Of a stretch of DNA of 64,000 bases, positions 1-64,000 are shown one piece after another. Each line of letters begins with the position of its first letter. The stretch's first letter is position 1. The translations under genes were made by a program, and so were the position numbers. The DNA comes from Sphingomonas sp. SORGH_AS_0950 (lineage in GTDB: Bacteria; Pseudomonadota; Alphaproteobacteria; Sphingomonadales; Sphingomonadaceae). The notes below the pieces were generated by a model, which was not told the DNA's origin, did no database searches, and saw only the letters and a list, made by a program, of their open reading frames with translations. The stretch is from the NCBI RefSeq assembly GCF_030818415.1, contig NZ_JAUTAE010000001.1:1970001-2034000 (forward strand), in the 5' to 3' direction.

Positions 1-1
1 G

Positions 2-790
2 CGCAAGCGGGCTGGCAAGAGTTCGGGCGAAACCTATGCCGCAACCCTGAAGCAGATGCAGCCGGGGGTCGAGACCAGCATCGTCTCGCCCGCCGATGAG
101 GACGGGGCGATGCCCTCGGTCGAGCGGCTGGCGGCGTTCGATGCCATATTCCTGACCGGGTCGCCGATGCACGTCTATGACGACGGGCCCGAGGTGCGCC
201 GCCAGCTCGACTTCATGACGCGGGTCTTTGCCGCGGGCGTGCCCTCCTTCGGGTCGTGTGCGGGGTTGCAGATCGCCGTCGCCGCCGCGGGCGGGCGGGT
301 GCGCAAGATGCCCGAGCGGATGGAGGCGGGGATCGCCCGCCGGATCAGCGCCACCGAAGCCGGGCGGACGCATCCGCTGCTCGCGGGCCGTCCGGCCAGT
401 TGGGACGCCCCGGCGGTCCATGGCGACGAGGTGCTGGAGCTGCCGCCCGGCGCCACGCTGCTGGCGAGCAATGCGGTGACCCGGGTGCAGGCCGCCGAGA
501 TACGCTTCGACCGGGGCGTCTTCTGGGGCGTGCAATATCATCCCGAACTCGCCCTGCGCGAGATCGCCATCGCGATCGCGGCGCAGGCGGCCGACTTGGT
601 CGAGGCGGGGCTGGCCGAGCAGGAAGACCAGGTCCGGGCCCGCGCCGCCGAGATCGATGCGCTGCACGACGCCCCCGACAGCCGCACCCTGCGCTGGCGG
701 CTGGGAGTCGATGGGGAATTTGCCGAGGAAGGGCTGCGCCGCCGGGAAATCGCCAATTTCCTCGACAATCTGCCCGGCTTGCGGGGTTAG
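2..790 (+). CDS. Type 1 glutamine amidotransferase (5' end outside window)
   Basis: The reading frame is open to the left edge, so the gene starts upstream; an in-frame ATG lies at 56. The protein has a class I glutamine amidotransferase fold. Counting from that ATG, the nucleophile elbow GSCAG gives Cys68 and the QYHPE motif gives His162 and Glu164, so the full triad is present. Such proteins release ammonia from glutamine or act as GMP synthase-like hydrolases. No synthetase partner is visible in the window, so the acceptor substrate is unknown. The C-terminal 60 residues are rich in Arg, Glu and Ala and look helical. The stop is followed by the convergent gene at 804. Confidence 0.85.
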   Translation, partial: RKRAGKSSGETYAATLKQMQPGVETSIVSPADEDGAMPSVERLAAFDAIFLTGSPMHVYDDGPEVRRQLDFMTRVFAAGVPSFGSCAGLQIAVAAAGGRVRKMPERMEAGIARRISATEAGRTHPLLAGRPASWDAPAVHGDEVLELPPGATLLASNAVTRVQAAEIRFDRGVFWGVQYHPELALREIAIAIAAQAADLVEAGLAEQEDQVRARAAEIDALHDAPDSRTLRWRLGVDGEFAEEGLRRREIANFLDNLPGLRG

Positions 791-803
791 GCCCCGCTGC
801 TGC

Positions 804-1748
804 CTATGGCCTTGCCGCGACGATCCGGGGCAGCGTCCTGATCGGCTCGACCGTGATCGCCCGGAACCAGGTTTCGGCGCCCTCGGACTGAAGCTGGATA
901 TGGCCATGGGTCAGCGGCTGGCGGGAGCCGTCCGGGGCGATCGTCGCCAGGTCGCGCACCTCGGCGACCGGCACGCCGTTGACCACATGCACCGCATGAT
1001 CGCCGACGACATAGAGGTCGAGCGTGTTCCAGGCACCGACCGGGCGCTCGGCATCGGTCGTCGCCTCGACATTCCAGGTCGGCGTCCCGTTGACGATATC
1101 GACCTGCCGCCCGCCCAGGCGATAGCGCAGGTGCGGCGCGATCAGCCTGGGGTCGAAGGCGACATCGGTATGCCCGCGCACCTTGCCCCCGACCGCGACG
1201 ATCATGCCGGTCGATCCGGTCATGATCTCGAACTCGGCCGAGGGTCGCCAGGTGCCGAACACCTCGCCGGGCACGCCATGGCTGTGATAGAGAAGGCCGT
1301 TGTTGCGCGGCTGATCCGCGCGCGGTGCCCAGGTCCTGGCGCCCCATTTGAACTGCAACCGCAGATGATAGTCGCGCAGATCGGCTCGGTGGACCAGGCT
1401 GCCCCAGGTCTGCCCCTTCACCCAGATGGCCGGTGCGCCGTCCACCTGCCGGACCGCGAAATCGCCGCCGGTATCGCGACCGGTACCGATCGGGCGCGCA
1501 CCGGGATCGGCGCGATAGGTGATCGCCGGATCGGCATAGCCCAGCCAGGGGGACCAGCCCGTCAGACTGCGTCCGTCGAACAGTGCGACCCGCCTGCCCG
1601 TCGCCTTGGGCAGATCGACCAGCCGCAGCCTTTGCGGCGCGGTCACCGGCTCGCCTGCGATGGCGCGCGCCTGTTCCCTGGAATCCTGCGCCAGCGCCGG
1701 TGTGGCCATGACGGCCAGCGCCATCCATGCTCGATCGAACCGCATCAT
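804..1748 (-). CDS. DUF1080 / 3-keto-disaccharide hydrolase family secreted protein
   Basis: The product has 314 residues. Two adjacent ATGs occur; the one at 1748 follows a GGGGAG ribosome site and begins a signal peptide (MMRFDRAW then a hydrophobic stretch ending ALAQ), so the protein is exported. The mature part carries features of the DUF1080 concanavalin-like fold: a LFDGRSLTGW segment near the front, the NNGLLYHS and EFEIM strands in the middle and a GHIQLQSEG strand near the end. This family acts on 3-keto-glycosides or other sugars. The L,D-transpeptidase gene lies 115 bp upstream on the same strand, but nothing links the two functions. Confidence 0.8.
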   Translation of the reverse strand: MMRFDRAWMALAVMATPALAQDSREQARAIAGEPVTAPQRLRLVDLPKATGRRVALFDGRSLTGWSPWLGYADPAITYRADPGARPIGTGRDTGGDFAVRQVDGAPAIWVKGQTWGSLVHRADLRDYHLRLQFKWGARTWAPRADQPRNNGLLYHSHGVPGEVFGTWRPSAEFEIMTGSTGMIVAVGGKVRGHTDVAFDPRLIAPHLRYRLGGRQVDIVNGTPTWNVEATTDAERPVGAWNTLDLYVVGDHAVHVVNGVPVAEVRDLATIAPDGSRQPLTHGHIQLQSEGAETWFRAITVEPIRTLPRIVAARP

Positions 1749-1862
1749 CGCTCCCCTCTCCCACCCGTTCGGTGATTGTCGAGCGATCATAGCGCGTTAT
1801 CGCTAACAGGCGAGCCCGATTTCGCGGCGGCGGATCACACTCCCGGCGACGCGGTCGGCCGA

Positions 1863-3308
1863 TCAGGGACCGACATCGGCCGCGCCGCTCTGGACCCGCA
1901 GGGCCTTGCCCGCCTTGAAGCCCAGCGCGGCACCGACCCGGTCGTCCCAGCCATAGGGATCATTGCGCACGATCGGTTCGCCGTCATCGTCGAACAAGAC
2001 CGTCTGATAGAGCAGCCGGACGGGAATCTGGTGCGGCAGCTTGACGAAGGTCTCCTTGCCGGTCTCGCGCGCCTTGTGCCATTCGTCGAGCACGCCCTCG
2101 TCCCTGGCCAGCATCTCGGCAAAGCCCAGCGCGTCGTCGACCCGGACGCAGCCATGGCTGCGCTGTCGCTGGACCATGCCGAACAACGCCTTGGCGGGGG
2201 TGTCGTGCAGATAGATGGCATGGTCGTTCTGCATGTCGAACTTGACCAGCCCCAGCGAATTCTTGGGTCCGGGCTGCTGGACGATCCAGCCGTCCTTCCA
2301 CACCATGTTGTTCGCGCGGAGATAGCCGGGGCCCTTCTTCGCCAGCTCCTTCTTCTCGATCGAGCGGGGCACCGTCCAGGTCGGGTTGGCGACCAGCCGG
2401 AAGATCGGCGATCCGAGCTGCGGCGTCTCGGTATCCGGCTCGCCGACAACCACCTTGCGGGCATCGACGATCTTGCCGTCGCGCCAATAGGTCAGGCGCG
2501 CGGCGGCGATGTTGACGTCGATCCGGGTCGCAGGCGGGCGGCGCTCCAGCCAGCGGAGCCGCTCCATCGCGACCGCCACCGCGCGCGCGCGGTCCGCATC
2601 GGACATGTTGAGGATGGCGAGCGCCTCGCTGCCGATGATGCCGTCGGGCTTCATCCCGTAATCGGCCTGCATCCGGCGCACCGCATCGACCATCGCAGGC
2701 GCATAGCTGTCGCCCCGCGCGGCGTCGGGCACCAGATAGTCGAGCACGACCAGTTCGCGCGCGATCGCCGGAAGGCGGGGATCGGTCGCACCGGGCTTGA
2801 TCGCCTCGCCATTGCCCTCGATCCGGGTGTCGGGATTTTGCGGCTGGCGGACCATCTTCCCATAGGCGTCGGACAGGCGCTTGTAATTGGCGTCCTGCGG
2901 CGCAAGGCCGTCGAGCCACTGGGTCACGTTACCGGCACGCAGCGCGGCGGCCAGCCCGGCTTTCAGGTCGGGCGAGGGCCGGGGCACGGTATAGACCTCG
3001 TACAGCTTGGTCGGGTCGGTCGCGCCGCGCGCCAGTGCCGCGGCATAGCGCAGCGCCTGTTCGTTCAGCGCGGCGTCGTCGCTGGCCGTCGCATCGAACG
3101 CCATGTGGTCGAGCCCATGCGCCACGCGTCCCTCGATCGCCTGACGAAGCTGCGACCGGGTACGGTCGCTCCAGGTCGCGGGGCCCGCAGGCTGGTCCGC
3201 CTGCGCGGAGGCATTCTGATCCGAAGCGACCTGGCCACCGCATGCCGACAGTATCAGGCCCAATGCCAGTGACGTCCCCATCCGTTTATGCACGTGCAAC
3301 TCCCTCAT
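1863..3308 (-). CDS. L,D-transpeptidase, lipoprotein, YcbB/LdtD-like
   Basis: The product has 481 residues. The start at 3308 is chosen because AGGAG stands just ahead and the first 23 residues form a lipoprotein signal with lipobox LSAC (Cys23). A peptidoglycan-binding-like helical region lies near 190-235 (VRRMQADYGMKPDGIIG). The catalytic domain follows, with HDTPAK and the signature SHGCVRV, which supplies the catalytic Cys at about residue 387. The long form with a scaffold ahead of the YkuD domain fits the YcbB class, which makes 3-3 crosslinks or attaches proteins to peptidoglycan. It is divergent from the DUF882 cell-wall peptidase gene, so the two may share a promoter region (3309-3460). 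Confidence 0.9.
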   Translation of the reverse strand: MRELHVHKRMGTSLALGLILSACGGQVASDQNASAQADQPAGPATWSDRTRSQLRQAIEGRVAHGLDHMAFDATASDDAALNEQALRYAAALARGATDPTKLYEVYTVPRPSPDLKAGLAAALRAGNVTQWLDGLAPQDANYKRLSDAYGKMVRQPQNPDTRIEGNGEAIKPGATDPRLPAIARELVVLDYLVPDAARGDSYAPAMVDAVRRMQADYGMKPDGIIGSEALAILNMSDADRARAVAVAMERLRWLERRPPATRIDVNIAAARLTYWRDGKIVDARKVVVGEPDTETPQLGSPIFRLVANPTWTVPRSIEKKELAKKGPGYLRANNMVWKDGWIVQQPGPKNSLGLVKFDMQNDHAIYLHDTPAKALFGMVQRQRSHGCVRVDDALGFAEMLARDEGVLDEWHKARETGKETFVKLPHQIPVRLLYQTVLFDDDGEPIVRNDPYGWDDRVGAALGFKAGKALRVQSGAADVGP

Positions 3309-3460
3309 TCCGCTCCTGAAACGCACGGGGAGCGAAGCGGCTCCCGAGCCTGCGGATCGGGCGAATGGTGGCGTCGGTGCGACAAGGGGCATGCGGCCGG
3401 GCGACGGTGTTAAGCCCTGTTGCGGTAGAAGCGGCCATCCCTCTTCGACGGAATCGAACC

Positions 3461-4009
3461 TTGTCCAACTCCTTGTTTTCACGCCGAGACCTGATGAGCG
3501 GCGGCACCGCCGCGCTGGTGATGGCGGCCTTGTCGGAACGCGTGTCGGCGCGCACGCCGGAGCGTCGGTTGGCGCTGGTCAACGCCAATACCCGCGAACG
3601 CTGCGACGTGTGCTTCTTCGCCAATGGCCGCTACCGCGCCGACGGGCTGGCCGAGCTGAACCATGCCATGCGCGACTGGCGGACCGGTGCGACGCGGACG
3701 ATGGACCCCCGGCTGCTCGACCTGCTGGTCCATCTGCGCGACCGGCTCGACATCGCGCCGAACAAGCCGTTGCGGCTGGTGTCGGGCTATCGCAGCCCCA
3801 AGACCAACGGCGCGATGCATGCCCGCTCGCACGGCGTCGCCAGCAAGAGCCAGCACATGCTGGGCAAGGCGACCGACATTGCCATTCCGGGCGTGCCGCT
3901 CAACCGGCTGCGCGACGCGGCGCTGTCGCTGCGTGGCGGCGGGGTCGGCTATTATCCGCATGACGGCTTCGTCCATGTCGACACCGGCCCCTTGCGCCAC
4001 TGGAGCTGA
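3461..4009 (+). CDS. DUF882 / YcbK-like murein peptidase (M15 fold), Tat signal
   Basis: The product is about 182 residues. Residues 7-30 are a twin-arginine signal (SRRDLMSGG then a hydrophobic stretch), so a start is needed upstream of the RR pair. The nearest in-frame candidates are TTG codons at 3461 and 3473; an ATG at 3365 would add a long unlikely leader. Zinc ligands of the M15/LAS fold are visible as His132 (SQHMLGKATD), Asp139 and His172 (VHVD). The family cuts or trims peptidoglycan peptides in the periplasm. The gene is divergent from the L,D-transpeptidase. Function is secure at family level; the start is not. Confidence 0.85.
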   Translation: MSNSLFSRRDLMSGGTAALVMAALSERVSARTPERRLALVNANTRERCDVCFFANGRYRADGLAELNHAMRDWRTGATRTMDPRLLDLLVHLRDRLDIAPNKPLRLVSGYRSPKTNGAMHARSHGVASKSQHMLGKATDIAIPGVPLNRLRDAALSLRGGGVGYYPHDGFVHVDTGPLRHWS

Positions 4010-4168
4010 CCGGGGCGACCGCCGGTTCGGGCGCGCGCCGCGATCCTCGTGCAAGCCGGTACGGGGCCGCCGCCGATTAACATTTCCGTCATGCCGGATC
4101 GACACCGCCAAACCTCGGTTAAGTCGACAGGGTCGGCCTGCCGTCGTCCCGTAACGGGAGAGTGGTCG

Positions 4169-4882
4169 ATGGAATGGATCGCATTTCTGGTCGGCTTTAC
4201 GATCATGTCGCTGGGTTCGCTCGCCATCTATGCCAAGGGCAGCAAGACGCCCCCCGCCCTGCACCACACCATGTTGCACGCGACGGTGCCCTTCATCGCC
4301 GCCACCGCCTATCTGGCCATGACGTTCGGGATCGGTACGCTGGTCCATATCGACGGATCGGTGGTCTATCTGGCGCGCTATGCCGACTGGTCGGTGACGA
4401 CGCCGATCCTGCTGGCGGGGCTGGTGCTGCTGGCCTTTCATGATCGCGGGCAGACGGGGGAAGTCGGCGGCTATCTGACCGCGATCATCGTCCTTGACGT
4501 GCTGATGATCGCGACCGGGCTGATCTCGTCGCTGGCGATGGTGCCGGTGCTGAAATGGGTCTGGTATCTCTGGTCCTGCGCCGCCTTTGCCGGTGTCCTC
4601 TATCTGCTCTGGGGGCCGCTGCGCGCCATGGCGGTCGAACGCGGCGCGGCGATGGGGGCCGCCTATCGCAAGAATGTCGCGTTCCTGACGGTGATCTGGT
4701 TCCTCTATCCGATCGTCTTCTTGATCGGGCCGGAGGGGCTGAAGATCATTTCCGACCCGACCTCGGTCTGGGCGATCCTGATCATGGATGTCGTCGCGAA
4801 GGTCGTCTACGCCTTCTATGCGGCCCGCAATCTGGACGACGCGCTGCGGTCCGGGACCGACCACCGCGACGCGCGCGCGTGA
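4169..4882 (+). CDS. Microbial rhodopsin with D-T-G motif, likely outward proton pump
   Basis: The product has 237 residues and seven hydrophobic helices. The ATG at 4169 follows GGGAGAG. Helix C reads RYADWSVTTP: Arg70, Asp73 (counter-ion, bacteriorhodopsin Asp85), Thr77 (Thr89) and Gly84 where the cytoplasmic proton donor (Asp96) normally sits. Helix G carries Asp207 and the retinal Schiff-base lysine Lys211 in IMDVVAK. Leu81 occupies the tuning position that is Leu in green-absorbing pumps. With Asp73 and Thr77 kept, outward proton pumping is likely; loss of the donor carboxylate may slow reprotonation. The stop overlaps the next start (GTGA), and that gene makes retinal, which supports a working holoprotein. 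Confidence 0.93.
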   Translation: MEWIAFLVGFTIMSLGSLAIYAKGSKTPPALHHTMLHATVPFIAATAYLAMTFGIGTLVHIDGSVVYLARYADWSVTTPILLAGLVLLAFHDRGQTGEVGGYLTAIIVLDVLMIATGLISSLAMVPVLKWVWYLWSCAAFAGVLYLLWGPLRAMAVERGAAMGAAYRKNVAFLTVIWFLYPIVFLIGPEGLKIISDPTSVWAILIMDVVAKVVYAFYAARNLDDALRSGTDHRDARA

Positions 4883-5790
4883 CGCGGCCTGCCCTGGCGC
4901 TCGGCCGGGGCGTGCTGGCGGGGGCGGCCCTGGCCGCCTCCTTCGGTTCGCTGGGCGTGCAACTCGGCTTTGCGATCCTGGCGATCGGCGTCATCGGCAT
5001 GGCGCATGGAGCGAGCGACCTGGCAGTCGTGCCTCCCCCAAAGCGACGATCCTTCCTCGCGCTGTACGGCGGCGTGTCGCTGATCTGCCTGGCCTGGTGG
5101 AGCGCCTTTCCCGCCATCGCGCTGCCGCTGTTCCTGATCGCCTCCGCGCTGCATTTCGCGGCGGAAGAGGACGCCGCCATTTCGCGGCTCCAGCGCGGGG
5201 CGCTCGGGGTCGGGTTGATTGCGATACCGGCGGTGCTCCATCCCCGGGGCTATGAAGCGCTGCTGACGCTGGCGGGCGGCATGCCGGTGCCCTCCCCCGT
5301 CCTGGCCGCGCTGATCGCCGCAGGGGGCGTCGCCGGCGGGTTGCTGTTCCTTCGCGCGGGTCGGCGACGCGATCCGCTGCTGGCGATCACCACCGCCGCG
5401 CTGTTTCTCCTGCCGCCGCTGGTCGGGTTTTCGGTCGGCTTCCTCCTTCTCCACGCGCTGCCGCAGACCGACGAGCGGCGACGGCGGATGGGCTGTGCGA
5501 GCCACCGTGCCTATCTGCGTCGGACGGGCCCGATCCTGGGCGCGGCAGTGCTGCTCGCCGGGCTGGTCGTGACGCTGTTCCTGCATGTCGAGGCGAGCGG
5601 TATTCGCGGCCTGTTCGCCGCGATCGCGGCACTGGCCATGCCGCATCTGCTGGTCACCCCCGCCTTTGGCCGCGATCGAACGCATGGCCGCCCGCTTTGG
5701 CCCCGGAACAGGCAGGGATCGTATCGAGTTCCCCTGCCGAGGATTCCCCCGACCATGATCCCGCCCCGGCGGGAAGGAGCAACCCCATGA
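4879..5790 (+). CDS. blh: Brp/Blh-family beta-carotene 15,15'-dioxygenase (retinal synthesis)
   Basis: The product has 303 residues from a GTG start that overlaps the rhodopsin stop by four bases, so translation is coupled. It is a polytopic membrane protein with the conserved His sites of the Blh family: His43 in GMAHGASDL, His92 in LHFAAEED, His192 in HALPQTDERR and His256 in MPHLLV, which bind the catalytic iron. The enzyme splits beta-carotene into two retinals for the neighbouring rhodopsin. The last 40 residues are a Pro/Arg-rich tail that is not typical, and a shifted 3' end is possible. The stop overlaps the next ATG (ATGA). No carotene biosynthesis genes lie in this window. Confidence 0.88.
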   Translation: MTRPALALGRGVLAGAALAASFGSLGVQLGFAILAIGVIGMAHGASDLAVVPPPKRRSFLALYGGVSLICLAWWSAFPAIALPLFLIASALHFAAEEDAAISRLQRGALGVGLIAIPAVLHPRGYEALLTLAGGMPVPSPVLAALIAAGGVAGGLLFLRAGRRRDPLLAITTAALFLLPPLVGFSVGFLLLHALPQTDERRRRMGCASHRAYLRRTGPILGAAVLLAGLVVTLFLHVEASGIRGLFAAIAALAMPHLLVTPAFGRDRTHGRPLWPRNRQGSYRVPLPRIPPTMIPPRREGATP

Positions 5791-6560
5791 AGACCAACGG
5801 CAATACGATCCTGATGACCGGCGGCGGCAGCGGCATCGGCGAAGCGCTGGCGCACCGGTTCCACGATCGCGGCGATACCGTCATCATCGCCGGGCGGCGG
5901 CAGGACGCGCTGGACCGCGCGGCGGCGGGGCGGGAGCGTATCCATACCGCGGTCCTGGACGTCGAGGACGATGCCGCCGTCCAGAGCTTTGCGCGGCAGA
6001 TCGTCGCCGACTTCCCCGCGCTGAACATCCTGTTCAACAATGCCGGGATCATGCGGTTCGAGGACCTGACCGGCCGACGCGACCTGTCCGATGCCGAGGC
6101 GACGGTGACGACCAACCTGCTCGGCCCGATCCGGCTGACCAACGCGCTGATCGACCATCTGGTCGCCCAGCCCGATGCGGCGATCGTCAACGTCACCTCG
6201 GGCCTGGCCTTCGTGCCGCTGGTGGCCACGCCGACCTATTCGGCGACCAAGGCGGCGATCCATTCCTACACCGTCTCGCTGCGCACCCAGTTGGCGGGCA
6301 AGGTCGAGGTCATCGAACTGGCCCCGCCGGGCGTCCAGACCGACCTGACGCCGGGCCAGGCCAGGCGTCCGGGCTATATGCCGCTGGAAGCCTTTGCCGA
6401 TGCCGTCGCCGCGCAGTTCGCGCAAGACCCGACTCCGTCCGAGATCCTGGTCGACGAGGTCCAGTTCCTGCGTCAGGCGGAACGCGAGGGCCGGTTCGAC
6501 GAAACGCTCAAGACGCTGACCGAACGCGCCGCCGCCCAACGCAAGGCGGGCGATGCCTGA
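5787..6560 (+). CDS. SDR-family oxidoreductase (DltE-like)
   Basis: The product has 257 residues and is a classical short-chain dehydrogenase: TGGGSGIG nucleotide motif at 11-18, NNAG at 84-87, Ser138 and the YSATK motif (Tyr151, Lys155). The PPGVQTDLT segment and C-terminal helix match the DltE-like subgroup. The ATG overlaps the blh stop by four bases and has GGAAGGAG ahead, so it is the third cistron of the rhodopsin operon. In that position it could reduce or oxidise retinal or another carotenoid product, but this is inference from context; the subgroup is otherwise of broad or unknown substrate. Confidence 0.88.
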   Translation: MKTNGNTILMTGGGSGIGEALAHRFHDRGDTVIIAGRRQDALDRAAAGRERIHTAVLDVEDDAAVQSFARQIVADFPALNILFNNAGIMRFEDLTGRRDLSDAEATVTTNLLGPIRLTNALIDHLVAQPDAAIVNVTSGLAFVPLVATPTYSATKAAIHSYTVSLRTQLAGKVEVIELAPPGVQTDLTPGQARRPGYMPLEAFADAVAAQFAQDPTPSEILVDEVQFLRQAEREGRFDETLKTLTERAAAQRKAGDA

Positions 6561-6628
6561 CCCGCGCCGCCGCGCTTCCCGCACGCCGGGCGCAGGGCTA
6601 TAAATGCCTTCTTCGTAAGGACCTGCCG

Positions 6629-7620
6629 ATGCGTCTGATCGCGATCGAGGAACATATCCTTCCCCAGGAGGTGCGCGACGCGTGGCAGGCGGCCCCGCCG
6701 CCGCACGACCCCGTCTCGGCCTTTGCCGATGGCGGCGAGAATGGGCGGCGGCTGGCCGATCTGGGCGAAGCGCGGATCGCGCTGATGGACGAGCAGGGCG
6801 TCGACGTGCAGGTCCTGTCGCTCACCACGCCGGGGCTCCACAATCTGGCGCCCGGCGTCGCGGTCGACATGGCGCGGCGGGTCAACGACCGGATCGCCGA
6901 GGCGTGCGCGCGGCATCCCGACCGCTTCCAGGGGCTGGCCGCGCTGCCGACGCCCGACGCGGACGCCGCGCCGCGCCGCGCGAGTTGGAGCGCGCGGTGC
7001 GCGAGCTGGGGCTGAAGGGCGCGCTGTTGTGCGGGCGGACGCGCGAGCGCCATCTGGATCATCCCGACTTCCGCCCGCTGCTGGCCCGCGCGGCGGCGCT
7101 TGGCGTGCCGCTGTTCATCCATCCGCAGACGCCGCTGGCCGAGGTGCGCCGGGCCAATTATTCGGGGATCGGCGAGACGGCGGACCTCGCGCTCGCCGCC
7201 TTCGGGCTGGGCTGGCATTACGAGGCCGGGCTGCAATGGATCCGGCTGGCGGCGGCCGGCGTCTTCGATGCGCTGCCCGACCTCCAGATCATCCTGGGCC
7301 ATTGGGGCGAGGTCGTGCTGTTCTATCTGGAGCGGACCGCCGCCGTCTTCGAACGCGCGCTCACCCTGCAACGCCCGCTGGCGGACTATGCCCGGCGCAA
7401 TCTCTACGTCACCGGCAGCGGCATGTGGAGCGAGGCCTATCTGCAACGCTGCCTCGAGATCGTCGGGCCGGAGCGGCTGCTCTTCTCGACCGACTTCCCC
7501 TATCAATACCGGCCCGGCGGGGCCCCGCGCCGGTTCCTCGATACCGTCCCGCTCGACGAGGCGGCACGGCGAGGGTTGGCGCATGGCAATTGGGAAAGGC
7601 TGACCGGCGCGGTCGGATAG
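6629..7620 (+). pseudogene. ACMSD-type amidohydrolase, frameshifted
   Basis: The first part (6629 to about 6975, starting RLIAIEEH after an AAGGA site) and the second part (about 6976-7620, in the frame one base back) together make one amidohydrolase of about 330 residues. The break is in a run of GCC/GCG triplets at 6964-6981, where one base is missing relative to an open frame. Visible metal-site features include the N-terminal EEH, LFIHPQ, ILGHWGE and FSTDFPY motifs, typical of the 2-amino-3-carboxymuconate semialdehyde decarboxylase-like family of TIM-barrel decarboxylases and hydrolases. Both halves are otherwise intact, so a sequencing error in GC-rich DNA is as likely as a real mutation. 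Confidence 0.7.
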
Positions 7621-7639
7621 AGCGGCCCGCCCGGCCCCC

Positions 7640-10009
7640 TCAGCTCGCCTTGGGCAGCGCATAGGCCAGCGTATAGTCGCCATAACGCGTGCCCAGCGCG
7701 CCATGGCCACCGGCGGTGATGACGACATATTGGCGGCCGTCGCGCCCGCGATAGGTCATCGGCGTCGCCTGCGCCCCGGCGGGCAGCCGCGCCCGCCACA
7801 CCACCTTGCCGGTATTCAGGTCATAGGCGCGCAGATACTGGTCGGTCGTCGCGCCGATGAACGCCAGCCCGCCCGCGGTGATGATCGAGCCGCCCAGATT
7901 GGGCACCCCGGTCTTCAACGGCACGCCCAGATGCGATCCGAACAGCCCGGTATCCTGTGCGGTGCCCAGCACCTTCTTCCACAGGATGCGCCGGGTGCCC
8001 AGATCGACCGCGGTCAGATGGCCCCAGGGCGGCGCGACGCAAGGCGCGCCGAAGATTCCCACCCACGCCTTCACCACCGCGACATAGGGGGTGTTGTACT
8101 GCGTCTGGAGCTGCGCCTGCTTGGCATTCTCGCCGCCTTGTTTCTGCTTCATCAGCGATGCGACGCGCGGGTCGTCGCGGCGCATCAGCCACAGCTTGAA
8201 CGGCATCTCCATCGTGTTGACCGTCATGATGCCCCGCACCGGATCGACGGCGGCCCCGCCCCAGTCAGTGACGCCGTCAAAGGCGGGGTGGCCGATGATC
8301 GGCCGCAGGCCCATCGGCTGATAGATGCCCGTCCCCTGCGCGCGGCGGATGTCGATGCGGCAGAAGAGCTGGTCGATCGGCGTCGCGCCCCAGGTCGCGA
8401 CCTCGGTCGGCGCGGGCGGGGTGAAGCTGGGCATCCCGGTCGAGAAGGGCTGGGTCGGCGACACGCGCACGCCCGGCGTCGCGCCGTCGGTGCGCACCGG
8501 CTTTTCGGTGATCGCCGCGATCGGGGCGCCGGTCAGCCGGTTGAGGAAATAGACCTGCCCCATCTTGGTCGTCTGGATCAGCGCCGGGATCACCCGGCCG
8601 TCGGGCGCGCGATAGTCGAACAGCGAGGGACCGATTGGCAGGTCCATGTCCCACATGTCGCGGTGGACCAGCTGCCGCGTCCAGCGCAGCTTGCCGGTGG
8701 CGATGTCGAGCGCGACGATCGACGAGCCGAACCGGTCGTCGAACGGACGGCGATAGCCGATCCAGTAATCGGGCGAGGCATTGCCCGTCCCCAGATAGAC
8801 GATGCCGTTGGCCGCATCGGCGGTGATCGCCCCCCACACATTGGGGGTGCCGCGCGTATAGGTCTGGCCTTCGGGCAGCGGCGCGATCGCATCCTGCGAC
8901 CGGCCCACGTCCCAGGCCCAGACCGGCGCGCCCGATACCGGATCATAGGCGCGCACCACGCCCGAGGGGATGTCGCGATTGACATTGTCGATGATCCGCT
9001 CGCCGATGATCAGCCGGCCATTGACCACGACCGGCGGCGTCGTGCCGATCTGGTCGGAGGGCCGCGACGTGCCCATATTGGTGCGCAGGTCGATCGCGCC
9101 GTTGTTCGCAAAGCCGGTGCAAGGCCGCCCCGTATCCGCATCGAGCGCGACGAGCCGCGCGTTGAAGGTCGGCGCGAAGATGCGATGCGGGCAAGGCGTC
9201 CCTTCGGGAGCCTCGAAATAGGTGACGCCACGGCACACCAGATAGTTGTTGCCCTGGATCGGCGCGTCCTCGTGCCAGCTCCATTTCGTCTTGCCGGTCG
9301 TCGCGTCGATCGCCTGGACGAAGGAATGCGGCGTACAGGTATAGAGCGTGTCGCCGATATGGATCGGCGTCGCTTCCGAATGATATTCGCGCTTGTGCGC
9401 CTGGCTCTCCGCCGCCATCGGCAGGTCGCCGGTCCGCTGGGTCCAGGCGAGTTCGAGCCGCCCGACATTCTGCGGCGTGATGTCCGCCAGCGCCGAGTAA
9501 CGCCGCCCCGACAGGGTGCCGCCATAATCGCGCCAGTCGCCATCCGCTTCCCCGGTCGGCGCGGCGGGCAGCGCGACGCCGGTCGGTGCCTGCTGCGCCT
9601 CGACGCCCTGCCCTCGCAGCCCCCAGGCGCCGATCCCCAGCGCGACCAGCCCCGCCGCCAGCGCGGGCACCGCGCGCGCGCGCGACCGCCAGGATCGGCC
9701 ATGCAGCCCCGTCAGCAACACGAGGCCGAGCAGCACGGTCGGCGCGACTAGCCGCGGGACGAGCTGGAGCCCGTCCAGCCCCACCTCCCAGAGCGACCAG
9801 ATCAGCGTCCCGACCCAGATGGCGACGAACAGCCAGCGTCCCAGCGGGCTCCCCCGTCCGAGCAGCGCCCCGCTCGCGACCATCGCGACACCGACGACCA
9901 GATAATAGGGCGATCCGCCCAGCGATGCGAGCACGCCCCCGGCCACCGCAAAGAAGCCGCCCAGGATCGCCACGCACCATGCGAGGACCAGCCGGTATAT
10001 CCGCGCCAT
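7640..10009 (-). CDS. gcd: Membrane-bound PQQ-dependent glucose dehydrogenase
   Basis: The product has 789 residues, the usual length for membrane glucose dehydrogenase. The ATG at 10009 follows AAGGGG. Residues 1-140 hold about five hydrophobic helices; the rest is a periplasmic eight-bladed propeller with repeated W-motifs such as TTGKTKWSW, ATGKLRWTRQ and TGKVVWRARL. The pyrroloquinoline quinone site is suggested by HSEATPIHIGDTLY, HRDMWDMDLP and the C-terminal GGHGALGTRYGDY. The enzyme oxidises aldoses to lactones in the periplasm and passes electrons to ubiquinone. No PQQ biosynthesis genes are nearby. The gene is divergent from the 81-residue gene at 10192. Confidence 0.93.
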   Translation of the reverse strand: MARIYRLVLAWCVAILGGFFAVAGGVLASLGGSPYYLVVGVAMVASGALLGRGSPLGRWLFVAIWVGTLIWSLWEVGLDGLQLVPRLVAPTVLLGLVLLTGLHGRSWRSRARAVPALAAGLVALGIGAWGLRGQGVEAQQAPTGVALPAAPTGEADGDWRDYGGTLSGRRYSALADITPQNVGRLELAWTQRTGDLPMAAESQAHKREYHSEATPIHIGDTLYTCTPHSFVQAIDATTGKTKWSWHEDAPIQGNNYLVCRGVTYFEAPEGTPCPHRIFAPTFNARLVALDADTGRPCTGFANNGAIDLRTNMGTSRPSDQIGTTPPVVVNGRLIIGERIIDNVNRDIPSGVVRAYDPVSGAPVWAWDVGRSQDAIAPLPEGQTYTRGTPNVWGAITADAANGIVYLGTGNASPDYWIGYRRPFDDRFGSSIVALDIATGKLRWTRQLVHRDMWDMDLPIGPSLFDYRAPDGRVIPALIQTTKMGQVYFLNRLTGAPIAAITEKPVRTDGATPGVRVSPTQPFSTGMPSFTPPAPTEVATWGATPIDQLFCRIDIRRAQGTGIYQPMGLRPIIGHPAFDGVTDWGGAAVDPVRGIMTVNTMEMPFKLWLMRRDDPRVASLMKQKQGGENAKQAQLQTQYNTPYVAVVKAWVGIFGAPCVAPPWGHLTAVDLGTRRILWKKVLGTAQDTGLFGSHLGVPLKTGVPNLGGSIITAGGLAFIGATTDQYLRAYDLNTGKVVWRARLPAGAQATPMTYRGRDGRQYVVITAGGHGALGTRYGDYTLAYALPKAS

Positions 10010-10191
10010 CGTCTTGCCCCTTGTTTCTGTAAGCGCCTCAACGCGCCAAGGGTCTTGAAGTCCCAAGATAAATTGATTTTCATCAAAGGCGAGGCGCCGC
10101 CGATGCGATACGCGTCACGAAATGTCCGATAGCGGATCGGCCATGGTACCGATCCCAATCTGCCGCGTTGGGGCCTTTTTGGAGAGCCATC

Positions 10192-10437
10192 ATGATCGAC
10201 CCCAGCACAAGCCGGATCGGCATCCGCCGCGCAGGCGAGATGGCGGCGGTCTTCATGATCGGCGACGGAATGCTGGGCCTGTTGCAGCCGACACGGCATG
10301 TCGCGCTGTGGCGGTCGCGGGTCGGCGCGGTGGACGGGTTGGTCCGCCCGTTCGCCGGGCACCCGATGCGGCGACGCACCTATGGCCTGCTCCAGATCGC
10401 GGCGGGTCTGGCCCTGGCCGCCCGGCTGAAGCGATAG
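10192..10437 (+). CDS. Small conserved hypothetical protein
   Basis: The product has 81 residues. ATG 10192 is preceded by GGAG at a good distance. The middle (MAAVFMIGDGMLGLLQ) and the end (YGLLQIAAGLALAARLKR) are moderately hydrophobic and could be two short membrane helices around an Arg-rich loop. I do not recognise a family. It lies between the divergent glucose dehydrogenase and the downstream GGDEF-EAL gene, which starts 119 bp later. Confidence 0.6.
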   Translation: MIDPSTSRIGIRRAGEMAAVFMIGDGMLGLLQPTRHVALWRSRVGAVDGLVRPFAGHPMRRRTYGLLQIAAGLALAARLKR

Positions 10438-10555
10438 GGACCACGGCGTTCCGGCGAACCGGGCGCCCCATCGCCCGCATCCGCAGATATAAGGGAGGAC
10501 CAAAGCCCTATCGACACCCGGAAAAGATGCGTTAGTCACCGGTCAGGAGATTGAT

Positions 10556-12517
10556 ATGAAACGCATAATCCTCCGGATGAAGCGATTGCGGCAGGCCGAT
10601 CACCAAATCTCGTCGCAGGTTCGCGCCGTGTTGGTGGACTCGCTCTATGCGTCTCCCCGCTCCTTGGTCATCGGGGCGCTGACCAGCAGCGCGATCGCGG
10701 CGGTGGTCGCCTGGTATAGCGACGACCATTGGCTGATCGCCTGTGCGATCGGCATCGGCCTGGTCGGGCTGGGCCGTATCATCGACACGCTATCGACGCG
10801 CGGATCGATCACGGTGCGCGAGCAGGAACGCGGCTATCGCCTGGGGGCCCTGAGCTATTCCGCGCTGCTGGGTCTGTTCGGGCTGCTGACGCTGACCCGG
10901 ACCGAGGACGGCGTCCTCCACCTGCTGTCCGTCACGACCGCGATCGGCTATGCGGCGGGGATTGCGGGGCGCAATGCCGGGCGGCCGCTGATCGCGCTAT
11001 CGCAACTCTGCTGCGCCTCGCTGCCGCTGGCGCTGGGGCTGCTGATCCCGTTGCATCCGCTCAAGGCGCTTATGGCGGCGGTTATCCTGCTCTTCGTCAT
11101 CGCGATGCTGGACATCACCCAGCAGACCTATGCCGTCATCCTGCGCGCCACCGTCGCCTCCGAGGAAAAGGCCGCGCTGGCCGAGCATCATGCGCGCATG
11201 GCGCGGCGCGACGACCTGACCGGCGTGGCCAACCGCACCGCCTTTCGCGAGCATTTCGAGGAGCGGCTCGGCGGGCTGTCCGCATCGGGCGGCAAGCTGG
11301 CGCTTCTCTGGCTCGATCTCGACCGGTTCAAGGAGGTGAATGATTCCTTCGGCCATCTGGCGGGCAACGAGTTGCTGGTCGCCGTCGCGCGGCGGCTGGA
11401 TGCGCGGTTCGGCGACAGCGGCATCGTGGCGCGGCTGGGCGGCGACGAATTCGCGGTGCTGTGCCATATCGCCCAGACCGAGACGGCCGAGAGCATCGGC
11501 ACGACGATCCTCGATCTGGTGCGACAGCCGGTGCCGTTCGGCGGGCACAGGCTGCGCAGTTCCGCCTCGATCGGCGCGGCCGTCGCGCCCGACGATGGCC
11601 GCGACGCGGACACCCTGTTGAAGAATGCCGATCTGGCGCTGTACCGCGCCAAGGAAAGCGGGCGCGGGCGCTTCCACCTCTATGAGCCGCTGATGGACGA
11701 GAAGATCGAACGCCGTCGCCAGCTCGACGCGGCGATGGAGGGCGCGCTGGAGCGGGGTGAGTTCCACCTGCTCTTCCAGCCGATCTACGGGCTGGCGCAG
11801 GGCGGCATCACCTCCTGCGAGGCGCTGTTGCGCTGGAACAGCCCGGAATTCGGCCCGATCTCGCCGGGCGAGTTCATCCCGATCGCCGAGGAGAACGGCC
11901 TGATCGTCGCGATCGGCGACTGGGTCCTGCACCAGGCCTGTCGCACCGCCAGCGCATGGCCGCCCGAGGTCACGGTCGCGGTCAACCTGTCGCCCGTCCA
12001 GCTGCGCACGCCCGACCTGACCGCCACGGTCCTGAGCGCGCTCCGCACCAGCGGCCTGCCCCCGAAGCGATTGACGCTGGAGGTGACCGAGACGGTCCTG
12101 CTCGACGATGTCGAACGCTCGCTGGCGGCGCTGACCGAACTCAACCGGATCGACGTGTGCACCACGCTGGACGATTTCGGGACGGGCTATTCCTCGCTCA
12201 GCTACCTCACCCAGTTTCCGTTCCAGACGCTGAAGATCGACCGGTCCTTCGTCGTCGACCTGGAACATAATCCCGCCTCGATCGCGATCATCCAGACGAT
12301 CGTCGACCTCGCCGCCAAGCTGGGGATGCGGACCGTGGTCGAGGGGGTGGAGACGCCTGCCCAGCTCGACCAGCTGCGCCGGACGCGGTGCGATGCGGTG
12401 CAGGGTTTCCTGCTGGCCCGGCCGATGACCGCCGAGCAGATGGCCGGGCTGTTCACCGACCACGCGGTCGCCGCGCCAGACCCCGGGCAGGAGCATCCCC
12501 TGCCCGAGGCCGGTTGA
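10556..12517 (+). CDS. Membrane GGDEF-EAL protein (c-di-GMP turnover)
   Basis: The product has 653 residues. Residues 35-195 contain about six hydrophobic helices with no recognisable PAS or CHASE domain. The GGDEF domain has an intact signature at 295-299 (RLGGDEF) and lacks the inhibitory RxxD site five residues upstream. The EAL domain has EALLRW (422-427), NLSPVQ, LEVTE, DDFGTGYSSL and KIDRSFV, so all phosphodiesterase metal and base residues look present. Either or both activities are possible. It ends exactly where the convergent RpfF-like gene ends. RpfF signals are known to act through GGDEF-EAL proteins in some bacteria, but here the N-terminus is not the RpfR type. Confidence 0.92.
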   Translation: MKRIILRMKRLRQADHQISSQVRAVLVDSLYASPRSLVIGALTSSAIAAVVAWYSDDHWLIACAIGIGLVGLGRIIDTLSTRGSITVREQERGYRLGALSYSALLGLFGLLTLTRTEDGVLHLLSVTTAIGYAAGIAGRNAGRPLIALSQLCCASLPLALGLLIPLHPLKALMAAVILLFVIAMLDITQQTYAVILRATVASEEKAALAEHHARMARRDDLTGVANRTAFREHFEERLGGLSASGGKLALLWLDLDRFKEVNDSFGHLAGNELLVAVARRLDARFGDSGIVARLGGDEFAVLCHIAQTETAESIGTTILDLVRQPVPFGGHRLRSSASIGAAVAPDDGRDADTLLKNADLALYRAKESGRGRFHLYEPLMDEKIERRRQLDAAMEGALERGEFHLLFQPIYGLAQGGITSCEALLRWNSPEFGPISPGEFIPIAEENGLIVAIGDWVLHQACRTASAWPPEVTVAVNLSPVQLRTPDLTATVLSALRTSGLPPKRLTLEVTETVLLDDVERSLAALTELNRIDVCTTLDDFGTGYSSLSYLTQFPFQTLKIDRSFVVDLEHNPASIAIIQTIVDLAAKLGMRTVVEGVETPAQLDQLRRTRCDAVQGFLLARPMTAEQMAGLFTDHAVAAPDPGQEHPLPEAG

Positions 12518-13429
12518 TCAGCGCGCCGCCTTGTCCCGCAGGCGGGTCTGTGCGGCGACCAGCCGCTCCATCCGTTTCAGATCGCCCTCGGTCAGCCGGA
12601 GCGCGGCATCCGCCCACAGGTCGACGACCGCCTCCAGCTCCTCGAGCGGCAACGGATTGACCGCGCGCGACGCCTCATAGATGGCGCAATGCGCGCTGTG
12701 CCGCCTCTGGTTCTGGCGGATATAGTCGACGACCATCCGCCGCCCCTCGCCCGGCGCGGCGAGGCCATGGACCAGTCCCATTTCGTACAGTTCCTCGGCG
12801 CTGTAGGTCCGGCCGCTGAGGATCATCTGCTCCGCCCGCGCCGCGCCCAGCCGCCGCGACAGGAAGCAATGCGCCCCCATGCCGGGGAACAGGCCGAACA
12901 TGGTCTCGGGCAATCCGAAACTCGCGCCGCGCTCGGCGATGACGACGTGGAAGGACAGGAGCGCCTCGAACCCGCCGCCCAGCGCATCGCCCTCGGCCAG
13001 CGCGATGGTGACGATCGGGCGATCCAGCCCGCGCATGTTGCGGTAGAGGATCTGCACGCAGCGATGGCCGTAGCGGACCAGCGCGGCATGGTCGCGGGTG
13101 CGGATGGCGTGCGCGAACAGGTGCAGGTCCCCGCCCAGCGAGAAGACGCCGGGGAAGCGCGAACTGAGCACCAGATAGCGGATCGGCATCGCCCCCGTAT
13201 CGACGAGTTGGGTGATGTCGTCCTGCCACCGGACGAAATCCTGCAGCAGATCGGGGTTGAAGCTGGGCCGGGTCCGCGCCCGCATATCGGTCCACAGGGT
13301 CTGTGTGTCCGGGTCATAGTCGGTGTCGAGTTGCTCGAAGCGAAGCATGGCGCTGGCCGTCGGCACCGCGGCCGTGGCGGTTGGCCGATCGCGACGGTCG
13401 GCGGCCAGATTGATGTCGTAAGCGGTCAT
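12518..13429 (-). CDS. rpfF: RpfF-type crotonase, diffusible signal factor (DSF) synthase
   Basis: The product has 303 residues of the crotonase fold, with an N-terminal extension of about 25 residues. The core carries GDALGGGFEA (Glu155) and FGLPETMFGLFPGMGA (Glu175). These two glutamates are spaced 20 apart, like the catalytic Glu141/Glu161 of Xanthomonas RpfF, which dehydrates and hydrolyses 3-hydroxyacyl-ACP to the cis-2-unsaturated fatty acid signal. The C-terminus (YSAEELYEMGLV, then a helical LKRMERLVAAQTRLR tail) also fits RpfF rather than ordinary enoyl-CoA hydratases. No rpfC/rpfG sensor pair is beside it; the only c-di-GMP protein is the convergent GGDEF-EAL gene. Confidence 0.83.
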   Translation of the reverse strand: MTAYDINLAADRRDRPTATAAVPTASAMLRFEQLDTDYDPDTQTLWTDMRARTRPSFNPDLLQDFVRWQDDITQLVDTGAMPIRYLVLSSRFPGVFSLGGDLHLFAHAIRTRDHAALVRYGHRCVQILYRNMRGLDRPIVTIALAEGDALGGGFEALLSFHVVIAERGASFGLPETMFGLFPGMGAHCFLSRRLGAARAEQMILSGRTYSAEELYEMGLVHGLAAPGEGRRMVVDYIRQNQRRHSAHCAIYEASRAVNPLPLEELEAVVDLWADAALRLTEGDLKRMERLVAAQTRLRDKAAR

Positions 13430-13622
13430 GGATCATACTCTCTGTCGTGCAGCCCATTGCTGCACGATGGAGATAAGCCCGGCGGGCCAGCCTCTACCCT
13501 TGGCAAAATGCCGCGCCGACAAAGACTTAACGCATTATATTTTCGCTCCACCCGCCCATCGGCGGGCCGCCCGGCGGCCGATGCCATGTTGATCCCGCCC
13601 ATGGCTTGTGTCAGGCAAAGCC

Positions 13623-13994
13623 ATGCAACCCCATATCCGCGCGATCGTCGCCGCCTCGGTCCATGCCTTCGTCACCGGCCGGAAGGTTGCCGGGCTCTAC
13701 GACCAGTCCACGGCCCGGCATCTTCGGATCGCGGCGGAGGCGCGGGGGCCGCATCTCCAGGGCTATGACGGAGAGCGCAACGCGAAGTTCGGCGGCACCC
13801 TGCCCGAACTGCGCGACACCGGGGCCGACGCCGCGATCCATATGGAGGTCGAGGACGACGCGGCGCGGGGCTATGACAGGAGCAGCGCCAGCCACTTCAC
13901 CGCCAAGGTGGCCGACCAGATGGTGCAGCTATACGATCACGCCGACGGGGCGTGGTTCACCTTCGAGATGCAGAGCGCCCCGCCCAGCCCGTGA
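13623..13994 (+). CDS. Hypothetical protein
   Basis: The product has 123 residues if it starts at ATG 13623; a GTG at 13608 would add five. No clear ribosome site decides between them. The sequence is soluble and acidic in its second half (GADAAIHMEVEDDAARGYD), with no signal peptide. I do not recognise a family. It is divergent from rpfF with a gap of about 190 bp and convergent with the next small gene. Composition and codon use match the neighbours, so it is probably a real lineage-specific gene. Confidence 0.5.
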   Translation: MQPHIRAIVAASVHAFVTGRKVAGLYDQSTARHLRIAAEARGPHLQGYDGERNAKFGGTLPELRDTGADAAIHMEVEDDAARGYDRSSASHFTAKVADQMVQLYDHADGAWFTFEMQSAPPSP

Positions 13995-14015
13995 CGGGCA
14001 GGCCCCGCCCCCGGA

Positions 14016-14336
14016 TCAATTGCCGTCGGAGTCGACCACGACCACCACCGGCCGACCGCGCGACGTCGGTTCCCAGCCCGCGGACAGGGCCGCGCGGACG
14101 CAGCGCGTGATCGTCGCATCGTCAAGTTGAAGGCGGCCGCGCGGCAACCCCTTCAACAGCCGCTTGGGCGGCGGGAATTCGACCAGGGCTTCGCGCTTGG
14201 CATCGTGCTGGAGAAGCCCGATCGTCATGCCCTTCCAGCCCTCGTCATCCGACTGATGGGGTTCGCTGTGCAGGTGCCAGTCATATCGGGCGCCATCGAC
14301 TTCGACCGTACCGGCATTGTTTCGGGATTTCGACAT
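14016..14336 (-). CDS. Hypothetical protein
   Basis: The product has 106 residues, soluble, with a basic start (SKSRNNAG) and a motif-like middle (YDWHLHSEPHQSDDEGWKGM) followed by FPPPKRLLKGLPRGR and a C-terminal RPVVVVVDSDGN strand. It looks like a small conserved protein of this lineage but I cannot assign a fold. It ends convergently with the gene at 13623 and lies 10 bp downstream of the DUF2779 gene on the same strand, so it may be the last cistron of that operon. Confidence 0.55.
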   Translation of the reverse strand: MSKSRNNAGTVEVDGARYDWHLHSEPHQSDDEGWKGMTIGLLQHDAKREALVEFPPPKRLLKGLPRGRLQLDDATITRCVRAALSAGWEPTSRGRPVVVVVDSDGN

Positions 14337-14346
14337 GGCGCGCGCC

Positions 14347-15852
14347 CTAGCATGCCGACCCGTGCTTCGCCCAGACCACCGCCCCGCCGGTCGGAGTCGC
14401 GGATTCGATCAGGCGACGATGGATCACCCGCATCGCCTCCACATCCCGCCCGCAATAGAGCCGCAGGGCCTGGTCGAGCGCCATGCGGCGACCCGGCGAG
14501 CGGTCGGGCGCACTGGCCTCCAGATAGGCTTCGACCGCATCGCCACCCTGCTTCACCGCCAGCCCGGCATAGTCGAGATGCGGCGCGATCGTCGGCAGCA
14601 CCGCCTTGATCGACCAGCTGCCGCGCTGGTCGCGGTGATACCAGTGATCGCGCGCGACGGGCAGCAGGTCGACGATCCGGTCCGCCAGGCTGGTCAGCGG
14701 TGCCGCCAGATCGGGAAAGCACAGCGCGAGCCGTTCGACCACCCCGCGCTCGAAACTGGCATGCCAGGCGATCACCACGCCGGTGGCGGGCAGCGCGGCC
14801 AGCGCCTCGGCACAGGCACGACGCGGATCAAGGCCGTCGAGCGACAGGAATTCGCGGCGGGCGATGCGGCCATCGGCCTCCTCGATATCGGCGACGAACT
14901 GGAACGGCACCTGTTCATAGGGGCGGCTGCCCGGCCAGACCGGCAGCGCGCGCGACACGGTTTCGAAATCGAGCCAGATGCGGGGATAGGCCCAGTCGCG
15001 GGTCGCCGCCGCCGCGCCCGCCGGATCATGCTCGACGGCGCCCGTCATCGTCGCCCGCTGGATCCGCCGGTCGGTATCGGACCGGAGTTCGTCCACGGGC
15101 ACGCGGGTCAGATCGTCGACGCCGCGTGCCGCGAACCGCTTTCCCGCGCCACGCGGCAGGATCGACACCGGCCATTCGGGGCCGGGCGGCAGGCCGGCAC
15201 TGCAATGCGCGTGGAAGCCGCACGGATGCGGCGCCCGACATTGATCGCCCGGCAACGTCTGCGGTTCGTCGCCCGCCAGCACCTCCCGCGCGCCGCCCAG
15301 GGTCGCGGATCGCTCGGCGACGACCCCGGCGATCCGATCGGTCACATCGGCTTCCGCAAAGACGCCCGAAAGGTCGCCGCCGGGCGGCAGGTCGAATTCC
15401 CGGTCGAGGTGACGGACCGCCGCCGAGGCGATCGTCAGCCCGTTCCCCTCGGCCGCCCAGCACTGGGTCGCGACGGTGCCCAGATGCTCGGGCTTGGCCT
15501 TGGTCGCGCTGCGCACGTCGATCAGGCGCCAGCGGTCGTCGCTCGCGGGCATGGCGATGGCGATCGTCGCGCAGAGCCCGTCGCGCTCGAACGCGGCGTT
15601 CAGGACCGGGCGCCGCGCGGCCAGGGCGGCGCGTGTCGCGGCGACTGCGGCGGGCCAGCCCCGACCATGATCGATCACCGTCGCGCCGGGACATTGCCGC
15701 TGCGCCTCGGCCTTGACCGCCTGCGCGGCGGCGCGGCGGGCATCGGCCTCGGCATTTTCCTCGACCGACGCCGCATCGGGGCGAAACCGCATCAGCCACA
15801 ACAGGCGCGGGCAGCGTTCGAAGGCGGCCAGCCGGGCGGGCGTCATCACCAT
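14347..15852 (-). CDS. DUF2779 protein: putative Fe-S nuclease fused to DEDD exonuclease-like domain
   Basis: The product has 501 residues. The start (MVMTPARLAAFERCPRLLWL) has the typical DUF2779 opening, with one cysteine. A cluster QCRAPHPCGFHAHC near residue 220 gives three more, a spacing resembling the Fe-S cysteines of Cas4/AddB-type nucleases. The C-terminal half has a DnaQ-like layout: IWLDFETVS (motif I, Asp and Glu), a VIAWHASFE segment and YCGRDVEAM. Expected activity is therefore DNA or RNA processing, but the family has no established role that I can rely on. It is four bases downstream of the preceding gene's stop, so it is co-translated with it. Confidence 0.7.
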   Translation of the reverse strand: MVMTPARLAAFERCPRLLWLMRFRPDAASVEENAEADARRAAAQAVKAEAQRQCPGATVIDHGRGWPAAVAATRAALAARRPVLNAAFERDGLCATIAIAMPASDDRWRLIDVRSATKAKPEHLGTVATQCWAAEGNGLTIASAAVRHLDREFDLPPGGDLSGVFAEADVTDRIAGVVAERSATLGGAREVLAGDEPQTLPGDQCRAPHPCGFHAHCSAGLPPGPEWPVSILPRGAGKRFAARGVDDLTRVPVDELRSDTDRRIQRATMTGAVEHDPAGAAAATRDWAYPRIWLDFETVSRALPVWPGSRPYEQVPFQFVADIEEADGRIARREFLSLDGLDPRRACAEALAALPATGVVIAWHASFERGVVERLALCFPDLAAPLTSLADRIVDLLPVARDHWYHRDQRGSWSIKAVLPTIAPHLDYAGLAVKQGGDAVEAYLEASAPDRSPGRRMALDQALRLYCGRDVEAMRVIHRRLIESATPTGGAVVWAKHGSAC

Positions 15853-15856
15853 GCGA

Positions 15857-16225
15857 TCACGAGGCAAAGTCGCAGCCCTCCACACCCCATCCCGTCCAGC
15901 GGCGGACCATGTCGCGCGCGTCATCCGACGCCTCGTCATCCTCCATGGCATCGAGCAGCGCGGCATGGCGATCGATCCTGGCCAGCCAGTCGGCGCGGAC
16001 GGCCTCTATGTCGCGGGGCAGCAGATAACGTTGCCACAACCGGGCCACGCGCCGCTCGGCGAACAGACGCGCCAGCACCGCGCGGGTCCGCCGGAGGGGA
16101 AGGTCGCCATGGTCGCGCCGCAGGACGGCGAACATCTGCGAGGGATAGAGTTCGCGCTCTCGGTCGAGCATCGCCAGGATCACGGCATCCATCCGCGTCT
16201 CCTCGGGACTGGGCAGGGTCGGCAT
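15857..16225 (-). CDS. Conserved hypothetical protein, DUF2779 partner
   Basis: The product has 122 residues. ATG 16225 follows a perfect AGGAGG site. The sequence is mostly helical and charged (LYPSQMFAVLRRDHGDLPLRRTRAVLARLF), with a predicted small winged-helix-like or helical-bundle character, and an acidic patch (AMEDDEASDDA) near the end. No family is recognised. It overlaps nothing but sits four bases ahead of the DUF2779 gene and 29 bp after the response regulator stop, so it could be transcribed with either. Confidence 0.6.
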   Translation of the reverse strand: MPTLPSPEETRMDAVILAMLDRERELYPSQMFAVLRRDHGDLPLRRTRAVLARLFAERRVARLWQRYLLPRDIEAVRADWLARIDRHAALLDAMEDDEASDDARDMVRRWTGWGVEGCDFAS

Positions 16226-16254
16226 CGTTCCTCCTGGGTGTTGCGGGACGAGCA

Positions 16255-16851
16255 TTAGCGGGCGAGCGCGATCAGCTGGGCCAGGCCGTTGGCCCCCGTC
16301 TTGGCCATGATCGCGGCGCGGTGATCCTCGACCGTCTTGATGCTGAGCCCCAGGAGGTGCGCCACCACCTTGCTGCTATGGCCCAGCACCACCAGGTCGA
16401 AGACCTGCCGTTCGCGCACGGTCAGCGCGGCGGTGCGCGCGCGAACGGCGCGCTGATGCCGCGACCAGGCGACCCCCTCGGCCACCGCCGCGATCAGGCG
16501 GCGCTCATCGAACGGCTTTTCCAGATAGTCGAGCCCGCCATAGCGCCGCACCGAGTCGACCGCATTGGCGGTGGTCGGCCATGCCGTCATGAACACGATC
16601 GCGACCGCCGGATCGATCTCGCGCACCCGGTCGGCGAAACCGAAACCGTCGAGATCGCCCATCATGATGTCGGTCACGACACAGTGCGCGGGCGCATCGG
16701 CATAGGCCGACAACAGGATGGCGGGGTCGAGAAACGGTTCGGCGGCATGACCATGGCGGACCAGCAGCCGCGCGACCGCCGCCCCCAGGTCGCGATCGTC
16801 ATCGACGATATAGACGATCGAGCGCGCGGTGTCCGGGCCCCCCTCGCTCAT
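16255..16851 (-). CDS. FixJ-type response regulator (REC-LuxR HTH)
   Basis: The product has 198 residues. The receiver domain has the acidic pocket IVDDDRD, phosphoacceptor Asp61 in VVTDIMMGD, Thr89 (FMTAWP) and Lys112 (LEKPF), so it should be phosphorylated. Residues 140-198 form a LuxR/FixJ helix-turn-helix (LTVRERQVFDLVVLG, then LSIKTVEDHRAAIMAKTG). The ATG overlaps the stop of the histidine kinase gene by four bases (ATGA), making this the cognate partner. No target can be read from the sequence. Confidence 0.93.
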   Translation of the reverse strand: MSEGGPDTARSIVYIVDDDRDLGAAVARLLVRHGHAAEPFLDPAILLSAYADAPAHCVVTDIMMGDLDGFGFADRVREIDPAVAIVFMTAWPTTANAVDSVRRYGGLDYLEKPFDERRLIAAVAEGVAWSRHQRAVRARTAALTVRERQVFDLVVLGHSSKVVAHLLGLSIKTVEDHRAAIMAKTGANGLAQLIALAR

Positions 16852-18443
16852 TGCCCCGCCCCCGCGAGCGGCAGGGTGAGCGCGGCGCAGACATCCCCCG
16901 CCGCATTGGCTTGCCGGGTCAGCGTCCCGCCATGCGCCTCGACGATGGCGCGCGCCACCAGCCCGCCGACCCCCATGCCCGGCCGCATCGCCTGGTCCGG
17001 CGCGCAGCGGTTGCGGATGCCGATCCGGACCATGTCCCCCTCTCGAGCCGCCGCGATCCCGACCGAACCATCGCAAGCCTGCAAGGCGTTGCGGACGAGG
17101 TTCACCATGGCCTGCGACAATTCGATCTCCTGCCCCAGCACGAACAGGTTCGGATCGATCGGATCGATGGTCAGCACGGTCCGCGCCGCCTTCGCCTCCG
17201 GCCCGACCAGCGCGGCGACCATATCGATCAGCGCCGCGACCGGCAGCGCGCTGGGTTCGTCCACCGCGCGCCCGCCAAAGCGGCGCAGGCGGCGCACCAG
17301 CTGCGACAGGGTCGCGGCCTTGCGGTCGATCAGCGCGGCGGCCTCGGCGATTTCGGGATCGGCATCGGCCGCGATCACCCGCAAATGGCTCGCCTCGATG
17401 GCGATCGTGGACAGGGGCTGACTGATCTCGTGGATGACCGCGACCGACATGGCGCGCAGCGTCTTCAGCCGCTCGGCCTGGAACAGCATCCGGTCGCGCC
17501 GGGCCAGATCGACCTGCGCCTTGGCCTGTGCGTCCGAAAAGCTGCCCGCGAGATAGCCGACCACGACCACCGACGCCAAGCTCATGTGCAGCGCGAGCCG
17601 CTCGGCCAGCGGCAGCGGGCCGGTGGTGAACGGCAGGGTGATCGCCGCGACGACGAGCACCGCGCACCAGCCCGCCGTCCGCCCGAAGCGCAGCCCGATC
17701 CAGGCCACCGCCAGCAGCCCCGGCGTCACCGGCGTGCCCAGCCCGACCGCCGCCAGCAGCACCGCCAGCGCCATCGCCGTGCCGAGCACCAGCGCCGCCT
17801 CGCCCAGCGCCAGCATCCGCCCCCGATCGATCCGCGCCACCCGTCGCCATCCGGGCGCGCCCTGCACCGCCCAGAGCAGCGGCGGCGCCACCAGCATGAC
17901 GCCCAGCAGGTCGCCGACCATGAAATTGGTCAGCGACGCGACGAGGCGCGACGCGCCGTCCGCCCCGGTCAGTTCGGGATGCCACAAAGCCCAGGGCAGC
18001 GACGCGAGCGAAGCCGCGACCGGGGCCGCGACCGATCCGATGGCGAGCGGCATCGGCGCGACGCCGAGGGTCGATCGCAGATGCGGCGCCAATCGCCGGA
18101 CCGCCCACACCACCGCGCCATAGGTCAGCGGCGGTCGCGCGACGCCGATCATCGCCATGATCCAGCCCGGCGCGCCCGGCACGATCACGCCGTTGACCGT
18201 CTGAACGACCAACTCGGCCATGGCGATCGCGGGGGTCAGGCGCGGTCCCCGGCTCCACAGCAACGCGATCCGAAGACCCGCGGCCGGATAGAGCAGCGAG
18301 TAAAAGCCCTGCCCACCCCACATCGCCGCGACATGGTGCGACACCAGGAACGCGACCGCATAGCCCGCAATCCATGGCAGGTCGGCGCGGCGGGGGCGTA
18401 CCGAACGGAGCAGGGACGACAGGAAAGCGCGGACCGGGATCAT
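16848..18443 (-). CDS. MASE1-type membrane sensor histidine kinase
   Basis: The product has 531 residues. ATG 18443 is preceded by AAGGAG; earlier in-frame starts have no ribosome site. Residues 20-310 hold about eight to nine hydrophobic helices of the MASE1 type, with no clear periplasmic sensor. The dimerisation helix contains the phospho-histidine in SVAVIHEISQPLSTIAIE, followed by the N box NLVRNALQA and the glycine boxes GMGVGGLVARAIVEAHGG. The short ATPase domain resembles the FixL group, in line with its FixJ-type partner downstream. The stimulus cannot be deduced. Confidence 0.9.
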   Translation of the reverse strand: MIPVRAFLSSLLRSVRPRRADLPWIAGYAVAFLVSHHVAAMWGGQGFYSLLYPAAGLRIALLWSRGPRLTPAIAMAELVVQTVNGVIVPGAPGWIMAMIGVARPPLTYGAVVWAVRRLAPHLRSTLGVAPMPLAIGSVAAPVAASLASLPWALWHPELTGADGASRLVASLTNFMVGDLLGVMLVAPPLLWAVQGAPGWRRVARIDRGRMLALGEAALVLGTAMALAVLLAAVGLGTPVTPGLLAVAWIGLRFGRTAGWCAVLVVAAITLPFTTGPLPLAERLALHMSLASVVVVGYLAGSFSDAQAKAQVDLARRDRMLFQAERLKTLRAMSVAVIHEISQPLSTIAIEASHLRVIAADADPEIAEAAALIDRKAATLSQLVRRLRRFGGRAVDEPSALPVAALIDMVAALVGPEAKAARTVLTIDPIDPNLFVLGQEIELSQAMVNLVRNALQACDGSVGIAAAREGDMVRIGIRNRCAPDQAMRPGMGVGGLVARAIVEAHGGTLTRQANAAGDVCAALTLPLAGAGQ

Positions 18444-18553
18444 CGCCGACTCCTTAGCCGGATCGGTTCGCCAGCGGCTATCGGGGTATTTCCCGGATAG
18501 GCCGTGCGCGCCACTTGCGCCGATGACCGCGCGGTCACTGGCAAGGAACCGCA

Positions 18554-19750
18554 ATGCCCATCTATCGCGCATCACAGCTCATGAAATTGCGAACCGTCAC
18601 GCCGCCGGACGGCAAGCCGGACTGGGCGAACCAGATCGCCGACGTGGCGGTCGATCGCATCCCGGACGATCTGTGCGGGCCGGGGCTCTATGCCCTGTTC
18701 CTCGACGGGGCGCTCTTCTACATCGGGCTGCACGTCGGCGAACAAGCGGGCGCGGACTATTCCGTCCTTCATCGCTGGGTGCTGCACGTCGTCGGGCAGA
18801 CGATGCGATCGCCGCGCATCAGCTTCAGCCGCGCATCGCTGCGCCGCCTGCTCGCCGCGCAGGCGGGCGATCCGGTCACCGAGGCGCTGGCCGCCTGCCT
18901 GCCGCAGGGGCGCGCGACCGACCTTGCCGCGCTGCCCGCGCATCCTTTGCTCAGCGGAGCCCATTGCACGGCGCAAAAGGCCGTCTTCGCCGCGCGCCAC
19001 TGGGACGTGTTCGGGCCGGGCCATGAGGATGACATGCTCGACCGCATCACCTGTCTGTTCCAGCCCGTCGCGGCAGGGTGGCCGGAGCGGCTGGCTGGCG
19101 CGGAGGGGCGCGAACGCGGCGCATGGGCGCGCGAACAATGGCTGCGCCCCGCCGAGACGCTGTTGGTGAACAGCTTCCGGCCGATCTGCAATGCGGCCAT
19201 CGCGCTCGGCACACAGCGCGCCCCTATCGGCGAGGCCGAGGTCGCAGCGGCGATGGCGGCGGCGTTGCCGCAGGAACTTGCCGCCTTCCAGCGCGCCGAA
19301 TCTGAACAGCGCAACGCACAGCACGCCCCTGCCCCCGCCGGCGTCGTCGAGGCCTATCTCGATACGTCCGATGCCGAGACGCTTGAAATCGCAGAAGAGG
19401 AAGGACTGAGTTTGAGCGAGCTTACATTCCGCAACGGGTTGAGCCCGGCGGGAAGCCAATTCATCAATACGTTGATCGATGCCTCCCCGGCCGGTCTGGA
19501 ACTCTATTTCACCGAGATTCCGGATCTGCGCATGCGCATCAAGGGGCAACGGACCATCGCGGTCCGCCTGACGACCGCAGGTGAGCGTCTGCGCTGCTAT
19601 ACCCGCGTCGATCCCGAAAAATGCCGCAAGCTGGGCTTCGAAGACGTCGCGGTCCTCGCGAACGACCCCATGTCGACCAGCTTCTATATCGATCCCGCAA
19701 AGATCGATCCCGGCATCCTCCTCGTCCTGGTCGGGGCCAGCCTGAAGTGA
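18554..19750 (+). CDS. Uncharacterised protein with GIY-YIG-like N-terminal motif
   Basis: The product has 398 residues and is soluble. Residues 44-62 read GLYALFLDGALFYIGLHVG, matching the GLY...YIG pattern of GIY-YIG nucleases, and an RPICNAA segment near residue 210 resembles the asparagine part of that fold. A separate C-terminal domain (about 285-398, SELTFRNGLSPAG to the end) is of unknown type. A nuclease role is only a hint, because the catalytic Arg and Glu cannot be placed with confidence. ATG 18554 is divergent from the histidine kinase. The stop overlaps the GTG of the next gene. Confidence 0.6.
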   Translation: MPIYRASQLMKLRTVTPPDGKPDWANQIADVAVDRIPDDLCGPGLYALFLDGALFYIGLHVGEQAGADYSVLHRWVLHVVGQTMRSPRISFSRASLRRLLAAQAGDPVTEALAACLPQGRATDLAALPAHPLLSGAHCTAQKAVFAARHWDVFGPGHEDDMLDRITCLFQPVAAGWPERLAGAEGRERGAWAREQWLRPAETLLVNSFRPICNAAIALGTQRAPIGEAEVAAAMAAALPQELAAFQRAESEQRNAQHAPAPAGVVEAYLDTSDAETLEIAEEEGLSLSELTFRNGLSPAGSQFINTLIDASPAGLELYFTEIPDLRMRIKGQRTIAVRLTTAGERLRCYTRVDPEKCRKLGFEDVAVLANDPMSTSFYIDPAKIDPGILLVLVGASLK

Positions 19751-20058
19751 CCTGGGACCCGCCCGGTAACTTCGTCAGCAGCGATCCCGGGCGGGAAGTA
19801 CGCGGTATCTGGCGCCAGCCCGATGGCGGCGTCATCATCTGGGAGCAGGAGATCGAACCGCGCCGATGGTGGAACCGGGTGACGCGGCCGCTCGGCATCC
19901 TGCTGATCCTCGCGGCGATCGCATGGCCGCTGGTCCTGCTGGCGCATGGCTGGCCGCGCCTGGGCCTGGGCTTTGCGGTCGCCGACCTCTGCCTCGTCTC
20001 GACGGGGCGCGACCTGATGCGCTGGGGCGCGAAGCGATGGCGCGAGGAGGGCGACTGA
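19747..20058 (+). CDS. Small membrane protein coupled to the GIY-YIG-like gene
   Basis: The product has 103 residues from a GTG start that overlaps the upstream stop by four bases (GTGA), so translation is coupled. Residues 15-35 form beta-like charged sequence (REVRGIWRQPDGGVIIWEQ), then two adjacent hydrophobic stretches (PLGILLILAAIAWPLVLLAHGW and LGLGFAVADLCLV, split by a short loop) make a membrane hairpin. The end is basic and acidic (RWGAKRWREEGD). No family is recognised. Tight coupling suggests it works with the protein encoded just upstream. Confidence 0.6.
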   Translation: MTWDPPGNFVSSDPGREVRGIWRQPDGGVIIWEQEIEPRRWWNRVTRPLGILLILAAIAWPLVLLAHGWPRLGLGFAVADLCLVSTGRDLMRWGAKRWREEGD

Positions 20059-20634
20059 TCCGCTCGCCCTCCCGTCCCCATGGCCGGACAGGCCAATTGG
20101 CCAAGCCAGCAAGGGCAGTACCAATTTAGACTCGATGGGCCGCCCGGTTCGCTCCGACACCCGGGGCGCCTTTCGGGACGGGCGACGAACAACGGCGATG
20201 CCGTCCGCCCAGCGATCATGACGAAAAATTCATGACCTCATCCCTCTGTAATACAGCCACAATCCCCGATCGGTCATGCCTCATGCCGATTTTGGGGCGA
20301 AACCGGTTGTCACCATGTTGACAGGCATGACCATTCCATGTCACCGATAAGACCATAAGATTACAAGAACGTGATGCAGGAAGACATTTTCGGTCCAATG
20401 CCGCGATTCGCCGTACACGGCCCATAGGCCGGACGACGGACGCGACGATGGACACCGGACAGGCTTCGCGTCCCAGCGCAGCAGATGAGACCGTCGATCC
20501 CGGTTCGTGAACGCTTCTCGCGTTCCGGTCGATGACGCCTCCTGCCTCCCGCCGATTGCCGATGCCCTTTCCGGCACAGTCTCGGGGAAGCCCGGCACGA
20601 CGAGCGCGCGTCGGGATCAGAGGAGGGAAAATGC
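20059..20634 (+). promoter_or_regulatory. Intergenic region upstream of TonB receptor, with inverted repeat
   Basis: No convincing gene is present in these 576 bases. Composition is less GC-rich around 20215-20380. A palindrome TGTCA-N6-TGACA lies at 20308-20323 and could be a repressor half-site pair. The long leader up to the AGGAGGG site at 20621-20627 suggests a 5' untranslated region. No promoter boxes could be named with confidence. Confidence 0.3.
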
Positions 20635-23418
20635 ATGATTACGTCACCGCGTAACGGCGTGTCGCGTCCGGGCCGCAAATGCCTGCTCCAGACGACGGCG
20701 TTCACCGCCGCCGGGCTGGCCTCGGCGATGATCGCCGCGCCCGTCCTGGCGCAGACGAGCGGCCCCGCCGCCGCCAATACCAGCATCTCGACCGCCGCCG
20801 GGGCAGGCCAGACCGCCGCCCAGGCCGATACCGCCGGGGATGGCGGGCAGGACGAGATCACCGTCGCCGGCTATCGCCAGAGCATCGCCTCCGCGCTGGC
20901 CGCCAAGCGCAATGACATCCGCATCACCGACGGCATCTCGTCGGAGGATATCGGCAAGTTCCCCGCCCAGAACATCACCGAGGCGATCCAGCGTATCGCG
21001 GGCGTCCAGATGTCCAACATCAACGGACGCGGCTCGACGATCAGCATCCGTGGCCTGGGTCCGCAATATGCGCGGACCACGATCAACGGCCAGACCTTCG
21101 CCAGCGCCGACTTCAAGGACGGCTTCCGCTACGACATCATCCAGACCGACCTGGCGAGCGCGATCCAGGTCATCAAGTCGCCGACCGCCGACATGGACAC
21201 GGGCGGCCTGGCGGGCACGGTCAACATCGATACGGTCAAGCCGCTGGCCTATAAGGGCCCCAGCTTCATCGCAGGCGTGAAGGGCTATTATTCCGACTAT
21301 CGCGGCGACGTCACGCCCAAGGTCAACGCCGCCTATATCAAGCGGTTCGCCAACGACACGATCGGCGTCATGCTGGACGTCGGCTATCAGAAGCTGAAGG
21401 ATCGCGGCGACTATCTGTTCATCAAGAACTGGTATCAGCCGGGCGCCGTGGCGGGCGCGTCGGACGTGCAGGTGCCGGGCAATCTGCGCTATCGCCGGAT
21501 CGAACGCGACACCGAGCAGCTGATGGGCAGCGGCGCGATCCAGTGGAAGCCGCAGGACAATTTCGAGGTGCTGCTCCAGGGCGAATATTCGCGCGACCAT
21601 ACCCGTTACGACACCCGCCAGATGGTCTTCGGCCGCTGGGCCGCCTCGGCGGTGAAGGTCAACAGCTCGGCCAACGGCGTCGCGAACAACATCTCGATCG
21701 GCAGTTTCAACGTCGACAACAACGACCAGCCCGAACTGCGCAAGCTCCAGACCCAGGCCTATACCGGCACGGTCAGCTGGAGCCCGACCGACACCACCCA
21801 TATCCGCGCGATCGGCCATTATACCCAGGGTGATGCCAAGCTGTACGAATGGGCGACCATCGACGAGGTGCGCTTCGCGAATGGCGGCACGCTCGACATT
21901 TCCGATCCGTTCAACGTCAAGTGGAACACCGCCAGCCTGACCGACGGCTCGATCTACAATATGGGCAACCGCACCTGGTACGCCTTTGTCGACGGCGCGA
22001 CGCATATCCAGTCGGCGCGCGACCGCGCGGTGCAGACCGACCTGACCCAGGATCTCGACTGGCACGGGATCAAGGCGCTGGTCTTCGGCGCGAAATATCA
22101 TCACGAGAGCTTCGACACCAAGGCCTATCGCCACGACCGCGACGCCGATGTCAGCGATCCGGTGACCTATCCCGAATATGCTTGGATTCCCGACCTGTCG
22201 AAGACGGGCGTGCTGGTGAACGACTTTCTGGGCGGGTCGATGGCGATCCCGCACAGCTTCCTGTCGGTCAATGCGCCGCTGTGGCAGCAGATCCTGCGCG
22301 ACAAGGGCATCACCGTGCCCGACACGCCCGACTGGCCCAACACCTACAAGGTCGACCGCTATATCCCGGCACTCTATGCCATGGCCAATATCGACGGCAC
22401 GCTGTTCGACCTGCCGGTGCGCGGCAATGTCGGCGTGCGGTACGAACATACCCACCAGAACGTCACCAGCAGCCTGACCAACGGCACCGGCAGCGACGCG
22501 ACCTTGCTCGGCCAGCAGCATGTCGTGCAGGATTATGGCAATGTCCTGCCCAGCGCCAGCTTCGCGCTGGACGTGACGCCGCATCTGGTCGCGCGCATCG
22601 CGGCGGCCAAGGTGCTGGTCCGCCCGCTGCTCAACAGCCAGACGCAGATGGCCGACACCATCACCCGCGTGACCACCAGCCTGCGCCCCAGCGTCTCGGT
22701 GGCGCAGGGCGAGAGCCGCCTGAAACCGCTGACCGCCAACCAGCTGGACCTCAGCCTGGAATATTATCACGGCAAGGGCAATTCGATCACGCTGGCCGGC
22801 TTCTACAAGGCGGTGAAGAACGGCACCTTCACCCAATTCTACTGCCCGTCCTCCTATGACGGCGTGGCGCTGAACGGCGTGGTCAGCGACTGCCAGTCGG
22901 CCGACCTGAAAACCGACTATAGCTTCAGCCGGGTGCTGAACGACGACCGGGTCATCCATATCAAGGGCCTGGAACTGGGCGCGTCGCAGAATTTCGATGC
23001 GATCCTTCCCGTGAAGGGCTTCGGCGCGGTCGGCAACGTCACCGTGGTCGACACCGATGCCAGCGCGATCGGCACCGGATTCAACCTGCGCGACCTGTCG
23101 AAGCTGACCTGGAACCTGACGCCCTATTGGGAAGACGAGATGTTCAGCGTGCGGCTGTCGGTCAACCACCGCAGCTCCTATGTGCAGGATGCGGCGTCGA
23201 GCTTCTTCGTCAATAGCGGCCTGACCCATGTCGTGCGCCCGCGTACCCAGATGGACCTGGCGCTGGGCTTCAATCCGACCAGCTATCTCAGCTTCACGGG
23301 CGGCATCATCAATCTGAACAACACCCATGAAGACGCCTATCAGACGAATGCGAACACCTTCCAGCTCGCCAGCCGGACGGGGCGCACCTTCTATCTGTCG
23401 GCATCGACGAGGTTCTGA
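20635..23418 (+). CDS. TonB-dependent receptor (TonB-Xanth-Caul type)
   Basis: The product has 927 residues. ATG 20635 follows AGGAGGG, and a signal peptide ends at AAPVLAQ near residue 40. The plug domain contains ITVAGYRQSIASALAAKR (TonB-box region), DGISSEDIGKFPAQN, GRGSTISIRGLGPQYA and NGQTFASADF, the signature set of the large Xanthomonas/Caulobacter-type receptors. The beta-barrel ends in a terminal Phe (SASTRF), as expected for outer-membrane insertion. These receptors import oligosaccharides or other large substrates. The GH89 gene begins 82 bp downstream, so a glycan substrate is likely. It is a close paralogue of the broken receptor at 40842-43583. Confidence 0.92.
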   Translation: MITSPRNGVSRPGRKCLLQTTAFTAAGLASAMIAAPVLAQTSGPAAANTSISTAAGAGQTAAQADTAGDGGQDEITVAGYRQSIASALAAKRNDIRITDGISSEDIGKFPAQNITEAIQRIAGVQMSNINGRGSTISIRGLGPQYARTTINGQTFASADFKDGFRYDIIQTDLASAIQVIKSPTADMDTGGLAGTVNIDTVKPLAYKGPSFIAGVKGYYSDYRGDVTPKVNAAYIKRFANDTIGVMLDVGYQKLKDRGDYLFIKNWYQPGAVAGASDVQVPGNLRYRRIERDTEQLMGSGAIQWKPQDNFEVLLQGEYSRDHTRYDTRQMVFGRWAASAVKVNSSANGVANNISIGSFNVDNNDQPELRKLQTQAYTGTVSWSPTDTTHIRAIGHYTQGDAKLYEWATIDEVRFANGGTLDISDPFNVKWNTASLTDGSIYNMGNRTWYAFVDGATHIQSARDRAVQTDLTQDLDWHGIKALVFGAKYHHESFDTKAYRHDRDADVSDPVTYPEYAWIPDLSKTGVLVNDFLGGSMAIPHSFLSVNAPLWQQILRDKGITVPDTPDWPNTYKVDRYIPALYAMANIDGTLFDLPVRGNVGVRYEHTHQNVTSSLTNGTGSDATLLGQQHVVQDYGNVLPSASFALDVTPHLVARIAAAKVLVRPLLNSQTQMADTITRVTTSLRPSVSVAQGESRLKPLTANQLDLSLEYYHGKGNSITLAGFYKAVKNGTFTQFYCPSSYDGVALNGVVSDCQSADLKTDYSFSRVLNDDRVIHIKGLELGASQNFDAILPVKGFGAVGNVTVVDTDASAIGTGFNLRDLSKLTWNLTPYWEDEMFSVRLSVNHRSSYVQDAASSFFVNSGLTHVVRPRTQMDLALGFNPTSYLSFTGGIINLNNTHEDAYQTNANTFQLASRTGRTFYLSASTRF

Positions 23419-23429
23419 TCTCCCCCCTG

Positions 23430-23463
23430 AAGGGCGGACGGCCGCACGGGTCGATCCGCCCTT
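23430..23463 (+). terminator. Hairpin between TonB receptor and GH89 gene
   Basis: A 9-bp perfect stem, AAGGGCGGA (23430-23438) with TCCGCCCTT (23455-23463), around a 16-base loop, lies 12 bases after the receptor stop and is followed by a pyrimidine-rich stretch. It could end or attenuate the receptor transcript, or protect its 3' end, so that the downstream enzymes are made at a lower level. Confidence 0.5.
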
Positions 23464-23499
23464 CCCTTTCCGCCCTTTGCCGGGAACAAGACCTTCGTG

Positions 23500-25785
23500 A
23501 TGACTTTCCCCAAGACGCTCGGCCTGATCGGCACCCTGTTGCTCACCGCCTCGACGGCCCATGCGCAGGGCGATGGCGGGCAGGCCGCGCGCGATGCGCT
23601 CCGGCGGCTCGGCGTGCCCGAGCGTCAGCTTTCGGTGGCGATCCAGCCTTCGCCCGATCCCCGCTACCGCGTCCGGATCGATCACGACCGGCTGCGGGTC
23701 GAGGCGTCCTCGCCGGTCGCGGCGGTGCGCGGCGCGGCGGCGGCGCTGACCGCGCAAGGACGGCTGTCGGTCAGCTGGGAGGGTAATCGCGTCGGCCCGA
23801 TGACCCGCCTGACCCCCGGTGACAGCGGCTGGGTCGCCTCTCCCTTCGGCTTTCGCGCCTATCTGAACACCTGCACCTATGGCTATACCACCCCCTGGTG
23901 GGGCTGGCCGCGATGGGAGCGCGAGATCGACGCGATGGCGGTCCACGGCGTCGACATGCCGCTCGCCATGGAGGGGCAGGATTATGTCTGGCGCCAGCTC
24001 TGGCGCGAACAGGGGTTGAGCGAGGCGCAACTGGCGCAGCATTTCTCCGGCCCGGCCTTCCTGCCCTGGCAGCGCATGGGCAATATCGAGGGCTATCGCG
24101 CGCCGCTGCCGACCGGGTGGATCGACAAGAAGCGCGATCTGCAAAAGCGCATCCTGGCGCGGATGCGCGAACTGGGCATGACGCCGATCCTCCCCGCCTT
24201 CGCCGGTTACGTGCCCAAGGCCTTTGCCGAGGCGCATCCCAAGGCGCGCATCTACAAGATGCGGTCCTGGGAGGGGTTCGAGGGCACCTATTGGCTCGAC
24301 CCGTCCGACCCGCTGTTCGCGCCGCTCGCCAAGCGGTTCCTGGACCTCTACACCGCCGAATATGGGCCGGGGCAATATTACCTCGCCGATGCCTTTAACG
24401 AGATGGTGCCGCCGATCGCCGAGGACGGCAGCGACACCGCCCATGCCTCATATGGCGATGCGACCGCCAACACGCCCGCGCTCGACGCCGCGACCCGGGC
24501 GGCGGCGCTGCCCCGCGAGGTCCGCGACGCGCGGCTGGCCGCCTATGGCCAGCGGCTCTATGCCGCGATCGCGGCGGCGCGGCCCGATGCGACCTGGGTG
24601 ATGCAGGGCTGGCTGTTCGGCGCGGACAAGAAATTCTGGACGCCCGATGCCATCGCCGCCTTCCTCCGCGACGTGCCGGACCGGAAGATGCTGATCCTCG
24701 ACATCGGCAATGACCGCTATCCCGGCATCTGGAAGACGACGAACGGGTTCGACGGCAAGAGCTGGGTCTATGGCTATGTCCATAATTATGGCGGCAGCAA
24801 CCCGGTCTATGGCGCGCCCGATTTCTACCGCCGCGACGTGACTGCGCTGTTCGCCGACGGCGCGCGCGGGAATGTCCGCGGGTTCGGCCTGTTTCCGGAG
24901 GGGCTGCACAGCAACAGCCTGGTCTATGACTATGCCTATGACGTGGCCTGGCCCGGCGGCGGCGACATGGCGATGGCGCCGTGGCTGAGCCGCTATACCG
25001 CCGCGCGTTACGGCCGGAGCGACCCGGCGATGGTCGCGGCCTGGCAGGATGTGGTCGCGGGCGCCTATAACGTGCGTTACTGGACCCCACGCTGGTGGAA
25101 CGAGCGCGCGGGCGCCTATCTGTTCTTCAAGCGACCGGCGACCGATGCGCCGACCTATCCCGCCGAGCCCGGCGACCGCGCGAAGCTGCGCGCCGGGATC
25201 GCGGCGATGCTCAAGCTCGCCCCCGCTTATGGCAAAAGCCCGCTCTATCGCTACGACCTGGTCGATCTGACCCGCCATGCCGCCAGCCTGTCGCTGGACG
25301 ACACGGTCAAGGCCGCCGTCGCCGCCTATCAGCGGGGCGATGTCGCCGCCGGAGACCGGGAAACGGCGCGGATGAAGGCGCTGGCGCTCGCCATCGATCA
25401 CCTGATCGGCGGGCAGCAGGAAAGCCTGGCCAGCTGGATCGCCGATGCGCGCGGCTATGGCGACACGCCCGCCGAGAAGACCGCCTATGCGCAGAATGCC
25501 AAGGCGCAGGTGACGATCTGGGGCGGGCGCGGGCATCTGGGCGACTATGCATCCAAGGCCTGGGCGGGCATGTATGCCGATTATTACCTGCCGCGCTGGA
25601 CGCGCTACCTGACCGAAGCGCGTGCCGCCGCGCTCGCCAGGCGGCCGGTCGACGATGCGGCCTTCACCGCGAAGCTGCTCGACTGGGAAAGGGCCTGGGT
25701 CGCCGATCCCCGCCCCTATAAGGCCAGCGCCCCCGCCGACCCGGTGGCCGAGGCCCGCGCGCTGATGACGGAGACGGCCCGGTGA
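23500..25785 (+). CDS. GH89 alpha-N-acetylglucosaminidase, secreted
   Basis: The product has 761 residues from ATG 23500 (a GTG directly ahead is also possible), with a signal peptide ending STAHAQ. It has the NAGLU layout: a small N-terminal alpha/beta domain (to about 110), then the catalytic barrel opening with the aromatic cluster CTYGYTTPWWGWPRWEREIDAMAVHGVDMPL (only partly quoted as a landmark at about 125-150). Candidate catalytic glutamates are in YLADAFNEMVPP and FGLFPEGLHSN. Family enzymes remove terminal alpha-linked N-acetylglucosamine, for example from heparan-type or mucin chains. The stop overlaps the start of the HGSNAT-like gene (GTGA), so the two are coupled. Confidence 0.9.
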   Translation: MTFPKTLGLIGTLLLTASTAHAQGDGGQAARDALRRLGVPERQLSVAIQPSPDPRYRVRIDHDRLRVEASSPVAAVRGAAAALTAQGRLSVSWEGNRVGPMTRLTPGDSGWVASPFGFRAYLNTCTYGYTTPWWGWPRWEREIDAMAVHGVDMPLAMEGQDYVWRQLWREQGLSEAQLAQHFSGPAFLPWQRMGNIEGYRAPLPTGWIDKKRDLQKRILARMRELGMTPILPAFAGYVPKAFAEAHPKARIYKMRSWEGFEGTYWLDPSDPLFAPLAKRFLDLYTAEYGPGQYYLADAFNEMVPPIAEDGSDTAHASYGDATANTPALDAATRAAALPREVRDARLAAYGQRLYAAIAAARPDATWVMQGWLFGADKKFWTPDAIAAFLRDVPDRKMLILDIGNDRYPGIWKTTNGFDGKSWVYGYVHNYGGSNPVYGAPDFYRRDVTALFADGARGNVRGFGLFPEGLHSNSLVYDYAYDVAWPGGGDMAMAPWLSRYTAARYGRSDPAMVAAWQDVVAGAYNVRYWTPRWWNERAGAYLFFKRPATDAPTYPAEPGDRAKLRAGIAAMLKLAPAYGKSPLYRYDLVDLTRHAASLSLDDTVKAAVAAYQRGDVAAGDRETARMKALALAIDHLIGGQQESLASWIADARGYGDTPAEKTAYAQNAKAQVTIWGGRGHLGDYASKAWAGMYADYYLPRWTRYLTEARAAALARRPVDDAAFTAKLLDWERAWVADPRPYKASAPADPVAEARALMTETAR

Positions 25786-26906
25786 CGACCATGACCGCCA
25801 GACCCGAGCGCTTCGCCTCGCTCGACATGTTCCGGGGCGCGACCATCTTCCTGATGATCGTGGTCAACACGGCGGGCGCGGGCGGGGCCTTCACCCAGTT
25901 GCAGCATGCGCCGTGGTTCGGCTTCACGCTGGCCGACCTGATCTATCCCAGCTTCCTGTTCGCGGTCGGCAATGCGATGAGCTTCGCGCTGACCCGGCCG
26001 ATGCCCGAGCCCGTCTTCCTGCGCCGCATATTCAAGCGGGCCGCGCTGATCTTCCTGCTCGGTGTGCTGATGTACTGGTTCCCCTTCGTCACGCACCAGG
26101 CGGACGGCAGCTGGGTCGCCAAGCCCTTTGCCGACACGCGGCTGACCGGCGTGCTGCAACGCATCGCGCTCTGCTATCTGCTGGGGGCGCTCCTCGCCCG
26201 CTATCTGCGGCCCAGCCATCTGGTGGTGGTCGCTGTCGGGCTGGTCGTCGCGCACTGGGCGATCCTGACGGGCCTGAGCCCGGCGGGCGAGGCGTTCGGG
26301 CGGTACAAGAATGCGGGGACGTTGTTCGACCTGTGGCTGATCGGGCCGGAGCATCTGTACAAGAAAGACCATGGCTTCGATCCCGAGGGGCTGCTCGGCA
26401 CGCTGCCCGCGACCGCCAATGTGATCGCAGGCTATCTGACCGGCCTGGCCATCCAGCGCTGGGGCAAGCATGCCGCCACGGTCGGACGGCTGGCGGCGAT
26501 CGGGGCGGGGCTGGTCGTCGTCGCGCTATTGCTGTCGCCCATCCTGCCGATCGGCAAGAAGCTGTGGACCGGGTCGTTCGTCGCACTGACCGTCGGGCTC
26601 GACCTGATCCTGCTCGGCGCGGTTCTCTGGCTGGTCGAGGTTCGGGGGGTGACGCTCGGGCGGTCCTTCCTCCAGATGCTGGGGCGCAATCCGCTGGCCA
26701 TCTATCTGTTTTCCGAACTGCTGGTCGTCGTGCTGGAGCTGGTCCATGTCGACGGCGTCGGGCTCTATACCTGGATCGGGCTGAACGGGTTCCAGCCGAT
26801 CGCGCCGGGGCCGGTCGGCTCGCTGCTCTGCGCGCTGGCCTATACGCTGGTCTGCTGCGGCTTCGGGTGGGTGCTGGATCGCAAGGGGATCATTCTGAAG
26901 GTCTGA
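25782..26906 (+). CDS. HGSNAT-like membrane acyltransferase (COG4299 / DUF5009)
   Basis: The product has 374 residues and about ten hydrophobic helices. It starts with GTG overlapping the GH89 stop by four bases. The front RFASLDMFRGATIFLMIVVN (Asp-x-x-Arg-Gly in helix 1), LADLIYPSFLFAVG and the LQRIALCYLLGAL segment match the bacterial relatives of heparan-alpha-glucosaminide N-acetyltransferase. In animals that enzyme acetylates terminal glucosamine before NAGLU removes it; here the gene is fused by translation coupling to a NAGLU homologue, so a sequential role on the same sugar is a reasonable inference. The actual acyl donor and acceptor are unproven. Confidence 0.85.
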   Translation: MTTMTARPERFASLDMFRGATIFLMIVVNTAGAGGAFTQLQHAPWFGFTLADLIYPSFLFAVGNAMSFALTRPMPEPVFLRRIFKRAALIFLLGVLMYWFPFVTHQADGSWVAKPFADTRLTGVLQRIALCYLLGALLARYLRPSHLVVVAVGLVVAHWAILTGLSPAGEAFGRYKNAGTLFDLWLIGPEHLYKKDHGFDPEGLLGTLPATANVIAGYLTGLAIQRWGKHAATVGRLAAIGAGLVVVALLLSPILPIGKKLWTGSFVALTVGLDLILLGAVLWLVEVRGVTLGRSFLQMLGRNPLAIYLFSELLVVVLELVHVDGVGLYTWIGLNGFQPIAPGPVGSLLCALAYTLVCCGFGWVLDRKGIILKV

Positions 26907-26913
26907 CCCATAC

Positions 26914-26990
26914 GCTTCGACTTCGCTCAGCGCGAACGGAGGTCGGGACCAATATCCCCCACCCGTTCAGCCTGAGCGAAGTCGAAGGCC
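26914..26990. repeat. REP-like inverted-repeat element, copy 1
   Basis: Between the convergent acyltransferase and GH2 genes, an arm CGCTTCGACTTCGCTCAG and its near inverse (CCGTTCAGCCTGAGCGAA then GTCGAAGGCC) flank a centre of about 30 bases. The same arms recur at 61253-61337. Such paired palindromes are typical dispersed intergenic repeats, and they may also terminate transcription from both sides. Confidence 0.75.
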
Positions 26991-26997
26991 AAGGGAA

Positions 26998-29895
26998 TCA
27001 CCTCTCCCGCACCGACACCGTCCGTCCCAGGCCGGACGCCTTGCCCGGCTCCGCCTCGACGACCAGCACCACCTGCCGCTCCCCCGCCCCGGCCGGGAAC
27101 GGCACCACCAGCGGGCCGCCCGCGAACGCCGTCTTCTCCGCCCGCTTCACGCCGTCGACCCAGGCCTCGGCCCGCCCGACCACCTCGGCGAAGACCACCG
27201 CGCCGCCCTGCTCGGCCACCCGGCGGCGCGGCTTGACGCTCGTGCGATAGGTCGACCAGACCCCCTCGCCCGGTCCCTCCAGCCGTCCGGGACGCGCATA
27301 GACCAGGCTGTTCATGTCGTTGCCCGCATAGTGGCGCAGCGGATCGGGCCGGGTCGCGGCAAAGTCGCTCCGCTTCCAGTCGGTCAGCATCGCGACCGGC
27401 CGCGTCGCGGGCAGCGCGGGCAGAGGCCGGGCCGCGATCACCCGCACCGATGCCCGCGCCGGTTTCAGCCCCGGTGCACTCGCCTCGAGGGTCAGCGTGC
27501 CCGCCCCCGCCTCGGCCCGGACCAGCGCCTGGGCGAGGCCATGGAACAGGCGGCGCGCGGGCAGGACCTCGGAGTCATGGTCGTTGGGGTCGCCATTGCC
27601 CACCCCGATCACCGCGCCCCTCGTCACGCGGAAGGTGACCTGCGCCGCCGCATCCGGCACCACCCGCCCCTGCGCATCGACCGCCATCACGGTGAAGGGC
27701 TGCACGTCGCTACCCGTCCCCAGCATCCCGCCGCGATCGGCGACCAGCCGCAGCGCGACCGGCGCACCCGCCGTCTCGACAAAGGTCCGCGACACCGCCC
27801 GCCCGGCGCGATAGCCGATCGCCTCCAGCCGTCCGGGGCGATAGGGCACCTGCCATTCGGGCATCGCCAGCCGGTCGACCGTCCTGGTCCCCAGGCTCTG
27901 GCCGTTCAGGCGCAGTTCCACCGTCTCGGCATTGGTCAGCGCGATCACCCGGATCGCCTCCCCCTCACGCCCCGGCCAGGTCCAGTGCGGCGCGATGGCA
28001 AGGGCCGGGGCATCGTCCACCCATTGCGCCCGGCGCAGGTGAAAGGCCATCTTGGCGAAACCGCACAGGTCCATGATGCCGAACACGCTGCTGGTCGTCG
28101 GCCATTCGAACGGCGTCGGCTCGCCATGATAGTCGAAGCCGGTCCACACGAACGTCCCCGCGACGAACGGCCGCGTGTCGATCATCCGCCAGCTTTCATG
28201 ATGGGTCAGGCCCCATTCGGCGGCGTCGGTGTCATAGGAACTGACCTCATGCCGCGCCATGTCGGTCTTCCACACGCCCCGCGTCATGAAGGCGCTGGTA
28301 TCCTCCGAACTGGTCATCGGCTTGGCCGGATGCGCGGCGTGGAATTTGTCGTAGCGGCGATGCTGGTAGTTGAAGCCCATGACGTCGACCGCGTCGGAGA
28401 CGTTGAGCGGGGAGAACATCCCGTCGTTCATCGCCGCCGTGACGGGGCGCGCGGTGTCGAGTTCCTTCACCGCCTCGGCCATGCGGCGGACCATCTCGTA
28501 ACCCTGTTCGGTGCCCTGCATCGGCTCTTCGTTGAAGACGGACCACAGGAAGACGCTCGGCCGGTTGCGGTCGCGGCGGACCAGCCATTGCAACTGGCGC
28601 AGATAGTCCGGGCTGGGGTTGAAGTTGCGGTTCTCGTCCATGACCAGCATCCCCAGCCGGTCGCACGCATCGAGCAATTCGGGTGCGGGCGCATGGTGCG
28701 AACAGCGCAGCGCGTTGCACCCCATCGCCTTCAGCCGCCGGATGCGCCATTCCCACATCGCATCGGGCATGGCGACGCCGACCCCGGCATGATCCTGATG
28801 GACGCACACGCCCTTGATCTTGGTCGCCACGCCGTTGAGATAAAAGCCGGTGGCGGCATCGAAGCGGATCTGGCGAAAGCCGATCCGGGTGGCGCGGGCG
28901 TCGATGGCCTTGCCGTCGCGCAGCAGCCGTGTCTCCACCCGATAGAGCGTCGGATGGTCCACCGACCAACGCTGTGGATCGGCGACCGGGATCGTCATGT
29001 TCGCTTCGGCGGTCTTCAGGGGATCGACGCTTATGTCCGTCTCGGCACGGCCGATGGTGCGGCCCGACGGGTCGATCAGCACCGCCTCCGCCCGGACGGT
29101 TGCCGCCGCCTTCTGGATGTTTGAGACAGTCAGCGCGACCGGCACCGTCCAGCCGCCATCCCCCTTGCGCGGATCGGCGTGGAGGCCATCGGTGACGATG
29201 CTGACCCCATCGCGCACCGCCAGCCAGTTGTGGCGATAGAGCCCGGCGCCCTCATACCACCATCCCTCCATCGTCTCGGCATCGACGCGGACGGCCAGCG
29301 TGTTCAGCTCCTCGCCGAACCGGGCATAGGGGGTGATGTCGATCAGGATCGCGGTGTAGCCGCTGAAGCTGTGCGCGACGAGGACGCCGTTGAACCAGAC
29401 CTTGGCGTTGGTCGCCGCCGCGCCGAGCTGCACCTCCAGATAGCGGCCGCGCCATTCGACGGGCAGCTTGAGCGTGCGCCGATACCAGCCGATGCCGCGC
29501 CGCCGATAGCCCTGCGCGACATTGGCGTTCGGGTCGACCACCTCCTCCATCGCCCAGTCATGCGGCAGTTCGACCGCGCGCCAGTCGCTATCGTCATAGC
29601 CGACCGCCGCCGCGCCCTGCGCGATCCCGGCCTTGGCATTCTGATAGCTTTCCTCATGCCCCAGGATCGGCGGCACGACGATATCGCCCTTGTGGAACAG
29701 CCAGCCGTCATCGAGCCGGAGGAGGCTCGGATCGGCGATGAAGGGCGGCTCGGGCATCGCGTCGAACGGCGCGGGCGCATCGCCGCTGTCGAGTTCGAGC
29801 GGACGGCCCGCCGCAAGGCCGGGCGCACCGAGCGTCGGGGCGGTGAGCCCCGTTGTCAGTCCGCTGGCCAGGAGAGTGCGGCGGGTCACGGTCAT
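26998..29895 (-). CDS. GH2-family glycosidase (beta-galactosidase-like), Tat-exported
   Basis: The product has 965 residues. ATG 29895 begins a twin-arginine signal (MTVTRRTLLASG then hydrophobic), with GGAG eight bases ahead. The layout is the GH2 one: jelly-roll sugar-binding domain with GYRRRGIGWYRR and NGVLVAHSFSGY (about 120-240), immunoglobulin-like domain, then a TIM barrel with VCVHQDHAG, CNALRCSHH, the acid/base in VFNEEP and the nucleophile region TSSEDTS. A DUF4982-like and further beta domains follow to the C-terminus. It probably trims beta-linked sugars from the same glycan handled by the neighbouring GH89 enzyme; the exact sugar is unknown. Confidence 0.9.
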   Translation of the reverse strand: MTVTRRTLLASGLTTGLTAPTLGAPGLAAGRPLELDSGDAPAPFDAMPEPPFIADPSLLRLDDGWLFHKGDIVVPPILGHEESYQNAKAGIAQGAAAVGYDDSDWRAVELPHDWAMEEVVDPNANVAQGYRRRGIGWYRRTLKLPVEWRGRYLEVQLGAAATNAKVWFNGVLVAHSFSGYTAILIDITPYARFGEELNTLAVRVDAETMEGWWYEGAGLYRHNWLAVRDGVSIVTDGLHADPRKGDGGWTVPVALTVSNIQKAAATVRAEAVLIDPSGRTIGRAETDISVDPLKTAEANMTIPVADPQRWSVDHPTLYRVETRLLRDGKAIDARATRIGFRQIRFDAATGFYLNGVATKIKGVCVHQDHAGVGVAMPDAMWEWRIRRLKAMGCNALRCSHHAPAPELLDACDRLGMLVMDENRNFNPSPDYLRQLQWLVRRDRNRPSVFLWSVFNEEPMQGTEQGYEMVRRMAEAVKELDTARPVTAAMNDGMFSPLNVSDAVDVMGFNYQHRRYDKFHAAHPAKPMTSSEDTSAFMTRGVWKTDMARHEVSSYDTDAAEWGLTHHESWRMIDTRPFVAGTFVWTGFDYHGEPTPFEWPTTSSVFGIMDLCGFAKMAFHLRRAQWVDDAPALAIAPHWTWPGREGEAIRVIALTNAETVELRLNGQSLGTRTVDRLAMPEWQVPYRPGRLEAIGYRAGRAVSRTFVETAGAPVALRLVADRGGMLGTGSDVQPFTVMAVDAQGRVVPDAAAQVTFRVTRGAVIGVGNGDPNDHDSEVLPARRLFHGLAQALVRAEAGAGTLTLEASAPGLKPARASVRVIAARPLPALPATRPVAMLTDWKRSDFAATRPDPLRHYAGNDMNSLVYARPGRLEGPGEGVWSTYRTSVKPRRRVAEQGGAVVFAEVVGRAEAWVDGVKRAEKTAFAGGPLVVPFPAGAGERQVVLVVEAEPGKASGLGRTVSVRER

Positions 29896-30265
29896 CGGGC
29901 GGTCTCCGGCAGGGAAGGTCTTGGGCGGTAGGGTGGCGCGGGCCATGCCGGGCACGGCATCATCCGGCGGCACGGCGTGCGTCCTGTCGGACGGGCGAAT
30001 CAAAAAAGGCGGCGCCCCGCAGGCACGCCGCCATTTCTTTGATCGTGAAAAGCCAGAGGGCGAAGGCGTCGCACATGGTCGAGGCGCGGGTCGGTGAGGC
30101 CATGCCCCCTGTCGAGGCAAGGCCCGCACCCATGACGCCGATCCCAGCCCGCTTCATCCCCCGCACCCCATGGTCGAGGGATCAGTCTACCCCGATGATG
30201 CGGGCTGTAAAGACGATTTGTCTGACCAATTCAGCACCGCCATGGTGCCGCTTGGGTTTCGGGAG
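29896..30265. other. Intergenic region with minus-strand terminator
   Basis: No supported gene lies here. The part next to 29895 is the leader of the GH2 gene. Apart from the hairpin at 30002-30032, nothing clear is visible; several GC-rich open frames cross it but have no ribosome sites or recognisable products. Confidence 0.4.
30002..30032 (-). terminator. Rho-independent terminator
   Basis: On the minus strand, stem GGCGGCG/CGCCGCC (30026-30032 with 30008-30014, 11-base loop) is followed directly by six T (30002-30007). It lies about 230 bases past the stop of the 30266-30859 gene, so it ends the operon of that gene and the alcohol dehydrogenase. Confidence 0.75.
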
Positions 30266-30859
30266 TCAGGCCTGGGACGGCAGCAACGGCACCGCATCGG
30301 CCACGCTGCCCTCGGCGCGATAGTCGGGAGGAATGTCGAAGTCCTTGCGGGCCAGCCCGCGCGAGGCTTCCCGCCCCTTGGGCAGTCCCGACCGGTCGGA
30401 ATAGTCCCGACCGGCACCGGGTTCGCGCCGATGGGCGGCCTTCACGCCCTTCAACGCTGCGATGTCGAGCAGCGTGATCCCCGCGACCAGCGCGGTCGCG
30501 ATCGCGGCGTTGCGCCATTTGGGGTTGTCGCGGTGCAGCCCGGTCGCCAGCGTGCCCAGATCGAGCGCGTCGCCCGCGATCCGCGCGGCCAGCCCGACCG
30601 GCTTGTCGATCGACAGCGTCGGGACGGCGCTGGCCAGTTCGCGGGCACCATAGGCACGGATCAGCCCTTCCTTGTCCTCGAGCCCCAGCGTGCGGGCCAG
30701 GCGGCCGGGGGCGACCAGTTCGGCGATGCCCAGCCCGACCGAGAACCAGCCGAGCGCGCGCGCCAGCCGGTCGGCACCCGACAGCGAACTCGGCCCTTTA
30801 TGCTCGACGCGCGGGTCGCCCTCCGAACGGGCGATGCCGGTGATGTTGGTGAGTGGCAT
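30266..30859 (-). CDS. Conserved hypothetical membrane-associated protein
   Basis: The product has 197 residues. ATG 30859 has AAGGAGGG ahead, 12 bases after the alcohol dehydrogenase stop, so the two form an operon. Residues 30-55 (LARALGWFSVGLGIAELVAPGRLARTLG), 80-100 and 120-140 (NAAIATALVAGITLLDIAALKG) are hydrophobic and likely span the membrane. The C-terminal 55 residues are charged and Gly/Arg-rich (DYSDRSGLPKGREASRG). The N-terminal part resembles a segment that precedes SRPBCC domains in some proteins, but no such domain follows here. Function is unknown. Confidence 0.65.
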   Translation of the reverse strand: MPLTNITGIARSEGDPRVEHKGPSSLSGADRLARALGWFSVGLGIAELVAPGRLARTLGLEDKEGLIRAYGARELASAVPTLSIDKPVGLAARIAGDALDLGTLATGLHRDNPKWRNAAIATALVAGITLLDIAALKGVKAAHRREPGAGRDYSDRSGLPKGREASRGLARKDFDIPPDYRAEGSVADAVPLLPSQA

Positions 30860-30870
30860 GACGCCCTCCT

Positions 30871-32046
30871 TCAGGGTTGGAGCATGACCTTGACGCACCC
30901 GTCCGCCTTGTCGCGGAAGGTGGCGTACATTTCGGGGCCCTTGGACAGATCGACCTTGTGGGTGATGACGAAGGAGGGGTCGATCTGCCCGTCCTCGATC
31001 CGGCGGAGCAGGTCGCCCGTCCAGCGCGGGACATGCGCCTGCGCCATGCGAAAGGTCAGCCCCTTGTTCATCGCCTGACCCATCGGGATCTTGTCGACCA
31101 GCCCCAGATAGACACCGATGATCGAGATGACGCCGCCGGGGCGGCAGACATAGATCATCTCGCGCAGCACATGCGGGCGGTCATTCTCCGCCATCAGCAT
31201 CTGCTTGGCGCGGTCGAGCACGGTGTCGGGCTGGGCGAAATGGACATGGCTCTCGGTGCCGACCGCATCGATGCACTTTTCAGGCCCCTTGCCGTCGGTG
31301 AGTTCGTTCAGCCGCTCGACGACGCTTTCCTGCTCGAAGTCGATCGTGATCGCGCCCGCCGCCGCCGCCATCGACAGGCGTTCGGGCAGCCGGTCGATCG
31401 CGACCACCTGTTCGGCGCCCAACAGGATCGCCGCGCGGATCGCCATCTGGCCGACCGGGCCACAGCCCCAGATGGCGACCGTATCGCCGGGCTGGATGTC
31501 CGCCTGCACCGCCGCCTGCCAGCCGGTCGGCAGGATATCGGACAGGAACAGCAACTTCTCGTCGTCGATGCCGTCCGGCACCTTGATGTGCGTGGTGTCG
31601 GCAAAGGGCACGCGCAGATATTCGGCCTGCCCGCCGGGATAGCCGCCGGTCAGGTGGGTATAGCCGAACAGACCCGCCGTCGCATGGCCGAACGCCTTGT
31701 CGCCCAGTTCCTTCTTGCGGTTGGTCCGCTCGCACACCGAGAAGTTGCCGCGACGGCACTGGTCGCACTCGCCGCACTGGATGGTGAAGGGGATGACGAC
31801 GCGGTCACCCTTCTTCAACGTCCCCCCGGCGGCGCTGCCGACCTCGACGACTTCGCCCATCGTCTCGTGCCCCATGATGTCGCCGGGCAGCATCGCGGGC
31901 ACCAGATTGTGAAAGAGATGCAGGTCCGACCCGCAGATCGCACAACTCGTAACCTTGATTATGGCGTCGCGCGGATGTTCGATCGCAGGGTCGGACACCG
32001 TGTCGTACCGGATGTCCTCCTTGCCGTGCCAGACCAGGGCCTTCAT
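30871..32046 (-). CDS. Zinc-dependent alcohol dehydrogenase (formaldehyde-dehydrogenase-like)
   Basis: The product has 391 residues of the MDR superfamily. ATG 32046 follows GAGGAG. The catalytic zinc ligands are in AICGSDLH and GHETMGEV, the structural zinc site is CGECDQCRRGNFSVC, and the NAD-binding fold begins IWGCGPVGQMAIRAA. The insert after the structural zinc (FGHATAGLFGYTHLTGGYPGGQAEYLRV) is typical of the glutathione-independent formaldehyde dehydrogenase-like branch. It likely oxidises small aldehydes or alcohols, but the substrate is not decided by sequence. It leads a two-gene operon. Confidence 0.88.
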   Translation of the reverse strand: MKALVWHGKEDIRYDTVSDPAIEHPRDAIIKVTSCAICGSDLHLFHNLVPAMLPGDIMGHETMGEVVEVGSAAGGTLKKGDRVVIPFTIQCGECDQCRRGNFSVCERTNRKKELGDKAFGHATAGLFGYTHLTGGYPGGQAEYLRVPFADTTHIKVPDGIDDEKLLFLSDILPTGWQAAVQADIQPGDTVAIWGCGPVGQMAIRAAILLGAEQVVAIDRLPERLSMAAAAGAITIDFEQESVVERLNELTDGKGPEKCIDAVGTESHVHFAQPDTVLDRAKQMLMAENDRPHVLREMIYVCRPGGVISIIGVYLGLVDKIPMGQAMNKGLTFRMAQAHVPRWTGDLLRRIEDGQIDPSFVITHKVDLSKGPEMYATFRDKADGCVKVMLQP

Positions 32047-32181
32047 GCCGCTCTCCTCGATTGCGTGGGGCAGAGTTATGGACGGCAAGGCGCCAGGCCC
32101 ATCCGGGCGATCCCTAGGGAACCTTACCCGGTCGCGGACGCTTGCCGGTGGGACCGGCAAAGCCTGAGGAGAGCCGGCCCG

Positions 32182-33669
32182 ATGGACGAAGTTTCGCACG
32201 ACACGTCCATCCGGAACGCGGTGTTCCGCCGAGGGCCCGAGGCGGCGTGGCACAGGAGCGAGGCGCGCCTGCGCGCCGCGACCGAGCTGGTCGGCATCGG
32301 CATCTATGCTTGGGACCCGGGCACCGGCGCGCTTGAATGGGACGCACGGCTCTGCGCGATGTGGGGCATCCCGCCCGGCACCGCGATCGACGAGGAACTG
32401 TTCGAAGCGGGCATCCATCCCGACGACCGGGAACGGGTCCGCGCGGCGATCGCGGCCTGTGTCGATCCGTCAGGCGATGGACGCTACAGGATCGAATATC
32501 GCGTCATCGGCCGCGACGACGGCATCGTCCGCCACATCGCGACATCGGGCCGGACGACATTCGCCCATGGCCATCCGATCGCCTTCCTCGGCGCGGCGAT
32601 CGACATGACCGAGCAGCGCGATGCCGAAGCCGCGATCCGCGCCAGCGAAGCGCAGTTCAGCAGCTTTGCCGCGCATAGCAGCAACCTCCTCTGGATCGCC
32701 GATCCGCGAACCGGGGACATACTCTATCGAAGCGCCGCCTTCGATCGCATCTGGGGCATCCCACGCGACGGCGCCTCGCCTTCGATCGCATGCTGGCTGG
32801 ACGATGTGCATCCCGACGACCGGGTACAGGTCGAACATGCCCTGGCCAGCGTCATGGCCGGGGACGTCACCCAATATGCGTATCGCATCGTCCGCCCCGG
32901 CGACGGGGCCGTCCGCCGCCTGCGCGACACCAGCTTTCCCATTCCCGACGCGCAGGGCGCGATCACCCGCATCGGCGGCATCGCGGAGGATCTGACGCAG
33001 GAGGATAGCGGCCAGGTCTATATCGTCAGCCCCAGGGCGACCGAGGCCCGTCGCCTGGCCGCGCTGGTGCGGGCGATGGGGTATCGCGCGCGCCTGTTCG
33101 AGAACGCGACGGCGTTCCTCGACATCGCCGCCGTCCTGGCGCCCGGCTGCGTGCTGGTCGACCTGCGCCATGCCAAGCCCGAAGGGTTGTCGGTCGCCCG
33201 CGAGCTCAAGGCCCGGTCGATCGCCTTGCCGAGCATCGTGCTGGACGGGGCGGGCACGAACCTGATGTCCGCCGTCGCCGCGATGAAGGCGGGCGCGACC
33301 GACTATATCGTCGCGCAGGACGACGCGGCGCTGCACCCCGGCCTGTCGAACGCGATCGCCGACTGCCTGGCGGCGGTCCGCCCCGTCTCCCGCGACGAGA
33401 CCGCCAGCGCGCGCATCGCCCGGCTGACCCCGCGCGAGCGCGAGGTGCTGCTGGGGCTGGTCGGGGGCAATACCAACAAGCTGCTCGGCAAGAAGCTGGG
33501 CATCAGCCCGCGCACCGTCGAGCTGCACCGCGCCCAGGTCATGAACCGGCTGGACGCGGGCAATCTGGCCGAACTCATCCAGATCGCGCTGGCGGCGGGG
33601 GTCGCTCCGCCCGGCGAGGACCATGCGACCCGCAGGCCGGTCCCGACCCCGCCGGGGCCGGACGCCTAG
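32182..33669 (+). CDS. PAS-PAS-pseudoreceiver-LuxR transcriptional regulator
   Basis: The product has 495 residues; ATG 32182 follows GAGGAGAG. Two PAS domains occupy about 35-150 and 155-275 (IYAWDPGTGALEWD and LLWIADPRTGDILYRS openings; both end in typical PAC strands). A receiver-like domain follows (about 280-400) that keeps the phosphoacceptor-position Asp (VLVDLRHA) but has lost the acidic pair (VYIVSPRA), the Thr and the Lys (DYIVAQDD). A FixJ/LuxR helix-turn-helix ends the protein (LTPREREVLLGLVGG, SPRTVELHRAQVMNRL). Sensing through PAS rather than phosphorylation is likely. It overlaps the convergent ABC permease gene by four bases. Confidence 0.85.
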   Translation: MDEVSHDTSIRNAVFRRGPEAAWHRSEARLRAATELVGIGIYAWDPGTGALEWDARLCAMWGIPPGTAIDEELFEAGIHPDDRERVRAAIAACVDPSGDGRYRIEYRVIGRDDGIVRHIATSGRTTFAHGHPIAFLGAAIDMTEQRDAEAAIRASEAQFSSFAAHSSNLLWIADPRTGDILYRSAAFDRIWGIPRDGASPSIACWLDDVHPDDRVQVEHALASVMAGDVTQYAYRIVRPGDGAVRRLRDTSFPIPDAQGAITRIGGIAEDLTQEDSGQVYIVSPRATEARRLAALVRAMGYRARLFENATAFLDIAAVLAPGCVLVDLRHAKPEGLSVARELKARSIALPSIVLDGAGTNLMSAVAAMKAGATDYIVAQDDAALHPGLSNAIADCLAAVRPVSRDETASARIARLTPREREVLLGLVGGNTNKLLGKKLGISPRTVELHRAQVMNRLDAGNLAELIQIALAAGVAPPGEDHATRRPVPTPPGPDA

Positions 33670-36092
33670 TCATGACGAAGCGCCCAGGCCGGCTCCATTC
33701 GGCTGGCGCGAACGGCCTGCCCAGCCACGGTCAGCACCGCGATGCCGAGCGCCAGCGCGGTCGCGCCGAGGAAATGAAGCGGTGACAGCGCGATGCGGTC
33801 GTCAAATCCCGCCAGCCATGTCCGCATCGCCACGAACGCCAGCGGCCATGCGACCAGATTGGCCAGCAGCACCGGCCGCAGGAACTGCCCGACCAGCAGC
33901 CGCATGATGTCGACCGAGGATGCGCCCAGCGTTTTCCGGATGCCGATCTCCTTCACCCGGCGCTGCGTATTGAACGAAGCGAGCCCCCACAGGCCGACGC
34001 AGCCGATCAGGACGGCCAGGCCCGCGCCGATGCCGAACAGACGCGTGGCGCGATCGTCGTCGTCATAGAAATTCTGGAGCAGCCGGTCGCCGGTATCCGC
34101 GCGGAAGGGCGCTTCGGGGGCGATCCGGATCCAGGCCGCGCGGACGGCCTCCTTCACCGCGCGCGGGTCGCCTGTGAAACGCATCGTCGCGACGGGATAG
34201 GGCACGATACCATGGGCATAGGTGTAATAGACCGGCGTTGCGGGCAGGCGCGGCGAGAAGAAGCGCAGATCCTCGACGACGCCGACGATGGTCATCGGCC
34301 GAGGCTCCACCACCCTCCTGCCGATCGCCTCGGCGGGCGTGCGGAACCCCAGCGCGGCGGCGGCCGTGCGCGAGATCACGATGTTGCCGGGCACGCCTTT
34401 TTCCCTGTTCTGCCGGTCGTCCATCCGGTGCGCGTCGTCCAGCAATCGCCCGGCGATCGGCCGGACCCCGAACAGCCGGAAGAAGTCGGACCCGACATGG
34501 ATGTGGCGGACCGCCGGTCCCGGAGCGGGGCGACCGGGCAGCAGGAGATTGTCGCCATTGTTGTTGCCGACATTGCCGACCCCAGTGTCCGACGTCGTCA
34601 CCATCGACACCCCCGGCACGGTCCGGAACGCCGCGATCAACGCCGGCTGCTTGGCCTGGTCCACATAGCCGAGCCAGGGCGCGACGAGCAGCCCTTCGCG
34701 TCGGAAGCCCAGATCGGCGTTACGGACATGGCGGGTCTGCGCCACGAGGACCGCCGTGCCGATCAGGAAGGCGATGACCACCGCGAACTGCGCCATCACC
34801 AGCGCCTCGCGCACCCTCGCCCCCGCGCGCCCGCCGCCCGGCGTACGCGCCGAGGCCAGCACCGCCGCCGCTGGAAAGCGCGACAGCAACATGGCCGGGT
34901 AGCAGCCGGCCAGAATCCCGATGCCGATCGCCAGCACCAGCAGCACCGGGACGATCACGGCATAGGGCATGGTCAGCGACAGTCCACTGGCGGCATTGAT
35001 CATCGGCAGGCCGATCTCCGCGAGCATCAGCCCCAACAGCGCCGCCAGCCCGGCGGCGAGCACCGCCTCGCCCATGAACTGGCGGATCAGCATGCCACGG
35101 CTCGCGCCCAGCACCTTGCGCATCGCCACTTCGCGGGCGCGCAGGCCCGCCCGTGCGCTCGCCAGATTCACGTAGTTGACGATCGCGATGAAGAGGGTCA
35201 GCACCCCGACCAGCCCCAGCGTGGCGATGGTCATCTTCCGGGTCGCGCTCGCCTGGCCGGCGGGTTGCAGATGCGCCTTGACCAACGGGAGAAGCGGCAG
35301 CGCCATCCGCGTCGCCGCATCCTTCCCCAGATCGCGGGCACCGCGGCGCGCCACGAACCCCGGCATCTTCCGCTCGAAGGCCCTTGCCGCATCCTCGTCG
35401 GGGAAACGCAGATAGGTCTTGAGCGAGGTGCTGCCCCAATGGTCCCACCAGTCGCCCAGATCGGTGGTGGGCAGGCGGGCGAGGATGGAGAATTTGAAGT
35501 CGCTGGTCCTCGGCAGATCCTCGAACACGCCCGTCACGCGGTAAGGGGCGACTTTGTCGAGGGAGAGCGTCATCGTCTGCCCGATCGGATCGGCATCGCC
35601 GAAATATTTCCTGGCCGCCGATCGACTGAGGATGACGCTGGTCGGATCGGCCAGCGCTGACGCCTTGTCACCCGCCACCCATGGCAGGTCGAACACGCGC
35701 AGGAAGCTCGCATCCACCTGGCCGATATCGTCGAAGGTCGCGACACCGTTGCGCACGACGCTTCCACCGTCCTTGCCGTCCATATCGGTGCCGCCCATGA
35801 ACCGCGTGCCGACGATGCCGGGCAGATCCTGGCGCAGTGCGTCGAGCAGGCCGCCCATGGTGTACGGATAGGTACCGGTGAACGGACCGTCCGCGCGTTT
35901 CCACTCGGTCTGGACGAGATAGACCTGGTCATGGTGCGGCAGCCACCGCTCGAAACTGGTCTCGAACCGCACATAGAGCGCCAGGACGAAGAAGACCGCG
36001 ATCCCGACCGCCAGCCCACCGATATTGAGCGCGGCATAGAGCGGGTGGCGCGTGAGCGAGCGGTAGAGCGAGGTGAGCGCAAGGCCGTTCAT
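33666..36092 (-). CDS. ABC transporter permease, MacB/FtsX family
   Basis: The product has 808 residues; ATG 36092 follows AAGGAG. The topology is that of an eight-helix FtsX permease: helix 1 at about 20-42, a large periplasmic MacB-PCD domain, three helices around 290-410, a fourth helix and a second periplasmic domain, then three C-terminal helices with GIRKTLGAS. Two internal repeats (REVAMRKVLGASRGML and KEIGIRKTLGASSVDI) mark the two FtsX halves. These transporters act on substrates in the outer leaflet or periplasm. The ATPase gene lies 15 bp upstream on the same strand. Confidence 0.9.
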   Translation of the reverse strand: MNGLALTSLYRSLTRHPLYAALNIGGLAVGIAVFFVLALYVRFETSFERWLPHHDQVYLVQTEWKRADGPFTGTYPYTMGGLLDALRQDLPGIVGTRFMGGTDMDGKDGGSVVRNGVATFDDIGQVDASFLRVFDLPWVAGDKASALADPTSVILSRSAARKYFGDADPIGQTMTLSLDKVAPYRVTGVFEDLPRTSDFKFSILARLPTTDLGDWWDHWGSTSLKTYLRFPDEDAARAFERKMPGFVARRGARDLGKDAATRMALPLLPLVKAHLQPAGQASATRKMTIATLGLVGVLTLFIAIVNYVNLASARAGLRAREVAMRKVLGASRGMLIRQFMGEAVLAAGLAALLGLMLAEIGLPMINAASGLSLTMPYAVIVPVLLVLAIGIGILAGCYPAMLLSRFPAAAVLASARTPGGGRAGARVREALVMAQFAVVIAFLIGTAVLVAQTRHVRNADLGFRREGLLVAPWLGYVDQAKQPALIAAFRTVPGVSMVTTSDTGVGNVGNNNGDNLLLPGRPAPGPAVRHIHVGSDFFRLFGVRPIAGRLLDDAHRMDDRQNREKGVPGNIVISRTAAAALGFRTPAEAIGRRVVEPRPMTIVGVVEDLRFFSPRLPATPVYYTYAHGIVPYPVATMRFTGDPRAVKEAVRAAWIRIAPEAPFRADTGDRLLQNFYDDDDRATRLFGIGAGLAVLIGCVGLWGLASFNTQRRVKEIGIRKTLGASSVDIMRLLVGQFLRPVLLANLVAWPLAFVAMRTWLAGFDDRIALSPLHFLGATALALGIAVLTVAGQAVRASRMEPAWALRHD

Positions 36093-36107
36093 CGGGTCTG
36101 CTCCTTT

Positions 36108-36785
36108 TCAGATCGCGCGCATGGCGCTGGCGACGATGCGGCCGTCGAGCATGTCGATGCGGCGCTTGGCGAGGTCGGCATGGCTGGGCGAGTGGGTGAC
36201 CATCACGATGGTCGCCCCCGCATCGTTCAGCCCGGTCAGGATGTTCATCACCTGCTCGCCATTGGCGGTATCGAGGTTTCCAGTCGGCTCGTCCGCCAGG
36301 ATCAGCTTGGGGTCGCCCACGATGGCGCGGGCGATGGCGGCGCGCTGCTGCTGGCCGCCCGACAATTGGTGCGGGAAGTGGCGGGCGCGGTGGGCGATGC
36401 CGACCTTGTCCATCGCCGCCGCCACCCGGCTGCGACGATCCCCCGCATCGCTGCGGTAAGCGAGGCCGAGCGCGACATTCTCCTCGATGGTCAGTTCGTC
36501 GATCAGGTTGAAGCTCTGGAAGACGAAGCCCAGCGTCTCGGCGCGGAACTTCGCCAGTTCCTTTTCGTCCATCGCCGCCAGATCGCGGTCGCCGAACAGG
36601 TATCGCCCGCCCGTCGGCCGGTCGACCGTGCCCAGCGTGTTGAGCAAGGTCGACTTGCCGCAGCCCGAGGGCCCCATGATGGCCAGGAACTCGCCCGCCG
36701 CGACATGCAGGTCGATATCGTGCAGCGCGGTCGTCTCCACCTCGTCGGAGACATAGCGGCGCTGGATGTTCTGAAGACGGATCAC
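36108..36785 (-). CDS. ABC transporter ATPase, LolD/MacB type
   Basis: The product has 225 residues if the GTG at 36785 is used (MIRLQNIQRRY is the usual opening of this family, with AGGGA ahead); longer in-frame starts have no ribosome site. Walker A is GPSGCGKST, the Q-loop FQSFNL, signature LSGGQQQR, Walker B LILADEP with TGNLD, and the H-loop THS. It energises the FtsX-type permease encoded 15 bp downstream. A separate periplasmic adaptor would be expected in such loci and is missing as an intact gene. Confidence 0.9.
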   Translation of the reverse strand: MIRLQNIQRRYVSDEVETTALHDIDLHVAAGEFLAIMGPSGCGKSTLLNTLGTVDRPTGGRYLFGDRDLAAMDEKELAKFRAETLGFVFQSFNLIDELTIEENVALGLAYRSDAGDRRSRVAAAMDKVGIAHRARHFPHQLSGGQQQRAAIARAIVGDPKLILADEPTGNLDTANGEQVMNILTGLNDAGATIVMVTHSPSHADLAKRRIDMLDGRIVASAMRAI

Positions 36786-36799
36786 GGATAGCGTCCCTG

Positions 36800-36893
36800 T
36801 CACCGGATGTTGAGGATGTCGCCCTTCGCAAGCGACGGCGGGCTGGTGACGATGCGCGCGCTGGCGGTGTGCGCTGCTTGGCGCGGGTGGTCG
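36800..36893 (-). pseudogene. Possible 3' remnant of a periplasmic adaptor gene
   Basis: On the minus strand, the frame ending at the TGA 36802-36800 reads about 30 residues (ending VTSPPSLAKGDILNIR), which looks like the C-terminus of an HlyD/MacA-type adaptor, 15 bases before the ATPase start. An in-frame stop lies just upstream at about 36895, so only a stub remains. The similarity is short and judged by eye. The rest of 36786-37201 shows no gene. Confidence 0.25.
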
Positions 36894-37201
36894 GTTCATC
36901 GTCATGGGCCGAGCGTCACTGTCCAAGGCGGAAAAGGCCAATGCCCTGTGACGGGGCGTTTTTCGAGTCGGCGGCCACGCCATGGCGAACCGGCCTTGAA
37001 CATTATGACCGGAACCGGACAGTCGCATGCCGTGTCAACCGGCCCGAAGCCTCCCGGCGACAGGCCCATGCACGCATGCGTTGCTCCGCCCGTCCGCCAA
37101 TGCGATAGGGGCCGTGGGTGTCTGGGGTCGGTGCGCCGTCCCGGACAGGGTGTCGCGTTGGTCGGGCCGCCAGCGCGGCCGACCCGCGTCAGGAACACGA
37201 C

Positions 37202-38410
37202 ATGACGAACCCCGACCGCCCCCGCCCCAACATCATCCGGCGCTTCCTGGGCTCTCCATCCTCCGCCGGGCTCGTCCTGATCGCGGCGGCTATCGGGGCG
37301 CTTGCCCTCGCCAATTCGCCGATCGGACCGGGCTATGCGACGATGCTGCATGCCCGGCTTGGCCCGCTCTCGCTGGAGCAATGGATCAACGATGGCCTGA
37401 TGACCCTGTTCTTCCTGCTCGTCGGGCTGGAGATCAAGGGCGAGATGCTGGAGGGCGAGCTTTCGACATGGCCGCGGCGCATCCTGCCCGGAATCGCGGC
37501 GGCGGGCGGGATGATCGTTCCCGCGCTGATCTATCTTGCGCTCAATCGCGGCCCGACCGCCGCCGGATGGGCGATACCCATGGCGACCGACATCGCCTTT
37601 GCACTCGGCGTCACCGCTTTGCTGGGTCGGCGGGTGCCCGCCTCGCTGCGCATCTTTCTGGCGGCGCTGGCGATCATCGACGATCTGGGCGCGGTGCTGA
37701 TCATCGCCCTGTTCTATACCACCCATCTGTCCCTGCCCGACCTCGCCGGAGCGGCCGTCGCGCTGCTCGTGTTGATCGGCCTCAACCGGCTCGGCGTCCG
37801 GCGCCTTTCGCCCTATATGCTGGTCGGGCTGGTCCTTTGGGGGCTGATGCTGCGTTCGGGCATCCATGCGACGCTGGCCGGGGTGATGCTGGCCTTCACC
37901 ATTCCGATGGACCGCACGCCCGGCCGATCCGACGGGCATGGGAACGGGGACGACGTCAGTCCCCTCCGCAAGCTCGAACACCGGCTGGATCGGCCGGTCG
38001 CCTTTCTCGTCGTACCGATCTTCGCGCTGGCGAATGCGGCGGTCCCGGTCCTGGGGTTGCCGCCCGGTGCGCTGCCCGCGCCGGTCACGCTCGGCGTCGC
38101 GGCCGGGCTGTTGATCGGCAAGATCATGGGCGTCTTCGGCTTTGCGACCATCGCGGTCCGCCTCGGGCTGGCGGCCATGCCCGCAGGGGCGGACAGGCTC
38201 CAGATGCTGGGCACGGCCTGTCTGTGCGGGATCGGGTTCACGATGAGCATCTTCATCACGCTGCTCGCCTTCCCGGACAGCCCGTTGCTCCAGGCGGAGG
38301 CGAAGATCGGCGTGCTGGCGGGATCGCTGGCGGCCGGGATGCTGGGCTATGCGATCCTGCGCCGGGCCGGGCGAGGGAGCGATCAGGGCGCCGATACGTT
38401 GCGCTCCTGA
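37202..38410 (+). CDS. nhaA: Na+/H+ antiporter NhaA
   Basis: The product has 402 residues and about 12 helices; ATG 37202 follows AGGAA. The ion-binding pair of adjacent aspartates is in ALAIIDDLGAV, and the unwound-helix region PMATDIAFALG and the C-terminal LCGIGFTMSIFI segment are also typical. NhaA exchanges two protons for one sodium ion and sets intracellular pH and sodium. The small DUF3606-like gene follows 15 bp after the stop. Confidence 0.93.
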   Translation: MTNPDRPRPNIIRRFLGSPSSAGLVLIAAAIGALALANSPIGPGYATMLHARLGPLSLEQWINDGLMTLFFLLVGLEIKGEMLEGELSTWPRRILPGIAAAGGMIVPALIYLALNRGPTAAGWAIPMATDIAFALGVTALLGRRVPASLRIFLAALAIIDDLGAVLIIALFYTTHLSLPDLAGAAVALLVLIGLNRLGVRRLSPYMLVGLVLWGLMLRSGIHATLAGVMLAFTIPMDRTPGRSDGHGNGDDVSPLRKLEHRLDRPVAFLVVPIFALANAAVPVLGLPPGALPAPVTLGVAAGLLIGKIMGVFGFATIAVRLGLAAMPAGADRLQMLGTACLCGIGFTMSIFITLLAFPDSPLLQAEAKIGVLAGSLAAGMLGYAILRRAGRGSDQGADTLRS

Positions 38411-38425
38411 CCATAGGAGAGCATC

Positions 38426-38626
38426 ATGCCCGACGATAAAACCAAGCAAGGTCAACAAGATCGCAGCCGCGTTGCCGGTGGCGAGACCTATGAGGTCGCC
38501 TATTTCGCCTCTAAGCATGGTCTGACGCAGGAACAGGCCCGCGACCTGATCGCCCGCATCGGCAATGACCGCGCCAAGCTGGATGCCGCCGCCGAGGCGA
38601 TGAAGGGCCGGAAGGACGCCCGGTAG
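38426..38626 (+). CDS. Small DUF3606-like protein
   Basis: The product has 66 residues; ATG 38426 follows AGGAG. The core YEVAYFASKHGLTQEQARDLIARIG and the following DRAKLDAAAEAMKG match the short helical DUF3606 proteins found widely in alphaproteobacteria. Function is not known. It may share a transcript with nhaA. Confidence 0.75.
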   Translation: MPDDKTKQGQQDRSRVAGGETYEVAYFASKHGLTQEQARDLIARIGNDRAKLDAAAEAMKGRKDAR

Positions 38627-38652
38627 AGGACCGCCCTCCGGGCGATCCGCTC

Positions 38653-40440
38653 CTATCCGACAGCCGCGCGCCGATAGCGATGATCGTCGAGGCTGGCGAC
38701 CGGGTTGGGGCTGCGCTCCATCGTCCGCGCGATCGAAAAGCGCGCCATCTGGCGGGACAGCTCGTCGGCCTCGCCCGCCAGGCTCCGCGCCGCCGCCGTT
38801 GCCTCTTCGACCATGGCGGCGTTCTGCTGCGTGACCATGTCCATCTGGCCGACCGCCAGATTGACCTGTTGCAGCCCGGTGCTCTGGTTTTCCGCCGAGA
38901 CGGCGATATCGTTGATCAGCTGATTGATCTCCGCGATGCGCGTCACGATCCGGCCGAGCGCCTTGCCGGTCTCGTTGACCAGCGCCACGCCCGCCTCCAC
39001 CTGCTCGGCCGAGACCGAGATGCGCGCCTTCACGTCCTTGGCGGCATCGGCGGACCGCTGGGCCAGCGCGCGGACCTCGGACGCGACGACGGCAAAGCCC
39101 TTGCCGGCATCCCCGGCGCGCGCGGCCTCGACCCCGGCGTTCAGCGCCAGCAAATTGGTCTGGAAGGCGATGCCGTCGATCACCGAGATGATGTCGGAGA
39201 TTTCGGTCGAGGCCCGCTCGATCCCGTTCATGGCGGTCACCGCATCCTCCATGATCCGGCCCGAATGCTGCACCTCGTCCTTGGCTTGGCCCACCATCTG
39301 CCGGGCCAGCCCTGCCTGTTCGGCGGTCTTGCGGACGGTCACGGTGATCTCGTCCATCGCGGCGGCGGTTTCCTCCAGGCTGGCGGCCTGTTGCTCGGTG
39401 CGCTGCGACAGATCGTCCGAGGCCTGTCGAATGTCCGATGCGCCGTTGATGATGCCGCCGGTCGAGACCGAAACCTGCGCCATCGCACTTTGAAGCGCAT
39501 CCGCGGCGCGATTGAAGTCGCGCTTGATCGTGGCGAACGGCCCCTGGAGATCGCTGTCCAGGCGGGACAGCAGATCGCCTTCCGCCAGTCGGGACAAAGC
39601 GGCGCCCACGCTGTCGACGATCAGGATGGTCTGCGCCGTCTTGGCCTCGTCGGCGGCCAGCAGCTGCCCGCGCAGATTGTTGAGCGCCTCCGCCAGCCGC
39701 CCGACTTCGTCGCGGCGATCCTCGGCGATCGTCGTGACCGCCATATCCCCGCTCGCGAGCGCAGTCAGGCCGGTGGTGACCGCGTTCACCGGACGGGCGA
39801 TCTGCCGGACCAGCAGGACCAGGATGGCGATCGCCAGCAAGAGGCTGAGCAGCATCCCGCCGAAGATGGCCTTGGAGATCGTACCGAACGCCGCCTCCTG
39901 CGACGCCTGCCGCTGGGCCAGCAGCAGGTTTTCCGTGCCTATCACCGCGCCGGCCTGGGCCCGCAGCTGATCCATCAGCGCCTTGCCCTTGCCCCCCGCC
40001 GCGCTCGCGCGGGCCTCGGCCTGCGTTGCGGCGGCGTTCATCAGCGCGATATTGGGTTCGGCCACCGAACCGCGCCAACGCTGCGCCAGCGCGCCGATCT
40101 TGGTCAGGCGGCCCTGCTGTTCGGGATTGTCGGCGGTCAGTCGCCGCGCCTCGGCCATCGCCCGAGCGAAGTCGGCCGCGCCATGGACATAGGGGGCCAG
40201 AAAATGTCGGTCGGCCGTCAGCAGATAGCCGCGAAGCCCCGTCTCCTGATTGACCATCGCCTCGACGAGTTTGTTCGAGGCGATGATGACCTTATACGTA
40301 TGCTCATTGATATTCGTCGTCTCGCGCACCTGGTTTTTCTTGGCGTAGATGACGAGGTTCGTCGTGACCGTCAGCGCCAGAATAATACCCAGACACAAGG
40401 TAAGTTTTCTTACCATCGAAAGGTTATCAAAAAAGCGCAT
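38653..40440 (-). CDS. Methyl-accepting chemotaxis protein
   Basis: The product has 595 residues; the ATG at 40440 opens MRFFDNLSMVRKLTLCLG. A membrane helix (12-30) precedes a four-helix-bundle sensor region (CHASE3-like, with NQETGLRGYLLTADRHFL at about 65-85), a second helix near 185-210, a HAMP domain and the signalling hairpin. The conserved tip EISDIISVIDGIAFQTNLLALNAGVEAARAG (landmark at about 425-455) identifies an MCP. QQAASLEETAAAMDEI is a typical methylation helix. The C-terminus has no CheR pentapeptide. No other chemotaxis gene is in the window. Confidence 0.92.
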   Translation of the reverse strand: MRFFDNLSMVRKLTLCLGIILALTVTTNLVIYAKKNQVRETTNINEHTYKVIIASNKLVEAMVNQETGLRGYLLTADRHFLAPYVHGAADFARAMAEARRLTADNPEQQGRLTKIGALAQRWRGSVAEPNIALMNAAATQAEARASAAGGKGKALMDQLRAQAGAVIGTENLLLAQRQASQEAAFGTISKAIFGGMLLSLLLAIAILVLLVRQIARPVNAVTTGLTALASGDMAVTTIAEDRRDEVGRLAEALNNLRGQLLAADEAKTAQTILIVDSVGAALSRLAEGDLLSRLDSDLQGPFATIKRDFNRAADALQSAMAQVSVSTGGIINGASDIRQASDDLSQRTEQQAASLEETAAAMDEITVTVRKTAEQAGLARQMVGQAKDEVQHSGRIMEDAVTAMNGIERASTEISDIISVIDGIAFQTNLLALNAGVEAARAGDAGKGFAVVASEVRALAQRSADAAKDVKARISVSAEQVEAGVALVNETGKALGRIVTRIAEINQLINDIAVSAENQSTGLQQVNLAVGQMDMVTQQNAAMVEEATAAARSLAGEADELSRQMARFSIARTMERSPNPVASLDDHRYRRAAVG

Positions 40441-40798
40441 ATACTCAGTTCCGGTAATGGGTCGCCTCATGCACAGGCCTGGCAATCGGCGATAAAGCTC
40501 ACTGGGACTTGGCCTGTTCCGGCCACAGGCATTGCGAATATCGCCCGATATCCGCCCCGATAGCCATCCAGCCCTCACACCCGAGCGCCAATAAATCCGG
40601 CCCCTTAACAAATCATAACCCCTCCCGCAGATGCGGAGAGAAAATGCCGCCCATATTTTTTGAATTGATTCCCGATTTTCAGGGAACCAATTTCAACTTC
40701 AAGCATTACTCGCGATCTCCAGTCAACATTCGCGCTGTTTTAGACAAATAGCGCGGACGCCACGCTTTCCATGATGCGAAGACGTCGCGACTGATATT
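40441..40798. other. Intergenic region, AT-richer
   Basis: The stretch separates the chemotaxis receptor start from the end of the second TonB receptor. It is richer in A and T around 40610-40750 than its surroundings. I see no gene, RNA motif or repeat in it apart from the hairpin that follows at 40799. Confidence 0.4.
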
Positions 40799-40829
40799 AA
40801 GGCGAGCCGCCCCGTAGGCGACTCGCCTT
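40799..40829 (-). terminator. Hairpin after the second TonB receptor
   Basis: AAGGCGAG (40799-40806) pairs with CTCGCCTT (40822-40829); inside the loop CGCC and GGCG extend the stem after one mismatch. It lies 12 bases beyond the receptor stop on the minus strand. There is no T-run, so it may act as a weak terminator or 3' stabiliser. Confidence 0.5.
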
Positions 40830-40841
40830 CCCTGGATACGC

Positions 40842-43583
40842 TCAGAACCTCGACGAAACCGACAAATAGAAGGAACGACCGTAGAAGCTCGTTTCCTGCC
40901 AGATCGCCGGATTGTTGTTGTAATAGGCCTGTTCGCGGCTGTTGTTCAGGTTGATGATGCCCGCCGCGAAGCTGAGCGTCTCGTTCGGCGTATAGCCTGC
41001 GCTCAGGTCGAACTGGGTCCGGCCGCCCACCGTATGCCCCTCGGTCGCGAAGAAGCTGTCGGCGCCGTTCTGGACATAGGAACTGCGATAATTGGCCGAC
41101 AGGCGCAGGCTGAAATGCCGGTTTTCCCAATAGGGCGTGACGTTGACCGTATCCTTGGACAGGTTCCGCACGGTAAAGCCCGTCCCGATCGCGACACGGG
41201 TCGGGATGACGCGGGTATAATTGGCCATAAAGCCGAACCCGTCGACCGGCAGGATGGGATCGAGCGACTGATTCCAGCTGACTTCCACACCGCGAATGCG
41301 GATGATGCGCGGGTCGTTCGACGTCTGGGTGACATTGTAGATATTGCCCGAGCCGTCGACGCAATCGCCGCTGCTCGCCCGGTTGAGCGCCGTGCCGCGG
41401 AACGATGCGGGGCAGACCAGCGACGAGAAGGTGCCGTTCTTCACCCATTTGTAGAAGCCGTTGACCGACAACGCACTGGCCGCGCCGTAATACCATTCGG
41501 CGCCCAGATCGATCTGATCGGCGGTCAGCGGCTTCAGCCCCGCCTGGCCCAGATCGACGGTGACGGTGTTGGTGCCCGCCGGGAAGGTGTTGGCCACCGA
41601 CGACGTCGTCTGCGCCATCGATGTGTTGGCATCGAGGATCGGGCGGACCAGGACCTTGGCGGCGGCGAAGCGGAGTTGCAGCTTGGCGGTCGGCTCCAGC
41701 ACGAGGTTCAGGCTGGGCAGGACATTCTGATAGTCCTGACGCGCCGCATAGTCGCCGATCTTGGTGGTGACATTGGTGTAGGAGCCGGTGCGCGGTGCGG
41801 TGACATTGCCCTTCACCACCTGCAACGTATGCTCGTAGCGCACCCCCAGATTGCCACGCAGCGGCATGGCGAAGACCATGGTGTCGATATTCGCCATCGC
41901 ATAGGCCGCCGGGATATAGCGGTCGACGGTATAGCTGGATTCCGGCGCGGGCAGGTCGGGGACGCTGATCCCGGCACCGGCCAGAGCCTGTCGATAGGCG
42001 CCAATGTCAGGCGCGATCTAGGCGGTCGGGATACCGCTTACGCCGTTCAGGAAGCCGCCCACCGCATAGCTGCTCGTCGACAGGGCGGGAAAGACGCTCG
42101 CGGTCGCCGAGGGACGGTTGGCGAGCGAGGCCAGATCGTGGCGACCGACATCGCGCACGAAGCTCTCATGCCGATATTTCGCGCCGACCGCGAATTGCGA
42201 AATCGGCCCCAGCGAGACATCCCTGGTGATGTCGCCCTGACCCGATATTTCCTTGCCCGTGGTTTTGCGCGTCGCCCCGACCGGAAACTCGTTCCGGACC
42301 AGGCTCGACCGGGTGTAGAGCGACGGATCGTCCAGATTGGCGGCGACGTTGAACTTGACCTTGTACGGGTCGCTGATGTCGAGCGTCGCCGACGGGATGG
42401 TGATGCCCAGGATCGCGGCATCCTCGCGCGAATAGGCATGCCCCCGCGTATAGTTGCCGACGGCACGCGCGGTCCAGCCATCCTCGCCCTTCCACCGGGC
42501 GCTAAGCGTATAGCCCTGGCTCGACAGTTTGCGCGTCTCCTCCTGCCGGTTGTTCTCCATGGTGAAATTGGTCGCGGTGGTCACCATGGACGCGGTGTTG
42601 GCGACGCTGACCGGGGTCAGCCGCGCGGTGTTGAACAGGAACACCTGCTGGTTGACGTCGTAACGCGTGTCGTCGCGCGCATAGATAGCGGTGGCGTCGA
42701 CCTCCCACTGGTCGTTCGGCCGCCATTGCACGCCGCCGCTGCCCATGATCTGGTCGATCGAACGGTCGATCCGGCGATAGCGCGGACGACGCGGCACGGC
42801 GATCGTCGCGCCCCCCACGTTCTGCGTCGCCCAGCGGTCCTGAAAGAGATAGTCGGCGCGGTCCTTCAGCTTCTGATAGCCGAGGTTCAGATAGACGCCC
42901 AGCGTCCCGCCGAGAAACTGGTCGACATAGCTGACCCCGAATTTCGGGGTGACGGCACGGCCCGCATAGGCCGAGTTCTGCGCCTTGGCCGACACCACGA
43001 TCTTGCGGGTCGCATAGTCGAGCGGCCTGACCGTGTTGATGTTGACGGTGCCCGACAGTCCTCCGCTATCCATGTCGGCGGTCGGCGACTTGATGACCTG
43101 CACCGCATTGGCGAGTTCGGTCTGGATGATGTCGTAACGAAAGCCGTCGGTGAAATCGGCGCTTTTGAAGGTCTGGCCATTGATCGTCGTCAGCGCATAT
43201 TGCGGGCCCAGCCCCCGGATGCTGATCGTGGCGCCCCGCCCGTTGATATTCTGCATCTGCACGCCCGAGATGCGCTGGATCGACTCGGTGATGTTCTGCG
43301 CGGGGAATTTGCCGATATCCTCCGCGGAGATGCCGTCGCTGACCCGGATATCCTTGCGCTTGGTGGCAAGGGCGGATGCGATGCTCCGGCGATAGCCCGT
43401 GACGACGACATCGCCTTGCGCCGCATCGGCCGCACCTTCCGAGCCCGCCAGAGCCGGACCGGCAGACGCCAGGGCCTGCGCCATGACGGGCATGGCCCCG
43501 GCCGCCATCACCAGCCAGGTTGCCGTATGAAACAATGCCACCCGCCGCAAACGTCGTTCGTCGATACGCCGAAACCGAGTCAT
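40842..43583 (-). pseudogene. TonB-dependent receptor interrupted by an in-frame amber codon
   Basis: The gene starts at ATG 43583 (GAGGGGGAAG ahead) with a signal peptide ending MPVMAQ, plug motifs VVVTGYRRSIASALATKR, DGISAEDIGKFPAQN and GRGATISIRGLGPQYA, and ends with SVSSRF. The frame is continuous except for one TAG at 42020-42018, codon 522 of about 913, between GVSGIPTA and IAPDIGAYRQAL. Alignment by eye with the intact paralogue at 20635-23418 shows homology on both sides of the stop (for example YIPAAYAMANID against YIPALYAMANID), so no other damage is visible. A CAG to TAG change would explain it. Either a recent pseudogene or a sequence error. Confidence 0.8.
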
Positions 43584-44240
43584 GATCTTCCCCCTCGCCG
43601 CCCGGCTGCGACAGGATGCAGCCGGCTTTGCCCAAAAAACGGCAGGGCCTTCGTCGTCCGCAGGCAAGGAACAGCATCGGCCGTGACGGCCATGCCGCGC
43701 ACGAGCATCTTCACCCGATCCTATGCTGCGCTGAACTGCGAAGCCCCTGTATCGACCATCGACACGCCCCCAGCCGGATCTGCCCGGTCTGTTCGACATG
43801 AACGATCGATCGAATATGTCTTCCTGCGGAGGGATGTTGTTATCTTATAGTTCCAATGCTGACCCATATTGGTAATGTCTGTCAACGCAAAACATAGGCT
43901 GCAGGTTGGGATATGCTCTCGCCCAAAAGTTCGAACATTATCGTACGGTGTCAATAACTTGATCCGTCTTGCGACATTCTTCCACCGCGCCCGGCCAATA
44001 CTTGCGAGTGATTTTCAGAACAAAGCTACCGTGCTGCCGGTTCATGGTCAGGACCAATGGATGGATCGGTCGCCCGGTGCGGAAATCAGCGAGGCGATTG
44101 ATGGGAAAAGATCGAGCGGCTCGCACAATAGGCGGCATGATCGTCTGCCTGCGATCCCCCCTGCCGCCAGGCACGGCCATCACTCGCGTGATCCGACGAC
44201 ACAAACTGCCTCAGATTTTCAAAGCTTTGCTGGAAGGTAA
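43584..44240. other. Intergenic region left of the genomic island
   Basis: This 657-base stretch holds the leader of the broken TonB receptor and the left chromosomal border of the island. It is locally AT-richer at 43830-44000. Several overlapping frames of 77-123 codons cross it on both strands, but none has a ribosome site, a known motif or compatible codon use. One minus-strand frame (43938-44204) could hide a decayed gene; I cannot support it. Confidence 0.35.
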
Positions 44241-44255
44241 TGGCGGAGCGGGAGG
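44241..44255 (+). repeat. Island left attachment repeat (att-like)
   Basis: Fifteen bases identical to the tRNA-Ser 3' end including the encoded CCA (TGGCGGAGCGGGAGG on the plus strand). After it the two copies diverge, with a few further matches. It marks the left end of the island. Confidence 0.7.
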
Positions 44256-44310
44256 TATCCCTGCGCTGCGATTAACATGTTGAGATCAAGCCTGAGTAGC
44301 CCCTAGTTTT

Positions 44311-45276
44311 CTAGACGCCTTCCGCGTTCAAAACCTGCTGCCGTTCGAACGCGACGGGCGACAGCATCCCGTTCCTGACCTGCTTGCGTACAGGGTTGTA
44401 GAACATCTCGACGTAATCGAACACGTCCTGCCGGGCTTCCTCACGGGTTTTATAGGTGCAGCGCCGGATGCGCTCACGCTTGAGCGAGGAGAAGAAGCTC
44501 TCGGCGACGGCATTGTCATGGCAGTTGCCGCGTCGGCTCATCGAGTGCTCAAGATTGTGAGCCCGGATGAAGCCAGCCCACTCCATGCTGGTGAACTGCG
44601 AGCCCTGGTCGGAGTAGATCAGTACCCGTTGCTTCGGCTTGCGCCGCCATACCGCCATGTGCAGCGCCTGCAGCACCACATCGGTGGTCTGTCGGCTCTG
44701 CATCGACCACCCTCCGCAGCCCTTCCAACGATGCTCCGCATCGCCGGAACCTTTGGCTGCTCCGCCCACCACGCGGCGGGAGTACAGGTCGGTCACGACC
44801 GCCAGATAGGCGAAGCCTTCCAGGGTGCGAATGTAGGTGATGTCCGTCACCCAGGCCCGGTCCGGCGCAGCGACGTCGAACTGGCGGTCCAGCGTGTTGT
44901 CGACCGCCAGGGACGGTTTGCCGCCATGGCTGCCGGGCCGGCGCTTATAGCCGATCTGCGCCTTGATGTCCGCCAATCCGGTCAACCTGGCAACCCGGTT
45001 CGGGCAGCAGGTTTCGCCGTGATCCAGCAGGTCGTCGTGCAGCTTGCGGTAGCCATAGACCTTGCCACTGTCGTGCCAGGCCCGCCGCAGCAGCTCCGTT
45101 TGCCGCGCATCTTCCCGAGCTCACCGGCTCAGCGGGCTCTTCTGCCAAGCATAGAAACCGCTGGGCTGCACGGCGAGGCAGCGGCACATTGCCCGCACGC
45201 CAAAGTGATCACGATGCTCGGCAATGAACGCGTATCTCACTTTGCATCCCGAGCGAAATACGCGGTGGCTTTTTTT
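44311..45276 (-). pseudogene. IS3-family transposase orfB, with nonsense codon and 54-bp insert
   Basis: The integrase core has the DDE motif residues in WVTDITYI (Asp), IYSDQGSQF (Asp) and AVAESFFSSLK (Glu). Expression would need a -1 frameshift from orfA at the A-run 45270-45276. Two lesions are visible in the same frame: a TGA at 45123-45121 after KSPLSR, where related proteins continue RAREDARQ, and an 18-codon insert at about 44712-44765 between YSRRVVG and WSMQS. The insert is a palindromic sequence (GCAGCC, TTCC and CGATGC arms). The transposase should be inactive. Confidence 0.8.
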
Positions 45277-45509
45277 AGGATGTCGCGCTCCTCGGTTACC
45301 CGAGCCAACTCGCGCTTCAGCTGGCGGATCTCGGCGTCCTTGCCGGCATCGCCGGATACGGCCTTCGCCAGCTGCCGCTTCCACGCATACAGCGAGTGCG
45401 CACTGACCCCGAGCCGCTGTGAGACCTCCGCTACCGGATACCCGCGCTCGGTGATCTGGGCCACCGCGTCACGCTTGAAGGCCTCGCTGAAATTCGGCTT
45501 CCCCATCAT
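45237..45509 (-). CDS. IS3-family transposase orfA
   Basis: The product has 90 residues with an N-terminal helix-turn-helix (FSEAFKRDAVAQITERGYPVAEVSQRLGVS as landmark, residues 7-36) and a leucine-zipper-like C-terminus (IRQLKRELARVTEERDILKKA). It ends just past the A7 run where ribosomes slip into orfB in intact elements. It binds the IS ends and would act with orfB. Confidence 0.85.
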   Translation of the reverse strand: MMGKPNFSEAFKRDAVAQITERGYPVAEVSQRLGVSAHSLYAWKRQLAKAVSGDAGKDAEIRQLKRELARVTEERDILKKATAYFARDAK

Positions 45510-45566
45510 CGCCTCCTGTCCTCAAAATTAGGATCGAAGGCGTCCAGAAATCTAGGGGCTACTCAG

Positions 45567-47274
45567 TGCATATAGCCGGGGCCCGGCTCATCCGTCTTTT
45601 CCAGCCGGGCGCGGATCGTGTCCTTGGCAGCGTTGACCCCGATGCTGACCGGCTTGAACTTGGCCCGTTCGCGGTTGCTCGACTTGACCGTCGGCCAGAT
45701 GGGCTGGCGGGTGCCGCTGCGCTCGGAGGCGCCCTTGATCGCCCAGACCTTGCGGCCGAGGCGGGCCTGCGCGAACCGATAGACCTCGTTGGTGCGGTGG
45801 CCGCCGGAATCGATGCAGGCCGCCGACACATTGAACTCGCGACCATCGGCGCGGCGGAACGTGCGCAGCAACTGCTGGTCGACCCGGTCCCATAGCGCGT
45901 CGGTCGAGGTGTCGCCCTCAATGACGACATAGAGCAGCGACCAGCTTTCCTCGCCGCGCCCCCAGCCGACGAACTCCAGTTCGACCCGGTCATCCTGGGT
46001 GTCGCCGCCGACGGTGATGATCCCGACGCCGTCAGGCACCTCGCCCGGCCAGGTCTCGGCACGCGCCGATAGCAACTCGGCCAGCAGCACCTTGCCGCCT
46101 GCGCGCCGATGCGGCTTGCCGCGCTGGGTGTTGTCGAACTTCACCCGCTGGTCGGGGTCGTCCTTCCACAACAGCCATTTGCGGGCCATCTTCGGCGGCG
46201 CGTCGCGGTGCCAGGGGGAGAACTCCTTGCCCGCCGTGAAACTGGCATGCTCGTTGTCGACCGGCCACTTGCCGCATTTCGAGCAACGGGCGCGGTAGAC
46301 CGCCCAGCGCGGCCCCTGCCACCATTCCCAGGCAACGCCGACCGGATCGGCCGGGCGGACTTCCTGCGGTGCGCGCCATGCCTCCTCATACGCGGCCATG
46401 GGGTCCTGATACGTGTCGCAGCACCGAAAGGGCTTGGTCTGGTGCCAGCGCGCGGTCTGAAGCGCGGCGCGGCGCTGTGCCTCATTCCATGCACAGCCGC
46501 AGGATTCGCAATGGACCGCCGCCGTCTTATGGTGGTGGCCGACGACATGCCCCTCGGCGTCGTGCTCCTTGTCCCATTCGATGTGCTTGAAGAAGTCCAG
46601 GAACTGGCGGTGGCCGCAATGCGGGCATTCGACCGACGCCTGCCGCTGGTCGCCCTCCAGATAGCTATCGTGGATCGCGCTCTCGCCCTCGATCGTCGGA
46701 GAGCACGCCCGGATCGACTGCGCCCCGACGAACGTCCCCATGCGCTCTTCGGCCAGGCCGACCGCATCACCCTCACGGGTGGGGACATATTTGTCGATCT
46801 CGTCGCAGAATACGCGCTTGATCGGGCGCCGGGCCACGTTGTCGGGACTGCCAGCGCCCTCGATTGCGAGGAAGCCGCCGGGAAACGACTTGTAGCGGAT
46901 CGTCTCGTCGGAGTTGCGGGTCTTCCGGGTGCCGACCAGACGGCGCAGCACCGGCGTCGCCTTGATCAGCGGGGTGATCCGCTCCTTCGAGAACTGCTCC
47001 GCAGCATCCTCCTTGGGCTGCAACATGAGCATCGGCGACGGGTCGAGGTGGCGAAGAAGCCGAACGCATGCTCGATCAGCGCCGTCTTCATCAGCTGGGT
47101 GCAGACCATCACCGTGATGGTCGCGACACCCGGCTCGGTGATCGCCAGCATCGGCCCGCGCGCGATCTCGACATCGCCCGTGCGCCATTGCCCGATAGTC
47201 GAACCGGCCCCGGCGGCTTTCTTGCGGAAGCGGTCGGCCCAGTCGGGAACCGTGATGTACGGCGGCGGCGTCAT
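45567..47274 (-). pseudogene. Phage terminase large subunit (gpA-like), frameshifted and IS-truncated
   Basis: The N-terminal part (MTPPPYITVPDWADRFRKK from ATG 47274, to about 47060) and the main part (HLDPSPMLMLQPKEDAAEQF onward) are in different frames; one C appears to be missing at about 47057. Terminase landmarks include the ATPase region ending VMVCTQLMKTALIE, RRPIKRVFCDEIDKYV (Walker B-like), two zinc-like CxxC pairs (CPHCGH, CESCGC, CSKCGK) and the nuclease-domain Asp in ITVGGDTQDDR and ACIDSGGH. The end is cut after GPGYMH by the IS3 element. It once packaged phage DNA and is now dead. Confidence 0.85.
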
Positions 47275-47302
47275 GCCGCGCCGCCAGGAAAGTTCTAGGC
47301 GC

Positions 47303-47941
47303 TCAAGCTTCGCTTGCGTCGGAGAAATCGGCTTCGGGATCGCCGAGTTCGACGAGCTGCTGGTGGACATGCTCGGTCAGCGCCTCCAGCACCGGCTCGA
47401 CGGGCACGCCCAGCTTGGCCGCGATCAGCGGCGCGGTGCGCGCGGGCCAGTTCTGCCAGGCATCGCGAAACGCGCGCGCCTGTGCGAACAACACCTGCCC
47501 AGCCACCTCCAGGTCGACCACATCGCCCGCCTCTTTGCGAGCGGCGAGCAGGTTCTTGGCGGCGAGCCCGTTCTCCTTGATCTGCTCCGCCTGAGCGGTG
47601 CTGACGAACCGGCCATTGAGCACGGCATCGACGAAGTCGTCATCACCTAGGTCAATGGCCTCGACCGGCTGGGCTCCGGCCTTGCCGCGCTGCCGCCTGG
47701 GTGTTTCCACTTGGGCGGCCGGAGTGGAAACACCAGTGGAAACAGTTGCGGTGTTTCCACCCTGGGTTTCCACAGGTGTTTCCACCCGATTCCGCTTACG
47801 CCAGCCTGTCCCGGCAAGCGCCGGATCGATCAGGCCATCGGCCGTAACCGGCAGATTCCCGCGCTTTATGGCCTTGCTGACCAGGGTGTGAGAGCAGCCA
47901 TCCAATTTCGCGAACGCGCGGACCGATACGGGCTCAGCCAT
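47303..47941 (-). CDS. Phage terminase small subunit-like DNA-packaging protein
   Basis: The product has 212 residues from ATG 47941. The front (MAEPVSVRAFAKLDGCSHTLVSKAIKRGNLP) is a Nu1-type winged helix used to recognise packaging sites. A low-complexity linker (about residues 50-85) consists of repeats of Val-Glu/Ser-Thr-Pro/Gly encoded by repeated GTGTTTCCAC motifs. The C-terminal helical half (LEVAGQVLFAQARAFRDAWQNW) resembles small terminase oligomerisation regions. It lies just upstream of the large terminase. The frame is intact but the partner is broken. Confidence 0.75.
   Translation of the reverse strand: MAEPVSVRAFAKLDGCSHTLVSKAIKRGNLPVTADGLIDPALAGTGWRKRNRVETPVETQGGNTATVSTGVSTPAAQVETPRRQRGKAGAQPVEAIDLGDDDFVDAVLNGRFVSTAQAEQIKENGLAAKNLLAARKEAGDVVDLEVAGQVLFAQARAFRDAWQNWPARTAPLIAAKLGVPVEPVLEALTEHVHQQLVELGDPEADFSDASEA
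47701..47785. repeat. Cluster of GTGTTTCCAC motifs in both orientations
   Basis: Ten-base motif GTGTTTCCAC occurs at 47701-47710, 47751-47760 and 47776-47785, its inverse GTGGAAACAC at 47724-47733, and near copies at 47736-47745 and 47764-47773. One more inverse copy lies at 47943-47952, just ahead of the gene start. Spacing is irregular. The motifs encode the Val-Glu/Ser-Thr linker of the small terminase and might also serve as a DNA-binding site. Confidence 0.7.
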
Positions 47942-48142
47942 AGTGGAAACACCTTTCGGCATTCATAGCTGGGGGCGCCCCGCGCTGCCGCCCCCCGTAT
48001 CCAACCCGTCGGGGAAGGACCCAAAGGGCAGGATGGGTAGAACGCCGTGTCAAAGGATTTCCAGCCTTCCCAAAACCTTGCAGCGACACGATTGCCTGTC
48101 ACACTCGCCACGCTGGCATTCCCAGCGAATCGGGAGAGTACA

Positions 48143-48256
48143 ATGGCTATCAATAAGCGTGCCGTTCTCGCAGCCGTCACCGGCGCCATGTTACTTGGCG
48201 CGGCAAGCACTCCGGTATCTGCCCAGCGTTACTGCCAGCGTGAACTGGCGGACTGA
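48143..48256 (+). pseudogene. Small exported protein truncated by IS3 element 2
   Basis: ATG 48143 follows GGGAGAG. The 37 residues are a signal peptide (basic start, hydrophobic core, cleavage at PVSAQ) plus RYCQRELAD. The stop codon TGA at 48254-48256 is formed by the first bases of the insertion sequence, so the rest of the gene is lost. Function cannot be told. Confidence 0.5.
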
Positions 48257-48329
48257 GCTGGCCCCCATTTCGACCGGACGGATTCAAGCCTAAGAAGGAG
48301 GCTTGGGGCTATCCCCTAAGCATAGGCTT

Positions 48330-48707
48330 ATGTCCGTGTCCGAAATCATCACCGACGGCGGTCGTCGCCGTCACTGGAGCACGCCTGAGAAGCTGAGGAT
48401 CGTCGAGGAGACGCTCGATGGTCGCGAGAGCATATCGGTGGTGGCACGCCGCAACGGCGTGGCGCCGAACCTGCTGTACCGCTGGCGGCGGCTGATGCTG
48501 GAGGGCGGGAGCGTCGCGGTCGCCGGCGACGACGACGTGACCAGCAATCGCCAGGTCCGCGAGATGGAGACCCGCATCCGCGAACTGGAGCGCCAGCTCG
48601 GCCGCAAGACGCTGGAGGTCGAGATCCTGAAGGAGGCGCTGGAGCGCTCACGCCCAAAAAAAGCGAGCTTGCTCATGCACTCGCCGTTGCCGGAGACTAT
48701 CCGGTGA
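48330..48707 (+). CDS. IS3-family transposase orfA (element 2)
   Basis: The product has 125 residues in frame 0. An N-terminal helix-turn-helix (WSTPEKLRIVEETLDGRESISVVARR as landmark) precedes a coiled coil (VREMETRIRELERQLGRKTLEVEILKEALE). It overlaps orfB by four bases, and the A7 run at 48656-48662 would allow -1 slippage to give the fused OrfAB. Confidence 0.88.
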   Translation: MSVSEIITDGGRRRHWSTPEKLRIVEETLDGRESISVVARRNGVAPNLLYRWRRLMLEGGSVAVAGDDDVTSNRQVREMETRIRELERQLGRKTLEVEILKEALERSRPKKASLLMHSPLPETIR

Positions 48708-49537
48708 GCCTGGTCGCCAAGACGCTCGGGGTCGGGCGCTCGACGGTGTACGACCGCCTGACCGGCCGCACCCGGACGCGCGGGCCGTACGCCAAGGCCG
48801 ACGACGCGGACCTGCTGCCCCGCATACGCCAGATCGCCGCGCAGCGGCCCACCTACGGCTACCGCCGCATCGCGGCAGTCCTCAATCGACAGCAACGCGC
48901 CGAAGGACTGGCGCCGGTCAATCACAAGCGCGTCTATCGCATCATGGCCGCGGACCGCCTGCTGCTGGCGCGGCGCTACACCGAGCGGGCCGACTATGGC
49001 CATGACGGCGTCGTGGTGGCGATCCGCTCGAACCTGCGCTGGTGCTCGGACGGCTTCGAGTTCACCTGCTGGAACGGCGAGGTCGTGCGCGGCGCCTTCA
49101 TCATCGACGCCCATGACCGCGAGATCATCGCCTGGCGCGCGATCGCCAATGCGGGCATCAGCGGCTCGGACGTGCGCGACATCATGCTGGAAGCCGTGGA
49201 AACCCGCTTCGGCGGTATGCGCGCGCCCGTGCCGGTCGAGATGCTGTCCGATAACGGCTCGGCCTATACTGCCCGCGAAACACGCACCTTTGCCCGGCAG
49301 CTGGGCCTCAAACCCTGCTTCACGCCCGTTCGCAGCCCGCAGTCCAACGGCATCTCGGAGGCCTTCGTTCATACCCTCAAGCGCGATTACGTCCGCGTCT
49401 CGCCGCTGCCTGATGCTCCCACCGCGTTGACATCGCTTGCCGGATGGATCGAGGACTACAACGACAACCACCCCCATTCAGGGCTCAAAATGCGTTCACC
49501 GCGCGAACATCGCGCACTGGTTTCTGCAACCGCCTGA
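48704..49537 (+). CDS. IS3-family transposase orfB (element 2)
   Basis: The printed GTG start at 48704 gives 277 residues; through slippage the protein would begin further upstream (KSELAHALAVAGDYP region). Motifs: HTH_21-like TYGYRRIAAVLNR, first catalytic Asp in WCSDGFEF, second in LSDNGSAY and Glu in GISEAFVHTLKRDY. The C-terminus is GWIEDYNDNHPHSGLKMRSP, typical of the family. No lesions are visible. Confidence 0.9.
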   Translation: MSLVAKTLGVGRSTVYDRLTGRTRTRGPYAKADDADLLPRIRQIAAQRPTYGYRRIAAVLNRQQRAEGLAPVNHKRVYRIMAADRLLLARRYTERADYGHDGVVVAIRSNLRWCSDGFEFTCWNGEVVRGAFIIDAHDREIIAWRAIANAGISGSDVRDIMLEAVETRFGGMRAPVPVEMLSDNGSAYTARETRTFARQLGLKPCFTPVRSPQSNGISEAFVHTLKRDYVRVSPLPDAPTALTSLAGWIEDYNDNHPHSGLKMRSPREHRALVSATA

Positions 49538-49566
49538 ATCCGTCCGGTGAAACGGGGGCCAGATCA

Positions 49567-49956
49567 AAGCCGCATCGCGTACCGTTGTCGACCCGCTGCC
49601 TCGCTATCCTTGCCGAAGCTAAGACATTGAAGCGCGATACGGATGATTTGGTGTTCCCCGGCACGAAGGACACCAAGCCCCTGTCCGACATGACGCTTTC
49701 CAAGCTCATGAAGGATTTGAAGATTGCAGCCGTTCCACACGGCTTCCGATCTTCCTTCCGTGATTGGGCTGGGGAGACGACCGCGCATCCGCGCGAGGTC
49801 ATCGAGTTCGCCTTAGCCCACGTCATTAAGGACAAGGCGGAAGCTGCCTATGCGCGATCCGACCTCTTCGACAAACGCCGCGCCCTGATGAATGATTGGG
49901 CAGCTTTCATATCTACCGAAACAAGCGATAACCAAAACAGCAATAGCATACAGTAA
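49567..49956 (+). pseudogene. C-terminal remnant of a P4-type tyrosine integrase
   Basis: Directly after the IS border the sequence encodes KPHRVPLSTRCLAILAEAK and onward, the last third of a P4-like integrase. Catalytic residues still visible are the HGFRSSFRDW box (His, Arg), the second His in ALAHVIKDK and the nucleophile Tyr in AAYARSDLF. The N-terminal DNA-binding and first catalytic Arg regions are missing, replaced by IS3 element 2. Reading continues from the IS in frame, but no functional protein is expected. It probably inserted the island at tRNA-Ser. Confidence 0.85.
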
Positions 49957-50063
49957 GCCTAGATAGTAATTTTACAAAATCAAATTCCCATTTTTGCGCA
50001 ATATCATACTAACGGTTTTTTTGTTTAGCATTCCTGTTATTTATACGACTCCAAAAGAGGAGC

Positions 50064-50255
50064 ATGAGTATGCCGCCAAACGCGGTCATAAGAAGACAAG
50101 AACTTTTGAATATCATCGGCGTAAGCCGATCAACGCTGTATAACTGGATGGCTGATGGCCATTTCCCGCGCCCAATGATCTTGGGCAAGCGGGCCGTTGG
50201 ATGGAGCCGCAGCGTTGTCACTGAATGGCTATCAAGCCGCCCGACGTCTCATTGA
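50064..50255 (+). CDS. AlpA-family helix-turn-helix regulator
   Basis: The product has 63 residues; ATG 50064 follows GAGGAG. The sequence VIRRQELLNIIGVSRSTLYNWMADGHFPRPMILGKRAVGW (landmark, residues 8-47) is a typical AlpA/excisionase winged helix-turn-helix, ending with VTEWLSSRP. Such proteins control excision or integrase expression in P4-like islands, in agreement with the integrase remnant 108 bp upstream. Confidence 0.85.
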   Translation: MSMPPNAVIRRQELLNIIGVSRSTLYNWMADGHFPRPMILGKRAVGWSRSVVTEWLSSRPTSH

Positions 50256-50282
50256 ATTCAATCAAGGACCCAAAATTAATAG

Positions 50283-50528
50283 ATGAAAATATCTGGAATA
50301 TGTAATCTTCGCAACGAAAATATGTATAACGTAGTAGTTAAAGAGTCGCTGATAATCGTGAATATGCTCAACGATATTATTTCGAGTATTACTTCTTGTT
50401 TAGATAGCAAGGCCTTGGATTGGCAGGAACGCGACCGTTTGGATCGCGCAATTAAGAATATAAAAATGACACAGCTCGTATTAGCGGCAAGGATAGCGCG
50501 TCATACGAAAACTCAACAGGTCGCGTAG
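50283..50528 (+). CDS. Small hypothetical protein
   Basis: The product has 81 residues from ATG 50283; the only ribosome-site candidate (AAGGA) is 14 bases ahead, and a second ATG at 50322 is an alternative. The sequence is helical, with a central hydrophobic part (SLIIVNMLNDIISSI) and a basic C-terminus (RAIKNIKMTQLVLAARIARH). AT-rich codon use like the rest of this island segment. No family is recognised. Confidence 0.45.
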   Translation: MKISGICNLRNENMYNVVVKESLIIVNMLNDIISSITSCLDSKALDWQERDRLDRAIKNIKMTQLVLAARIARHTKTQQVA

Positions 50529-51007
50529 CAAAGGCATTATGAATATACCTGCGTAAACAATAAAAATTTGGACGAGAGGCACAATAGAGCTAGCCGTCCA
50601 AATCCGATAAAAGCATGGGATAATACCCTATCTTATTAGAGCATCCGCAATATATCAATGACGCAATACGCAATGTGAGTCTTGGGAAACGACGCAATTT
50701 CCCAAACAATGGAGCCTTTACAACCATCATCTTATATCAGTTCAGCCCTTACCGTCCATCCCAATTTGATTGTGTGATGTTTAATTTGTTTATTAATTTA
50801 CTATTCTTTTGACAAAACCACTTTATAAATCAGCCATATTGCATAATATACCTAAATGTTTTTTAACTTTATTGCACTTTCACGGTTCTAAACTAGTAAC
50901 CTTAGTATTAAATTCGACACTAACTCCGCTACGATCTGTTTTCTTGGCGTCGAATATGTGTAGATGAATGCGCTCCCGCAGCGATCCTGCTGCTTACGGA
51001 GCCTCAA
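50529..51007. other. AT-rich intergenic region upstream of the polymerase-like gene
   Basis: This 479-base stretch is very AT-rich at 50760-50900 and contains a TTGACA box at 50809-50814 without a well-spaced -10 partner. There is no gene. Its position ahead of a replication-like protein would suit an origin or regulatory leader, but I see no iteron repeats. Confidence 0.35.
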
Positions 51008-52360
51008 ATGACCGATACTGAACTTGAATTACCACTACCTAACGCCGAACACCCTAGCCCCACAGCGCTAGACCTCCGCGACCAACCTACCGCCCCCATG
51101 CACCTTACGTCCCGCCTCCGAAGTAAGGCGGCGATGGATGCAACCGTGGCGCTGGCTAGCCAAATCATCGAGCTTCGGGGCAATCGCAAAAAGCCAAGCG
51201 ACCAGTATATGCTTGCCCTTGGGGCAGCGGTTGCCGAGCTTGTACGGGCTGCGTCCCACACCCCTGTTCGCCCCTGCTTCCGCCCCATGGATGCCAACAC
51301 CTTTACCCCTAAGGACCCTGACGCATCCAGGGCCGATGCGGTTGGCTATCAATCCTTTAAGCGTGTCATGGACGACATGCAGCGGAACGGCTTTGTCCGC
51401 ATCGATGCAGGAAAACGTGGCTACAACGATATCCTGGGCATCATCACCCGGATTTACGTGACGCCTAAGCTAACCGACCACCTAGCAGTCCACGGGATCA
51501 CGCCCGCCAACCGTCGCTCTCATTTTACGTACCGCCGCGCAGCCGAGGACATTCCGCCCATCCAGCTTCGGGCTACCTCGAAACGCAAGGGGCGCAACCG
51601 TGAGCGCGGCGCGCTGCTTCCGGTCGATTGGACAAATCCAGCCGTACAGGACCACGGCCGCCAAATCCGGGAAATCAACCGCCATTACGCTAAACAAGTC
51701 ATCATCGGGCCAGATGGTGAAGAGCTTGATATTGCCCTATATCGCGCTTTCAACCTTGGCGATCAACCCTGCCATGATTTCAGAAAGGGCGGTCGCGCAC
51801 ATGCCATCTTCCAAAACTTTAATCGCGAAGAGCGGGCAAAGATCAGGATCAATGGACAGGAAACCGTAGAAGTGGATATTAGCGCGTGCTTTCTGACAAT
51901 ATTGCACTTCCTACTTGGCAAACAGTTTTCTAACAATGTAGATTTGTACGATTTTTCGCCTTATCCACGCGAAATCGTCAAATCGTGGGTGAACCTGACG
52001 ATAGGAAATTCCGGTTATCACAAGTCATGGCCAAAGGAGACTGTCGATTTCCTTGATAAGAAGAAAGGCATACCCAATGTTCGGGCACGATTTCCAATCG
52101 CTCTAGTCAGAGAGAATGCTTTGAATAATCTTCCCATCGTTAAAGAATGGGTTGATAGCGCCCATAGCTGGGCTGACCTTTTTTACATTGAAAGTACCAT
52201 CGTCATAGATGCGGTTCATTGCTTGGCCTATGACCATGGAATTACCGCCCTACCCGTCCATGACGCCATCAGGGTTCCTGTTGCTAATGCGGCGGTCGCT
52301 AAAGCGGTATTAAGTGATATGTTTTTCAAAAATACCAACATTCGGCCTATAATTAAGTAA
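51008..52360 (+). CDS. Polymerase-like protein with family-A palm motifs (possible replication protein)
   Basis: The product has 450 residues; ATG 51008 follows CGGAG. The N-terminal 200 residues contain a likely helical DNA-binding region (AVGYQSFKRVMDDMQRNGFVR looks winged-helix-like). Three segments recall family-A DNA polymerases: motif A-like VEVDISACFLTILH (Asp290), an O-helix-like REIVKSWVNLTIGN (Arg321, Lys325) and motif C-like LPVHDAIRVP (His418, Asp419). There is no 3'-5' exonuclease domain. Related island and plasmid proteins with this layout exist, but I do not know a proven function. It could replicate the island or make short patches of DNA. Confidence 0.55.
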   Translation: MTDTELELPLPNAEHPSPTALDLRDQPTAPMHLTSRLRSKAAMDATVALASQIIELRGNRKKPSDQYMLALGAAVAELVRAASHTPVRPCFRPMDANTFTPKDPDASRADAVGYQSFKRVMDDMQRNGFVRIDAGKRGYNDILGIITRIYVTPKLTDHLAVHGITPANRRSHFTYRRAAEDIPPIQLRATSKRKGRNRERGALLPVDWTNPAVQDHGRQIREINRHYAKQVIIGPDGEELDIALYRAFNLGDQPCHDFRKGGRAHAIFQNFNREERAKIRINGQETVEVDISACFLTILHFLLGKQFSNNVDLYDFSPYPREIVKSWVNLTIGNSGYHKSWPKETVDFLDKKKGIPNVRARFPIALVRENALNNLPIVKEWVDSAHSWADLFYIESTIVIDAVHCLAYDHGITALPVHDAIRVPVANAAVAKAVLSDMFFKNTNIRPIIK

Positions 52361-52682
52361 TTTCTCTCTATAATATATCTGTCTCTCTCTTCTTTCCTCA
52401 TTCCAATAGACCTTAGCTGGATCAAGGAATCAGAAGGACAGTGAGGATACAGATAATTTTACCTTAAAAATCCGAATGGACAGGAAAGCAGGGTCGAAAT
52501 CTGCCCTAGGACTTCGACCTTTGCTTTACGAATATGCCTCAACACAGATGAACAAGGGTAGGTTAGACCATTATTTGATTTCAAGGCCGCACAGATGGTT
52601 TATTGATGATTGACTACACGGGTAGCTGAAGCGGTAGAATCGCGCCCCACAGCCCTCTAATGGCAATTTAAAGGGTGTTGAG
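52361..52682. other. Intergenic region after the polymerase-like gene
   Basis: The region is AT-rich and starts with a pyrimidine-rich CTCTCT stretch (52364-52398). A tRNA-like look near 52618-52660 did not fold. No gene or clear regulatory motif was found. Confidence 0.35.
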
Positions 52683-52910
52683 TTACAAGACGCTCGATAA
52701 TTGCGATGGGAACGGGACAGCCAGCCCCAGGGCATCCTCAACAGGCGCGGTTAGCCAGCGCTCATGGTCATCATCATGAAGGATGATGGGCATGGCCTTG
52801 GGGTGGGTGGCTCCAACCACATGGGTAGCGGGATCGCCCTCATAGCCGGTGGTCAGGAATGCATAGGCAGCATTGTCGCCACACACCAATATGAGCCAAG
52901 ACCGTCAGAG
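52683..52910 (-). pseudogene. SRAP/HMCES (YedK)-family C-terminal fragment
   Basis: About 75 residues remain: AYAFLTTGYEGDPATHVV, then HPKAMPIILHDDDHERWL and TAPVEDALGLAVPFPSQL. This is the C-terminal part of the SOS-response-associated peptidase family, including the conserved His of HPKAMPVIL. The N-terminal catalytic Cys2 half is absent; a stop lies just upstream. SRAP proteins shield abasic sites in single-stranded DNA. Here only a remnant survives between two other genes. Confidence 0.7.
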
Positions 52911-52958
52911 GCCATAATGAGCTTCGGGCAGCAGCAAACAATCAAGTACCCCAAAAGC

Positions 52959-53723
52959 CTAACGCACATTTTGGGAAATTTTTGTAGGCGCCGGAGAAAT
53001 TAATGGAGATGCTTCACAAGCATTTGCTCCATTCCGTTCAACATTCTTCCGCCTTGTGACATGCCTTTCACCGGCTCTGAATGGTACGCTACCAGTGGTT
53101 GGCGCTGATTGTGCAGTTCGTTCAATATAGCAAACCACTTCGCTATTTATAGTCTGGGCTTTCGACCCCAAATCATCATTTTTTGGCACATACGATCGCC
53201 AAAGATATATCATTACAAATAGCATTATTACTATACAAAATATAACGATGTACTTTGATACACGATACGTCCACTCCCCTCTCTTAACCCTCTTCCATTC
53301 ATGCTTTAGAAGCGCCCTAGATGCTTGAATGTAATTCTCCTCTGCCGCCTTGATATTACTAGGGGTGAGATTTGCGTTAATAGAGGCCAAGCTTTCGAAT
53401 GATTCCATACTTTTAAGAAGTTCTATAGCAGTTTTTTCTTCGCTATTAACTCGTAATACAATACCATGACTAGCCTCGTTAAGAGCCTTATAACTATCTA
53501 TGATAGCTGCCGTATTCGGAGAGCCCTGCTGGGGGCGGGCGCGAATAGCATCGGAAATAGCATTTATCTGTACAAGATACGCAACCATGCACTTACGCAG
53601 ATCATCGATCCAGGCCTGCCTAAATTCAGAAATCTTTTGCTCTTTACTGATCACCAGGCCAAGTATCGATACGAGTCCCGCGACAATCGCGGCCCCTACC
53701 GCCCCGATACTTATATCGTTCAT
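52959..53723 (-). CDS. Hypothetical two-helix membrane protein
   Basis: The product has 254 residues from ATG 53723. A membrane helix at 6-27 (VGAAIVAGLVSILGLVIS) is followed by about 130 residues of soluble helices (FRQAWIDDLRKCMVAYLVQ...), then a second helix near 160-180 (YIVIFCIVIMLFVMIYLW) and a polar tail. This arrangement, with the bulk of the protein between two membrane anchors, is often seen in phage or defence membrane proteins, but there is no family match. It is divergent from the gene at 53823 with 99 bp between starts. Confidence 0.55.
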   Translation of the reverse strand: MNDISIGAVGAAIVAGLVSILGLVISKEQKISEFRQAWIDDLRKCMVAYLVQINAISDAIRARPQQGSPNTAAIIDSYKALNEASHGIVLRVNSEEKTAIELLKSMESFESLASINANLTPSNIKAAEENYIQASRALLKHEWKRVKRGEWTYRVSKYIVIFCIVIMLFVMIYLWRSYVPKNDDLGSKAQTINSEVVCYIERTAQSAPTTGSVPFRAGERHVTRRKNVERNGANACEASPLISPAPTKISQNVR

Positions 53724-53822
53724 CAATTTTCTCGTTTTCTATCTTGCGCAAATATCGCCGAGAATGCGAGGTTTGACGCCGCAACGCAAGAAGGTCACTG
53801 GCCTTTTACAACGGGGAGCGAG

Positions 53823-54824
53823 ATGGTTGAACGCATAACTTTCCATTTTGAAGGCGAGAAGGCCGACGCCCACCGTATGAATTTTTACGAAGCCGCACGC
53901 TTTCAATACGCTGCCGCGCGACTCCTTGTTAAGATCGCACAATTCAGAGCAGACGGAAAATTTTCCGAAAGTATAAGTAATAAGAGTAATCATGATATTG
54001 AATTAATCGCCCAAAGGTCCGGCTCTTTTAATTACAATGTCGAGGAATCCGGTCTAGTTGGCGATACATTTCTGAATGTACGACTTTCCGATCTCGTCGC
54101 ATATGTAGCGGAACGCGTAATAGAGAAATTGGACGAATCAACGATTTCTCATATCCCTTTAGATTCTTTAGGTTATGTTGATGAAGATGACGATGAGGAG
54201 TACGTCGCTCCGGTCTTTTCAACCGAATTGGAGCCTAATCAGATTGACAATATGGCAGATGCCGTACTGGCTGGGGATAATTTGACGGCGGCACTTCCGC
54301 GTGAGACTTCAAGTATTGTAAAACGCCGCGTCGCAGAAATCTATCGTGAACGACGCTTGACCGCTACGGCTCGGTCGATTTCTCAAATTTCGGAATCTCA
54401 AAGCCAAAAATTAGTCGCGATGGCTGCTCCCCTTATAGTTGAAATGGGAACTGCGCTACGAAAGAGCGCAACGACGCTTGAGGTTACTACACAAAAAAGA
54501 GGCCCAGTTAAATCGGTCCTTTTCCTTGACCGAAAAATGGCTCGCGATATCGAGACGGCAATTGTTGACCGCCAAATCACCCCAATACTTGGGGACGTCT
54601 CCCAGTTTAATAAGGAAAATGGCTGGGGTAAATTACGCATAGAAAATGGAGCAAAAACTGTAAGCTTTAGTATACCGTCCGACGTTCTTCCGTCAATTCG
54701 TCAAACTTTAATTGACAGCATGAAGAGGGATTTGGTTTACTTAAAGACATACTTTGTTCGCGATCGCGCAGAAAAGGTCAAACGCTTGGTAGTAGTCGGC
54801 ATTCTCCCAACGCCTCTTCCTTGA
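53823..54824 (+). CDS. Hypothetical protein, two-domain, DUF7946-like opening
   Basis: The product has 333 residues; ATG 53823 follows GGGGAG. The opening ITFHFEGEKADAHRMNFYEAARFQYAAARLLVK (landmark, residues 4-36) resembles an uncharacterised domain found in phage- and defence-related proteins. An acidic stretch (YVDEDDDEEYV, about 115-125) separates it from a C-terminal domain (about 220-333) that looks like a small beta-barrel (GDVSQFNKENGWGKLRIENG). Codon use is AT-rich like other island cargo. Function is unknown. Confidence 0.55.
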   Translation: MVERITFHFEGEKADAHRMNFYEAARFQYAAARLLVKIAQFRADGKFSESISNKSNHDIELIAQRSGSFNYNVEESGLVGDTFLNVRLSDLVAYVAERVIEKLDESTISHIPLDSLGYVDEDDDEEYVAPVFSTELEPNQIDNMADAVLAGDNLTAALPRETSSIVKRRVAEIYRERRLTATARSISQISESQSQKLVAMAAPLIVEMGTALRKSATTLEVTTQKRGPVKSVLFLDRKMARDIETAIVDRQITPILGDVSQFNKENGWGKLRIENGAKTVSFSIPSDVLPSIRQTLIDSMKRDLVYLKTYFVRDRAEKVKRLVVVGILPTPLP

Positions 54825-54924
54825 GCATGCCTCGATTTCCTAGTAAGTTTTTCTGACGGCGAGTCAAAGTGATCGCAACCTTCCGCTACCAGTATGATTA
54901 CACGGTCATAGCAAAGGAGCGACC

Positions 54925-55467
54925 ATGGCGGACGAAGCCGTAAACGTGAATGCCGCAGAGCTGGCAACGGACCTGACTATAGCTTGGTTGGGCAACCCCA
55001 ACACCCGCACGCCTGCCAATGAGGTTCCGGCTTTCCTGGGCAAGATGCACGAAACGGTTTCAGCGCTGCTCGGCGGCGGCAGTGGTCCAGCCACGGAACA
55101 AGCTGCCCCCACCGAATACACCCCGGCTGTATCGGTTCGAAAGTCGCTGGCGTCCAAAGATCACATTATTTCGATGATCGACGGCAAGCCCTACAAGACG
55201 CTACGCCGTCACCTTGCTACCAATGGCCTGACCCCGGAGGAATATCGGGATCGCTATGGCCTTAAGGCTGATTATCCGATGGTATCCGAAACCTATTCGG
55301 AAAGCCGTCGTGCCATGGCGAAGAAGATTGGTCTCGGTCGTAAGCCCGGTCAAAGCCCGAAGGCAGAGCAAACTAATAAGGTGGGTGCTAAGCCCGCTCG
55401 TAAAGGCAAGTCGATTTCGGACGCTAAGGCTGCTGCCCAGGCGCATTTGGGTATATCTGGCGAATAA
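54925..55467 (+). CDS. MucR/Ros-type transcriptional regulator
   Basis: The product has 180 residues; ATG 54925 follows AAAGGAG. The MucR core is SMIDGKPYKTLRRHLATNGLTPEEYRDRYGLKADYPMV (landmark, about 85-122), preceded by a longer N-terminal region than in Ros (AELATDLTIAWLGNPNT is the usual start). The zinc-finger cysteines are missing (HIISMIDG instead of a CLE-type stretch), while the His of RRHL remains. The C-terminal tail is basic (KPGQSPKAEQTNKVGAKPARKG). It may silence horizontally acquired genes, as MucR proteins do, or act only on the island. Confidence 0.85.
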   Translation: MADEAVNVNAAELATDLTIAWLGNPNTRTPANEVPAFLGKMHETVSALLGGGSGPATEQAAPTEYTPAVSVRKSLASKDHIISMIDGKPYKTLRRHLATNGLTPEEYRDRYGLKADYPMVSETYSESRRAMAKKIGLGRKPGQSPKAEQTNKVGAKPARKGKSISDAKAAAQAHLGISGE

Positions 55468-55474
55468 CGAAAAT

Positions 55475-55495
55475 GGGGCGGGAGTGACCCGCCCC
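55475..55495. terminator. Hairpin between convergent genes
   Basis: GGGGCGGG (55475-55482) and CCCGCCCC (55488-55495) form an 8-bp perfect stem with a five-base loop, eight bases after the MucR stop and 13 bases before the stop of the convergent gene. It probably ends transcription from both sides; short A- and T-rich runs flank it. Confidence 0.7.
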
Positions 55496-55507
55496 TATCA
55501 TTCGAAG

Positions 55508-55906
55508 TCAACGCATATGATAGCGTCGATCCTGCCGATCATCGACGCCCTGTACGCCAATGGTATCCACCTCGCTATGATCGGCACGCGGGTCAGGCTG
55601 CCCATCTTCGCTAGCTTCGGCATCGATACGGCTAACTTCGTCACGATAAGCTTGCCATACGGACCGCCGATCCGAACCCGACTGGCCACCTTGCCCCGTG
55701 CGGACTACATCGAAAGCGTGAAGCACTACACCGGACAGAAAAAGCGCAGCACCGCATATAACCATCGTCATTTGCTGCTGTTGTAAGGCAAGGTTGACGA
55801 CCCTGCCCCCGAACATTCCTCCCGATATGGAGGTATCAAATACAAATGTGGCATAGGCGACCAGCAACGCCCCTCCAAGCCACATGATAACACCCAAGGC
55901 ACGCAT
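55508..55906 (-). CDS. Small two-helix membrane protein
   Basis: The product has 132 residues from ATG 55906. Helix 1 is at 5-22 (GVIMWLGGALLVAYATFVF) and helix 2 at 47-65 (MVICGAALFLSGVVLHAFDV); the rest is a charged cytoplasmic tail (RTGQGGQSGSDRRS..., many Asp, Arg, Gln). No family is recognised. It lies 22 bp downstream of the 55929-56267 gene's stop on the same strand, so the two are probably co-transcribed. Confidence 0.55.
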   Translation of the reverse strand: MRALGVIMWLGGALLVAYATFVFDTSISGGMFGGRVVNLALQQQQMTMVICGAALFLSGVVLHAFDVVRTGQGGQSGSDRRSVWQAYRDEVSRIDAEASEDGQPDPRADHSEVDTIGVQGVDDRQDRRYHMR

Positions 55907-55928
55907 AGCCCGTCCCCTAAAAACGTTA

Positions 55929-56267
55929 TCAGCGCATTGCGTAGTCAGACACCATCTTTGCCTTTGTGTCCTTCACATTGGCATCGAACCGTTCGATATG
56001 ATAATCCTGATTGGGATTCCTCTCCATGCTAAGCATGTACAGGGCTCGGAGGGTTTTAATATTGTCAACGCAAGCGCCATCAACCGCAGCCTTATAGCTA
56101 TCTACAGACAGTTTCTTAGCCTTTGCCTTCATGTCGAAATCGGAAAGACACTGATTGGCACGGTCGAAAAACTGGTTAAGGCTAGGATTGTCGCCAGAAT
56201 TAGTGATTTGTGCCGTGCCAGGCACTGACAGGCACGCAGCTACGATAGCCACGACGGACTTCCGCAT
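55929..56267 (-). CDS. Small secreted hypothetical protein
   Basis: The product has 112 residues. ATG 56267 begins a signal peptide (MRKSVVAIVAACLSVPGTAQ), so export to the periplasm is likely. The mature part is helical with two cysteines (NQCLSDFD, GACVDNIK) that may form a disulphide. No family is recognised. It leads a likely two-gene unit with the membrane protein encoded downstream. Confidence 0.55.
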   Translation of the reverse strand: MRKSVVAIVAACLSVPGTAQITNSGDNPSLNQFFDRANQCLSDFDMKAKAKKLSVDSYKAAVDGACVDNIKTLRALYMLSMERNPNQDYHIERFDANVKDTKAKMVSDYAMR

Positions 56268-56552
56268 ATGTTTATCCCACGTTCGACCGCTCCGGCCCGA
56301 CAGTCGGGACGGTTGATCGCGCGGGAACACAGGGAACCGCGCCCTGCGTATTCCCTTTCGGTGTTATATTCGGCAGGCCGCCCGACCTGTCTGGTCGAGT
56401 GCCTGTGTTCACCGCCGATTGCGGGCCAATCCTCACGATCAAGATCGGACTGACACATGCTTCGTATGCGCAGTCGCTACGGGTGTCTAGCAGCTACTAT
56501 GCCGTCTGCTGAATAGCGGTACGGGAGACACCGCCCCCTCCCCCGCCACGCT

Positions 56553-57209
56553 TCAATCTTCCTCGGCAGCAACCAGCGCATCTATCAGCTGCCCCCTCAA
56601 ACGGGTTCGACCTGCCACGCTTCGGCAATAGGCATCATCGGCAAAGGCCCGATAAACGCTGGCACGACCGATACCCAACCGCTTTGCAATTTCGGTAGCG
56701 CCAATACCCTCGGCACGGAGGGAGTTGATTGCAGCGATATCAACCGAAGGTTTGCGCCCCTTGTAGACGCCAGCGGCTTTAGCCTTCGCGATACCTTCGG
56801 CTTGGCGTTCCTTACGGATTGCCGTTTCGAATTGTGCGAATACGCCAAGCATTTGAAGAAAGGCAACGCCAGCAGGGGTGGAGGTATCGATTGGCTGTTC
56901 CGTTGCCCGGAGGAACGCCCCACGCTCTTTCAGAACGGCAACGATCTTCTCCAAATCCGCTACCGATCTAGCCAAGCGGTCAATCCGGGTGACCATGAGC
57001 GTATCGCCAGCGCGGATGAACGACAGAACCGTGTCTAACTCGACACGCCCCTCTACGGTCGTGCCCGTCCGCTTCTCCGAACGAATGATCGAACACCCAG
57101 CGGCACGCAACGCTGCCTCTTGGATTTCACAATCCTGATCGTCGGTCGAAACACGGGCGTAACCGATGATGGTCGACATAGTGGAATGTCCCAATTGCCT
57201 CTTAGACAT
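56553..57209 (-). CDS. Serine recombinase / resolvase
   Basis: The product has 218 residues if ATG 57209 (AGGATTGGA ahead) is used; ATG 57179 is closer to the conserved start. The catalytic domain reads IIGYARVSTDDQDCEIQ (nucleophile Ser), TRIDRLARSVADLE and FAQFETAIRKERQAEGI, and the C-terminal helix-turn-helix is GATEIAKRLGIGRASVYRAF. It is of the small resolvase/invertase type (Tn3-like) with a short tail. A likely res or crossover region is found directly upstream. It may resolve dimers of the island or a former transposon. Confidence 0.9.
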   Translation of the reverse strand: MSKRQLGHSTMSTIIGYARVSTDDQDCEIQEAALRAAGCSIIRSEKRTGTTVEGRVELDTVLSFIRAGDTLMVTRIDRLARSVADLEKIVAVLKERGAFLRATEQPIDTSTPAGVAFLQMLGVFAQFETAIRKERQAEGIAKAKAAGVYKGRKPSVDIAAINSLRAEGIGATEIAKRLGIGRASVYRAFADDAYCRSVAGRTRLRGQLIDALVAAEED

Positions 57210-57302
57210 TCCAATCCTGATGTCTCAACATACCGGAGTCAACCCTATTGAGACGATTCGTTTGTCTCGTTCGATTGTCCCGTTAGGGTTTACTCTATTG
57301 AG
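57200..57302. promoter_or_regulatory. Possible res site upstream of the serine recombinase
   Basis: The region carries an inverted repeat TGTCTCAA (57221-57228) with TTGAGAC (57248-57254), a second inverted pair GAGAC (57250-57254) and GTCTC (57264-57268), and a direct repeat CTATTGAG at 57245-57252 and 57295-57302. This arrangement of short repeats next to a resolvase gene is typical of res subsites, but the 12-bp half-site pattern is not proven. Confidence 0.4.
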
Positions 57303-57349
57303 CACCTGCAAAAGCCTATTGCCTAAATAGCTAGCGGCTGGACCAGCAT

Positions 57350-59065
57350 CTACAGCGAATAGCCATAGTCCATTTCGAGAGCGTCGAAGATCATGGTTTC
57401 GTCTATATCAAAGGCGGTTCGAAGGACCGCCGGATGTCGAGCGTCACCAAGCCCGTGCAAACACGCTATTTCTTGCAATAACCCTCTCGGACTACCCATA
57501 AGTTCTTTATCTACCGGACCTCGCGCAAATCGCAGTATTGGATGCTCCACGTTTGCTACTTTCGCTTCTACAGTCACCCCATTCAATAAGAATACCGCCA
57601 GTCCCTGCGTTTCCTTGTCGCCTTTGATGATGTTTGAAAACTTAGCAGTCTTCAAAGAGGGTCGGAATATTTGCGCTACCGCTTGGGATACGTTAGACCC
57701 CATAGCCACGATATTTGTGCAGTCTCCTGTTATCAGAGCTTTCATTATTTCCTGATGGTAAGTGAGCTCTGGCCATTCCTGTAGCTTTGGAATAAGTAAT
57801 TCAAGCATTTGCTCCTGCCCAAGTAACAACAGGCGGCCAAGGCGGTATCTTAGTTGTGAAACCGCCCTCTTACGCTCATAGCCATCAGCAGGACAAGGCT
57901 GATTTAAAGCTTCGTTAGCCTGACTGTAGAGGCGCTTTGCCAAGCCCTCCACATCACGTAAGATTGTTGAAGTGGATACGGCATTCGTCTTAAAGCGTAG
58001 CCAATTCCATAAACCTAATCGTCTAATCTTCTGATAAGAAGACGCTTCTTTGATCGCTTCCGCATAGTCAGGAATAGGGAGCCGCACACCTAAAACAAAT
58101 AACGCGTCTTCAAGGTCACCCATTTTACCATTATTAAATATAAGAAACTTTTTAATGTCACCGACAAGCCTCATCCAGGCTACGGAATGTTCTTCCGGAG
58201 AGAAGTCGTTTGAGCTTTTGATCCAATCACCGGTTGTGAGCCGCAACGTCTTCGGCGACTCCATGCCGTGTATATCAAAGCCGCGTTTCGCTAGTTCTTC
58301 ACGTAAAACAACGACCGCTTTGGCTACATGCTCTGACTTGCCAACAACAGTAATGTCGTCAACATATCTAAAATATTCGACTTCGAACTCCTTCGCGAGT
58401 TCGTCTACTTCACGTAGTACCAAATTTGCTACAAAGTGGCTAAACATTGGACCGGTCAGGATAGATTTGCTTTCCGATCTTACTTCATAGTTAGCAATTA
58501 GCTTTAGACCTAAATCAGTCCACAACTCGTCAAGTTTAGCCTGTTCGCAGAATAGGAGCCACGCAGCTCGTGCGCTTTCAGGTCTGATTGACGGATAAAA
58601 CTTTTTTATGTCTATGTATAGTACTTCACCATCGGGAATGTCTCTACAGACCTTTGCTATTTGAGATTGCCGTTCCCGTAGACCCTTCATGTAAGGATCG
58701 AAGGCTCCTGCGCTGCTTTCTACGGTATCAAGTCTATAGCTGAACACGCGACTCGAAAGAGCGGCATTGTAGTAGTCAGCGCATTTACGTAATAACGCTA
58801 CCTCTGCCAGAGCCTCCGGGATCGACGGAATGAAAAGTTCGCGGTCTTCAAAGCCGCCGTCTTCCGTAACTTGTTTGAAGTGGTAGGAGCGAAGGTAAGC
58901 ACCCTCCTTCTTTGCGAACACAGCTTGCACTGCGCTACCTTCCGCCCAATCATCAGACCTAGCCACCTCTGCTTCAAGGCAGTACCTTAAGCCAAGATAC
59001 GCAAATATATCTCGAGAACGATACTGATTTATGCATGCACTGGCGATACTACCTACTTTGTTCAT
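57350..59065 (-). CDS. Reverse transcriptase, unassigned-group / Abi-like (probable defence)
   Basis: The product has 571 residues. RT motifs: an N-terminal region with RKCADYYNAALSSRVFSYRLD, motif A YIDIKKFYPSI (Asp152), motif B GPMFSHFVANL (205-215), motif C YFRYVDDITVVGK with catalytic YVDD at 234-237, and a downstream FDIHGMESPKT segment (motif D/E). The last 260 residues are helical, repeat-like and leucine-rich (YRLGRLLLLGQEQMLELLIPKLQEW), as in anti-phage UG/Abi RTs. There is no maturase X or HNH domain, so it is not a group II intron protein. The ATG overlaps the stop of the upstream gene (TAATG), so the pair is translated together. Confidence 0.85.
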   Translation of the reverse strand: MNKVGSIASACINQYRSRDIFAYLGLRYCLEAEVARSDDWAEGSAVQAVFAKKEGAYLRSYHFKQVTEDGGFEDRELFIPSIPEALAEVALLRKCADYYNAALSSRVFSYRLDTVESSAGAFDPYMKGLRERQSQIAKVCRDIPDGEVLYIDIKKFYPSIRPESARAAWLLFCEQAKLDELWTDLGLKLIANYEVRSESKSILTGPMFSHFVANLVLREVDELAKEFEVEYFRYVDDITVVGKSEHVAKAVVVLREELAKRGFDIHGMESPKTLRLTTGDWIKSSNDFSPEEHSVAWMRLVGDIKKFLIFNNGKMGDLEDALFVLGVRLPIPDYAEAIKEASSYQKIRRLGLWNWLRFKTNAVSTSTILRDVEGLAKRLYSQANEALNQPCPADGYERKRAVSQLRYRLGRLLLLGQEQMLELLIPKLQEWPELTYHQEIMKALITGDCTNIVAMGSNVSQAVAQIFRPSLKTAKFSNIIKGDKETQGLAVFLLNGVTVEAKVANVEHPILRFARGPVDKELMGSPRGLLQEIACLHGLGDARHPAVLRTAFDIDETMIFDALEMDYGYSL

Positions 59066-59982
59066 TATCCCGCCTTAATCAGATCGATCGGCATAACGCA
59101 CAGACGAACATTAGCTGTGTTTGATGGCTGCGCCGGCGTAGAGAACTTGTAGTTGCACTCTTCGTTGCCCGATGCGGCGACTTGCGGCGTTGCAAAGCTA
59201 GTAAGCTTCGCAAGACTTTTCATTATAAAGGGGAAAAGCCCTTTTTTGGCGGTGTTCATATTCGGCTCGATCCACACAGCCGCGTTCAGTTTTCCCGAAG
59301 AGTACTTAAGTAATTCGGCAAGCTGCGGATACGCAGCTTTTTTCTTGCCGTCTTTTTCTAAAAAGCCGTTAAAGTTCGATATCAGCAGAAGCGTCTGCTG
59401 CGTTGCAGCTTTCGACAAGACAATCTTTTCGACAAGAGCAGAGTTGCTCAATTCAGACAATACGTCCCATGACGACACAAAGCAGTCCAAGGTAATAGCT
59501 TGCTCTTCGAGCGCAGGTCGAATCCTTTCAATCAGATCAACCGCGTAGGCACGGGCAGGAACGGATATCTCACCCCATATCAGATGAATGTGCAACGGAA
59601 GGCGAGGCAGCCGGTGCTCCTCCCTAAGTGTCGCAATACTGCATATGATTGCCAAAGCTGCCGCACCCGCGCCAGCTGGAACATCGATGAAGGTAAGCGT
59701 TCCCGCGGTGAGAAACCTTTTCAGGGTTTGCGCGGTAGTTTTAACTTCCCCCGTCGGGTCCAATAACGCTAGTTGCGCCCTTGCAGCCGAACCATCGAAG
59801 GCGTGAGCGTAATGCGCATCAGTTGCCTCCTTTGTTAGGCCGCCAACCGGTGCTGGATCAGGTCGAGGTTCCTTCGATAAGCCTTCAAGACCATGCGCGT
59901 TTAAAGAAGCTAAGTACGCAGCGGCTAGCGACGGGGCGATCAAGAGTCGCGTACCATCGTGCAGGGAAGCCGGTAATTTCAT
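59065..59982 (-). CDS. Methyltransferase-like protein, partner of the reverse transcriptase
   Basis: The product has 305 residues; ATG 59982 follows GGAGG. Residues 97-112 (TFIDVPAGAGAAALAI) match motif I of Rossmann-fold SAM-dependent methyltransferases; an acidic residue after the next strand (LIWGEISVPARAY, Glu138) and the SSWDVL and LLLISNFNGF segments fit the later motifs. The first 95 residues (ASLHDGTRLLIAPSLAAAYLASL...) are a separate region. The glycine motif is not canonical, so a fold without methyl transfer is possible. The stop overlaps the RT start by one base. It is the promoter-proximal gene of a two-gene operon next to tRNA-Ser. Confidence 0.6.
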   Translation of the reverse strand: MKLPASLHDGTRLLIAPSLAAAYLASLNAHGLEGLSKEPRPDPAPVGGLTKEATDAHYAHAFDGSAARAQLALLDPTGEVKTTAQTLKRFLTAGTLTFIDVPAGAGAAALAIICSIATLREEHRLPRLPLHIHLIWGEISVPARAYAVDLIERIRPALEEQAITLDCFVSSWDVLSELSNSALVEKIVLSKAATQQTLLLISNFNGFLEKDGKKKAAYPQLAELLKYSSGKLNAAVWIEPNMNTAKKGLFPFIMKSLAKLTSFATPQVAASGNEECNYKFSTPAQPSNTANVRLCVMPIDLIKAG

Positions 59983-60162
59983 GAACCTCCACGCGATTAT
60001 TGCAACAAAAAGCTGATTACGTCGCGATAGAAGCACGCTCTGCCATCGGGGGCAACCTTCGCAACCTCTCACGCCATCGGCTTAAGAGTGTTGTACTTTA
60101 TGTTGGTCTGCGCGCCCTAAACCCGTTTTTCTTGTTTCTTTATAGGGGGTTAGTGTTAGCAT

Positions 60163-60177
60163 TGGCGGAGCGGGAGG
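60163..60177 (+). repeat. Island right attachment repeat (inside tRNA-Ser)
   Basis: TGGCGGAGCGGGAGG, identical to 44241-44255. It includes the encoded CCA, the discriminator base and the 3' acceptor strand of tRNA-Ser, so integration restores the tRNA. Confidence 0.7.
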
Positions 60178-60253
60178 GATTCGAACCCTCGATACGGTTT
60201 TGCCGTATACTCACTTTCCAGGCGAGCGCCTTCGACCACTCGGCCACCGCTCC
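60163..60253 (-). tRNA. tRNA-Ser (GGA)
   Basis: On the minus strand the sequence starts GGAGCGGTGGCCGAGTGG and ends CCGCTCCGCCA: a 7-bp acceptor stem, the D arm, the anticodon loop CTGGAAAG with anticodon GGA, a long variable arm (TATACGGCAAAACCGTATA type) and the T arm with GGTTCGAATCC. The CCA is encoded. The long variable arm identifies a class II serine tRNA. The 3' end is the integration site of the genomic island to its left. Confidence 0.95.
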
Positions 60254-60349
60254 GCATGAGTTCATGCCTGGAACACGCGCCCCTAATGCGCTTCGCGGCG
60301 GCGCGCAAGCGATTGCGTGGGGCGGCGGGCTCGTGCAGTCTTTGCGGCG

Positions 60350-61219
60350 ATGACGATCGCACTCTTTCTGGCCGCGCTGCTGGCGCAGGCTTCGCCCTCT
60401 CCCGCTCCCCCCGCGACGCAGGCCAGCGATCCGCTGCCCGGTGACTGGATCGCCGTGCCCGATGACGAGGTGCTGATCTTCACCCTGTCGAACGGGCGAA
60501 CGGTGACGGTGCGGCTCGCCGCCGGACAGGCGCCGGTCCATGTCGCCAATATCCGCGCGCTGGCGCGGGCGCATTGGTGGGATGCGGGGACCAGCGTCTA
60601 TCGCGTGCAGGAAAACTATGTCGCCCAATGGGGCGATGCGACCGAGAAGAAGCCGCTGCCCCCCGGCATCGTCGCCAATCCCCCGGCCGAATATATCCGC
60701 GCGGGCAACAGCGCGGTCGCGCGGCTGAGCCGGCCCGATCCCTATGCCGCCTGGGCGGGCTATAGCCGCGATGGCTGGCCGCTGGCGGGGGATGCGGCGT
60801 CGGAGTGGGTTCCGCATTGCTATGGCATGGTCGGCGTCGCGCGCGATCTGGCGCCCAGCACCGGGACCGGGGCCGAGCTCTACACGATCATCGGCCACTC
60901 GCCGCGAGGGCTGGACCGCAATATCGCGGTGGCCGGGCGGGTGATCGACGGGATGGAGGCGCTGTCCACCCTGCCGCGCGGGACGGGCGATCTGGGCTTC
61001 TACAAGGACGAGGCCCAGCGCCTGCCGATCGTGTCGGCCCGGCTGGCGAGCGAACTGCCCGCCGCCCAGCGGCCGCATTACCAGTATCGCGAGACGGCTT
61101 CGCCTCGCTTTGCCGCCTGGATCAAGGGGCGGGAGAATCGGAAGAACGACTTCTTCACCGTGCCCGCGGGGGGCGTGGATATCTGCGCGGCCTTGCCGCC
61201 GGTTCGGAAGGCACCTTGA
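60350..61219 (+). CDS. Exported cyclophilin-type peptidyl-prolyl isomerase
   Basis: The product has 289 residues from ATG 60350; a GTG at 60317 is also possible and neither has a good ribosome site. A signal peptide (MTIALFLAALLAQASP) leads. The cyclophilin core is TVTVRLAAGQAPVHVANIRALARAHWWDAG, YRVQENYVAQWGDA and, after a long insert, YTIIGHSPRGLDRNIAVAGRVIDGME (landmarks only). Several cyclophilin catalytic positions differ, and the enzyme has a long insertion between strands. It probably folds or chaperones periplasmic proteins. Confidence 0.85.
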   Translation: MTIALFLAALLAQASPSPAPPATQASDPLPGDWIAVPDDEVLIFTLSNGRTVTVRLAAGQAPVHVANIRALARAHWWDAGTSVYRVQENYVAQWGDATEKKPLPPGIVANPPAEYIRAGNSAVARLSRPDPYAAWAGYSRDGWPLAGDAASEWVPHCYGMVGVARDLAPSTGTGAELYTIIGHSPRGLDRNIAVAGRVIDGMEALSTLPRGTGDLGFYKDEAQRLPIVSARLASELPAAQRPHYQYRETASPRFAAWIKGRENRKNDFFTVPAGGVDICAALPPVRKAP

Positions 61220-61252
61220 TCGGTTTGGGTTGAGGGGTGAGGGTTGGACGTG

Positions 61253-61337
61253 GCCTTCGACTTCGCTCAGGCTGAACGGGGGAAGGAAATTCGGATTGCC
61301 CCCGGCAGCCGTTCAGCCTGAGCGCCGTCGAAGGCCA
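61253..61337. repeat. REP-like inverted-repeat element, copy 2
   Basis: Arms GGCCTTCGACTTCGCTCAGG (61253 on) and the inverse CCGTTCAGCCTGAGCGCCGT followed by CGAAGGCC flank a centre of about 30 bases. It matches the element at 26914-26990. It sits between the convergent cyclophilin and acetyl-CoA synthetase genes. Confidence 0.8.
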
Positions 61338-61362
61338 GGCTGCAAAGCGCCACGGGCAAGAC

Positions 61363-61388
61363 GGGGCCGCTTACCGAGAAGCGGCCCC
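61363..61388. terminator. Hairpin at the end of acsA
   Basis: A perfect 10-bp stem GGGGCCGCTT/AAGCGGCCCC with a six-base loop lies nine bases past the acsA stop. There is no T-run. It probably terminates acsA and stabilises its messenger. Confidence 0.55.
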
Positions 61389-61396
61389 ATCCGGCA

Positions 61397-63349
<1,953 letters not shown>

Positions 63350-63644
63350 GCCTGTCTCTCCTATTTTGACCGATCTTTAGCAGTCGAACATGGCAGATGC
63401 CTATCGGGTCCATGACAAAGTATGGCACGGCGGCGACGCGGCCCGATACCGGATCGCCCCCGGCTTTCGTGGCCAAGCGTAATCGGCGGCGCGACCGAAA
63501 AACAAGGGGGTCGGCAAATGCTTTGCGAGGTCCCCGAATAAATTACATCCACACAGGGCAAGATATCGGCAATCCCTCTGTTCCTCGTGAAAAAGCAACG
63601 CTACAGCAGCTATTGCATTGTCTATGGAGGGAGGTGGACAGAGC
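63350..63644. other. Divergent promoter region of acsA and the PAS sensor gene
   Basis: The region of 295 bases has no gene. It provides the leaders of acsA (minus) and the next gene (plus). It contains moderately AT-rich patches near 63530-63560 and 63585-63620, where promoters are likely, but no box could be named securely. Confidence 0.35.
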
Positions 63645-64000
63645 ATGGCCGCGACTACCTATCACCCCATCGACATTCCTGCTGGATTCGCCGCTGTTCT
63701 GGCGCGGAACGGCGAGATGGGGCGGCTGATCGCGACATTCGACTGGGCCGCCACCCCATTGGGGCCGATCGCCGCATGGCCGCAAAGCCGCCGGACCGCG
63801 ATCGGCATCATGCTGGCCTCCACCATCCCGATGGCGACGATCTGGGGGCCGGAGGCGATCCTGCTCTACAATGCCGGCTATGCCGAAATGGCGGGCGACC
63901 GGCATCCGGCGATCCTGGGCAGCCCGCTGATCCAGGCCTGGCCCGAGTCGTCGGCCTTCCATGCGGAGGTCGTCGCGGCGGGCCTGAGCGGCCGGGCGCT
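63645..64000 (+). CDS. PAS-domain sensor protein (likely histidine kinase), 3' end outside window
   Basis: ATG 63645 follows GGAGGGAGG. The first 118 codons encode FDWAATPLGPIAAWPQSRRTAI and IMLASTIPMATIWGPEAILLYNAGYAEMAG (landmarks), a PAS-like domain that normally opens sensor histidine kinases with the D-W-S/A-x-T-P-L-G-P signature. The kinase part is beyond the window edge. The gene is divergent from acsA. Confidence 0.8.
   Translation, partial: MAATTYHPIDIPAGFAAVLARNGEMGRLIATFDWAATPLGPIAAWPQSRRTAIGIMLASTIPMATIWGPEAILLYNAGYAEMAGDRHPAILGSPLIQAWPESSAFHAEVVAAGLSGRA

Follow-up and report, generated by a model that had tools for sequence, protein, structure and literature searches.

Analysis of a 64,000-nucleotide stretch of DNA from Sphingomonas sp. 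SORGH_AS_0950 (hereafter the window) revealed a two-gene operon in which a reverse transcriptase (RT) of class RT_UG36 is preceded by a partner protein with a methyltransferase fold, an arrangement that recurred in every near-full-length relative of the RT that was recovered. An antiviral role is very probable. We interpret this operon as a two-component anti-phage RT module of class UG36, in which the partner would serve as a control subunit and the RT would make DNA without a template, and we put the probability of this reading at roughly 45%. The name UG36 was known; the fold of the partner, the constancy of the pairing, and the existence of a fused counterpart in class UG35 were established in this analysis. 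UG36 was reportedly named and defined in a 2022 NAR survey, which may itself already record the pairing. Literature searches on UG36, and on defence RTs together with methyltransferases, returned nothing relevant among the titles listed.

The operon has the following features, given in window coordinates.

59065..59982, reverse strand: partner gene, first in the operon, 305 aa (open reading frame from ATG, homologues, AlphaFold2 model)
57350..59065, reverse strand: RT gene, 571 aa, RT_UG36 class (open reading frame, profile match, homologues, model)
59063..59067, reverse strand: TAATG stop/start overlap of partner and RT (read from the sequence)
59986..59990, reverse strand: GGAGG, Shine-Dalgarno-like, 3 bases before the partner ATG (read from the sequence)

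The two intact, overlapping genes of the original prediction were both confirmed, with the stop of the partner and the start of the RT sharing a single base. A GTG 30 codons upstream may be an alternative start for the partner; the 305-aa start is favoured because GGAGG precedes its ATG, at a spacing that is short. Chance or non-coding reading frames were ruled out by the match of the RT to the RT_UG36 profile (E 6.8e-167) and by many database relatives, 322 for the RT and 160 for the partner at E<=0.001 among about 8000 scored candidates for each protein, the best 120 being listed. Alignments A3 and A4 drew on 67 and 64 of 119 listed database proteins each, with fragments and fusions left out and many others omitted to keep the alignments small. 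In one such protein (P0012) the RT is fused in a single ORF behind a PF03432 domain, presumably a relaxase, without the partner within that ORF, and in another (P0104) a truncated RT is joined to a different protein.

Profile searches placed the RT in RT_UG36 (PADLOC-DB PDLC03775), one of the UG/Abi reverse transcriptases, and the match, which covered residues 7-570 of 571, was the best among RT models; RT_UG35 came second (E 2.2e-14), and the RVT_1 score of 28.9 bits fell slightly below the Pfam cut-off of 29.6. The RT was thus correctly called as UG/Abi-type, but a new RT class is excluded, as UG36 is already in the PADLOC library, and the original reading was to that extent too strong. The class was checked individually for 8 of the more distant of the 35 RT relatives described below, and RT_UG36 was the best model in all 8. 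The catalytic motifs are intact, as had been predicted, and are located as follows.

58586..58612, reverse strand: RT motif A, residues 152-160, with D152 and Y157 (each 88/88 alignment rows)
58436..58453, reverse strand: RT motif B, residues 205-210, GPMFSH, with H210 in 88/88 rows
58355..58366, reverse strand: RT catalytic YVDD, residues 234-237, in 88/88 rows

The catalytic residues D152, D236, and D237 are invariant in the 88-row alignment, as is the whole of R233-Y-V-D-D237; motif B follows the pattern G-P-x-x-S-H, and Y157 occupies what we take to be the steric-gate position. In the AlphaFold2 model the RT domain spans residues ~1-290 and is followed by a C-terminal domain (~291-571, ~280 residues) that is mostly helical, in agreement with the helical C-terminal part described in the original prediction. 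Ranked by Z, the best matches to the RT model were RT domains from other lineages (G2L4 RT, 18.5), with the defence RTs DRT4 and DRT6 at ranks 40 and 44. When the whole-protein model was aligned with VIA-align, the rows with more than 300 aligned residues were those of DRT4 (UG15) and DRT6, which align with the UG36 RT across both the RT and the helical domains at 12% identity. UG/Abi Class 1 is marked by a helical-repeat (aRep) C-terminal domain and by protein-primed, template-free DNA synthesis; the helical domain of the model and this whole-protein alignment are the observations that bear on a possible place of UG36 in that class.

Pairing of the RT with its partner was surveyed in a scan of species genomes. 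The scan matched 135 RT loci, and 80 were kept: 35 near-full-length relatives (L002-L036; 22-41% identity by tblastn) and a set of other RTs and partial matches (L037-L081). According to their record titles, the relatives span Proteobacteria, Campylobacterota, Acidobacteriota, Cyanobacteria, Bacteroidota, Elusimicrobia, Verrucomicrobia, and others. In 35/35 the gene immediately upstream of the RT, on the same strand, is the partner, so that rare adjacency of the two genes, an outcome for which the original prediction had allowed, is excluded. The other outcome it had named, that the RT belongs to a class already characterised and invariably accompanied by this partner, stands in part: the class has a name and the partner is constant, but no experimental study of UG36 was among the paper titles listed in the literature searches. 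A 4-base overlap of the two genes is the commonest arrangement (23/35 relatives), and overlaps of 1 base (4/35), 8 bases (3/35), and 11 bases (1/35) also occur; two others have longer overlaps (232 and 43 bases, with mechanically assigned starts), a gap of 3 bases separates the genes in one, and partner and RT share one reading frame in L006. The partner is frame-broken in L008 and cut by the contig end in L012.

The partner profile was specific to this setting: among 45 loci carrying other RTs it matched one (L043, a UG35 fusion), and it matched none of 35 viral-contig RT loci and none of 19 control stretches. Distances of RT and partner were strongly correlated (Mantel r 0.944 for 33 pairs, a value reached in none of 9999 permutations), a correlation that partly reflects common descent. 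The pairs were the window and 32 loci, with L006, L008, and L012 dropped for their fused, frame-broken, and contig-cut partners, the L032 partner trimmed to its core, and the L011 RT start set by hand. The pair is sporadic among genomes: the partner was present in 1 of 61 genomes (its own and 60 relatives) and in 2 of 398 genomes of the phylum, the second with the RT beside it, and the RT query matched in 8 of 397 family genomes, 2 at full length. The two extra loci from these sets are not independent, because they are identical to L032 (the phylum partner) and L005 (the family RT). No match for the RT or the partner was found in phages; viral contigs gave at least 35 RT matches, partial and at most 34% identical, and no partner relatives in a scan with a single motif pattern. 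Among plasmids, tblastn found the RT in one and the partner in none, but the partner profile found the partner beside the RT on that plasmid, where tblastn had missed it. This pair, on the Aliarcobacter plasmid pAFAEC, is the 37th case after the window and the 35 relatives.

No third conserved gene was seen near the pair, the largest family of neighbouring genes occurring in 4/35 loci. At three cyanobacterial loci (L016, L018, and L021) a related gene follows the RT within 27 bases, and Pfam identifies the one at L016 as an RNase_T exonuclease.

The methyltransferase-like, Rossmann-type core originally ascribed to the partner was borne out by structure prediction. The AlphaFold2 model (pLDDT 96) has a class I SAM-methyltransferase fold, and the nearest fold in shape is that of the mitoribosome assembly proteins METTL17/Rsm22, at 9-12% identity; further Foldseek matches included many RNA methyltransferases, and none of the nine best fold matches was a DNA methyltransferase. 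Searches of Pfam and NCBIfam found no family for the partner: the first 25 of 34 Pfam families listed were weak matches, some to methyltransferase domains, and Rsm22's own family was absent among those 25. An 86-row alignment located the conserved positions.

59662..59685, reverse strand: partner SAM motif I, residues 100-107, D-x-P-x-G-x-G-A
59359..59376, reverse strand: partner motif IV position, residues 203-208, N-F-[NS]-G-F-L
59263..59268, reverse strand: partner E239-P240, after strand 5, in 86/86 rows

Motif I is strongly conserved (D100 in 83/86, G104 in 84/86, G106 in 85/86), as are N203 (79/86) and F204 (81/86) at the motif IV position. The side of the fold that forms the SAM pocket is conserved. 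DNA amino-methyltransferases carry [DNS]PP[YF] at motif IV, and C5 methyltransferases are expected to have a conserved cysteine there. The partner has NF[NS]GF in place of the former, which makes a DNA-modification enzyme of a restriction-modification (RM) system unlikely, and the 86 rows hold no conserved cysteine at this position. The same features bear on the possibility that the partner is an active methyltransferase, one that would modify the RT-made DNA or the RT itself, marking self or toggling toxicity, with disturbance by a phage as the trigger. An intact SAM motif I and a conserved acidic residue past strand 2 (E in 71/86 rows, D in 15/86) are what such an enzyme would carry, and two retrons are described as being triggered by a phage N6-adenine methyltransferase, which the authors of that report link to methylation of RT-DNA (PMC12548924). 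We nevertheless consider this explanation rather unlikely, given the motif IV position and the fold matches just described. The partner may methylate some substrate, although we consider a role in binding and gating more likely.

The partner shares the class I methyltransferase shape of METTL17/Rsm22 but differs from them in two respects. The METTL17/Rsm22 family is described as carrying a Cys/His metal-binding motif (zinc or Fe-S) in the core sheet (PMC8171064), and the partner is without this cysteine motif: Cys or His is the commonest residue in more than 30% of the 86 rows at H30, H57, C97, C103, and C114, and H57 alone of these exceeds 71%. The partner also lacks their C-terminal OB-like domain, since it ends at the last core strand (residues 289-300 of 305). 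A shared fold alone shows no function.

Against the PADLOC library the window partner matched RT_UG35 alone (PDLC03774; E 2.2e-6), at model positions 75-207 of 938, before the RT part. UG35 is a natural methyltransferase-RT fusion of ~1000 aa in one chain, and all 86 partner rows matched this model (best E 1.6e-12); five other PADLOC families, all of them outside the RM models, matched a single row each. Two of the other RT loci, L039 and L043, are UG35 end to end (E 2.1e-183 and 5.2e-296) and have a methyltransferase-type motif I before the RT (DVGCGAGA in L043). UG36 differs in being a pair of genes, and the RT of UG35 belongs to a separate class. UG35, which carries both parts in one chain, supports physical cooperation of partner and RT.

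A search for RNA features between 56000 and 60800 with Rfam returned a tRNA alone above the gathering score and no retron RNA, and the retron St85 model scored the RT at 39.6 bits against a cut-off of 235; a retron was ruled out on these two results. An obligate flanking template RNA appears unlikely, because there was no Rfam match, because flanks are short in 7/35 loci (under 80 free bases on both sides, with mechanically called ORFs: L007, L010, L016, L021, L025, L027, and L033), and because L031 and L033, which are identical at ~2346 of ~2690 operon bases, have no flank similarity at E 0.01. The RT might still be templated by a non-coding RNA (ncRNA) in the manner of the Class 2 systems, with the RNA embedded in coding sequence, encoded at another place in the genome, or flanking the operon at certain loci but not at others. 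Precedent exists in DRT2, DRT3, and DRT9, which are reported to use ncRNAs (PMC13213688), and L013, L014, and L015 have upstream DNA in common (169 bases at 76% between L013 and L015, and shorter stretches with L014, of 95 at 74% and 66 at 76%), where a cis element may lie; L006 and L025 share 49 bases of flank. An RNA within the coding sequence may also exist, but the Rfam result, the short flanks, and the dissimilarity of L031 and L033 make the ncRNA explanation improbable.

The missing RNA also weighs on a retron-like arrangement in which the partner would be a toxic effector, for example one that modifies rRNA or tRNA, restrained by the RT and its DNA acting as a sensor. Retrons, like this operon, combine an RT with a second protein, but neither a retron RNA nor a retron-class RT is present here. 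A toxic partner would suit the constant pairing and the likeness of its fold to METTL17/Rsm22 and RNA methyltransferases; METTL17 is described as acting on the small ribosomal subunit, and tRNA has been proposed as the substrate of yeast Rsm22 (PMC11046306, PMC8171064). Set against this are the retron results, the lack of room for an RNA in the tightly flanked loci, and the absence of the Rsm22 OB-like domain, and we regard the arrangement as unlikely.

By shape, catalytic residues, and missing flanking RNA, UG36 looks most like the RTs described below that make untemplated DNA. To our knowledge, the Abi RTs act without a partner such as that of UG36. The defence RTs covered by PMC13213688 and PMC13174585 either work on their own or rely on an ncRNA, a second RT, or a fused polymerase domain. 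The Class 1 UG RTs studied are reported to make untemplated DNA, in contrast to the Class 2 systems, which use ncRNAs (PMC13174585, PMC12632851). AbiA, AbiK, and Abi-P2, which like UG36 combine an RT with a helical domain, are described as making random DNA without a template (PMC11077055). DRT4 is likewise said to make random single-stranded DNA (ssDNA) without a template, which reaches toxicity when a phage protein shields it from exonucleases, and the same phage protein also activates DRT6 (PMC13213688). DRT4 and DRT6 are single-gene systems in the account of that paper, whereas UG36 has a constant second gene.

Under the template-free, two-component reading, RT and partner would act as one complex, by analogy with the single chain of UG35, and the RT of an infected cell would synthesise DNA, as DRT4 and AbiK do, with no need of an RNA template encoded in cis; the DNA product, or its synthesis, would stop phage growth. 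The partner would be the control subunit, holding SAM and probably RNA, and might license or restrain DNA synthesis in response to effects of infection on translation, RNA, or SAM. A broader proposal, which we hold to be doubtful, is that UG36, together with UG35 as its fused sister architecture, is a branch of defence RTs coupled to a methyltransferase: a METTL17-like subunit that binds SAM and recognises the ribosome or RNA would sense infection and start template-free DNA synthesis. If true, no earlier defence RT would be known to be gated by a SAM-fold protein dedicated to that task. A constant, separate methyltransferase-fold partner across phyla, together with the UG35 fusion, points to a possible novel control of DNA synthesis in immunity.

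What points to a defence role here is the gene neighbourhood. The window copy lies in an apparent island with these features.

60163..60253, reverse strand: tRNA-Ser (GGA), beside the operon (tRNA detection, Rfam)
44241..44255, forward strand: 15-base exact direct repeat of the tRNA-Ser 3' end, candidate far attachment site
56553..57209, reverse strand: serine recombinase (resolvase), adjoining the operon

The position next to a tRNA noted in the original prediction was confirmed, and the stretch is GC-poor and phage-like: GC is 0.547 between the repeats and 0.677 and 0.670 outside, although 44241-49540 alone has 0.653 and GC falls clearly only from about 49.5 kb. The other copy of the repeat is at 60163-60177, and the copy at 44241 is possibly the far attachment site of the island. 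Between them are terminase and IS genes, an integrase remnant, a ROS/MucR regulator, and the resolvase, a mobility gene of the island that is outside the two-gene unit. That integrase-remnant, terminase, transposase, and resolvase genes adjoin the window copy, and that a relative is carried by a plasmid, would fit a selfish or housekeeping RT-methyltransferase pair of mobile elements, serving for example replication or RNA maintenance. Varied defence genes near the relatives, among which no neighbour recurs widely (at most 4/35 loci), argue against such a non-defence role, which we judge quite improbable.

Among neighbouring ORFs within 4.5 kb, of which 128 of 206 were scanned, 247 PADLOC families matched at 1e-10, compared with 69 families for 124 of 165 ORFs from 19 control stretches, a comparison that is crude, as one protein can match many models and the first 25 families were shown for each. 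Recurrent neighbour models were DISARM DrmMI and type IIG, each matched by at most 5 proteins, and type I specificity, matched by 3, and no control family occurred in more than 2 proteins; the controls were arbitrary fixed stretches from relatives of the window organism rather than from the same hosts, and among their matches were also models of methyltransferase and housekeeping type. On pAFAEC, where the two genes are annotated as 'hypothetical protein' and 'RNA-directed DNA polymerase', the accompanying genes include those for a restriction S subunit, DUF4297, and VPA1262. Ten hand-picked neighbours examined with Pfam included HsdR-, HsdM-, HsdS-, MmeI/Eco57I-, and UvrD-type proteins. The ten also took in a chemotaxis receptor from L015 and an ankyrin protein from L034, and two had no clear identity.

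The UG36 pair, in which the reverse transcriptase (RT) follows its methyltransferase-fold partner, sits at the tRNA end of a possible island of about 15.9 kb (44241-60177), bounded by two copies of a 15-base repeat of the tRNA-Ser 3' end. The candidate island encloses phage and mobile-element genes, and its drop in GC is clear only from about 49.5 kb on.

Genes of the candidate island
44311-44985, transposase gene
45563-47188, phage terminase gpA
48303-49537, transposase gene
49444-49956, tyrosine-integrase remnant
51008-52360, unnamed ORF of 450 aa without a Pfam match
53466-54824, unnamed ORF of 452 aa without a Pfam match

Near the pair, a sub-threshold Rfam match to sRNA-Xcc1 was found at 56307-56387 on the minus strand (39 bits versus a gathering score of 53; E 0.0002). 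This family has been linked to integron attC sites, and the stretch is thus possibly what is left of an attC-like site.

In three UG36 loci from cyanobacteria, genes related to one another lie 12-27 bases 3' of the RT. The one in L016 encodes an RNase_T exonuclease, a possible third component, which would act on the DNA product.

Genes 3' of the RT in cyanobacterial loci
L016:9758-10435, RNase_T exonuclease
L018:9758-10465, related to the L016 and L021 genes
L021:9742-10419, related to the L016 and L018 genes

At the other end of the operon, about 170 bases 5' of the partner gene are conserved at 76% between the betaproteobacterial loci L013 and L015, and are kept in part at locus L014; candidate roles for this DNA are a promoter, a spacer or a local cis RNA.

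At locus L032 (6287-7762; the sequence of L126, an additional genome locus, is the same) the partner reaches about 490 aa through an N-terminal extension of about 170 residues that matched no Pfam family. The database protein P0012 (923 aa) joins a domain listed as PF03432 in frame to a UG36-like RT that follows it, with no partner within that ORF. In a Methylococcales MAG, one frame of 990 codons, stop to stop, spans both partner and RT (L006:6432-9401), representing either a natural fusion or a sequencing frameshift close to the partner's end.
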